Both the position numbers and the translations under genes were made by a program. From positions 1-35,658 of the forward strand of contig JADLAB010000368.1 in NCBI GenBank assembly GCA_020848455.1: a DNA stretch of 35,658 bases, read 5' to 3'. This document shows, one piece after another, positions 1 through 35,658 of the stretch (the stretch's first letter is position 1; each line of letters begins with the position of its first letter). This DNA is from Polyangiaceae bacterium (GTDB taxonomy: Bacteria; Myxococcota_A; Polyangia; Polyangiales; Polyangiaceae). The notes beneath the pieces were generated by a model. It saw nothing but the letters and a program-made list of their open reading frames with translations, had not been told where the DNA came from and made no database searches.

Positions 1-2862
1 CTCGGCTACCTGCAGGAGCGCGTGCAGAAGGGCGAGCTCGTCGACGCCGGGGGCGCGGCGCTCGCGGCGTCGCGGGTCGCGGCGCTCGCGCCCGTCGCGA
101 CGCTTCCGCCGCTCGCCCCGGAGCTCCGCGTCGCGCTCGGGCCGACACCGCTCCGCTGCGGGCCGGATCCGCAGCCGTTCTACAAGGGCCCGGCCGTCGA
201 TCTGCGCTTCGACCGCAACCTGTGCACGACGCTCCGCCCGCAGGAGCCCGTGCTCGTCCTCGGGCGCTGGCCGAACGGCATGTGGCTCGCCCGAACGAGC
301 TACGCGCTCGGGTGGCTCGCCGGCGACGCGGCGCTCTCGCCCGTCGTGCCGCCCGAGCTCGCCGCGCCATTCGCCCGGGGCACACGCCTGCGCCTGCGCG
401 GGGAGCACACGGTCGCGGGGCCGGCGCTCGGTCTAGCGCCGGCGGCCGGCACGAGCCCGGCGCTCGAGGCGACCCTGCCCGACCGCACGCTCGTGCCGCT
501 CGGCGCAGGGGAGGCGCTCGGCCCGCTCTTCGCCACGCTGCAGGGCTTCGCGGCGGGCGCCGCGCTGCCCGCCGACGCCGCGGTGAGCACCGTGCGACCG
601 CTCACCCGGCGGGCGCTCTACACCGAGGCCTTCGGCTACCTCGACACGCCCTACGGCTGGGGCGGTGCCGCCGGCGGGCACGACTGCTCGAGCTTCCTGC
701 GCGAGGTGTTCGAGACCTTCGGCCTGCACCTGCCGCGCAACAGCGGGGCGCAGGCGCAATACGGCACGTACACGGTCGAGCTCGGCGGGGGCGCCAGCGT
801 CGAGGAGAAGCTCGCGCGGGCCGACGTCGCCGCACGCCACGGCATCGCGCTGCTGCATTTCCCTGGCCACATCATGCTCTACCTGGGGCGCAACGCCGCC
901 GGCGCACCGCGCGTGGTGCACGCCTTCGCCGAGTACCTCGAGGCGTGCCCGGGCGGCGGCGACACGCTGAAGCAGGTCGACCGCGTGCAGGTGAGCGACC
1001 TCACGCTCGGTGCGGGCACGGCGCGTGGATCGCTCGGCGAGCGCATCACCCACCTCACGGCGTTCGCGGCGGCCACACCGGCGGAGCTCGCGCCGAGCGC
1101 CCGTCGCCGCCCGCCCGCTCCTTTGGACGTCCCGGTCGAGCAGGACTGCGAGGAGCGCGAAGGGGTCTCGGTGTTCGTCTCGCCCGCGCAGCCGAGCGCG
1201 GGCGAGCCGGTCCGCATCGTGGTGACCTCCAGCGACGACCTCGGCTCGGTCGAGATCGCCCTGCGGGCGCCCGACGGGCGGCGCGTCGCGCCCGAGGTGC
1301 ACCGACAGCTCGGGCCGCCGTGGAGCTACTGGGTCGAGGCCGAGGCACCGGCGAAGGGCGCCTGGATCGCCGCCATCGGGGAGGGCACCGCGGTCGCGGG
1401 CTGCAAGCGCTTCAAGGTCGCCGCGAGCGGCGCCAAGCGGCGCGCGGGCGACGGCGCCGTGTGGCGACCGCGCGCGCGCTGGAGCGGCGCGACCGAGGAG
1501 CTCTACGCGGCCTTCGTGCAGCAGCTGTTCGACTACGGCGCCGACGACGCGCGCACCTGGCCCAACCTGCAGGCGCTGCTCGGCGCGCGCGACAAGAACC
1601 TGCTCCACGACCACCTCGGCCAGCGCGAGGACGAGCGGCTGGTGCTCGAGCCCGACTGCGCGGACCTGCCCTTCTTCCTGCGCGCCTACTTCGCCTGGAA
1701 GCTGCGCCTGCCGTTCGGCTTCCACCGCTGCAACCGCGGCGCCGACGGCCGCGCACCGCGCTGCGACGACGAGCTCGTGTCGAGCCTCGAGGAGCGCGAC
1801 GAGCGCGACGAGGTGGCGGCCTTCGCCGCCTTCCTGCGCCGCACCGTGGCCGACGGCGTCCACTCGGGCACGGGACGCACGCCGCCGGGTGCGGACGCGA
1901 GCGACCTCTACCCGGTGCCGCTCGCGCGCGAGTCCGTCCGTCCCGGCGCGGTGTTCGCCGATCCCTACGGTCACGTGCTCATGGTCGCCGGCTGGGTGCC
2001 GCAGGGCGCCGCGACGCCGGGCGTGCTCGTCGGCGCCGAGTCGCAGCCGGACGGCACCATCGGGCGGCGGCGCTTCTGGCAGGGCTCGTTCCTGTTCACC
2101 CCGGACACGGCGAGCGCCGGGGCCGGCTTCAAGGCCTTTCGACCGCTCGTCCACCGCGGCGAGCGGGTGCGGAGCGTCGACGACGACGCGATCGGCGCGC
2201 CGTTCGCGCCGTACAGCGAGGAGCAGTACGGCCTCTCCGCCGAGGCCTTCTACGACCGCGTGCAGGTGCTCGCCAACCCGCTGCCGGTGGCGCCCGAGCG
2301 CGCGCTCGGAGCCCTGGTGGACGCGCTCGCCGAGCAGGCGGAGCGGCGCGTCCTGTCCGTGCATGCGGTCGAGGCGCACTTCGCGAGCGGCGGGGGCGTC
2401 GTCGACATGCCGAAGGGCAGCGCCATCTTCGAGACGAAGGGCGCCTGGGAGGACTTCGCGACGCCGTCACGCGACATGCGGCTGCTCATCGCCGTCGACA
2501 CGCTCCTCGATTTCCCCGCCAGCATCGCCCGGGCGCCCGCGCGCTTCGGGATCGCGGCCGACGCGGCGGCGGCGGCCGCCGCGAGCATGCGTCGGGCCCT
2601 CGATGCGGCGCTCGCCGGGCGGCGCTTCGCCTACCAGCGCTCGGACGGGTCGCGCTTCGAGCTCGCGCTCGGCGACCTCGTCGCGCGCCAGAAGGCCCTC
2701 GAGGTCGGCTACGATCCGAACGACTGCGCGGAGCTGCGCTGGGGCGCGGCCGAGGGCTCGGCCGAGGCCGCGACCTGCCGCCGCCGCGCGCCCGCGGCGC
2801 AGAGGGCGCGGATGCAGGAGTACCGCGGGTGGTTCGCGGCGCGCCGCCGGCCGCCGCGCTGA
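1..2862 (+). CDS. NlpC/P60-type cell-wall hydrolase-like protein, 5' partial
   Basis: The reading frame is open from the first base, so the true start lies before the window; a GTG at 22 is probably internal. Counting the first codon in the window as residue 1, an SH3-like stretch (about 60-125) precedes an NlpC/P60 core: YGWGG, then HDCSSFL with candidate nucleophile Cys229, GHIMLYLG with His290, and VVHAF with His307. This family cleaves peptidoglycan stem peptides in the envelope. A linker follows, with a probable beta-sandwich (SPAQPSAGEPVRI). A second region looks like another papain-fold module: Cys553 (PDCADLPFFL) starts a helix and His658 lies in YGHVLMVAGW. The C-terminal 200 residues match nothing I recognise. 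Signal peptide status is unknown because the N-terminus is missing. The gene converges on the lipoprotein gene, with stops 33 bp apart. The NlpC/P60 call is firm; the second catalytic module is inference. Confidence 0.85.
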   Translation, partial: LGYLQERVQKGELVDAGGAALAASRVAALAPVATLPPLAPELRVALGPTPLRCGPDPQPFYKGPAVDLRFDRNLCTTLRPQEPVLVLGRWPNGMWLARTSYALGWLAGDAALSPVVPPELAAPFARGTRLRLRGEHTVAGPALGLAPAAGTSPALEATLPDRTLVPLGAGEALGPLFATLQGFAAGAALPADAAVSTVRPLTRRALYTEAFGYLDTPYGWGGAAGGHDCSSFLREVFETFGLHLPRNSGAQAQYGTYTVELGGGASVEEKLARADVAARHGIALLHFPGHIMLYLGRNAAGAPRVVHAFAEYLEACPGGGDTLKQVDRVQVSDLTLGAGTARGSLGERITHLTAFAAATPAELAPSARRRPPAPLDVPVEQDCEEREGVSVFVSPAQPSAGEPVRIVVTSSDDLGSVEIALRAPDGRRVAPEVHRQLGPPWSYWVEAEAPAKGAWIAAIGEGTAVAGCKRFKVAASGAKRRAGDGAVWRPRARWSGATEELYAAFVQQLFDYGADDARTWPNLQALLGARDKNLLHDHLGQREDERLVLEPDCADLPFFLRAYFAWKLRLPFGFHRCNRGADGRAPRCDDELVSSLEERDERDEVAAFAAFLRRTVADGVHSGTGRTPPGADASDLYPVPLARESVRPGAVFADPYGHVLMVAGWVPQGAATPGVLVGAESQPDGTIGRRRFWQGSFLFTPDTASAGAGFKAFRPLVHRGERVRSVDDDAIGAPFAPYSEEQYGLSAEAFYDRVQVLANPLPVAPERALGALVDALAEQAERRVLSVHAVEAHFASGGGVVDMPKGSAIFETKGAWEDFATPSRDMRLLIAVDTLLDFPASIARAPARFGIAADAAAAAAASMRRALDAALAGRRFAYQRSDGSRFELALGDLVARQKALEVGYDPNDCAELRWGAAEGSAEAATCRRRAPAAQRARMQEYRGWFAARRRPPR

Positions 2863-2895
2863 GCGGGCGGTCGGGGCGCGCGCCGGGTCGCCGAC

Positions 2896-3699
2896 TCAGC
2901 GCGGCGCCGGGTCGAGCTTGGCGAGCAGATCCGTCGTCTTGCCGAGCACGGAGGTGGCCTCGGTCTTCAGCACCGCGATGGCAGCGCGGAGCGCGGGCTT
3001 GTCGGGGTCGACGGGCGGAACGAAGGTCTCGATGATCTTGCCGAGCCGGGCGTCGGCGACGGCGAGCAGCTCGCTCGTCTTCTCGAGGCGCTTGCCGAGC
3101 TTCGAGTCCGGGGCCTCGGTGTCGGCCTCGTCGAGCTCGGGAGCGGGGCCTGCCGTGGTGCCGTCGCCGGGCTGTGCCCCGCCGAGGCGGGCCAGCAGGT
3201 CGTCGGCCTTGGCGACGGTGGCCTGCGCGCGCGTCCGGATCCCGTCGACGGTGGCGCGCAGGGCCGGCTTGTCGGGGTCCACCGGCGGCACGAAGCTATC
3301 GATGACGCCCTGCAAGCGCTTGCTGGCCTTGCGCCAGCTTCGGGCCACGTTGACGAGGCGCCGCGACGTCGCCTTGGCCGAGACGTCCTTGTCGTCGTCG
3401 TCCGTGGAGGCCGCGCCGTCGCGCTTCGCCGCCGGGGCGCTCTGGGTGTCGCCGAGCAGGGCTCCGCGGCCCTCCGCGCCCACCGCCGTCGGTGCGACGG
3501 CGCCCTTGCCGCTCGCGCTCGGGGCCGCGGTCGCGGCGGAGGCGCTGGGCGGAGGCTCGTCCTTCTTGCCGCACGCACCGAGCCCCGCGACGAGCCCTGC
3601 TACGCAGAGCCAGCCGAGTGCTCGTCGCGAGGGGGCCTGTGCCCTCGGGCCTCGCGAGCACGGAACGGACGCGGACGCACGCGGTTCATGTCGAGCCAT
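2896..3699 (-). CDS. Putative lipoprotein with duplicated FVPPVDPDKPALRA module
   Basis: This is a 267-residue protein with a basic N-terminus (PSRRALGW), a hydrophobic stretch and lipobox LGAC followed by GKKDEPPP, so it is probably a lipid-anchored envelope protein. I chose the ATG at 3699 because GGGAGGA precedes it at good spacing; longer in-frame starts would add an Arg-rich run before the signal peptide. A low-complexity Ala/Ser/Pro linker and an Asp-rich patch (STDDDDKD) follow. Two helical repeats then share FVPPVDPDKPALRA, each followed by a segment ending in DLLARLG or DLLAKLD. They clearly arose by internal duplication and may form a small helical bundle. No family is recognised and no function is assigned. 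The gene is divergent from the kinase at 3831. Confidence 0.8.
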   Translation of the reverse strand: MARHEPRASASVPCSRGPRAQAPSRRALGWLCVAGLVAGLGACGKKDEPPPSASAATAAPSASGKGAVAPTAVGAEGRGALLGDTQSAPAAKRDGAASTDDDDKDVSAKATSRRLVNVARSWRKASKRLQGVIDSFVPPVDPDKPALRATVDGIRTRAQATVAKADDLLARLGGAQPGDGTTAGPAPELDEADTEAPDSKLGKRLEKTSELLAVADARLGKIIETFVPPVDPDKPALRAAIAVLKTEATSVLGKTTDLLAKLDPAPR

Positions 3700-3718
3700 T
3701 GGAATCCTCCCGGCGTCC

Positions 3719-3724
3719 ATCCTA
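3719..3724 (-). promoter_or_regulatory. -10-like TAGGAT upstream of the lipoprotein gene
   Basis: TAGGAT read on the minus strand ends 19 nt before the ATG at 3699. A start point about 7 nt downstream would give a leader of about 12 nt that still contains the GGGAGGA ribosome binding site. No convincing -35 box is visible. Confidence 0.4.
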
Positions 3725-3817
3725 GTGCATGAGGCACGCCGGGCACAGCAACCCCGCCGCCCCCGGGCCGCGGCGCGTCGTGGCATTGCTCGCGGACGAC
3801 CGAACGTGGGACGCTGC

Positions 3818-3823
3818 TAAGGT
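3818..3823 (+). promoter_or_regulatory. -10-like TAAGGT, 7 nt before a GTG start
   Basis: TAAGGT is followed by exactly 7 nt and then the GTG at 3831. That is where a transcript would begin, so the kinase mRNA may be leaderless. No Shine-Dalgarno sequence lies before 3831. The same geometry is seen at 32831-32836 and 32991-32996. Confidence 0.45.
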
Positions 3824-3830
3824 GACGAGC

Positions 3831-6314
3831 GTGACCGTGTGCGCCGGGGACCGAGACGACGACGAAGCAGCGCCGGAGGGCGATGCCCCACGGACGCACA
3901 CGATCCTGGCCGCGGCCGGCGCGGTGTGCGCCACGCCCGAGAGCCTGCGCGGCACGCTCGCCATCGGCGAGAGCGTGTTCTCGGCGTCCGAGCTCCAGCT
4001 GCACCCGACGGCGGCCCGCTACCTGCCCGTGCGCGAGCTCGGCCAGGGCGGCATGGGGCGAGTCGAGGTCGTGTTCGACCGCGTGATGGGGCGTCCGATC
4101 GCGCGCAAGCGCCTGCTCGACCCGTCGAACGCCGCGCTCCTCCACATGGAGGCCCTGGTCGGCGCCCAGCTCGAGCACCCGTGCATCGTCCCCATCTACG
4201 ACGTGGCGTGCGACGCGGACGGCGCGCCGAGCTACACGATGCGGGTCGTCAACGGCCGCACCCTGCGCGACGTGCTCGACGAGGAGCCGGAGCCCGGCGC
4301 GCCACGGCTGAGTCGGCTGCTCGCGATCCTGCGGCAGGTGTGCCTCGCCGTCGACTACGCGCACAGCCGCGGGGTCGTGCACCGGGATCTCAAGCCCGAG
4401 AACGTGGTCGTGGGCGAGTTCGGCGAGGTGTACGTGCTCGACTGGGGCGTCGCGACGCTCACCGACTCGAGCAACGTGCGGCTCCCCATGGAGTCCCTGC
4501 CGGAGCTCGCCATCGCCGGCAGCCCCGGCTACATGGCGCCGGAGCAGGCGACGGGCGGGCCGGTGGACGCACGCGCCGACGTGTACGCGCTCGGGGTCAT
4601 CCTGCACGAGGTGCTCACCGGGCAGCCGCTCTTCGAGCGCGAGTGCGACCTCTCGGGCGTGCTCGAGCGCATCGTCGCGGGGAGCGTCCCACCGCCGAGC
4701 GAGGCTGCCCCGACGTCGGTGCCTGGCGCCTTCGACGACCTCGTGAGGGCGTGCCTCAAGGTCGAGGTCGAGCGGCGTCCGGCGAGCGCGCGCGTCATCG
4801 CGGATGCCATCGACGCCTTCCTCGACAGCGAGCGCGCTCGCCTCGAGGCCGAGACCGAGGCCGCGGCGCGCGTGGCGGAGGGCGAGCGCGCGCTCGACGC
4901 GGCCGACACCCTCGAGCGCGACGCCACGCTTCAGCAGGAGCGCGCGGAGCTCTGCCTGGCACAGCTGCGCGACTGGGACGCGCTCGAGGACAAGGAGCGG
5001 GCCTGGGCGCTCGCGGAGGCGGCGAGTCGGGCCCGCACCGAGGCGCGGCTCGCCCTCGGTGCGGCGCAGGCGGCGTTCACGGCCGCGCTCGCCAAGGCGC
5101 CGGAGCATCCCGGTGCCCGGCGCGGGCTCGCCGCGCTCCACTACCGGGAGCTGCTCGGGGCCGAGGCGCAGGGCGATCGCGATCGGGTGGCCCAGCACCT
5201 GCTCCTCGCGCGCCGCTACGACGACGGCGCGCTCGAGCTCGAGCTGCGCGACGAGGGTACGCTGAGCGTGCGGACGAGCACGCCCGTCGCTTCGCTCGCC
5301 CTCGCCGCCTACGACTCGAGCGGTCTGTTGCTCCGGCTCGGCCCGCGGCGGCCCCTCGCGGCCGGGCGGTCCGCGCCGCTGCGCGCGGGCTCCTACGTCG
5401 TCTTCGCGACGCAGGGCGAGCGCGAGCTCCGCTACCCGCTCGTCGTCGAGCGCGCGCGGCGGTACGAGCTCGCGCTCCGCGTTCCGTCGGCGCGCGAGCT
5501 GCCCGAGGACATGGTGCTCGTGCCGGGGGGCCCCTTCCTCGGCCTGCGCGCCGGGGGCACGCGCCTCGAGCGCCTCGAGCTGCCGGACTTCGCCATCGGC
5601 CGGCTGCCGGTGACGCTGCGCGCGTACGTCGCGTTCCTCGACGACCTGCCCGAGCCCGAGCGGCTCCGGCGCACCCCGGGGCAGCCGGGCTGGACCCCTC
5701 ACGTGGCGAAGTGCGACGGCGTCTGGCGCCTGTCGGACAGCTGCGTCGAGGGCGACGCCGCGCGGCGCCGCGTGCCGCCGGGGCGCGAGCTCGATCTACC
5801 GGTGCTCGAGATATCCTGGTTCGACGCATGCGCCTACGCGGCCTGGTACGCCGCCCGGACCGGCCTGCCGTACCGCCTGCCGACCGACCTCGAGTGGGAG
5901 AAGGCGATGCGCGGCGCCGACGGGCGGCCGTTTCCCATGGGTCACCACATCGACCCCGTGCTCGCCAAGCTGCGGACGTCGCGGCCCGAGCCATGCCAGC
6001 CCGAGCCCGTCGGCGCCTTCCCGCTCGACGAGTCACCCTACGGCGTGCACGACCTCGCCGGGGGCATGAGCGACTGGACGACCACGCCGAGCGACGGCAG
6101 GCCGCTCCCGCGCCTCGACGAGGAGGGGCAACCGAGCGCTGCCGGCCGCCAGGCGCTCTACCGTGGCGGCAACTGGGGCACCGTGCGACCGCTCACCCCG
6201 ATGCGCTATCCGCTCGCGATCGACCGGCGCTATGCGGGCACGGGCTTCCGCCTGGCGCTCGACCTGCCCGCGGCGGGCTCGAGCGCGCTCACCGTCGAGT
6301 CGATGCGGCGCTGA
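3831..6314 (+). CDS. Ser/Thr protein kinase with C-terminal FGE-like domain
   Basis: This 827-residue Hanks-type kinase has a glycine loop GQGGMG, ATP lysine K93 (IARKRLL), catalytic loop H184-R-D186 (HRDLKPEN) and D204 in DWG, a common variant of DFG. The activation segment ends in GYMAPEQ. An Ala/Glu-rich helical or coiled-coil region (about 330-460) follows, then a PEGA-like beta segment. An FGE/sulfatase-modifying-factor fold starts at DMVLVPGGPF and continues through ISWFDACAYAAWY, LPTDLEWEKAMRG, GVHDLAGGMSDW and LYRGGNWG to GFRLAL. The usual catalytic cysteine after the RGG motif is absent, so this domain probably binds rather than oxidises. No membrane span is visible, so it is probably cytosolic. 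The frame extends upstream to 3729; GTG 3831 is preferred because of the -10-like hexamer, and GTG 3822 is an alternative. It converges on the acyl-CoA synthetase gene. Confidence 0.9.
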   Translation: MTVCAGDRDDDEAAPEGDAPRTHTILAAAGAVCATPESLRGTLAIGESVFSASELQLHPTAARYLPVRELGQGGMGRVEVVFDRVMGRPIARKRLLDPSNAALLHMEALVGAQLEHPCIVPIYDVACDADGAPSYTMRVVNGRTLRDVLDEEPEPGAPRLSRLLAILRQVCLAVDYAHSRGVVHRDLKPENVVVGEFGEVYVLDWGVATLTDSSNVRLPMESLPELAIAGSPGYMAPEQATGGPVDARADVYALGVILHEVLTGQPLFERECDLSGVLERIVAGSVPPPSEAAPTSVPGAFDDLVRACLKVEVERRPASARVIADAIDAFLDSERARLEAETEAAARVAEGERALDAADTLERDATLQQERAELCLAQLRDWDALEDKERAWALAEAASRARTEARLALGAAQAAFTAALAKAPEHPGARRGLAALHYRELLGAEAQGDRDRVAQHLLLARRYDDGALELELRDEGTLSVRTSTPVASLALAAYDSSGLLLRLGPRRPLAAGRSAPLRAGSYVVFATQGERELRYPLVVERARRYELALRVPSARELPEDMVLVPGGPFLGLRAGGTRLERLELPDFAIGRLPVTLRAYVAFLDDLPEPERLRRTPGQPGWTPHVAKCDGVWRLSDSCVEGDAARRRVPPGRELDLPVLEISWFDACAYAAWYAARTGLPYRLPTDLEWEKAMRGADGRPFPMGHHIDPVLAKLRTSRPEPCQPEPVGAFPLDESPYGVHDLAGGMSDWTTTPSDGRPLPRLDEEGQPSAAGRQALYRGGNWGTVRPLTPMRYPLAIDRRYAGTGFRLALDLPAAGSSALTVESMRR

Positions 6315-6343
6315 GGGTGCGCCGGGGCGCAGCGCCGGACGCG

Positions 6344-8170
6344 TCAGTCGCCGCCGCCTCCGCCCTCGTACATCTTCTCGATGTCGCCGGCGAAGTGCTC
6401 GTTCACGACCTTGCGCTTGACCTTGAGCGTCGGCGTGAGCTCACCGTGCTCGATCGACAGGGGCCGGCCGAGGATCGTGAACTTCTTGACCTGCTCCACG
6501 CGCGCCAGATCCTTGTTCACGCGGTCCACCCAGCGCTGCAGCTCGGCGCGCAGGGCGTCGCTCTCGTAGACCTCGTCCTTGTCGACACCGTTCGCCTCGG
6601 CGAAGGCCGCGACCGCCTCGGGGTCGAGCGACAGCAGCGCCGCGAGGAACTTCCGCCGGTCGCCGATGACGACCGCCTCGGCGACGAGGGCGTGGTCCTT
6701 GAGCGAGGCCTCGATGTTCTTCGGGGCGATGTTCTTGCCACCGGCGGTGATGATGAGGTCCTTCTTGCGGCCCGTGATCCACAAGAAGCCGTCGTCGTCG
6801 AACTTGCCGAGGTCGCCCGAAAGGAGCCACCCGTCGACCAGCGTGTCGGCCGTCGCCTGCGGCTCCCGGTAGTAGCCCATGAACACGTTCGGGCCGCGCA
6901 CCTCGATCTCGCCGTCCTCGGCGATGCGCACCTCGACGCCGGGCAGGGCGGGCCCGACGGAGCCGAACTTCGTGCGCCCCGGCACGTTGAAGCTCGTGGG
7001 GCCCGTGTCCTCGCTCTGGCCGTAGACCTCGCGGATCACGACGTCGAGACCGGCGAAGAACTTGAGCACGTCGGCCGAGATGGGCGCCGCGCCGCTCACG
7101 CAGATGCGCGCCCTGCCGAGGCCGAGCGCCGGCTTGACCTTGGAGAAGACGAGCTTGTGGGCGAGCTTGTACTGGAGCGCGAGCAGGCCCGTCGGCTCCG
7201 CGCCGCGGTTGCGCAGGTCGTTCACCTTCGTGCCGACGCTCTGCGCGAAGCTCGCCACCTTGGCCTTCAAGCCGGTCGCCTGCCTCATCTTCGCGGTCAC
7301 GCCGGCGTGGAACTTCTCCCAGATGCGCGGCACGCCGAACACGATGGAGGGCTGTACCTCCTTGAAGTTCTCGGCCACCCGGTCGATCGCCTCGGCGAAG
7401 TACACCTGCGAGCCGCTCGTGATGGGGCCGTGGAGCGAGAACATCTGCTCGGCGATGTGCGACAGCGGCAGGTACGAGACCGACGTGTCGTCGGCGCAGG
7501 CGCCGGTGATGTCGACCGCGAGCCGCGCCGTCCACGCCAGGTTCTCGTGCGACAGCATCACGCCCTTGGGCGGGCCCGTCGTGCCCGAGGTGTAGATGAG
7601 CGTGCCGAGGGCCGCGGGGTCGAGCGCCGCCGCGTGCTCCTCGAGCACGGCGTCCTCGACCTCGGCGGCGCGCGCCAGGAACTGCTCCCAGCCGAGCACC
7701 ATCGGGTCGTCGACCGGCTCGGCGCCGCGCATCAGGACCGCGTGCTCGAGCTTCGGCAGGCTCGACCGCTCCTTGTCGATCTTCTCCCACTGCGCGCGGT
7801 TCTCGCACAGCACGACCTTGCTCTCGGTGTGCCCGACGATGTACGCGACCTCGGTCGGGGAGGAGGTCGTGTAGATGCCGGCCGGTGCCGCACCGACCGC
7901 CATCGCGCCGAGGTTGAAGATCGTCCACTCGGGCCGGTTGAAGCCGAGAATGCACACGCAGCTCTCGCCGGCGGCACCGTGCCCGTTGCCCTCACCGTGC
8001 TTGCGCCCCACGCCGAGCGCGAGGAGAGCCCGACCGGCCGTGCGCACTTCCGCGGCGTACCTCGCCCAGGTGGTGGGCCTCCACACGCCGCCCTGCTTCG
8101 CGAAGTAGGCGTTGGCGTTGGGTCGGTCTTGGGCCTGCTGCATCAGGCGCGCGATGATCGTGTCGGCCAT
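6344..8170 (-). CDS. Long-chain acyl-CoA synthetase (AMP-binding)
   Basis: This 608-residue ANL-superfamily enzyme should activate a fatty acid with ATP and load it onto CoA. The AMP-binding P-loop is YTSGTTGPPKG (193-203). Further core motifs are YLPLSHIAEQ, GAAPI, YGQSEDTGP, the hinge region LLSGDLGKFD, and GRKKDLIITAGGKNIAP containing the candidate adenylation lysine K479. Length and motif order fit the FadD15-like long-chain class. The ATG at 8170 (MADTIIARL) fits the family N-terminus; an in-frame extension to 8248 is Arg/Ser-rich and unlikely to be translated. The gene is last in a minus-strand run, 97 bp after the FAD-linked oxidase gene, so it may have its own promoter or be co-transcribed. 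The catalytic class is well supported; the acyl substrate cannot be read from the sequence. Confidence 0.93.
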   Translation of the reverse strand: MADTIIARLMQQAQDRPNANAYFAKQGGVWRPTTWARYAAEVRTAGRALLALGVGRKHGEGNGHGAAGESCVCILGFNRPEWTIFNLGAMAVGAAPAGIYTTSSPTEVAYIVGHTESKVVLCENRAQWEKIDKERSSLPKLEHAVLMRGAEPVDDPMVLGWEQFLARAAEVEDAVLEEHAAALDPAALGTLIYTSGTTGPPKGVMLSHENLAWTARLAVDITGACADDTSVSYLPLSHIAEQMFSLHGPITSGSQVYFAEAIDRVAENFKEVQPSIVFGVPRIWEKFHAGVTAKMRQATGLKAKVASFAQSVGTKVNDLRNRGAEPTGLLALQYKLAHKLVFSKVKPALGLGRARICVSGAAPISADVLKFFAGLDVVIREVYGQSEDTGPTSFNVPGRTKFGSVGPALPGVEVRIAEDGEIEVRGPNVFMGYYREPQATADTLVDGWLLSGDLGKFDDDGFLWITGRKKDLIITAGGKNIAPKNIEASLKDHALVAEAVVIGDRRKFLAALLSLDPEAVAAFAEANGVDKDEVYESDALRAELQRWVDRVNKDLARVEQVKKFTILGRPLSIEHGELTPTLKVKRKVVNEHFAGDIEKMYEGGGGGD

Positions 8171-8267
8171 GGTTCGTACCCCCGGGGTGGGCTCGGCGCT
8201 CGGGGACGCGAGCGAACGCTCATGCCTACCACGGGCCCGCCGACGCACGGCGCGCCTTTTTCTGCTC

Positions 8268-9689
8268 TCAGTACCCGAGCTTGCCGGGATTCAGGATGCC
8301 GAGCGGGTCGAGCATGCGCTTCGTGCGCTCCATCAGGGCGAGCAGGCCGGGGTCGATGCGGCCGCGCAGCTTCTCCCACGCCCAGGGGGGTGTCTTGTAC
8401 ATGACGAAGCCCTTGGCGGTGACCATCTCGAGCAGCTCCAGGTTGAGCTGCTTCACGCGCTCGATCTCCGCCGCGTCCTTCTTGTCGAAGATGGCCACGA
8501 AGCGCAGGACGCCGTAGTGGCCCCCGCGCATGGGGCGCGTGACGATGAGCGGCGGGAAGCCGTGTCGCACCATGATCTCGGTGCCGGCGGCGATGCCGTC
8601 CTCGAAGCGCGACAGCGGCCCGTAGGTGCCGATCCAGGTGAGCCCACCGCCGCCGTGGTTCGTGAGGAACTCGAGCTCCACCGGGAACTCCGCGAAGGCA
8701 CCGAGCGCAGGGTTCACGCGCAGGAGCGTGGCGACGTCGAGCGGCTCCTCGATGCGCTCGCCCAGGCGGCGCACGTCCGCGAGCGTATGGTCGAGGGCGC
8801 CCTCCTTCAAGCTCATCTCGGCCTCGCTCCCGGCCGTGAGGTCGACGTACAGGAAGAAGGTGGGCTCGCCGGTCGCTGGCTCCGGGAAGGGGTGCTTCAC
8901 CCCCATCATCATCTTCGCCGAGGGCCAGGACAGGCCGCCGATGTCGTCGCAGAGCTCCGTGCGGCACAGGCGGCGCACCGCCTCGAAGGTGCCGTGGGCG
9001 CTGTAGGTCAGCACGAACAGGCGCTTGTTGAGCCGGTGGCGCGGCCACAGCTGGAACGCCATGCGCGTCGCGATGCCGGTCGTGGCCTGCCAGCCGAGGA
9101 ACAGGCCGGATACGTCGGGGAAGGGCACGAGCCCGAAGGCCGAGTCGCTGAGCGCCCAGGATCCCGTGCGCACCAGGCTGCCGTCGGCCAGCACGACCTC
9201 GAGGCCGCTCACCCACTGCGACTGGTCGCCGTACTTGAGCGAGCGGTTCGTGAGACCTCCGAGCAGGCAGTTGGCCAGCACCGAGGTGTCGGGCGGCGCG
9301 AGCGAGAAGCCGAAGGTGAGCGGGATGTCGTGCTCGACCAGGTGGCGCTTCAGGTCGGCCTGCGTCACGCCCGGCTCGATCACGGCGTACATGTCGGCCT
9401 CGTCCACCGAGACGATGCGGTTCATGCGCGTGAGGTCGAGCACGAGGCCTCCGGGCGCGGGCAGCGCGAGCCCGCCCACGTTGCTGCCGGCCACGCGCGG
9501 CGTGATGGGCGTGCGCCGCTCGGCGCACAGCTTCACGATGGCCTGGACCTCTTCGGTCTTCGTCGCGAACACGACGAGCGTCGGATCGACCGGGTCCGCC
9601 TCGCAGTAGTCCTCGCGGTAGGGCGCGAGGTCGAGCGGTGCGTCGAGGACGGCGTCGGCTCCGACGATGGCGGCGAGTGCGGCTTTCAT
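8268..9689 (-). CDS. FAD-linked oxidase (PCMH-type)
   Basis: This 473-residue flavoprotein belongs to the vanillyl-alcohol-oxidase/GlcD-like superfamily. The N-terminal PCMH-type FAD domain shows PTLVVFATKTEEVQAIVKLC, RVAGSNVGG, LVLDLTRMNRI, AVIEPGVTQADL, GGLTNRSLKYGDQ and LEVVLADGSLV. The C-terminal cap ends in MLDPLGILNPGKLG, typical of the family. Such enzymes oxidise hydroxy acids, phenols or alkyl ethers with FAD. The GGLTNRS segment resembles the usual GGN region. The substrate is unknown; lactate/glycolate-type and 4-cresol-type chemistries are both possible. GAGGAG lies just before the ATG. The start overlaps the stop of the SCP2-like gene by 4 nt (ATGA), so the two are probably translationally coupled. 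No signal peptide is visible. Confidence 0.9.
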   Translation of the reverse strand: MKAALAAIVGADAVLDAPLDLAPYREDYCEADPVDPTLVVFATKTEEVQAIVKLCAERRTPITPRVAGSNVGGLALPAPGGLVLDLTRMNRIVSVDEADMYAVIEPGVTQADLKRHLVEHDIPLTFGFSLAPPDTSVLANCLLGGLTNRSLKYGDQSQWVSGLEVVLADGSLVRTGSWALSDSAFGLVPFPDVSGLFLGWQATTGIATRMAFQLWPRHRLNKRLFVLTYSAHGTFEAVRRLCRTELCDDIGGLSWPSAKMMMGVKHPFPEPATGEPTFFLYVDLTAGSEAEMSLKEGALDHTLADVRRLGERIEEPLDVATLLRVNPALGAFAEFPVELEFLTNHGGGGLTWIGTYGPLSRFEDGIAAGTEIMVRHGFPPLIVTRPMRGGHYGVLRFVAIFDKKDAAEIERVKQLNLELLEMVTAKGFVMYKTPPWAWEKLRGRIDPGLLALMERTKRMLDPLGILNPGKLGY

Positions 9690-10186
9690 TGAGACTCCTC
9701 GGCGGGGGGCAGGCTCGGGTGGACCGCGCGCGCGCGGATGAGCGGCAGCACGCGCAGGAGCAAGAAGGGGTTGCCGCCGATGCGCACGCGGCCGCGCAGG
9801 ACGGGCCCGATCATGCCCGCGCCGGTGACGACACCGAGCAGCGCCTTCATGTCGCCCGACACGCGGGCGTTCGACGCCTCGGCGCCCGCGGTGATGTGCA
9901 CGCCGTCCTCGGCGAAGCGCAGGGTGACGTGCATGTCCCCGGCGCGCACGTGGATGCCGGCGCGCAGGCGGAGGGCGCGGGCGCGCAGCTCCGGGTCCTC
10001 GAGGTTCGCGGCGAGCAGCCCGCGCATGAGCAGACCGAGCAGGTTCATGCGCTCGGGCTCGTGCAGGATCACGAGGTGCTCGGCGCGGGCCGCGAGCGGC
10101 TCCGCGGGGCGGCGCACGAGCGCCCGGTCCGCACCCCGAGGGGGCTCGTCGCCACGTGGCTCGCTCGCGTTCGACCGGTCCGGCAT
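9686..10186 (-). CDS. SCP2-like sterol/lipid carrier domain protein
   Basis: This 166-residue protein has a polar N-terminus (MPDRSNASEPRG) and then a domain resembling SCP2 (sterol carrier protein 2). The features are MHVTLRFAEDGVHI, SGDMKALLGVVTGAG and VLRGRVRIGGNPFLLLRVLPLIR; the last matches the usual G-x-h-x-h-x-G pattern of the lipid-binding lid. The family binds acyl chains or sterols and often serves acyl-CoA enzymes. GAGGAGG lies before the ATG, which is 1 nt after the stop of the PLP-enzyme gene. The stop overlaps the start of the FAD oxidase gene. The operon position beside an oxidase and an acyl-CoA synthetase suggests it presents a hydrophobic substrate. The family call rests on pattern, not on alignment. 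Confidence 0.7.
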   Translation of the reverse strand: MPDRSNASEPRGDEPPRGADRALVRRPAEPLAARAEHLVILHEPERMNLLGLLMRGLLAANLEDPELRARALRLRAGIHVRAGDMHVTLRFAEDGVHITAGAEASNARVSGDMKALLGVVTGAGMIGPVLRGRVRIGGNPFLLLRVLPLIRARAVHPSLPPAEESQ

Positions 10187-10187
10187 G

Positions 10188-11324
10188 TCACGCCTCCTCG
10201 CTCTCGAGAAACGCCCGCACGCGCCGCGGCACGCCGCCGAGCGCGGGTGCGTCGGGCACGCGCTCGCTCGGCGCCACGCGGCAGGTGTGCACGAACAGGG
10301 CCGTCTCGCGACTGCGCCCGGGGGCGCGCATGAAGGCCAGCATGCCGGCGAGCGCCTTGGCTCCGTAGGTGGGCTCGAGCGCCAGCCCCTCGAGGCGCGA
10401 GACGGTCTCGATGGCGCGCCGCCCCGCCTCGGTCGCCCGGCCGTAGCCCGTGCCGAAGAAGTCGTGCAGCATGCGAAAGCGCACGCTCCGACCGGCGAGG
10501 GCGGTGGCGACGCCGGGGTCGGCGCGCTCGAGCAGGGCGCGCGCTGCGCCCGCGAGCCGGCGGGTCGTCCACTCGTTGCAACCGGAGCGCGAGAAGACCC
10601 GGACGCCGACGGCGAGCGCACCGAGCCCCGCGAGCTCGAGGCCGAGCGCGAGCCCCGCCAGCAGGCCGCACGAGCCCGCCGGCACGAACACGTAGTCCGG
10701 CGCGGGCGCCTCGCCGGCGCGCACCTGCGCTGCGATCTCGAGCGCCGCCTCGACCGCGCCGAGCACGCCGAGCGGTGACGAGCCGCCCGGGGGACCGAAG
10801 TAGGGGTGCACGCCGGGCGTCGCCACCGTGCGGCCGAGCGTCCACGCCGTGCGGGCCATCACGCCGGGGGCCCCACGCGCGATCGACAGCTCGGTGCCGA
10901 CGGCGAGGCTCGCACGGAGGTTGCGGCGCGCGTGGGGCTGGCTCGGCTGAGGCATCGTGACGCCGATGGTGCGCATGCCGAGCTCCCGCCCGCACGCGGC
11001 CGTGGCGTAGAGGTGGTTCGAGCCGAAGGCGCCGATCGTCACGAGCACGTCGCTGTGGCGGCGCACCGCGTCGGCGAGGACGAACTCGAGCTTGCGCAAC
11101 TTCGCGCCGGCGACCTCCGCGCGGGCTCCGCCCGGGCCCGCGGGCGCGTCGGTGTCGCGCGCGAAGGAGTCGTCGCGCTTGACGTAGAGCCGCAGGCCGC
11201 CCGCCTCGCGACCGAGCGCGGCGAGCGGCTCGATGGGCGTGCGCCGGCCACCGAGCAGCATCCACGGCACGTGCTCCGCGAGGCGCGGGTGCTGGCGGAA
11301 CAGGTGTGGCTCGCGCCGCTGCAT
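10188..11324 (-). CDS. PLP-dependent ACC deaminase/D-cysteine desulfhydrase family enzyme
   Basis: This 378-residue fold-type II PLP enzyme carries YVKRDD, then AGAKLRKLEF with the candidate Schiff-base lysine K75. IGAFGSNHLYATA matches the conserved GxxQSNHxRqtA region, although Gln is replaced here. VPAGSCGLLAGLALGLEL is the phosphate-binding glycine loop, followed by VFSRSG and LEPTYGAKALAGM. Relatives deaminate 1-aminocyclopropane-1-carboxylate or split D-cysteine to pyruvate, ammonia and sulfide. The usual GNK is GAK here and QSNH is GSNH, so substrate preference may differ from both. An acidic/Gly insert (DTDAPAGPGGARAEV) precedes the lysine. GGAG lies before the ATG. It is the first gene of a tightly packed set with the SCP2-like and FAD oxidase genes. 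Confidence 0.88.
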   Translation of the reverse strand: MQRREPHLFRQHPRLAEHVPWMLLGGRRTPIEPLAALGREAGGLRLYVKRDDSFARDTDAPAGPGGARAEVAGAKLRKLEFVLADAVRRHSDVLVTIGAFGSNHLYATAACGRELGMRTIGVTMPQPSQPHARRNLRASLAVGTELSIARGAPGVMARTAWTLGRTVATPGVHPYFGPPGGSSPLGVLGAVEAALEIAAQVRAGEAPAPDYVFVPAGSCGLLAGLALGLELAGLGALAVGVRVFSRSGCNEWTTRRLAGAARALLERADPGVATALAGRSVRFRMLHDFFGTGYGRATEAGRRAIETVSRLEGLALEPTYGAKALAGMLAFMRAPGRSRETALFVHTCRVAPSERVPDAPALGGVPRRVRAFLESEEA

Positions 11325-11343
11325 GGATCTCGAGCTCCGACCG

Positions 11344-11364
11344 CTCCGACGCAGCGCGTCGGAG
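11344..11364. terminator. 9-bp perfect hairpin between two minus-strand genes
   Basis: CTCCGACGC and GCGTCGGAG pair perfectly around a 3-nt loop. The hairpin lies after the stop of the metallophosphoesterase gene (11408) and before the start of the PLP enzyme gene (11324). No T-run follows. It could end the upstream transcript or form a 5' hairpin in the PLP operon mRNA. Confidence 0.45.
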
Positions 11365-11371
11365 TGCCGGG

Positions 11372-11377
11372 GTCATA
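11372..11377 (-). promoter_or_regulatory. -10-like TATGAC upstream of the PLP operon
   Basis: TATGAC read on the minus strand lies 47 nt before the ATG at 11324. If used, the mRNA would begin close to the hairpin at 11344-11364. No -35 box is apparent. Confidence 0.3.
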
Positions 11378-11407
11378 CCACAGCTCTCGGCGCCCCGAAG
11401 CGGGTGG

Positions 11408-12703
11408 TCACGCGCGCGTCGCGCTCGGCCGCAGCGTCACGAGGGTCACCTCGGGGGGCGCGCCGACCCGCATGGGCGGGCCCCAGTAGCCGGTGCCGCG
11501 GCTCGTGTAGATCTGCGTGGCGCCGATGCGCTCGAGCCCGGCCACCGTCGGCTGGTCGAGGCGCACGAACAGCGTCCACGGGAAGATCTGGCCGCCGTGC
11601 GTGTGCCCGGAGAGCTGCAGGCCCACGCCGCGGGCCGCCGCCTCGTGGACCTGCTTGGGCTGGTGCGCGAGCAGCACGACCTCGCGTCGCGGATCGCGCC
11701 CCGCGAGCGCCCGCTCGAGGTCGCGCCCGTGGCCCGGCCCGAACGCGCTCCAGTCGTCCACGCCCGCGAGGTCGAGCGCCGCGCCGTCCGGGCCGACGAT
11801 GGCCACGCGCTCGTTGCGCAGCACCCGCACGCCGAGCCGCTCGAGCTCGCGCACCCAGGCGTCGGCGCCCGAGTAGTACTCGTGGTTGCCGGTCACGAAG
11901 AAGACGCCGTGGCGCGCGCGCAGATCGGCGAGCGGCGCGGTGTGCGGGCGCAGGCGCTCGACCGAGCCATCCACGAGATCGCCCGTGATCGCGACGATGT
12001 CGGGCTCGAGCGCGTTGACGCGCGCGACGACGGCCTCGACGAAGCGGCGCCCGCGGGTCGGCCCGACGTGCAGGTCGGACAGCTGCACGATGCGCAGGCC
12101 CGACAGGCTCGCGGGCAGGCGCGCCAGCTCGACCTCGACGCGGCGCACCGGCACCGGGCCGAGCGCGCGCCCGACGCCGTAGAGTGCCGCGAGGCCGGCC
12201 CCGCCCGCGACGGTGACGGCCACGGCGCGCGCCACGTGGGTCGGGGACACGTCGAGCCCGAAGATGGCGCCGACGAGCCACACCGCACCGCGCACGAGCT
12301 CGGCGGCGGCGAGCCCGAAGAACAGCAGCGCCGCGAGGCCGAGCCACACGTAGGCGACGAGGCCCACGAGCGTGCCGGCGGGGCGGGGCAGGGCGCGCCC
12401 GAGCAGCATGCCGGCGGGGGTCGCGAGACACAGGATGGCGAGGGCGAGCCCGCCGGTGGCGCTCCATGCGGCGCCGAGCTCGGGGGCGGCGAACAGGCGC
12501 TGCCACAGGTAGAGGTGCATCGCCGCGAGGACGGCCGTCACGGTGGCGATGAAGAGCGCGAAGCTCGCGACGGTGCGCGGCCCGCGCCGCACCCGCGGCC
12601 GCGCGACCGCCGCGACCGCGCCTTGCCCGCCGCGCGCCACGAGGTCGACCTCTCCGTCCGCGCCGTGGTCCGCCCCGGCGCGCGCCTCCTCCAGCCCATC
12701 CAT
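11408..12703 (-). CDS. Membrane-anchored calcineurin-like metallophosphoesterase
   Basis: This 431-residue protein has a hydrophobic N-terminal half with about four to five membrane segments (FALFIATVTAVLAAMHLYL, GGLALAILCLATPAGMLL, LVGLVAYVWLGLAALLFFGL and later ones). A YaeI/YkuE-like metallophosphoesterase domain follows. All metal-binding motifs are present: D210-x-H212 (SDLHVG), D242 (GDLVDG), N273-H274 (GNHE) and H367-x-H369 (GHTHGGQ). Known relatives hydrolyse phosphoesters such as UDP-diacylglucosamine or glycerophospholipids at the membrane. The substrate here is unknown, and the catalytic domain is probably on the cytoplasmic or periplasmic membrane face. The ATG at 12703 is the first sensible start, and no good ribosome binding site is seen. 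It lies 65 bp after the stop of the large secreted protein gene on the same strand. Confidence 0.92.
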   Translation of the reverse strand: MDGLEEARAGADHGADGEVDLVARGGQGAVAAVARPRVRRGPRTVASFALFIATVTAVLAAMHLYLWQRLFAAPELGAAWSATGGLALAILCLATPAGMLLGRALPRPAGTLVGLVAYVWLGLAALLFFGLAAAELVRGAVWLVGAIFGLDVSPTHVARAVAVTVAGGAGLAALYGVGRALGPVPVRRVEVELARLPASLSGLRIVQLSDLHVGPTRGRRFVEAVVARVNALEPDIVAITGDLVDGSVERLRPHTAPLADLRARHGVFFVTGNHEYYSGADAWVRELERLGVRVLRNERVAIVGPDGAALDLAGVDDWSAFGPGHGRDLERALAGRDPRREVVLLAHQPKQVHEAAARGVGLQLSGHTHGGQIFPWTLFVRLDQPTVAGLERIGATQIYTSRGTGYWGPPMRVGAPPEVTLVTLRPSATRA

Positions 12704-12768
12704 CCAAGAGAGCTTGACCACGCCGCGGCGCGTTGCAAGCGCGTCGGGCGGTCTCGGTCCCGGCGTCG

Positions 12769-15162
12769 TCAGTCTTCCGACTCGCCGCGCCGCACGCCCG
12801 GGCTGTCGTAGCTGACCTCGCTGTCGGCGTCGCCGCCCGCGTAGCCCGAGGCCCGGTACTCGCCAGTGCCGCGCACCTCCATGCCCATCGCGCCCTCGTT
12901 CACCTGTCCGAAGGTGGCGTGCTCGCCCGACACGGCCGGGTTCGCCTGGCCGACCTGCACCACGATCGACACGAAGGCGGCGGGCTTGAACCCCTCGTCC
13001 GGCCCGTTCGTGTTCGTGATGTACTCGATGCCCGCGCCGGCCAAGAGGCCGATGGAGGTCGTGTTGCCGCCCTCGCCCAGGATGGGCACCGTGGGCGCGA
13101 CGCCCGCGTAGGCGAGGATGCCGAGCCTGTCCTGGTCGAGGTCTTGGATGAAGCCACCCACCTGGAAGGCGATCGGGAAGGCCTGCCGCTCGACCGGGTC
13201 GTAGCTGTCGATCGCGAAGGCGAGGCCGACCGCTCCCAAGATCTTGCGCGTGATGAGAGGCCGCTCGACCCAGGGCGCACGGGTGATCTGCAGCGTGGCG
13301 AGCATGGCCGGCACGGTGAAGTAGCCGCGCACGCAGTTGCCGGCGCCCTCGACGGTCTCGAAGTTCATCTCGCCGCAGAGCGGCGCCGTGTAGACGGTCA
13401 CCGACCCGATGAGGCGCCGCAGGTCGGACGGGCGGACGGTGCCGTGCAGGCGAGCCATGCGGCCCGCGTCCGCGAGCAGGACGATGTTGCCGTCGGCGCT
13501 GAGCGGGTCGCTCGACACCTCGATGCGCAGGCGGGACTCGCCGTCGATGATGAGCTGCGGGATGTGCAGCGTCGCGTCGTTCGGCGTGACCGTCCAGCGG
13601 CTCTGCCAGATGGGAGCGTCGTTCGGCTTGTCGGTGCGCCAGATGGCGACGTGGAGGGCGAGCGGCGCGACCAGGCGTCGCTTCGTCTGACCGAGCAGCT
13701 CGATGCGGCAATCGCCGCGCAGGATCGGCTCGGGGGCGATGACGAGGCCCTGGTGCGCGAGCGGCTGGCCCGTCGGCCGCGACTCGGGGATGAGCCGCGG
13801 CCCCTGGATGGGCACCGGCTTGATCGGCTCGGCGAGCTTGCCGCGCGGCGGCTCCGGGCCGCCGCCGTCGCCGTCGTCGACCGGCGGCTCGTCCGGGGTG
13901 CCGCCGTCGGGGGGCTCCTCCGGGGTCGGTGGCGGCTGGGTGGCGCCGGGGGGCCGCGGCGCACCGGGGGGCGCACCCGGGGGCGCGCCGGGCGGTGCGG
14001 CGCCCGGCGGGGCCGCGCCCGGGAGCTTCGCTCCGGGCGGGACGGCACCGGGCGGCATCGGCGGGATGCCGCCGGGGCCCGGCAGCGCCTTGAGCGTCGG
14101 CGGACCACAATCGATCTGCAGATCGGTCGCGAGCGGATCCGGGAAGAGCATCGGCGGGTTGTCCGCGCTCACGAGATCCTCGAGCGCCGGGATGGAGACC
14201 CGGAAGGTGGCGCTCACCACGTCGCCCGTCGCCGGGTGGTCGAGGTTGAACGCGGTCACGCGGAACGACGTGCCCGAGGGGAAGACGCGCAGCGCCTTGC
14301 CATCCGGCAGTCCACACCCGCCGCTGCCGACCTCGATGACCGGCACCGTGAAGAAGCGCTGGAACGTCTGCACGCGCGCGTTGCCGCAGCTGTCGACGAC
14401 CGCGACGTACTGGAAGTCCGCGAGCTCGGAGGCGACGGGCCACTGCAGGCCGAGCGAGAGCTCGACCATGTCGGGCGTCGGCGGCATGGTCTGCGGCTCG
14501 TCGCGCACGCACGGCAGCTTCAGGACCGTGCCGGGCGCGACCGGCTGGTCGACGGGCGGGTACGAGCAGACGTGGCTGTACGGGCGGCGGCCGAGCAGGC
14601 CCGGGTCGAAGAGCAGCCGGCCCTGCGAGCTCGCGCGGCTCGGGGTGTTCGGCGCGCCCTTGCCCTGGACGGCGATGGGGCGCCAGATCGTGATCGGCAG
14701 GGGCAGCGTGGGCGTCTGGGCCTTGATCGACACGAGCATCGCGTCGCCCGGCTCGACCTGACCGCTCTGCGGCGCCTCGGTCTCGGTGCCGATCGCCTTC
14801 GCGTCGGAGAGGCTGCATCCCTGGGAGCAGACCCACTCGCGCGCACCGCGCCGGGCGCCCTCGATCACCATCGGGTCGACGCCCTGCACCTGCATCCAGG
14901 TCTTGCGGGCGTCGGGGAAGATCTCACTCGCCGCGCGGGCCTCGGCGGTCCTCGGGGCGCCCCCTGCCACGACGAGCAGTTGGAGCGCGCCCTTGAAGTC
15001 GGCCTTCAGCTCGCCGGGATCGGGCTGGGCCTCGGCCGGCGGCGCCCACAACAGGGCGCCGAGCGCGCCGAGCGCGCCCAGCCATGCGCCGAGCCGCGCG
15101 GACCCACGTACCCTGGCGCGCTTCGAGTGCGCGCCGCCTTCAGTGGTTTGTCGTCGAATCAT
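12769..15162 (-). CDS. Large secreted protein of unknown function with Pro/Gly/Ala-rich linker
   Basis: This is a 797-residue protein from the ATG at 15162; a GTG at 15216 adds 18 residues and sits 8 nt after a -10-like hexamer. The N-terminus is basic, followed by a hydrophobic run (LGAWLGALGALGALLWA) and a likely cleavage site AEAQ, so it is exported. The first 350 residues contain Cys pairs (CSQGCS, CSYPP, CGLP) and beta-rich sequence. A long linker of PPGA/APPG repeats and an acidic EPPDGG stretch joins this to a C-terminal beta-rich domain (GFIQDLDQDRLG, GLLAGAGIEYITNTNG). That domain resembles an outer-membrane or surface barrel-like region; this is inference from alternating pattern only. 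No catalytic motif is seen. It lies downstream of a lipoprotein and a 143-residue protein on the same strand, suggesting a shared envelope role. Confidence 0.8.
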   Translation of the reverse strand: MIRRQTTEGGAHSKRARVRGSARLGAWLGALGALGALLWAPPAEAQPDPGELKADFKGALQLLVVAGGAPRTAEARAASEIFPDARKTWMQVQGVDPMVIEGARRGAREWVCSQGCSLSDAKAIGTETEAPQSGQVEPGDAMLVSIKAQTPTLPLPITIWRPIAVQGKGAPNTPSRASSQGRLLFDPGLLGRRPYSHVCSYPPVDQPVAPGTVLKLPCVRDEPQTMPPTPDMVELSLGLQWPVASELADFQYVAVVDSCGNARVQTFQRFFTVPVIEVGSGGCGLPDGKALRVFPSGTSFRVTAFNLDHPATGDVVSATFRVSIPALEDLVSADNPPMLFPDPLATDLQIDCGPPTLKALPGPGGIPPMPPGAVPPGAKLPGAAPPGAAPPGAPPGAPPGAPRPPGATQPPPTPEEPPDGGTPDEPPVDDGDGGGPEPPRGKLAEPIKPVPIQGPRLIPESRPTGQPLAHQGLVIAPEPILRGDCRIELLGQTKRRLVAPLALHVAIWRTDKPNDAPIWQSRWTVTPNDATLHIPQLIIDGESRLRIEVSSDPLSADGNIVLLADAGRMARLHGTVRPSDLRRLIGSVTVYTAPLCGEMNFETVEGAGNCVRGYFTVPAMLATLQITRAPWVERPLITRKILGAVGLAFAIDSYDPVERQAFPIAFQVGGFIQDLDQDRLGILAYAGVAPTVPILGEGGNTTSIGLLAGAGIEYITNTNGPDEGFKPAAFVSIVVQVGQANPAVSGEHATFGQVNEGAMGMEVRGTGEYRASGYAGGDADSEVSYDSPGVRRGESED
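13941..14070. repeat. GC-rich low-complexity tract coding PPGA/APPG repeats
   Basis: Imperfect 12-15 bp units coding (minus strand) GAAPPGAAPPGAPPGAPPG inside the large secreted protein. It resembles the repeat insert of the ABC exporter at 26728-26902 in protein sequence. Boundaries are approximate. Confidence 0.6.
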
Positions 15163-15224
15163 AGGAGCCGAGGTGGTGCCAGCAGGAGCGTCCGGCTCGG
15201 ACGCTGCTCGAAGCACCGCGAATC

Positions 15225-15230
15225 GCCATA
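15225..15230 (-). promoter_or_regulatory. -10-like TATGGC, 8 nt before GTG 15216
   Basis: TATGGC on the minus strand precedes the alternative GTG start of the large secreted protein by 8 nt, so the message could be leaderless from that GTG or carry a short leader to the ATG at 15162. Confidence 0.35.
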
Positions 15231-15280
15231 CCCAGGTTCAAAGCACACGGACGCGCGGCGAGCGCCGATGGCGCCCGCGC

Positions 15281-16486
15281 TCACTGGATCGTGATGAGGC
15301 TCGTTTCGCACGCCGGGGTGGCGCGCAGCTCCGGGGTGACGCGCACGCGCGCCGAGCCGCCCGGCCCGGAGTTCACGGTGATGGCCACCACGGGCTGTTG
15401 CTCGTCCGACGAGGTCGTTACCGAGGCCGGCTGCGGCGACAGGACCGTGAGGTCGGTGCTCGCCACGTCGACCCGCATCTGCACCGGCCGGAACTCGGCG
15501 TCGTACGCCGACAGCTCGGCGACCTGCTGCCCCTGCTCGAGGGGCCCGAGGCTCGGGGCCGTGGTGACCAGCCGGAAGAGCCGCGGCTCGGCCGCGACGC
15601 GCAGCTCGCGCTCGGTCGTGTCCGCCCCGCTCAGCGCCGCGAAGCGGACCGCGTCGCCGCCGAGGTCGCTGAAGCAGAAGTAGAAGGCCGGCGACTCGCC
15701 CACCTCGTCGAGCAGGACGCGCAGGCGGCTCACGCGGACGGCGCAGTCGACGCTGTTCGACAGGGCGGCCTCCGGGTCGAGCGACTGCACGACGACGGGG
15801 GCGTTCTTGATCGTGGCCGGCGCCTTCGCGGGCGGCAGGGCGCGCACGGTGACCTCGCGCGCGCGGATCTTGCCGGCGGGCCACTTGTCCTCGGCGATGC
15901 TCGGCACGGGCCCGGTCGCGCACTTGAGCTGCGCGTACGTGGCCCCGACGGTGTTGAGGTTGCCGTCGACGCCCCCGACGATGAACTCGAAGCTCGAGGC
16001 GCCCGGGGGCAGGCCCGCAGCGCTCACCTCGATGGGCTTCGAGTCCTCGCGCCCGTCGAAGCGGATGTCGACGTTGCCGGACCAGTCGGACATCGAGCGG
16101 AGCAGGAAGCGCGCGTAGCCGTCGTCCTGCGCCGTGCACCGGAACGTGCCGCTCAGGTACTCGCAGGTCTCGTCCACCGCGACGAGCTCGAGCGAGCCCG
16201 GCGGGTCGAGACGCACGTCGACGAACGCCCCGCGATCCGCGTCCTTCCCGGTGTGGTCGGACATGCGCAGCTGTACGACCTTCTCGTACGGCTCCTGCCG
16301 CGGCAGCACGGGCAGCCCGGTGTCGTCGAGCAGGTCGGCGGCGAAGAGCGGCACGTCGTCCACGATGACCTCGAGCAGGCCCTCGGCGAGGGGGTGGTTC
16401 GGGGCGACGCAGCCGAGGGGCGTGAGCGCCGCGGCGGACCCGGCCGCCCCAAGCCAGGCGTAGCGAAGGCGCGAAGGGGTGCTCAT
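15281..16486 (-). CDS. Putative lipoprotein, unknown function
   Basis: This is a 401-residue protein with signal sequence MSTPSRLRYAWLGAAG and lipobox LTPLGC followed by VAPN, so it is probably lipid-anchored in the envelope. The rest is beta-rich with scattered cysteines (VDETCEYLSGTFRC, LKCATGP, VDCAVRV, YFCFSD, TPACET). It reads like repeated Ig-like or fibronectin-like strands, including DVASTDLTVLSPQ and VVAITVNSGPGGSARVRVTPEL at the C-terminus. No enzyme motif is visible. The ATG at 16486 overlaps the stop of the preceding 143-residue ORF by 4 nt (ATGA), so the two are probably translationally coupled. The large secreted protein gene follows after a 118-nt gap. I do not recognise the family. 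Confidence 0.82.
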   Translation of the reverse strand: MSTPSRLRYAWLGAAGSAAALTPLGCVAPNHPLAEGLLEVIVDDVPLFAADLLDDTGLPVLPRQEPYEKVVQLRMSDHTGKDADRGAFVDVRLDPPGSLELVAVDETCEYLSGTFRCTAQDDGYARFLLRSMSDWSGNVDIRFDGREDSKPIEVSAAGLPPGASSFEFIVGGVDGNLNTVGATYAQLKCATGPVPSIAEDKWPAGKIRAREVTVRALPPAKAPATIKNAPVVVQSLDPEAALSNSVDCAVRVSRLRVLLDEVGESPAFYFCFSDLGGDAVRFAALSGADTTERELRVAAEPRLFRLVTTAPSLGPLEQGQQVAELSAYDAEFRPVQMRVDVASTDLTVLSPQPASVTTSSDEQQPVVAITVNSGPGGSARVRVTPELRATPACETSLITIQ

Positions 16487-16914
16487 CCGGTGTAGATCTC
16501 GGTGTACTCGGTCCCGAAGGGGTGACGGTGCCACGCGTAGGCGGCCCGCGGGAAGCCGGACTCGTCGGTGTACTCGCACTGGCCGAGCTCCCATTCGGTG
16601 TGCCAGCTGCTCGTGCCGGTGGTCTGGTCGACGCTCAGGGAGTGGGCGGTGACGTCGTCGTCGGCCTCGCCCTGCTTGTGCTCGATCGCAACCTCGCCGC
16701 GTGCTGCGTAGATGTTGATGGTGATCATGCCGTCTCCCGTTCGGATCGTGGTCGTTTCGCCAGCGGGGCTCGACGTCGTCGCCGTCGGTGTCTCGCCGGA
16801 ATGGACGGGGCGCGCGCCCTCGTCGATGTACTTCTCGAGCACGGACACCGGCACGCGCGCGACCTTGCCGCCGGGCATCGGAATCGTGAAGCGGATCTCG
16901 GTGTCGTCTTGCAT
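16483..16914 (-). CDS. Small acidic protein with aromatic-rich C-terminus, unknown
   Basis: This 143-residue protein has no signal peptide or membrane segment. The N-terminal part (EIRFTIPMPGGKVARVPVSVLEKYIDEGARP) looks like a short structured leader. A Thr/Ser-rich linker follows, then a strand pattern (MITINIYAARGEVAIEH). The C-terminus is rich in Trp, Tyr and His (SSWHTEWELGQCEYTDESG, YAWHRHPFGTEYTEIYTG) with a single Cys. GGAG lies 6 nt before the ATG. Coupling by ATGA to a lipoprotein gene suggests a shared function. The leader-plus-tail layout could suggest a modified-peptide precursor or a small secreted effector, but no modifying enzyme is nearby and I assign no function. Confidence 0.72.
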   Translation of the reverse strand: MQDDTEIRFTIPMPGGKVARVPVSVLEKYIDEGARPVHSGETPTATTSSPAGETTTIRTGDGMITINIYAARGEVAIEHKQGEADDDVTAHSLSVDQTTGTSSWHTEWELGQCEYTDESGFPRAAYAWHRHPFGTEYTEIYTG

Positions 16915-17052
16915 GCGCTCCGTCGGGGGTCGGCCCCTCAGCCTCCACGCGTTCGCACGAGTCGGCCGGCAGCATCGCGGTCGCCCCAGCGCGGCCCACG
17001 ACCCTGCCTCACGGCCCCCAGCCTCATGTCCAGGCCGGAGCCACGGTCACGC

Positions 17053-17058
17053 AGCATA
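17053..17058 (-). promoter_or_regulatory. Possible -10 TATGCT for the 16914-12769 gene set
   Basis: TATGCT on the minus strand would give a leader of about 130 nt before the ATG at 16914. No matching -35 box at normal spacing. Confidence 0.25.
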
Positions 17059-17364
17059 CCGCGAGTCGGCGCCGCAATGCACGACCTCCCGGCGGCGGCG
17101 CCGTGCTCGGGCGCGCGCTCGTCCTCGCCTTCGGCACGTCCTACCCCCGACGTCGCCGTCGCAGGGGTGGGGGGGCGGCAAGGCATAGGATCATGAGACG
17201 GAGGGGCCGCCGCGTTTGTTTCGTGCCGCCCCGCCGGGAACGTGCTCGGGGCTCCATCGCTCGGGCGCGGGAGCCGTCGCCGGCGCCGCGTGGGCCCGGC
17301 GGTCGGCCCTCGTCGTCCTCGCTCCTCGGGTTGCGCGCCAGCGGCGTCCGTGGTCCAAGTGGGC

Positions 17365-17370
17365 TAGGAT
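17365..17370 (+). promoter_or_regulatory. -10-like TAGGAT before the kinase at 17386
   Basis: TAGGAT lies 15 nt before GTG 17386 and 66 nt before the alternative GTG 17437. A start point about 7 nt downstream would give a leader of about 8 nt to GTG 17386. Confidence 0.4.
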
Positions 17371-17385
17371 CGGGGTCCGGCCGCG

Positions 17386-20300
17386 GTGCGGTTCGACCCG
17401 TCCGCCTCCCGTCGCAGTCCAGGCTCGAGACAGAACGTGACAAACAGCGCCAGGCCAGTCGACACGCGCGTCGGCACCGTCGTCGCAGACAAGTACCGGA
17501 TCCACCGCCTCCTCGGGCAGGGCGGCATGGGGAGCGTCTACGAGGCCGAGAACACCAGCATCGGCAAGCGCGTCGCGCTGAAGTTCCTGCACATGAGCGC
17601 CGACCAGGACGACACGACCCTGGCGCGCTTTCACCGCGAGGCCCGCGCCATCTCGGCGGTCGAGAGCGCCCACATCGTGCAGGTCTTCGACTGGGGCCAG
17701 GACGGCGCCGGGCAGCCCTTCCTCGTGATGGAGCTGCTCGAGGGCCGCGATCTCGCCGAGCGCATCAAGCAGCACGGCCGGCTGCCGGTGAGCGAGGCGG
17801 TGCGCTTCGGCGTCGAGGCGCTGCGCGGGCTCGCGAAGGTGCACGCGGCCGGGATCGTGCACCGCGACCTCAAGCCCGAGAACCTGTTCCTCGTGATGGG
17901 CGACGACGAGCTCCTGCACGTCAAGATCGTCGACTTCGGCCTGTCGAAGCTGATGGAGCCCGAGGGGCGCGTGAGCGGCCCCGGCTTCACCGACAGCGCG
18001 CGGCTGACGCAGCAGGGCACGATCATCGGCACGCCTCTGTACATGTCGCCCGAGCAGGTCGAGGCGCTCGACGTCGACCACCGGACCGACCTCTGGTCGA
18101 TGGGCGCGATCCTGTTCGAGTGCCTCGCCGGCGAGCCGCCGTTCATGGATCGCTCCTACGCCCGGCTCGTGATGGCCATCTGCCAGCGCGATCCGCCCGA
18201 TCTCTGCAAGCTGAACCCCGAGGTGCCCGCCGTCCTCGCCGCGGCGATCCGCCGCGCGCTCTACCGCGAGCGCAACGAGCGCTACCAGGCGGCGCGCGAC
18301 TTCGGCGCCGCGCTCGCCACGGCCTGGCCCGAGGCGCGGGCCGCCTACCAGACGACCGTGCCGGCTCCCTCGGGCGCATCGGCCGCGCTCCCGGACGCTC
18401 CGCGGGTCCAGGGGACGCTCCCGTCCGCGGCGCTCTCGGCGCCCGTCGCCCCGCTCGGGCCGGGCGCGCCGACGCCGCGGCCCAGGCCCGAGAGCCCCCA
18501 GCCGAGCGCCCCCGGCTCGGGCGGACCGCTCGACGCCACCATCGCGGCGCAGACGCGCGGCGCGGCCACGGTCTGGCTCGCCGACGCCCCGGCCTTCTCG
18601 GTCTGGCGCGGCGAGGTGGACTCGCCCGACCGGCTGCGCATCGAGGCCTCCGACGGCAGCGTGCGCGATCTCCGCCTCGAGCCCGTCGGCAAGCTGAACC
18701 TCGGGCGCGTGGAGCGCATGGGCGACGAGGTGAACCAGCTCGTCTACCCCGACGTCGCCTCGCGTCTCGCCGCGACGCTGCGCCACGACGGCGTGCGCTG
18801 GTGGCTGCGCCGCCGCGACGAGTGCAACGTGCCGGTGCAGGTCGGCACGCGGGCGCTGCAGCGCGGCGAGGAAGCTCCGATGGTGCACGGCACGGTCGTG
18901 ACCGTGGGCGCCATGCACGCCACCTTCGTCGACCGGCGCTACGTGCAGCGCATCGTGCCGGCGGGCACCGTCGACCCCGCCTCGGGGATGCTGGCGCGCG
19001 GCGGCCTCGAGCAGGAGGTCGCGACGGTGCTGCAACAGCGCGAGCGGCACGGCCTCGCGCTCTTGCAGCTCGCGCCCGACCAGCAGAAGGGCGACAACCC
19101 GGTGAGCGTGCGCGTCGCGGCCGCGGTGCACCGCAGCGCGCCGAGCTCGGTGGTGGCCCGCGAGGGCGACACCGTGGTGCTCATCGTGCGCGGCGACGAG
19201 CCGGTCCAGCAGAGCACGGCCGCGGCCGCGCTCGAGACGGCACGCGCCGCGGGCGCCACCGTGCTCGCGACCGGCTACTGGCTGCTCGAGGGCGAGGCGA
19301 CCCACGCCGGCAGCGAGGTCGAGCTCGCGCTCAACGCCATCATCGCGGCGGCCGGGCCGCTCGGTCGCGGCCGCGGCACCATCGTACCGCTGCGCGCGAG
19401 CCAGCCCGACGTCCGCATGAGCATCGCGCAGGACGTGCTCACCGCGGCCAAGAATCCGAAGCAGCAGATGCTGCTCTTCGCCATCGAAGACCAGAACGCG
19501 CTCCTGCAGATCGGCGCCTCCGTGGTCTCGGCGCTCGAGCAGGAGCTCGCGGCCGTGATCGCCACGCAGGTCGGGCCGCAGGCGCTCGTCACCCGCCTGG
19601 CGCCGGGCGTCGTCGGGGCCTGCGTGCCGCGCAAGATCGTCGCCTCCGAGCTCGGCGTCGCCGTGCAGTGCGAGTGGCACGCCCGTCCGCCGATCACCGA
19701 CGGTCAGGTCGAGCTGCCCCGCACGCTCTCGTGGGAGGAGGCGTTCACGGGCCAGGCGATGGAGCGAGCCCAGGAGCTGTCGCGCGAGTGCGGCGACCAG
19801 CACGGCGTGCTCTCGGCCCTCTCGGGCGGGCTGCCGCATCCGATCGCGGGGCGGGTGCATGCCGCCATCAGCGCCTCGAGCGCGGTCGAGCGCGTCAAGA
19901 TGCTCTTCGACGTGCTCGAGGGTACCTGGCGCCTCATCGCGGTGGTGCTCGCTTCGGCCTACTTCGCGACGGCGCGCGAGACCGACGACCACAAGGCGAT
20001 CCGCCTGTTCCACGAGCGCACGAAGACGCGCGAGGGCCTGCCGCTCGGCAGCTGGCGCGAGCTCGCGCGCATCGCGGCCAAGGGCTTCGAGGGCGCGAGC
20101 GACCCCATCGGTCAGCTCGCCAAGGATCTGCTCGACGTCAGGCTCACGCAGAACCAGACCTTCGACACGCTGTCGAACCTGATGCACAACGAGCGCAACA
20201 GCTTCGCGCACGGCCACTACACCGAGGCCCGCGCCGAGGCCGATCTGCGCGAGTTCGAGCAGATGACCCGCATCATCTTGCGGGCGCTGCGGCCGCTCGC

Positions 20301-20664
20301 GGCCTGGACGCTCGTCAGCGTGCAGCGCACCGAGCCCGACCTCTACGGCGAGCTGCAGACGGTCGAGTTCGTCGATCACACCGGCCCGTACTCGACCGGC
20401 GCGCGCCGCCGCATCGGCTTCAACAGCCCCGTGCGGCTCGCCAACGTGGTCTACCTGGCGCGCTGGCGCGACGGGCTCGTCCTGCCGCTCGAGCCCTTCG
20501 TGCGCCGCCTGGTGTCGGGCGACAACTACGGGCTGTACTGGATGGACCACCTGCCGCGCGCCGGCAGCTGCAACATGAGCGCCGTCGTGTCCGGCGACAC
20601 GCTCACGACCACGGTCGACCCGCGTCGCCTGCCGCCGCTGCTGCGCAGCCTCGTCACGAGCTGA
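17386..20664 (+). CDS. Ser/Thr kinase with FHA-like, GGDEF-like and HEPN-like regions
   Basis: This 1092-residue protein begins with a complete Hanks-type kinase: GQGGMG, K66 (VALKFL), H159-R-D161 (HRDLKPEN), D183 (DFG) and PLYMSPEQ. A Pro/Ala linker (about 325-390) leads to an FHA-like segment (about 420-515; GKLNLGR, HGTVVTVGAMHATFVDRR). Next is a fold like a degenerate GGDEF cyclase (about 535-655; REGDTVVLIVRGDE where GGDEF would lie, then ATGYWLLE). A second, weaker similar unit may follow. The C-terminal region is helical and contains HNERNSFAHGH, giving R937-N-x3-H942, which fits the R-x4-6-H signature of HEPN ribonucleases. No membrane span is seen. GTG 17386 is chosen; GTG 17437 is also in frame. 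The kinase is certain; the other domains are pattern-based inference. Confidence 0.9.
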   Translation: MRFDPSASRRSPGSRQNVTNSARPVDTRVGTVVADKYRIHRLLGQGGMGSVYEAENTSIGKRVALKFLHMSADQDDTTLARFHREARAISAVESAHIVQVFDWGQDGAGQPFLVMELLEGRDLAERIKQHGRLPVSEAVRFGVEALRGLAKVHAAGIVHRDLKPENLFLVMGDDELLHVKIVDFGLSKLMEPEGRVSGPGFTDSARLTQQGTIIGTPLYMSPEQVEALDVDHRTDLWSMGAILFECLAGEPPFMDRSYARLVMAICQRDPPDLCKLNPEVPAVLAAAIRRALYRERNERYQAARDFGAALATAWPEARAAYQTTVPAPSGASAALPDAPRVQGTLPSAALSAPVAPLGPGAPTPRPRPESPQPSAPGSGGPLDATIAAQTRGAATVWLADAPAFSVWRGEVDSPDRLRIEASDGSVRDLRLEPVGKLNLGRVERMGDEVNQLVYPDVASRLAATLRHDGVRWWLRRRDECNVPVQVGTRALQRGEEAPMVHGTVVTVGAMHATFVDRRYVQRIVPAGTVDPASGMLARGGLEQEVATVLQQRERHGLALLQLAPDQQKGDNPVSVRVAAAVHRSAPSSVVAREGDTVVLIVRGDEPVQQSTAAAALETARAAGATVLATGYWLLEGEATHAGSEVELALNAIIAAAGPLGRGRGTIVPLRASQPDVRMSIAQDVLTAAKNPKQQMLLFAIEDQNALLQIGASVVSALEQELAAVIATQVGPQALVTRLAPGVVGACVPRKIVASELGVAVQCEWHARPPITDGQVELPRTLSWEEAFTGQAMERAQELSRECGDQHGVLSALSGGLPHPIAGRVHAAISASSAVERVKMLFDVLEGTWRLIAVVLASAYFATARETDDHKAIRLFHERTKTREGLPLGSWRELARIAAKGFEGASDPIGQLAKDLLDVRLTQNQTFDTLSNLMHNERNSFAHGHYTEARAEADLREFEQMTRIILRALRPLAAWTLVSVQRTEPDLYGELQTVEFVDHTGPYSTGARRRIGFNSPVRLANVVYLARWRDGLVLPLEPFVRRLVSGDNYGLYWMDHLPRAGSCNMSAVVSGDTLTTTVDPRRLPPLLRSLVTS

Positions 20665-20711
20665 CGGGCGCCTGGCGCCCCGGAGCCGGGCAAGAACCTC
20701 GCGGCCGGATC

Positions 20712-20730
20712 AGGGGGCCCCTTCCCCCCT
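20712..20730. terminator. Possible GC hairpin between the two kinase genes
   Basis: AGGGGG and CCCCCT pair around a 7-nt loop. A smaller GGGCGCC-T-GGCGCCC palindrome begins 2 nt after the upstream stop (20666-20680). Neither has a T-run. Confidence 0.3.
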
Positions 20731-20744
20731 TGCCGCCTTCTCGT

Positions 20745-20750
20745 TAGCGT
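20745..20750 (+). promoter_or_regulatory. -10-like TAGCGT, 9 nt before ATG 20760
   Basis: TAGCGT sits 9 nt before the start codon with no ribosome binding site between. This fits a leaderless or near-leaderless transcript and suggests that the second kinase has its own promoter. Confidence 0.4.
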
Positions 20751-20759
20751 GGGGCTCCC

Positions 20760-23700
20760 ATGGCGACCGCAGCGTCCAGAGCCCGCGAGGCGGGCGACGT
20801 CCTCGAGGGGCGCTACCGGCTCGTGGGTCGCATCGGCCAGGGCGGCTTCGGCGACGTGTGGCGCGCCGAGGAGCTCTTGCCCGACGGCTCGGCGCTCCGC
20901 GAGGTGGCGCTCAAGCTCCTGCGGGTCGACATCGCCGAGACGCAGGACTGGACCGAGGAGGCGCGCATCATCGCCTCGTTCCGGCACCCGGCGCTCGTGA
21001 CCATCTACTCGGCGGGGATCCTGCACCTCGACGCCGACACGCCGTTCGTGGCGATGGAGCTTCTGCGGGGCGACACCTTGGCCGAGCCCATCGCGCGCCA
21101 GGAGCGCGTGGCGTGGCGGCGCGTGCTGTGGTGGGCGCGCGAGACGGCGGCGGCCCTCGACGAGATCCACCGCGCCGGCGTGGTGCACCTCGACCTCAAG
21201 CCCTCGAACCTGTTCCTGACCGAGGAGGGGCAGCTCAAGGTGCTCGACTTCGGCATCGCGCAACGCGGGCGCGCGCGGCGCGAGGAGCCAGCGCGGCCGG
21301 CGGCGCGCGCCGCGGCGCCGGCCCTCGAGCTGCCCGCGCCGTCCCCGGACGCGATGTCCACGGCCGAGTTCGTGGTCGAGCAGGAGCGGCGTGCGGCGGA
21401 GGCCGCGCGCACCCGCGAGGTGCTGGGGACTCGCACCTCGAGCGGCTCGCGCACGGTGGTCGGCACGCCCGGCTTCATGGCGCCCGAGATCTTCGAGGGG
21501 GGCGAGCCGAGCGCCGCGGCGGATGCGTACGCGCTCGCGGCGTGCATCGTGCAGCTCGCCACCGGCGAGCTGCCGCAGCGCGTGGGGCCGCGCCCGACGG
21601 GCAGCGTCGACCCGAGCGCGGCGCGCGTGTGGTTCAGCGAGGTGCAGGCCGCGACGGTGCGCGGTTACCTCCGCGAGCTCGCCGCCGATCCCGCGGGGCT
21701 TCCGGCGGCGCTCGTCGCGCTCTGCAAGCGTTGGCTGGCGCTCGATCCGCTGGCGCGCGGCGTGGAGCGCGGTGGGCTGCGCGTGGAGCTCGACGTCGTC
21801 TGGAGCTGCCCCCACGGCTGGGGCGGCAACCCGTACCGCGGCCTCGAGCCCTACCGGCCCGAGGACGAGGGCAAGCTCTTCGGTCGCGCCGAGGACGCCG
21901 CGCGCCTCGGCCGAGAGCTCTGCGACCAGCCGGCGGTCGTCTTGCAGGGCGTCGGTGGCGTCGGGCTGCGCTCGCTCGCGGTGGCGGGCATCGTGCCCGA
22001 GCTCGCGCGCGCCTTCGCCGACGACCGCGACGACTGGCAGGCCGTCGTGGTGGAGCTCGGTACGGCGCCGGACGCGGCGCTCGCCGCGGCGCTCGCGCCG
22101 CTCGTCGGCGAGCTCGAGGCGGATCCGGAGTCGCGGCCCGCGGCGTCGGCGCGCCCGACCGAGCCCGAGGCCGGGCCGGGTGAGGCGAGCGCGTGGCTCG
22201 AGCTCCTGCGCACCTGGGCGTCCGGCGCGCACACCGGTGCGGCGCTGGTCCTCGTCGGGCTCGAGCGCCTGCTCGAGGTGCCGGCGCACCGGAGCCGGCA
22301 CCTCGAGGCGCTCGTCACCGGGCTCGCAGGCGGGGTGCGGGGCCTGCGGCTGCTGGCGACCCTGCCGGAGGACCGCACCGTGGAGATCCTGCGGCGTGAC
22401 GCCCTCGGCACGGCCGTGCGGCCCTTCCTGCGCTTCCTCGGGCCGCCGCCCGCGGGCGCGGTGCGCGACATGGTGCTCGCCCCGCTCAAGGCGTCGGGGG
22501 TGCAGCTCGGCGACCTCGACGCGGTGACCCACGAGCTGCGCGCCGAGCTCCTGCGCGACGAGACGCGCCTGCCGCTCGTGTCGCTCGCGCTCGCCGCGTT
22601 CTGGCAGTCGGCCGGTGCTGCCGGGGCCCTCGACGGAGCTCGCTGGCAGGCGCTCGGGGGGCTCGTGGGCATCGTGGCCCGCCACGCCGAGGCGGTCTTC
22701 ACGGGGCTCGAGCCCCACGAGCAGCACGTCGCCGCGGGGCTGCTGCTGCGCCTCGTGAGTGCCGACGGCCGCTCCTGCGCGGTCGAGGAGCGGGCCATCG
22801 CGAGCGCCTTCGACGACGTGGCGTCCTTTCCGAACGTGCGCGACACGCTGCTCGCGGCGCGCCTGCTCGTGCGCCAGCGCGGGCGCGTGCGCCTCGGGCA
22901 CGATCGGCTGCCCGAGGTGTGGCGCCGGCTCGTCGACCTGCGCCTCGAGAACGTCGAACGGCTGGGCTTCCTCGAGGAGCTGCGCGACACGGCGCGGCGC
23001 TGGGTCGAGGGCGGACACCGCAAGGAGGAGCTGTGGCGCGGGCACCAGCTCGCCGAGATACGGCGCCACGGCGTCGCCGGCGAGCTGTCGGACGACGAGA
23101 CGGCCTTCGTCGAGGCGTCCCGCCGCGCCGCGCGCCTGCGCTGGGGCATGCGCGGCCTCGCTGCCGTGCTCGTGGTCGCCGCGGTGGTCGGCGCCGTGGC
23201 GCTCGAGGCCGCGGTCTCGGCGCGCGCGGCGGCGCACGAGCGCGCGCGGCGGGACGCCGAGCAGCGCGAGCTCGTGTCCCGCATGGTGACGCGCAGCCGG
23301 CGCGCGAGCGACCCCTACGTGCGCGTCGCGTACCTCGCGGCCGCGATTCGCGAGGGCACCGACGACCCGGTGTTGCCGCTCGAGCTGTGGCGCGACGCGA
23401 GCGATCTGCCGCGCGCCGAGTTCCTCTCGCTCGAGCGCGTGGCCAAGCCGAGCTTCCCGTGGACCCAGCGCTGGTTGCTCGGTGGCGCGGGCAGCTCCAC
23501 CCTGACCGTGTTCGACTTCACGCCGGTCGAGGACGCATCCTGGGGCCCCGTCATCCACCGCTTCCGGCCGCACGCTCAGGGCGTGGACGACTACGTGGCG
23601 TTCCCGTTCACGAGCGCCTTCGTGACGCGCGGGCTCGACGGTGGGCTGCGCGTGTGGGTGCTGCGCCGCGCCGGCGAGATCGTGCTCGCGGCCGAGTCGC

Positions 23701-25394
23701 CGATGCGCTGTGCGCGGGGCGTCAACGCCGTGCTCGTCGCCGAGCGCGCGCCGGTGGTGGCCTGCGCCACGGCCGAGGGGCTGGCGCGCTGGGACCTGCG
23801 CAGGCCCGAGTCGGCCGACGTCGACCCCTTCGAGGGGCGGCTGCTGCACCTGTCCTCCGACGGGAGCTGGCTCGCCGCGGCGCGGGGTCGGTCGGTGGTG
23901 TTCTGGCAGCCGAGCGCCCCTCGCCGCATCGAGCTCGAGGTCGCCGAGGTCGTCACGGCGGCGCGTTTCAGCCCGCGCGATCCGGTGGTCGCGGTGCTCG
24001 GCGCGACCGAGGTGGGCGTCTACGAGCTCGACGCGAGCGGCGCGCGGCTCGCCGCGGCGCGTCCGGTCGAGCGCGACACCTTCGACCTCGCCTGGCACGA
24101 GCGCGGGCTCGACATCGGGGTGTGCGGACACGGCGCGCGCGCGCGCTGGTACTACCTGCGCAAGGGCCCGCGCGCCCCGGACGATCCGGCACCCGACCCG
24201 AGGACGTGGCCGTGCGGCGCGCCGCGCCCAGGGCAGCCGCCGCGCCTCACCCAGCTCGACGACTACGGCGACCTGCTCGGCGAGGGGCGCAACCTCGGGC
24301 CGCGGATCTATCCGAACGGCTGGCGGCTCGCCGACGGCAAGCTCGTCACGGCCGACCTCGTGGTCTTCGATCCGGCGTCGAGCGGCGCCCGGCGCCTCTT
24401 GTCCTTCCGCGGCCGCAGCGAGGCGGGCGTGAGCGAGAAGCCGGCCCTCGGCGAGAGCGCTGCCTTCGTCGCGCGCACCGGTCCGGACGAGGTCGTGTGG
24501 CAGGTGGGCTCGGAGATCCGCGTGTACCGCGTCGACGGCACGCGCGTGCGCACCATCCAGAACGCTCACCTGCTCGCGCCCTGCCCGGACGGGCGGCTCC
24601 TGGCCTGGCGCAAGCGCGATGCCGCGACCTGGGAGCTGTTCGCGGCGCGCCACGACACGGCGCTCCGCACCGTGCCGCGCGAGCCCGCGTTCTTCGTCGG
24701 CGCCGACCCGGACTGCCGCTCGGTGTTCCTGCAGCGCACGAGCGGCGAGCTCCTGGCGGTCGATCCGGCCGACGCCTCCGCGCCCCCGCGCCCGCTCGAC
24801 AGCGCCGGCGCCTTCGTGCTCGGCGGCTACGTCTATCAGGCGCGTCCGAGCGCCGCGCGCGGCGGCCTGCCGGCGGGCCTGTGGCTCGGGCTGAGCTCCG
24901 GGGCGATCGTGCGGCTCGCAGGGGGCACGGGCGAGGTCAAGCCGTACGGTCACGCGACCCCGCGCGCGACGGCGCTCGCGGACGGCCCCGAGCCGGGCGA
25001 GCTCCTGTTCGCGGACGACTCGGGGATCGTGCTCCGGGCGCCGGGCGCGCGCGACCACAGCGTGCTCGACGGCTCGTCCGGCGACGAGTGGGAAGATCTG
25101 CTGCTCCTGCCGCGTCACCGCGCGCTCCTGGCGACGACGGCGCACTCGGTCGCCGTCGTCGATCTCGACCGGCACGAGCTCGCCTTCCAGCAGCCGACGC
25201 CGCCGCGCGGTCGCCTCGCGCCCTGGGACGAGGAGGGGAGCGTGCTCGTGTGGTCGGAGGCCTTCATGGGCGCGCCGCAGGGCGAGGTCGTGCCGGTGGG
25301 ACCTGCGCTCGCCGGCGCGGTCGCGAACGCGGTCTCGAACCTGGTCGTGACCGTGCGGCCCGGCCGTGGGCTGGCGGTCGAGGTGAAGCGCTGA
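20760..25394 (+). CDS. Ser/Thr kinase fused to STAND-like module, membrane segment and propeller-like region
   Basis: This is a 1544-residue protein. The kinase has GQGGFG, K52 (VALKLL), catalytic loop H143-L-D145 (HLDLKPSN, Arg replaced by Leu), D163 (DFG) and a 70-residue Ala/Glu insert before GTPGFMAPE. From about 365 the sequence NPYRGLEPY...GKLFGRAEDAARL matches the entry to nSTAND modules. Its P-loop (G397-VGGVGLRS405) has Leu403 where Walker A needs Lys, so ATP binding there is doubtful. A winged-helix-like region (about 610-770) follows, then a membrane helix (about 797-820; LAAVLVVAAVVGAVALEAAV) and a coiled stretch (RRDAEQRELVSRM). The last 700 residues are repeated beta strands with WD40-like character and should form one or two propellers, probably periplasmic. 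The ATG at 20760 fits the -10-like site. Confidence 0.9.
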   Translation: MATAASRAREAGDVLEGRYRLVGRIGQGGFGDVWRAEELLPDGSALREVALKLLRVDIAETQDWTEEARIIASFRHPALVTIYSAGILHLDADTPFVAMELLRGDTLAEPIARQERVAWRRVLWWARETAAALDEIHRAGVVHLDLKPSNLFLTEEGQLKVLDFGIAQRGRARREEPARPAARAAAPALELPAPSPDAMSTAEFVVEQERRAAEAARTREVLGTRTSSGSRTVVGTPGFMAPEIFEGGEPSAAADAYALAACIVQLATGELPQRVGPRPTGSVDPSAARVWFSEVQAATVRGYLRELAADPAGLPAALVALCKRWLALDPLARGVERGGLRVELDVVWSCPHGWGGNPYRGLEPYRPEDEGKLFGRAEDAARLGRELCDQPAVVLQGVGGVGLRSLAVAGIVPELARAFADDRDDWQAVVVELGTAPDAALAAALAPLVGELEADPESRPAASARPTEPEAGPGEASAWLELLRTWASGAHTGAALVLVGLERLLEVPAHRSRHLEALVTGLAGGVRGLRLLATLPEDRTVEILRRDALGTAVRPFLRFLGPPPAGAVRDMVLAPLKASGVQLGDLDAVTHELRAELLRDETRLPLVSLALAAFWQSAGAAGALDGARWQALGGLVGIVARHAEAVFTGLEPHEQHVAAGLLLRLVSADGRSCAVEERAIASAFDDVASFPNVRDTLLAARLLVRQRGRVRLGHDRLPEVWRRLVDLRLENVERLGFLEELRDTARRWVEGGHRKEELWRGHQLAEIRRHGVAGELSDDETAFVEASRRAARLRWGMRGLAAVLVVAAVVGAVALEAAVSARAAAHERARRDAEQRELVSRMVTRSRRASDPYVRVAYLAAAIREGTDDPVLPLELWRDASDLPRAEFLSLERVAKPSFPWTQRWLLGGAGSSTLTVFDFTPVEDASWGPVIHRFRPHAQGVDDYVAFPFTSAFVTRGLDGGLRVWVLRRAGEIVLAAESPMRCARGVNAVLVAERAPVVACATAEGLARWDLRRPESADVDPFEGRLLHLSSDGSWLAAARGRSVVFWQPSAPRRIELEVAEVVTAARFSPRDPVVAVLGATEVGVYELDASGARLAAARPVERDTFDLAWHERGLDIGVCGHGARARWYYLRKGPRAPDDPAPDPRTWPCGAPRPGQPPRLTQLDDYGDLLGEGRNLGPRIYPNGWRLADGKLVTADLVVFDPASSGARRLLSFRGRSEAGVSEKPALGESAAFVARTGPDEVVWQVGSEIRVYRVDGTRVRTIQNAHLLAPCPDGRLLAWRKRDAATWELFAARHDTALRTVPREPAFFVGADPDCRSVFLQRTSGELLAVDPADASAPPRPLDSAGAFVLGGYVYQARPSAARGGLPAGLWLGLSSGAIVRLAGGTGEVKPYGHATPRATALADGPEPGELLFADDSGIVLRAPGARDHSVLDGSSGDEWEDLLLLPRHRALLATTAHSVAVVDLDRHELAFQQPTPPRGRLAPWDEEGSVLVWSEAFMGAPQGEVVPVGPALAGAVANAVSNLVVTVRPGRGLAVEVKR

Positions 25395-25401
25395 GGGGCC
25401 G

Positions 25402-25424
25402 CCGTCGTCGGCGACCGACGACGG
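25402..25424. terminator. Bidirectional hairpin, perfect 10-bp stem
   Basis: CCGTCGTCGG and CCGACGACGG are perfect reverse complements around a 3-nt loop. The hairpin lies in the 32-bp space between the convergent stops at 25394 and 25427. There is no clear T-run in either direction, so it may act as a bidirectional, U-tract-free terminator. Confidence 0.65.
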
Positions 25425-25426
25425 AC

Positions 25427-26146
25427 TCAGTCGACGGACGGAAGGGTCGCCTGCACCACCGTCTTGCGGCCCAGGGTCGCCGCGGGTGGCCGGAAGGGCA
25501 GGGCGACGAACTTGCGCTGCATGCACTCGGCGGCGGCGCGGTAGGCCGGCAGCTCGGCGGTGGCGGCGACCGAGCTGGGATCGACCGTGCCGTCCGGGCG
25601 CACGACGAACTCGAGCAGAACCGCGTCGGGTGGCAGGATCTGGCCGTCGGGAGCGCGGCACTCCTGTACGAGCTGCCAGTAGATCTGCTCGCGTGCCATG
25701 CGCTCGACGGCGGGGTTCGACAGCCCCGGGCGGATCTCGATGTGGCCGGCGCTCAGGCGCGGCCCGGAGGGCGCGGCCGGCGCGGCGAACTCGATCGCCG
25801 TGGCCGACGGGAGAGGCTCGGTCCCGCCATCCGGCGGCGGCACGTCGGTGCCGACGAGGGTGCCCCCGTCGGGATCGGTGGGGGAGGGAGTCGACTTCGG
25901 CGCGGCGCCCACGATCTCCGCGAGCGCCTTCGGATCGGGCGTGGTCGGGACGTGCTCGACCTCGAGGGGACCGTAGGCGTCGCTGCCGCCGGACCCGCCG
26001 GCGGCGGGCGTGGCTCGCGGTGCGTCGCAGCCGAGCCCGGCGAGCGCCGCCGCCGCGACGAGACCGACGACGGCGGCCTGCCCCGAGCGCGCGCGCGCTC
26101 GACCTGCGCGGCGCGGAAGTGCTGTGGAGGCGCACGCGCGGACCAT
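25427..26146 (-). CDS. Lipoprotein with AgmX/PglI- or TonB-like C-terminal domain
   Basis: This is a 239-residue protein with a basic, Arg-rich N-terminus, a hydrophobic run (AAVVGLVAAAALAGLGC) and lipobox LGC followed by DAPRA. A Pro/Asp/Gly-rich linker (about 60-125) would span periplasm or cell wall. The C-terminal domain (about 135-239) contains REQIYWQLVQECRAPDG, AVLLEFVVRPDGTVDPSSV, AAECMQRKFVALPFRPP and VVQATLPS. This follows the AgmX/PglI C-terminal pattern found in myxobacterial gliding and envelope proteins, which is related to TonB C-terminal domains. The two conserved cysteines (QECRA and AECMQ) are present. It probably interacts with envelope partners; none is encoded next door. 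No strong ribosome binding site precedes the ATG. It is divergent from the ABC exporter gene. Confidence 0.82.
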   Translation of the reverse strand: MVRACASTALPRRAGRARARSGQAAVVGLVAAAALAGLGCDAPRATPAAGGSGGSDAYGPLEVEHVPTTPDPKALAEIVGAAPKSTPSPTDPDGGTLVGTDVPPPDGGTEPLPSATAIEFAAPAAPSGPRLSAGHIEIRPGLSNPAVERMAREQIYWQLVQECRAPDGQILPPDAVLLEFVVRPDGTVDPSSVAATAELPAYRAAAECMQRKFVALPFRPPAATLGRKTVVQATLPSVD

Positions 26147-26172
26147 GCTCGGCCCTGAGCCTTTCGCGGCGC

Positions 26173-26204
26173 GAGCCCCGAAGCAAGCGCGCTCTTCGGG
26201 GCTC
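26173..26204. promoter_or_regulatory. Perfect 11-bp inverted repeat in divergent region
   Basis: GAGCCCCGAAG and CTTCGGGGCTC are exact reverse complements separated by 10 nt. The site lies between the start of the AgmX-like gene (26146, minus) and the ABC exporter (26278, plus). Half-site spacing of two helical turns (centre to centre 21 bp) fits a dimeric repressor operator; a cruciform or RNA hairpin is the alternative. Confidence 0.5.
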
Positions 26205-26258
26205 CGAGGGGACGTTCGCGCTGCGTGCGCGCCGGATCATCCCGCGGCCATCTCGGTG

Positions 26259-26264
26259 TAGGCT
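26259..26264 (+). promoter_or_regulatory. -10-like TAGGCT before the ABC exporter
   Basis: TAGGCT ends 13 nt before GTG 26278, giving a predicted leader of about 6-7 nt. No ribosome binding site is seen. The 11-bp inverted repeat lies about 55 bp upstream, within reach of RNA polymerase. Confidence 0.4.
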
Positions 26265-26277
26265 CCCCGTTCCGCCG

Positions 26278-28359
26278 GTGAAGGACCTCATCGCCATCAT
26301 CCAGCGCGCGCGGCGCGGCTTCAAGGGTCGGCTCGGCGTGCGCCTGCTCGCGGTCATCGCCGCGGCGCTCGGCGCGGGCGCGGTGGCCGGCGTCCTGCCG
26401 GCGGTGATCGGGCAGGCGCTCGGCGCCATCGGCGGCGGAGCGACGCTCGGGCCCCCGAGCGGCCTCGGTAAATGGGTGGCGCTCGTCATGCCCACCGCTG
26501 CGTGGGGCGTGGTCCTCTTCACGCTCCTGGCGACGGTGGCGACCGTGGCGATGAGCGTGTTCGCGAGCCGCATCGCGACGGCCTTCGCCGCCGAGGTCAC
26601 GGCCGCGGTCCGCATCGAGATGCTCGAGTCGGTGCTCGGCGCCTCCGCCCGCGACGTCGCCGAGGCGGGCAACGCGTTCACCGCGCCGCAGAAGCCACCC
26701 GGGCTCGCAGGGCCCGTCGTGCCGCCCGGTGCCGCTCCGCCCGGTGCCGCTCCGCCCGGTGCCGCTCCGCCCGGTGCCGCTCCGCCCGGGGCTGTGCCGC
26801 CCGCTGCGCCGAAGGGTCCGCCCGGGGCTGTGCCGCCCGCTCCGCCGAAGGCCCCGCCCGGGGCGTCGCCGCCCACTGCGCCGAAGGCCCCGCCCGGGGC
26901 GGCCTCGAGCGCGGCACGCGGCACCGAGGTCGTGAAGCTCGCCATCACCCGTGAGAGCGCGATGGTGAGCGAGTTCGCGGTGAGCGTGCTGACGGGTCTG
27001 CCGCAGTCGATCACGACCCTCATCATCCTCGCGGTCGAGCTCATGACGAGCGACGCCTGGTTCGCGCTCGGCGGTGGGCTCGTGCTCTTCGTGACGTCGC
27101 GCCTGCTCGCCGATCGCGCGAGTCGCCGCGTGGGTGAAGCGCGGCGCGAGATGACGACCGCGGACGCGGCCGTGTTTGCGAGCCTGCAGGAGAAGCTCTC
27201 GACCACGGAGGATCTCCGCCTCTGGGGGGCGCGCGGCGAGGCGCTCGGCGAGTTCGCGGCGACGGCGCACGCCTGCTCGGACGCGCGCACGCGCTTCGCC
27301 GAGGCGCTCGCGGTGGCCGGCCAGATCAAGAGCGTGTTCACCGCCATGTCGCCCCTGCTCATCGTGGTCGCGCTCAAGCTGTCGGGGCGCAGCTACGACG
27401 CCAGCGAGATCGCGAAGCTGCTCCTGCTCGTCCCGCTCCTCATGTCGAGGCTCGAGGCGCTCGACGCGCTGCGCTCCGGTCTCGTCGAGCGGGCGCCGCT
27501 GCTCGTGGCGACGCTCCACATCATGAACCTGCCGCCCGCGCCCGCGCGCGCGCGCGACGCCCGGCGCATCGATCTGGCCGCCGTCGACGGCCACGTGTGC
27601 TTCGAGGGCGTGAGCTTCACGCCGCCCGGCGCGGCCCGCCCGGTGCTCTCGGACGTGTCGCTCGACATTCCGCCGGGCAGCGTCGTCGGCGTGTGCGGAC
27701 CGAGCGGCTCGGGCAAGAGCACCGTCGTGCGCATGCTGCTCCGGCTCGACGAGCCGGACGCGGGCCGCATCACCCTCGACGGCACGGAGGTGGCCTCCAT
27801 CGAGCCCGAGCAACTGCCCGCGCTGTTCGGCGTCGTGCGGCAGACCTCGCAGCTCCTGCAGCGCCCGGTGCGCGACAACCTCGGCATCGGGCTCGAGCCC
27901 AAGCCGTCCGATGCAGCGATGCTCGAGGCGCTCGGGCGCGTGCACCTGCACGAGCTCGCCCGGGAGGCGACGCCCGACCGCAGCCTCGCGACGCCGTACA
28001 CGCACAACCCGCCGAATTTCTCGGGCGGCGAGGTGCGGCGCCTGTTGCTCGCGCGCATGCTGCTCGGGCGCACGCCGGTGTGCGTGCTCGACGAGCCCGA
28101 GGCGGGCCTGCCGAGCGGCACCGCCGAGGAGATCCTGCGCTCGATCGTCGAGCTCGCCCGGGGCTCGGACGGGAGCGACGGCGAGCCCGCCCGCAAGGCG
28201 CGCACCTGCCTCGTGGTCACGCACGCGCCGCACCTGCTGCCGTCCGCCTTCAACGTGGTGCTCGACAAGGGTCGGGTCATCGCGACCGGCACCCACGCCG
28301 AGCTGCAACAGAGCTGCCAGCCCTACCGGGCGCTCCTCGCCGACGCCCTGAAGGACTGA
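26278..28359 (+). CDS. ABC exporter with Pro/Ala/Gly repeat insert in transmembrane domain
   Basis: This 693-residue half-transporter has a membrane domain fused to an ATPase. Hydrophobic segments include VRLLAVIAAALGAGAVAGVLP, LFTLLATVATVAMSVF, ITTLIILAVELM, ALGGGLVLFVTSRLLA and IKSVFTAMSPLLIVVALKL. The ATPase has Walker A GPSGSGKST, Q-loop VVRQTSQ, signature FSGGE (in place of LSGGQ), Walker B VCVLDEPE and H-loop VVTHAPH, so it should hydrolyse ATP. Between membrane segments 2 and 3, at residues about 140-208, lies an insert of four GAAPP units and then three 12-residue P-G-A-x-P-P units. This is where the first intracellular loop would contact the ATPase. GTG 26278 is chosen from the hexamer upstream and because the frame before it is not membrane-like. 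The substrate is unknown. Confidence 0.9.
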   Translation: MKDLIAIIQRARRGFKGRLGVRLLAVIAAALGAGAVAGVLPAVIGQALGAIGGGATLGPPSGLGKWVALVMPTAAWGVVLFTLLATVATVAMSVFASRIATAFAAEVTAAVRIEMLESVLGASARDVAEAGNAFTAPQKPPGLAGPVVPPGAAPPGAAPPGAAPPGAAPPGAVPPAAPKGPPGAVPPAPPKAPPGASPPTAPKAPPGAASSAARGTEVVKLAITRESAMVSEFAVSVLTGLPQSITTLIILAVELMTSDAWFALGGGLVLFVTSRLLADRASRRVGEARREMTTADAAVFASLQEKLSTTEDLRLWGARGEALGEFAATAHACSDARTRFAEALAVAGQIKSVFTAMSPLLIVVALKLSGRSYDASEIAKLLLLVPLLMSRLEALDALRSGLVERAPLLVATLHIMNLPPAPARARDARRIDLAAVDGHVCFEGVSFTPPGAARPVLSDVSLDIPPGSVVGVCGPSGSGKSTVVRMLLRLDEPDAGRITLDGTEVASIEPEQLPALFGVVRQTSQLLQRPVRDNLGIGLEPKPSDAAMLEALGRVHLHELAREATPDRSLATPYTHNPPNFSGGEVRRLLLARMLLGRTPVCVLDEPEAGLPSGTAEEILRSIVELARGSDGSDGEPARKARTCLVVTHAPHLLPSAFNVVLDKGRVIATGTHAELQQSCQPYRALLADALKD
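26728..26787 (+). repeat. Four perfect 15-bp tandem units
   Basis: GGTGCCGCTCCGCCC occurs four times head to tail, in frame, coding GAAPP four times inside the ABC exporter. Perfect identity suggests recent slippage and possible copy-number variation between strains. Confidence 0.85.
26785..26902 (+). repeat. 36-bp tandem units, three copies plus part of a fourth
   Basis: Units start at 26785, 26821 and 26857, with a 10-bp remnant from 26893. Each codes about 12 residues of Pro/Ala/Gly with one Lys. The units differ at a few positions, so they are older than the 15-bp array next to them. Confidence 0.8.
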
Positions 28360-28387
28360 GGCGCCCGGCGCCGACGGAGCGCGGCGT

Positions 28388-28421
28388 GCGCCGCGGGCTG
28401 GGCGTCCGCGCCGCGGGCTGG
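28388..28421 (+). repeat. 14-bp direct repeat, 20-bp period
   Basis: GCGCCGCGGGCTGG occurs at 28388-28401 and 28408-28421, just before TAGCCT. Two copies about two helical turns apart directly upstream of a -10-like site could be activator-binding half-sites, or simple GC-rich duplication. Confidence 0.4.
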
Positions 28422-28427
28422 TAGCCT
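28422..28427 (+). promoter_or_regulatory. -10-like TAGCCT before the GAF/subtilase/TPR operon
   Basis: TAGCCT abuts the second copy of the 14-bp direct repeat. It would give a leader of about 38 nt to the 16-codon ORF at 28472. Confidence 0.35.
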
Positions 28428-28471
28428 GCGCGGCGCGCGCTCCCTCGGGCCGCCGTGCAGGAAGGTCGAAC

Positions 28472-28522
28472 ATGCAAGCGCATCTCTTGGTTCTCCGTGG
28501 CCGTCGGACCGAGCGAGCATGA
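28472..28522 (+). CDS. Possible 16-codon leader ORF coupled to the GAF-like gene
   Basis: An ATG preceded by AGGAAGG opens a 16-residue ORF (MQAHLLVLRGRRTERA). Its TGA overlaps the ATG of the next gene as ATGA. The GAF-like gene itself has no good ribosome binding site, so its translation may depend on this ORF. It could be a leader peptide or a chance ORF. Confidence 0.35.
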   Translation: MQAHLLVLRGRRTERA

Positions 28523-29343
28523 GCCACCAGTCCTTCTCGGTCAGGCTGCAGGATCTGCTGTCGACGCTCGAGGGCGCCGCGCTCATCGGCGCGGCGCGCA
28601 TGCGCCTGCGCGGGCTCGGCGAGCAGCTCCAGTTCGCGTGCCTGGCGATGCCGTGCGACCAGGCGCTCGTGGCGCTCGAGCTCGAGCGCCTCGGGCGCTT
28701 GCAGGTTCCGGGCGTGGCCTCTGCCGACGGCTGGCGCACGACGGACCTCGAGTTCCTGCCGAGCGGCACGCCCTTCGCGTACCTGCTCGGCGGCGGCAGC
28801 GGCTACGCCGCCGAGCTCGCTCCCGGGGACCCGATGCTCGAGGTGCTGGCGCCCGTGCTCGACTCGGCGCCGCGCCACGCGCTGCTCGTGCCGATCCGCG
28901 TGGGCGCGAGCGTCGTCGGCGGGGCGGCGCTGCTGTCCGCCGACGCCCACATGGGCGATCGCGAGCTCGCGCTCGGCGAGCGACTGGCGAGCGTGCTCGC
29001 GCTCACGCTCGAGGCGTACCGGACCGAGCGCGTGCTCTACCAGCTGTTCGCGCGGGCGCTGCCGGACCTCTGCGGCGACGACGCGCTCACGGGCTTCCCG
29101 GCGGCGCTCGAGCGCCACCTGCACAGCCTGCGGCTGACGCCCGAGTACCGCCGGCGTCTCGATCTCGCCCGCTCGGTCGCGCGGCTGGCGGCGAGCGGCA
29201 CCGCCGAGACGCGGCTCGCCACCGACATCCTCGGGCGCGTGGAGGCCTACGTCGGCGAGCTCGAGCGCGGCGAGGAGACGGACGAGGAGGCGGCCGCCGA
29301 CGCCGCCGGGGGCGAGGACGAGGAGGCGGTGCGCGTCGGATGA
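28519..29343 (+). CDS. GAF-like domain protein with acidic tail
   Basis: This is a 274-residue cytosolic protein. Residues about 5-180 fit a GAF-like sensor: an N-terminal helix (FSVRLQDLLSTLEGAALIGAA), LQFACLAMPC, then HALLVPIRVGASVVGGAALLSAD followed by a long helix (LALGERLASVLALTLEAYRTERVL), the usual GAF ending. A helical part (about 185-250) and a tail of Glu/Asp (GEETDEEAAADAAGGEDEEA) follow. GAF domains bind small ligands or mediate dimerisation; the ligand is not readable here. It is the first protein gene of a three-gene operon and overlaps the protease gene by ATGA, so it may be a sensor or partner for the protease. The GAF call is moderate; the rest is inference. Confidence 0.75.
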   Translation: MSHQSFSVRLQDLLSTLEGAALIGAARMRLRGLGEQLQFACLAMPCDQALVALELERLGRLQVPGVASADGWRTTDLEFLPSGTPFAYLLGGGSGYAAELAPGDPMLEVLAPVLDSAPRHALLVPIRVGASVVGGAALLSADAHMGDRELALGERLASVLALTLEAYRTERVLYQLFARALPDLCGDDALTGFPAALERHLHSLRLTPEYRRRLDLARSVARLAASGTAETRLATDILGRVEAYVGELERGEETDEEAAADAAGGEDEEAVRVG

Positions 29344-30311
29344 GCGACGCCGCTGCGACGGCCTGCGGCTCGGGCTGGCACGAAGAGGGCGAGCTCGCCG
29401 GCGTCGCCCTGCGCCGCTCCGGCCGCGGCGTGCGCGTGGCCGTCGTCGACACCGGGGTCGACGCCGCGCACCCCTGGTTCGCGGACGCGCGCATCGCGCA
29501 CCTGCACGTCGAGAAGAAGGGCGAGGGGTACATCGTCGTTCCCGACGCGGGCGGCGACCAGAGCGGCCACGGCACGGCGTGCGCGGGCATCATCCACCGC
29601 ATGGTGCCGGGCGCCGAGCTCACGAGCGTGCGCGCGCTCGGCCCCGATGGCCGCTGCTCGCGTACCGCCCTCATCGATGCGCTCGCTCACTGCGTGCGCG
29701 CAGGCTTCCACGTCGTGAACCTCAGCCTGGGCATCGACGTGCCGCGGCGCGTGCCGCTCAAGCCGACCGACCACCGACCGATCCTGAGCCTCTACGAGGT
29801 CGCGGACGACGCCTGGACGGCGGGCGTCGTGCTCGTGGCGTCGGGACCCAACGTGGCTGCCTTCCGCACCTATCCGGGACGCTTCAAGGCCCTCATCGGC
29901 GTGGGTCGCATCGGGGCCGAGAGCGCGGGGGGCGCCCACCCGCCGCCGGACGCGTCCGGCGGAGCCAGCCCGCCGGGTCAGGGGCGGCCGGACGCGCCGC
30001 CGGGGCCGCCGCGCTACGCGGAGGGGGCCGAGGAGCTCGAGCGGCTCGCCACCTCGCGCACCGAGGACTACGAGATCCAGGCTCCCGGCACGGACGTGCT
30101 CGCGCCGGCGCTCGGCGGCGGGGAGCGGCGCTGGACCGGGACCTCGTTCGCGGCGCCCTTCGTGACCGCGCACGTGGCGCGGGTGCTCGCGGCGCGGCCC
30201 GGGCTGCCGATCGAGTCCGTCAAGGCCGCGCTGCACCAAATGGCGGGTGCCTGGGAGGGGCGTGCTAGCGTGGGCGCCCATCATCCCGAAGGCGTGATGG
30301 AGGCGTCATGA
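29340..30311 (+). CDS. Intracellular subtilisin-like serine protease (S8)
   Basis: This 323-residue protein is a subtilase with an intact triad: D37 (AVVDTGVD), H77 (SGHGTACAG) and S269 (GTSFAAPF), with oxyanion Asn N171 (VASGPN). No signal peptide or propeptide is visible: the catalytic core starts within 30 residues, so it is probably cytosolic and not self-activated by prodomain cleavage. A Pro/Gly-rich insert (about 198-225) separates the GRIGAES strand from the final helix-bearing part. Subtilases cleave peptide bonds; the substrate is unknown. It overlaps both neighbours by ATGA, so GAF-like protein, protease and TPR-like protein are made together. The partners may control or target its activity. 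In some bacteria such proteases act with effector-associated domains in conflict systems; that is only an analogy here. Confidence 0.9.
   Translation: MSDAAATACGSGWHEEGELAGVALRRSGRGVRVAVVDTGVDAAHPWFADARIAHLHVEKKGEGYIVVPDAGGDQSGHGTACAGIIHRMVPGAELTSVRALGPDGRCSRTALIDALAHCVRAGFHVVNLSLGIDVPRRVPLKPTDHRPILSLYEVADDAWTAGVVLVASGPNVAAFRTYPGRFKALIGVGRIGAESAGGAHPPPDASGGASPPGQGRPDAPPGPPRYAEGAEELERLATSRTEDYEIQAPGTDVLAPALGGGERRWTGTSFAAPFVTAHVARVLAARPGLPIESVKAALHQMAGAWEGRASVGAHHPEGVMEAS
30266..30271 (+). promoter_or_regulatory. -10-like TAGCGT inside the 3' end of the protease gene
   Basis: TAGCGT is identical to the hexamer before the 20760 kinase. It lies 36 nt before ATG 30308, which has its own GGAGG at 30299-30303. 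It could be an internal promoter giving extra TPR-like protein. Confidence 0.3.
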
Positions 30312-32053
30312 GGCCACTCGACCCGCTCTGCGCACAGTCGAACGTCGTCGCGTTGCTCCGGGGTGCTCCTCCGGAGGAGGCGCGCACGGAGCTCGAGCGG
30401 CTCGATGGGCTCGACCTCGGTGGTGCCGAGCGCGCCGCGCGCGTCTATGCCCACGGCGCGCTCGCCCTGCGCGAGGGACGCCTCGACGACGCGCACCGCG
30501 AGCTCGCCGCCGCCGCGCAGGCCTTCGCCGAGGCAGGGGAGCCCGAGGCCTCGGCACTCTGCGCCTGCGAGGCCTGGCTCGGGGCGATCCGCCGCGGCCC
30601 TCGCGCCGTGTACGCCGACGCCATCGCGGCGCTCGAAGCGCTCGCGCGCGAGCCGGGTGGCCGCCTCGTTGCCGTGGTCGCGGGGCACTACCGCGCCGTC
30701 GCGATGCGCTACTCGGGGCAGACCGAGGCGACGCTGCGCGCGCTGCTCGAGGTGTTCGCGCTCTCCGAGGGGCTCCTGGTCGAGCGCGCACAGGTCCTGA
30801 ACTCGCTCGGCACGCTGTACGTGGTGCTCGGCGCCTTCGGTGCGGCCCAGGCCGTGCTCGAGCACGCCGCGGATCTGAACCACCAGATCGGCGACTCCGT
30901 GAGCGAGGCCATCTCCTACGGGCAGCTCGGCAGCGCCGCGCTCGGTCGCGGCGAGCTCGAGGCGGCGCGCCGCTACCTCCAGAAGCAGGAGTGGTTCGCC
31001 TCGCGGGTCGGAGACGCCTTCGGCGGTGCCCGCGCGCTCACGCTGCTCGGTGACCTGGCCATCGACCTGGGCCGGCCCGACGACGCACTCGCCTTCGGCC
31101 GCGACGCCACCACGCGCGCCAGCTCGGTGAGCCCGCCGCTCGGGATGTGGCTGGCCTACTCGGCGCGCACCATGGCGCGCGCCAAGCTCGAGCTCGGCGA
31201 GCCCGAGGCGCTTGCGGAGCTCGAGGCCGCCCGCGAGCGTTTTCGGCGCATCGGCAACCAGCTCGGCGAGGCCCTCGTCAACTGGGACCTCGCGCGCCAC
31301 GCGGCGCAACAGGCGGCGGCCGGTACCGGCCAGCTCCCGGGTGGCACTGCCAAGGGGGGCTGGTACGCCACGGCCACGGCGTTCGCGAGCCTCGGGCTGA
31401 CGGCGCGGGTGGCGCAGGTGCTGCGCGACGCGCGGGCCCTGGCGCGCGACGCCGTCGAACGGCGCAGCCTCGATCTCGCCTTCGCGGTCGCGGCCCAGAC
31501 CTATCCGCACCTCGCGACCGAGCAGGAGGTCGAGCTCGTGTACAGCGAGCCGGACGTGCTTGCCGAGATCGCCACGCGGCGCATCGAGGGCCTGCGCAAC
31601 GTCGGGCGCGTGGCGGCGCTCACCGTCGCGACGGGCGGGCTCTTCGTCGCCGCCGTGGCGGCCAGAGGCATCGCCTCGTCTCACGCGGCGCTGCCGAGCG
31701 CGCGCGCGGCGGCGGCGCTCGCGGGTGCGTTCCCCGGCATGGCGCTGTGGGTGTGGCCGGCCGGCACGTCGGCGAGCGAGCTCGCCCGTGACCTCGCCTC
31801 GCTGCGCGCGGCGAGCGGCGAGGACTGCCGGGCGGCCGTCGCCTGGCTGCCGGAGGCGCGCGTGGCGCGGGCGCCTTTCGCGGGCGAGCTCGGGGTCACG
31901 GTCGTCGGCGCGGACTGTGCCTGGCTCTACCGGGCGGTCCTCGCGGCCGCGGACGGGGCGCTGCTCCGCGACCCGGTGTTGCCGTGGGACGGCGAGGCCG
32001 AGGGACTCGCGCGGCTCGGTGGCTACGGCGACTCGCGCGAGCTCGCGCGCTGA
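30308..32053 (+). CDS. TPR-like helical repeat protein with membrane segment
   Basis: This is a 581-residue protein. Residues about 1-420 are alternating helix pairs of TPR type (YAHGALALREGRLDDAHREL, AQVLNSLGTLYVVLGAFGAA, EAISYGQLGSAALGRGELEAARRYL, ARALTLLGDLAIDLGRPDDAL). Such arrays bind peptides or proteins. A hydrophobic segment follows (about 436-456; VAALTVATGGLFVAAVAARGI). The C-terminal 120 residues (ALWVWPAGTSASELARDL, ELGVTVVGADCAWLYRAVL) resemble no domain I recognise. GGAGG four nt before the ATG gives a strong start, overlapping the protease stop by ATGA. It may recruit substrates to the protease or tether the complex to the membrane. It converges on the receiver-like gene, 20 bp apart. 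Confidence 0.82.
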   Translation: MRPLDPLCAQSNVVALLRGAPPEEARTELERLDGLDLGGAERAARVYAHGALALREGRLDDAHRELAAAAQAFAEAGEPEASALCACEAWLGAIRRGPRAVYADAIAALEALAREPGGRLVAVVAGHYRAVAMRYSGQTEATLRALLEVFALSEGLLVERAQVLNSLGTLYVVLGAFGAAQAVLEHAADLNHQIGDSVSEAISYGQLGSAALGRGELEAARRYLQKQEWFASRVGDAFGGARALTLLGDLAIDLGRPDDALAFGRDATTRASSVSPPLGMWLAYSARTMARAKLELGEPEALAELEAARERFRRIGNQLGEALVNWDLARHAAQQAAAGTGQLPGGTAKGGWYATATAFASLGLTARVAQVLRDARALARDAVERRSLDLAFAVAAQTYPHLATEQEVELVYSEPDVLAEIATRRIEGLRNVGRVAALTVATGGLFVAAVAARGIASSHAALPSARAAAALAGAFPGMALWVWPAGTSASELARDLASLRAASGEDCRAAVAWLPEARVARAPFAGELGVTVVGADCAWLYRAVLAAADGALLRDPVLPWDGEAEGLARLGGYGDSRELAR

Positions 32054-32073
32054 GCGCGAGCCGGCCGTCGCCC

Positions 32074-32823
32074 TCAGCTCGCCTGCTTGGCGCCGCCCGA
32101 GGAGCCGTTGCCCTCGGTCTCCTGCAGGGCGCGACGCAGCTGCGGGATGACGTCCCACGCTGCCTGGCCCGCCTCGGACACGTCCACGCCCTGGCTCGGC
32201 GGCAGGTGGACGAGCGCCACGCGGAACTCCTCGAGGTAGCGCACGAAGGCGGGCCCGAGCTCGCCGTCGACGAGCAGCGCCGCGTCGGCGACCACGCACG
32301 CCGGCCGTCCGCGCAGCGCGAGCGCCGCCTGGGTGAGGTCCGTCGCCGTCAGGCACTCCACGCCGAGGTCCTTCTCGAGCACGGCGCCGACCACGCTCGC
32401 GTGTTCGGCGGTCTCGGCGAGGATGAGCACGCGGCGCCGGTCGGGCGTCGCCTTCAGGTGCGGGCGGCTGCCCTTGGCCTGGGCGATGCTCTCGAACACG
32501 GTCGTGCGCAGGTCGACCGCCGAGAACGGCAGCGCGACGGCGCGCGCCCCGAGCTGGTCGGCGGCGCCGAGGACCTCGGGCCTCTCCGACACGAGCACGA
32601 GGGACACGCGGTGGCTGCGCCGGGCACAGCGCTTGGCGAGGTCCTCGTCGAGCTCCGACACCTGCAGGACCACGACGTGGGCGAGCACCACCTCGGCGCG
32701 CAGCAGCGCCTCGGTGGAGTCGAAGACGTGCTCCACGCGGTAACGCTTCGGGTCGAACGCCGCCATCATGTCCACGGCGAGGCTCGGATCTTCCGTAGCA
32801 ACGATCACCCGAGGACGGCCCAC
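32074..32823 (-). CDS. Tandem degenerate receiver-domain protein
   Basis: This is a 249-residue protein with two REC-like halves. The first (RVIVATEDPSLAVDMMAAFD ... VVVLQVSELDED ... VSLVLVSERPE ... AVALPFSAVDL) has Gln where the phosphoacceptor Asp would lie, while the Lys/Pro switch region reads LPFS. The second (RVLILAETAEHASVVGAVL ... ACVVADAALLVDG ... VALVHLPPSQ) keeps an Asp at the expected strand end. It probably binds partners or ligands as a pseudo-receiver rather than acting as a standard response regulator. No output domain follows, only a Gly/Ser-rich tail. The start is GTG 32823, chosen because TATACT ends 7 nt upstream, as for a leaderless message; no ribosome binding site is present. 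It is divergent from the aminopeptidase gene. Confidence 0.75.
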   Translation of the reverse strand: MGRPRVIVATEDPSLAVDMMAAFDPKRYRVEHVFDSTEALLRAEVVLAHVVVLQVSELDEDLAKRCARRSHRVSLVLVSERPEVLGAADQLGARAVALPFSAVDLRTTVFESIAQAKGSRPHLKATPDRRRVLILAETAEHASVVGAVLEKDLGVECLTATDLTQAALALRGRPACVVADAALLVDGELGPAFVRYLEEFRVALVHLPPSQGVDVSEAGQAAWDVIPQLRRALQETEGNGSSGGAKQAS

Positions 32824-32830
32824 GTTAGGA

Positions 32831-32836
32831 AGTATA
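32831..32836 (-). promoter_or_regulatory. -10 TATACT, 7 nt before GTG 32823
   Basis: TATACT, close to the TATAAT consensus and conspicuous in DNA this GC-rich, is followed by exactly 7 nt and then GTG. Transcription would begin at the start codon itself. This is the clearest leaderless candidate in the window. No -35 box at 17 nt is visible. Confidence 0.6.
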
Positions 32837-32990
32837 CACGGGGTCCAACGGGCGCGCGCCTTTTCCGACCGCTCGGCCTCGCGGGGCCCGCGCGCCTCTC
32901 TTCTCCGCGTCTCGGCGCGTCTCGGGGCGTCTCCGCGCGCTCGCCACCGCGCCGCCGCGCGCCCGCGCGCACGCGCGGCGGCCCCGATGC

Positions 32991-32996
32991 TACGCT
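32991..32996 (+). promoter_or_regulatory. -10-like TACGCT, 7 nt before ATG 33004
   Basis: TACGCT is followed by exactly 7 nt and the ATG. The stretch between is CGGCCCC, which cannot act as a ribosome binding site, so a leaderless message is the simplest reading. Confidence 0.5.
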
Positions 32997-33003
32997 CGGC
33001 CCC

Positions 33004-34434
33004 ATGCCGTCCCCCGCCGCCCATGCCACCCACGCAGTCGCCACGCAGGCCACGCCCCTCGAAGCCTTCGTCACTCGCCGGCGCGCGCTCGGCTCGCGCC
33101 TCGGGCGCCCCGGGCTCGTGTGCGCAGGCGAGCGGCTCAGCCGCAACTACCGCGCCAACCAGTACCCATTCCGGGCCACGAGCCACTTTCTCTACTTCGT
33201 CGGCGCGTCGATCCCCCGCGCGGTCCTCTTCTTCGAGGGCGGCAAGGTCACGCTCTTCGCCGAGCGGCACGATCCGGACGACGCCCTGTGGCACGGACCG
33301 GCGGCGAGCTTCGAGGAGCTCCGCCTTCGGCATGGCCTCGACGCCGTGCGCAGCCTCGACGAGCTCGAGGGTGCGCTCGCAGCGCACCGCGCGACCGTGG
33401 CCGTCCTGCCCCCGCAGGACGCTGCCGCGGCCGAGAGCCTCTCGCGGCTCGTGGGACGGACGGTGAGCCCGTGCGGCGGTGACGCGCTCACGGGCCCCGA
33501 CGCGGAGCTCGCCGACGCCATGATCGCCCTCCGGCTGCGCCACGACGCCGCCGCGCTCGCGCAGCTGCGGCACGCCGGGCAGGTGAGCGCCGAGGCACAC
33601 GTGGCGGGCATGCGCGTGACCCGGCCCGGCGTGACCGAGCACGCGATCACGGCCGCGATGCTCGGCGTCCTGCGGCGCGCCGGCATGGACGACGCCTATG
33701 GCCCCATCGTCAGCGTGCACGGCGAGGTGCTGCACAACGAGCGCCACGATGGTGTCGCGGCGGCCGGCGACCTCTTGCTCGCCGACGTGGGGGGCGAGAC
33801 CGCCGAAGGTTGGGCCGGCGACATCACGCGCGTCTGGCCGGTGAGCGGGCGCTTCTCGCCCGCGCAGCGGGCCATCTACGACGTCGTGCTGGCGGCCCAG
33901 CGCGCCGCGATCGACACGGCGCGCGCGGGCACGCGCTACCGCGCGGTCCACGAGGCGGCCAAGCGCGCCATCGTGACGGGCCTCCGCGACCTCGGCATCT
34001 TCCGCGGCGACGTCGACGGCCTGCTCGAGCGCGGCGCGGCGGCGATCTTCTTCCCGCACGGCATCGGGCACCTGCTCGGGCTCGACGTGCACGACATGGA
34101 GGACCTCGGCGATCGCGCCGGCTACGGGCCGGGGCGCGCGCGCTCGCAGGCCTTCGGCGACGGCTACCTGCGGCTCGACCGCGACCTCGAGCCCGGGATG
34201 GTCGTCACCATCGAGCCCGGCTTCTACCAGGTGCCCGCGATCCTCGGCGACGCGCGCTTCACGGGCGCGGTCGGCCAGGACCTCGACCGCGACCGCCTGG
34301 CGGCCTTCGCCGACGTGCGCGGCATCCGCATCGAGGACGACGTGCTCGTCACCGCCGACGGCCCGCCGGAGATCCTCACGCACGCGGTGCCCAAGGACCC
34401 GGCCGAGGTCGAGGCGCTGGTCGGCACCGCCTAG
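33004..34434 (+). CDS. pepP: Aminopeptidase P family Xaa-Pro metallopeptidase (M24B)
   Basis: This 476-residue enzyme should release N-terminal residues that precede proline, using two metal ions. The N-terminal aminopeptidase-P domain (about 20-170) has NYRANQYPFRATSHFLYFVG and LFAERHDPDDALWHG. The pita-bread domain keeps all five metal ligands: D261 (LADVGGE), D273 (WAGDITR), H356 (GIGHLLGLDVHD), E404 (TIEPGFY) and E444 (RIEDDVLV). Length and order match bacterial PepP. The first 18 residues are Ala/His/Thr-rich and lack a signal peptide, so it is cytosolic. The ATG at 33004 is set by the -10-like site just upstream. It is divergent from the receiver-like gene and ends 12 bp from a convergent lipoprotein gene. 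Confidence 0.94.
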   Translation: MPSPAAHATHAVATQATPLEAFVTRRRALGSRLGRPGLVCAGERLSRNYRANQYPFRATSHFLYFVGASIPRAVLFFEGGKVTLFAERHDPDDALWHGPAASFEELRLRHGLDAVRSLDELEGALAAHRATVAVLPPQDAAAAESLSRLVGRTVSPCGGDALTGPDAELADAMIALRLRHDAAALAQLRHAGQVSAEAHVAGMRVTRPGVTEHAITAAMLGVLRRAGMDDAYGPIVSVHGEVLHNERHDGVAAAGDLLLADVGGETAEGWAGDITRVWPVSGRFSPAQRAIYDVVLAAQRAAIDTARAGTRYRAVHEAAKRAIVTGLRDLGIFRGDVDGLLERGAAAIFFPHGIGHLLGLDVHDMEDLGDRAGYGPGRARSQAFGDGYLRLDRDLEPGMVVTIEPGFYQVPAILGDARFTGAVGQDLDRDRLAAFADVRGIRIEDDVLVTADGPPEILTHAVPKDPAEVEALVGTA

Positions 34435-34446
34435 GGCGAGCCCGGC

Positions 34447-34908
34447 TCAGCGGCCGCGCGGGTCGTCCGTGCCGATGACCTTGCAGCCGGCGAGGTCGCG
34501 GTTCTCGACCACGTAGGTCCCGCCGAGGGGGCACAGGTCCACGTTCTTCACGACGCACGCGTCGCCGTGCTCGTCGACGAGCTTCATGTCCCAGGCCACG
34601 CAGTCGAGGCCGACGAGCGCGAAGGCGCCGCCCTTCGGCACCGCGTGGCAGAGGAGCTGATCCGGGCCCCACTGCTCGGTGCCTGCCGGAGACAGGTAGA
34701 GCTTGTCGAAGGTCCAGTCGGCGTGGCTCGTCACCGTCACGCGGGGTTGTCGCCACGCAGCGGGGCGCGGGCCCGGCAGCACGGCGGCGACGGGGGGCGC
34801 GGTGGCGCGCGCCTCCGGAGGCGGCGCCGTCTCGACGTGCTTGCCTAGCCCGCAGCCGGCGGCGAGTGCCGCGGCCGCAACCGAGGACACGATGAGCTGC
34901 CTGGTCAT
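34447..34908 (-). CDS. Small lipoprotein, unknown function
   Basis: This is a 153-residue protein with signal sequence MTRQLIVSSVAAAALAAGC, where the lipobox is LAAGC, followed by GLGK. After a Pro/Ala linker comes a compact domain (about 55-150) with WTFDKLYLSPAGTEQWGPDQL, GLDCVAWDMKLVDEHGDAC and NVDLCPLGGTYVVENRDLAGC. The LYLSP-x-x-x-x-x-WG pattern followed by a D-x-x-D-x-x-G strand resembles small extracellular beta domains common in myxobacterial and cyanobacterial secreted proteins. Four cysteines in the domain suggest disulfides. It follows the FGE-domain gene by 45 nt on the same strand, so they are probably co-transcribed. No enzyme activity is suggested. Confidence 0.8.
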   Translation of the reverse strand: MTRQLIVSSVAAAALAAGCGLGKHVETAPPPEARATAPPVAAVLPGPRPAAWRQPRVTVTSHADWTFDKLYLSPAGTEQWGPDQLLCHAVPKGGAFALVGLDCVAWDMKLVDEHGDACVVKNVDLCPLGGTYVVENRDLAGCKVIGTDDPRGR

Positions 34909-34953
34909 GGGAGTCCGACCTCGCGCGGAGGACGTGACCGACCGGTCCTGTCT

Positions 34954-35658
34954 TCAATCTGCGTCGCGGCAGCAGCGAAAGCCAGCCTCGTAGCCGAAGT
35001 CTCCCTCCAGGTGCGCCGTCGTCATCGGCCGGCAGCGGTTGCGGACCGGGCCCCACCAGCCCCCCTTGAGCCCGCTGCGCCGGGGCGCGCGCTCGTCCTC
35101 GCGCATCACCCACTCGTTGGCGTTGCCGTTCAGGTCGTGGACGCCGTCGCCGGATACGCAGCCGGGCCTGGACCCGGCCGGCACGCGCTGGTCGATGCCC
35201 TCGAAGGCGGCGCGGCAGGCCGGCTCGGCCATGCACGCGTCGTGCGCCTTGAAGGCGAAGGTGCGCGGCCGGTACGGGCGGTCGGAGTTGCAGATCGCGT
35301 CGGAGCGCTCGAACCCGTACACGAAGGGTCGCATGGCCTCGCCCTCGCAGGCGAAGTTGAACTCGCGCTCGGTGCACAGGCGCTTGCCGAGCGCGCCACA
35401 CAGCGCGCGCGCCTCGGGCCACGAGACGAGCGTGAGGGGGAGCTCGCCCTTGCGATTCGGCCACTCGTAGCGATCCATGCAGAATCGCAGCGCCACACGC
35501 TCCTTCACGGCGCAGCTGCTCGGGCCGTAGGCGAGGCAGTGGTGGCCGGCGACCGGGTTCTGTCGCGCGCACGGCTGCGACACGACCGGGCAGTAGCGCC
35601 CGGCCACGAGCGCCATCTCGGCGGGGCACGGGGAGGCGCCCGCGTCGGGCCCGCCGGC
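34954..35658 (-). CDS. FGE/SUMF1-like domain protein, 5' part outside window
   Basis: The frame stays open to the window edge. The 234 visible residues start PDAGASPCPAEM, typical of the linker before this domain, so the N-terminus (probably signal peptide or lipobox) is missing. Motifs of the formylglycine-generating-enzyme fold are present: RFCMDRYEWPN, PLTLVSWPEARALCGALGKRL, CTEREFNFACEGE, GVHDLNGNANEWV and LKGGWWGPVRNRCRP, ending GFRCC. About a dozen cysteines suggest an exported, disulfide-bonded protein. Related myxobacterial proteins are often called SUMF1/EgtB/PvdO-like. Catalysis is uncertain because the pattern of paired cysteines in true FGEs cannot be confirmed. A small lipoprotein gene follows on the same strand. 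Confidence 0.88.
   Translation of the reverse strand, partial: AGGPDAGASPCPAEMALVAGRYCPVVSQPCARQNPVAGHHCLAYGPSSCAVKERVALRFCMDRYEWPNRKGELPLTLVSWPEARALCGALGKRLCTEREFNFACEGEAMRPFVYGFERSDAICNSDRPYRPRTFAFKAHDACMAEPACRAAFEGIDQRVPAGSRPGCVSGDGVHDLNGNANEWVMREDERAPRRSGLKGGWWGPVRNRCRPMTTAHLEGDFGYEAGFRCCRDAD

Follow-up and report, generated by a model that had tools for sequence, protein, structure and literature searches.

Sequence comparison places a member of a previously unrecognised HEPN family behind the kinase, FHA-like and degenerate GGDEF domains of a Polyangiaceae protein

Does a Ser/Thr kinase of a Polyangiaceae bacterium carry an RNase-like HEPN domain at the far end of the same chain, and what could control it there? 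The gene lies in a 35,658-nucleotide stretch of DNA (contig JADLAB010000368.1 of assembly GCA_020848455.1), which was analysed as a whole and is called the window here. Its open reading frame runs from 17386 to 20661 on the + strand, with the GTG at 17386 as the predicted start, and encodes 1092 amino acids. The third-codon GC of this ORF is 0.96 and its codon-position GC is typical of a real gene. Since the codon-position GC fits the + strand ORF and homologs occur in the + frame, the long antisense ORFs (e.g. 17191-20550 on the - strand) were judged to be GC-rich artefacts. The domain identities, well supported by sequence comparison, make this a protein that combines a Ser/Thr kinase, an FHA domain, a dead GGDEF-derived domain and a HEPN domain in one chain. 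Its parts are:

17494 to 18285, + strand: Ser/Thr protein kinase domain, residues 37-300, catalytic motifs intact (Pfam PF00069 and motif positions)
18286 to 18567, + strand: Pro/Ala-rich linker that ends in the conserved LDATI...TRGAATVWL (alignment of the stretch preceding the FHA domain)
18598 to 18930, + strand: FHA-like domain, residues about 405-515, FHA profile match about 436-509 (hhalign; weak Pfam FHA matches in relatives)
18967 to 19380, + strand: GGDEF-derived domain without the GG[DE]EF active site, residues about 528-665 (hhalign and motif columns)
19438 to 19755, + strand: possible second degenerate GGDEF-like half, residues about 685-790 (hhalign in the same register, weak at P 0.016)
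19831 to 20325, + strand: predicted HEPN domain, residues 816-980, of a family with no entry in Pfam or NCBIfam (conservation and profile comparison)
19918 to 19932, + strand: E845-x3-R849, which matches the second HEPN motif Ex3[KR] (alignment; motif definition from PMC3710099)
20194 to 20211, + strand: R937-N-S-F-A-H942, predicted RNase active-site motif (ortholog and module conservation)
20326 to 20661, + strand: C-terminal domain, probably beta-rich, residues 981-1092 (order kept in distant fusions; a model of low confidence shows strands)

The original prediction had drawn attention to the RNSFAH in the C-terminus, which sits exactly at residues 937-942. From the composition of such a protein, 2.4 occurrences of R-x4-H would be expected, against two observed (864 and 937); the bare motif is thus at chance level and was rejected as evidence for HEPN. 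The form RN-x3-H is expected 0.05 times. The proposed check on R937 and H942 came out clearly: both residues, together with N938, are invariant in 22/22 aligned orthologs, including the kinase-less ones, at a mean column identity of 62%. In an alignment of 28 copies of the C-terminal module (260 columns), R937 is the most conserved column and H942 the fourth. The polar residue directly after the arginine is N938, with a weighted frequency of 0.89, and the histidine is lost in one of the 17 distant copies (L119). Because R937, N938 and H942 are invariant in the orthologs and R/H persist in the distant fusions, RNSFAH counts as more than chance. E845-x3-R849 was present in all 11 core orthologs aligned, and most distant copies retain the glutamate.

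The 28 module sequences were compared by hhalign with a profile built from seven HEPN proteins that had been found with the PF18737 and PF18735 models. The match extended over 104 columns at Prob 82.6 and P 9.6e-6 and superposed the RN..AH motifs, and the reversed-profile controls gave 0.1. New HEPN families were accepted at HHpred probabilities of 75-98% in PMC3710099. When six protein families of the locus were compared in 50 blocks altogether, a HEPN match appeared only in target residues 801-971 and 881-1051, in a comparison that used the target's own family only, and the remaining blocks stayed at background. Pfam MAE_28990 was matched weakly in 4 of the 22 orthologs (best E 0.0092). Among 18 divergent members, six Pfam families were weakly matched, and three of them are HEPN (MAE_28990, RiboL-PSP and Swt1). 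The curated cut-offs were missed for PF18737 (12.4 bits vs 26.8) and for PF18735 (best E 0.21, in one member), and the family of the module has no entry in Pfam or NCBIfam. PDB searches with the single sequence and with profiles returned nothing useful. The closest HEPN profiles are MAE_28990/MAE_18760-like and RiboL-PSP (PF18737, PF18735), which have in common with the target the RN..AHG motif and an upstream acidic residue. The target family differs from them in scoring below their cut-offs and in the addition of LPxPxA at the start, of an LGxW block and, at the C-terminus, of a probably beta-rich domain, which travels with the HEPN domain in the same order in distant fusions.

AlphaFold models built from two sequences (a shallow input; pLDDT 54 and 70) show a helical bundle in which the motif lies where its helix ends; in the four-helix HEPN fold the motif is positioned at the end of its helix, helix 3 (PMC3710099). 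In one of these models the helices span 22-51, 96-123/125-128 and 136-170, with the arginine at model residue 126. Foldseek searches with these shallow models gave no match with E < 0.8 for the longer model and none with E < 0.09 for the HEPN-only model. Among the PDB matches listed for the longer model were the HEPN structures 1wwp, 2q00, AbiV, MtlR and HepS, amid GPCRs and designed bundles; the first four are classed as HEPN in PMC3710099. For the HEPN-only model, generic bundles (e.g. FAT, vinculin) ranked first and there was no HEPN among the best 50, so the structural comparison does not decide the matter. The profile match, the weak Pfam matches and the second motif are three independent lines that all point to HEPN. 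The conservation of R937/H942 and the profile comparison support the HEPN-like C-terminal unit that had been predicted, and its assignment to a previously unrecognised HEPN family is well supported at the level of sequence.

At the other end of the chain, the kinase motifs had been described as complete, and they are: Pfam PF00069 matches residues 37-266 with E 1.5e-45, and VALKF (63), HRDLKPEN (159), DFGL (183) and SPEQ (221) were all located. Identification as a TOMM kinase/cyclase, PD-T4-6, PglW or MAD6 was rejected, since these matches cover the kinase domain alone and lie far under the cut-offs where these exist. In the linker that follows the kinase, we infer T385 or T395 to be candidate phosphorylation sites.

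A degenerate cyclase-like core and FHA-like binding had also been proposed, the latter without coordinates. Profile similarity places an FHA-like domain at about residues 405-515: against 38 FHA matches of the same genome, hhalign gave Prob 91 and P 1e-6 (reversed control Prob 1), and one ortholog as well as relatives have a weak Pfam FHA match. The canonical FHA residues are partly kept, with GR and SR retained, SRxH changed to SRxA and NGT missing. The cyclase-like core proved to be GGDEF-derived. Against 30 GGDEF matches of related genomes it gave Prob 82 and P 1e-5 (reversed control Prob 0.4), and the DPxTGLLxR of the GGDEF domain start is kept. The GG[DE]EF signature is absent from the alignment columns, where the site reads REGDTVV, VEETAV and similar, which makes the cyclase a dead one. 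This loss of cyclase residues is well supported, as is the conservation of the HEPN residues. At least four proteins of the FHA-GGDEF type are encoded in the same genome (contigs C65, C85, C217 and C465; FHA and GGDEF matches on the same contigs at adjacent coordinates), and such proteins are a plausible source of the FHA-GGDEF core.

With the part outside the kinase as query, 30 of the 184 genomes searched within the order gave matches. All close orthologs belong to the window's own taxonomic family, and in some genera every sampled genome has one. Eleven orthologs are without the N-terminal kinase and retain the FHA-GGDEF-HEPN-tail part. Since this core exists without a kinase, the role of the HEPN domain does not require a fused one and same-chain control by the kinase is not universal. 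Two relatives are without the HEPN R/H, namely L068 (4685-7813, - strand; a paralog on contig C152 of the window's own genome) and the more distant L064 (2-3763, + strand). Both retain the kinase, the FHA-like part, the cyclase-like part and the tail, which means that a catalytic HEPN domain is not needed for the architecture to function.

Distant relatives were found with module profiles in other families of Myxococcota, in a search that covered Myxococcota and plasmid and viral collections. These copies are 17-26% identical to that of the window and share with it LPxPxA, the LGxW block and RNx(2-4)AHG as well as the tail, probably beta-rich, at the C-terminus. The module occurs at the C-terminus of HsdR type I restriction subunits (L121/L065, L108, L109), on an FHA protein (L066), on NACHT/STAND NTPases (L067, L110, L116, L119) and, in reverse order, in front of a Ser/Thr kinase (L111, L113, L114, L115, L118). 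In the HsdR fusions (L121:8555-9322, L108:3172-3969, L109:5401-6195) it follows a T1RH-like C-terminal domain and has R/H intact. In the NACHT-type STAND NTPase L067 (2760-3572, + strand), the HEPN-beta module forms the N-terminus. No relative of the module was found in the plasmid and viral-contig collections searched, and a repeat of the phylum search from another centre stayed within the same phylum with almost no new relatives.

Directly downstream of the target lies a gene that could encode a partner:

20760 to 25391, + strand: Ser/Thr kinase and nSTAND1 NTPase, candidate partner (Pfam nSTAND1 3.8e-51, Pkinase 9.1e-30)

This kinase-nSTAND1 gene is the neighbour of 14/14 main-set orthologs that have a kinase and of 0/11 orthologs that lack one. 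One further kinase-bearing copy (L073) is without this neighbour. The kinase label changes independently only a few times in the tree, where the truncated contig L018 was wrongly labelled kinase-less. For these two reasons the link between the target's kinase and the nSTAND1 neighbour is suggestive only. Upstream, two large genes on the other strand (12772-15216 and 15284-16999, both -) are syntenic in several genera; neither has a Pfam match.

The reading that we prefer is that of a signal-gated HEPN effector, in which phosphorylation and the FHA domain gate a HEPN endoRNase through a dead GGDEF relay; we regard it as evenly poised between right and wrong. The HEPN domain is predicted to be a metal-independent endoRNase with a canonical R-x4-H site. 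The fused kinase would phosphorylate the linker in cis, and in kinase-less orthologs this would happen in trans. The FHA domain would then read a phosphothreonine, either on its own linker or on another protein, for instance the kinase-nSTAND1 neighbour. The dead GGDEF part, which may descend from an FHA-GGDEF diguanylate cyclase, would respond to FHA occupancy by changing the dimer geometry and so switch the HEPN domain. From the sequences we infer RNase activity, gating through a dimer, the phosphorylation sites and the nSTAND partnership. Counting against this reading are the incomplete set of canonical FHA residues, the eleven kinase-less orthologs, the two relatives that lost R/H, and the shallow models with their undecided PDB matches. 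The relay from FHA-GGDEF to HEPN is proposed by analogy with DgcB of Bdellovibrio, where FHA bound to the phosphorylated N-terminal tail switches the GGDEF domain (PMC6733907). DgcB likewise has FHA followed by GGDEF and is activated through its phosphorylated tail; however, its GGDEF domain is active and it has no kinase or HEPN domain, whereas the GGDEF part of the target is dead.

The protein also resembles Ire1 and RNase L, whose KEN domain belongs to the HEPN families (PMC3710099) and which likewise have a Ser/Thr kinase N-terminal to HEPN with catalytic R/H in one chain. These are eukaryotic proteins with KEN immediately after the kinase. Since FHA and GGDEF-like domains intervene in the target and its kinase is dispensable, it is not a member of the Ire1/RNase L family. 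It might tentatively be seen as a bacterial functional analogue, in which FHA-read phosphorylation, relayed via a dead cyclase dimer, would activate a HEPN RNase, and whose HEPN-beta module Myxococcota would have plugged into kinases, STAND ATPases and HsdR; we hold this to be possible rather than probable. The likeness is best read as one of logic, not of ancestry. The nSTAND1/EACC1-type conflict systems of multicellular bacteria are another point of comparison. In the sections of PMC7159879 and PMC8195603 drawn on here, the systems include parts of every kind seen in the target and its neighbour (kinase, FHA, cyclase, STAND and HEPN), and in the window an nSTAND1 gene is adjacent; the architecture of the target is not among the systems described in those sections, and the window showed no recognisable EACC1 or vWA-MoxR component. 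In HEPN/MNT toxin-antitoxin pairs (HepT/MntA), a HEPN RNase is controlled by covalent modification, as proposed here; Pfam scans gave no MNT partner among the window ORFs. The original prediction knew of no described architecture of this kind, and we likewise found no description of a bacterial kinase-FHA-GGDEF-HEPN protein in the openly licensed literature searched.

Could the helical domain be something other than HEPN, namely an unrelated four-helix bundle that has R-x4-H by chance? The 2.4 bare motifs expected by chance and the many unrelated bundles (FAT, vinculin) matched by the HEPN-only two-sequence model would allow it. We nevertheless consider this very improbable, given a HEPN profile match with nil controls, R/H among the top conserved columns of the 28 module copies, three different HEPN families among the six weak Pfam ones, and the appearance of 1wwp, 2q00, AbiV, MtlR and HepS in the match list of the longer model. 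A HEPN fold could also serve as a non-catalytic RNA- or protein-binding scaffold, similar to MtlR, in a housekeeping or developmental signalling protein. Such non-catalytic domains have been described (PMC3710099), the gene is syntenic, several genera have it consistently, and L068 and L064 keep the architecture with R/H lost. However, R937, N938 and H942 never vary among orthologs, and conservation of all three together with E845 would be unexpected for a pure scaffold. We regard this role as rather unlikely.

A third reading, to which we give little weight, makes the target and the adjacent kinase-nSTAND1 protein a two-gene sensor/effector pair for anti-phage defence or abortive infection, in which the HEPN domain would kill infected cells by RNA cleavage. 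The 14/14 against 0/11 adjacency of the main set would fit, as would the fact that the module turns up again on STAND NTPases and on HsdR subunits of type I restriction; both HEPN and STAND domains are typical of conflict systems (PMC3710099, PMC8195603). That adjacency, however, comes from few independent tree events and has a kinase-bearing exception without the partner. The PADLOC matches are of the generic kinase only, and the plasmid and viral contigs searched held no relative. The target is syntenic, with conserved flanking genes, and is kept within genera, unlike mobile defence genes, which makes a defence gene of that kind less likely.

As a signal-gated HEPN effector, the protein would offer a concrete bacterial case in which Ser/Thr phosphorylation signalling may be wired straight to the cutting of RNA. 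It would likewise be an example of a second-messenger enzyme, FHA-GGDEF, that has apparently been converted into a scaffold for signal relay. A kinase and a HEPN domain in one chain were already known from eukaryotic Ire1/RNase L. New is a HEPN family outside Pfam and NCBIfam, which in Myxococcota recurs as an exchangeable building block of kinases, STAND NTPases, type I restriction subunits and FHA proteins.

Further genes of the window were noted in passing. The ORF at 25486-28356 (+) has a C-terminal ABC-type ATPase and matches PADLOC mad3 with E 8.5e-21, which is probably generic ABC ATPase similarity. A kinase fusion with an FGE-sulfatase-like domain lies at 3726-6311 (+), and another FGE-sulfatase-like ORF at 34957-35616 (-).
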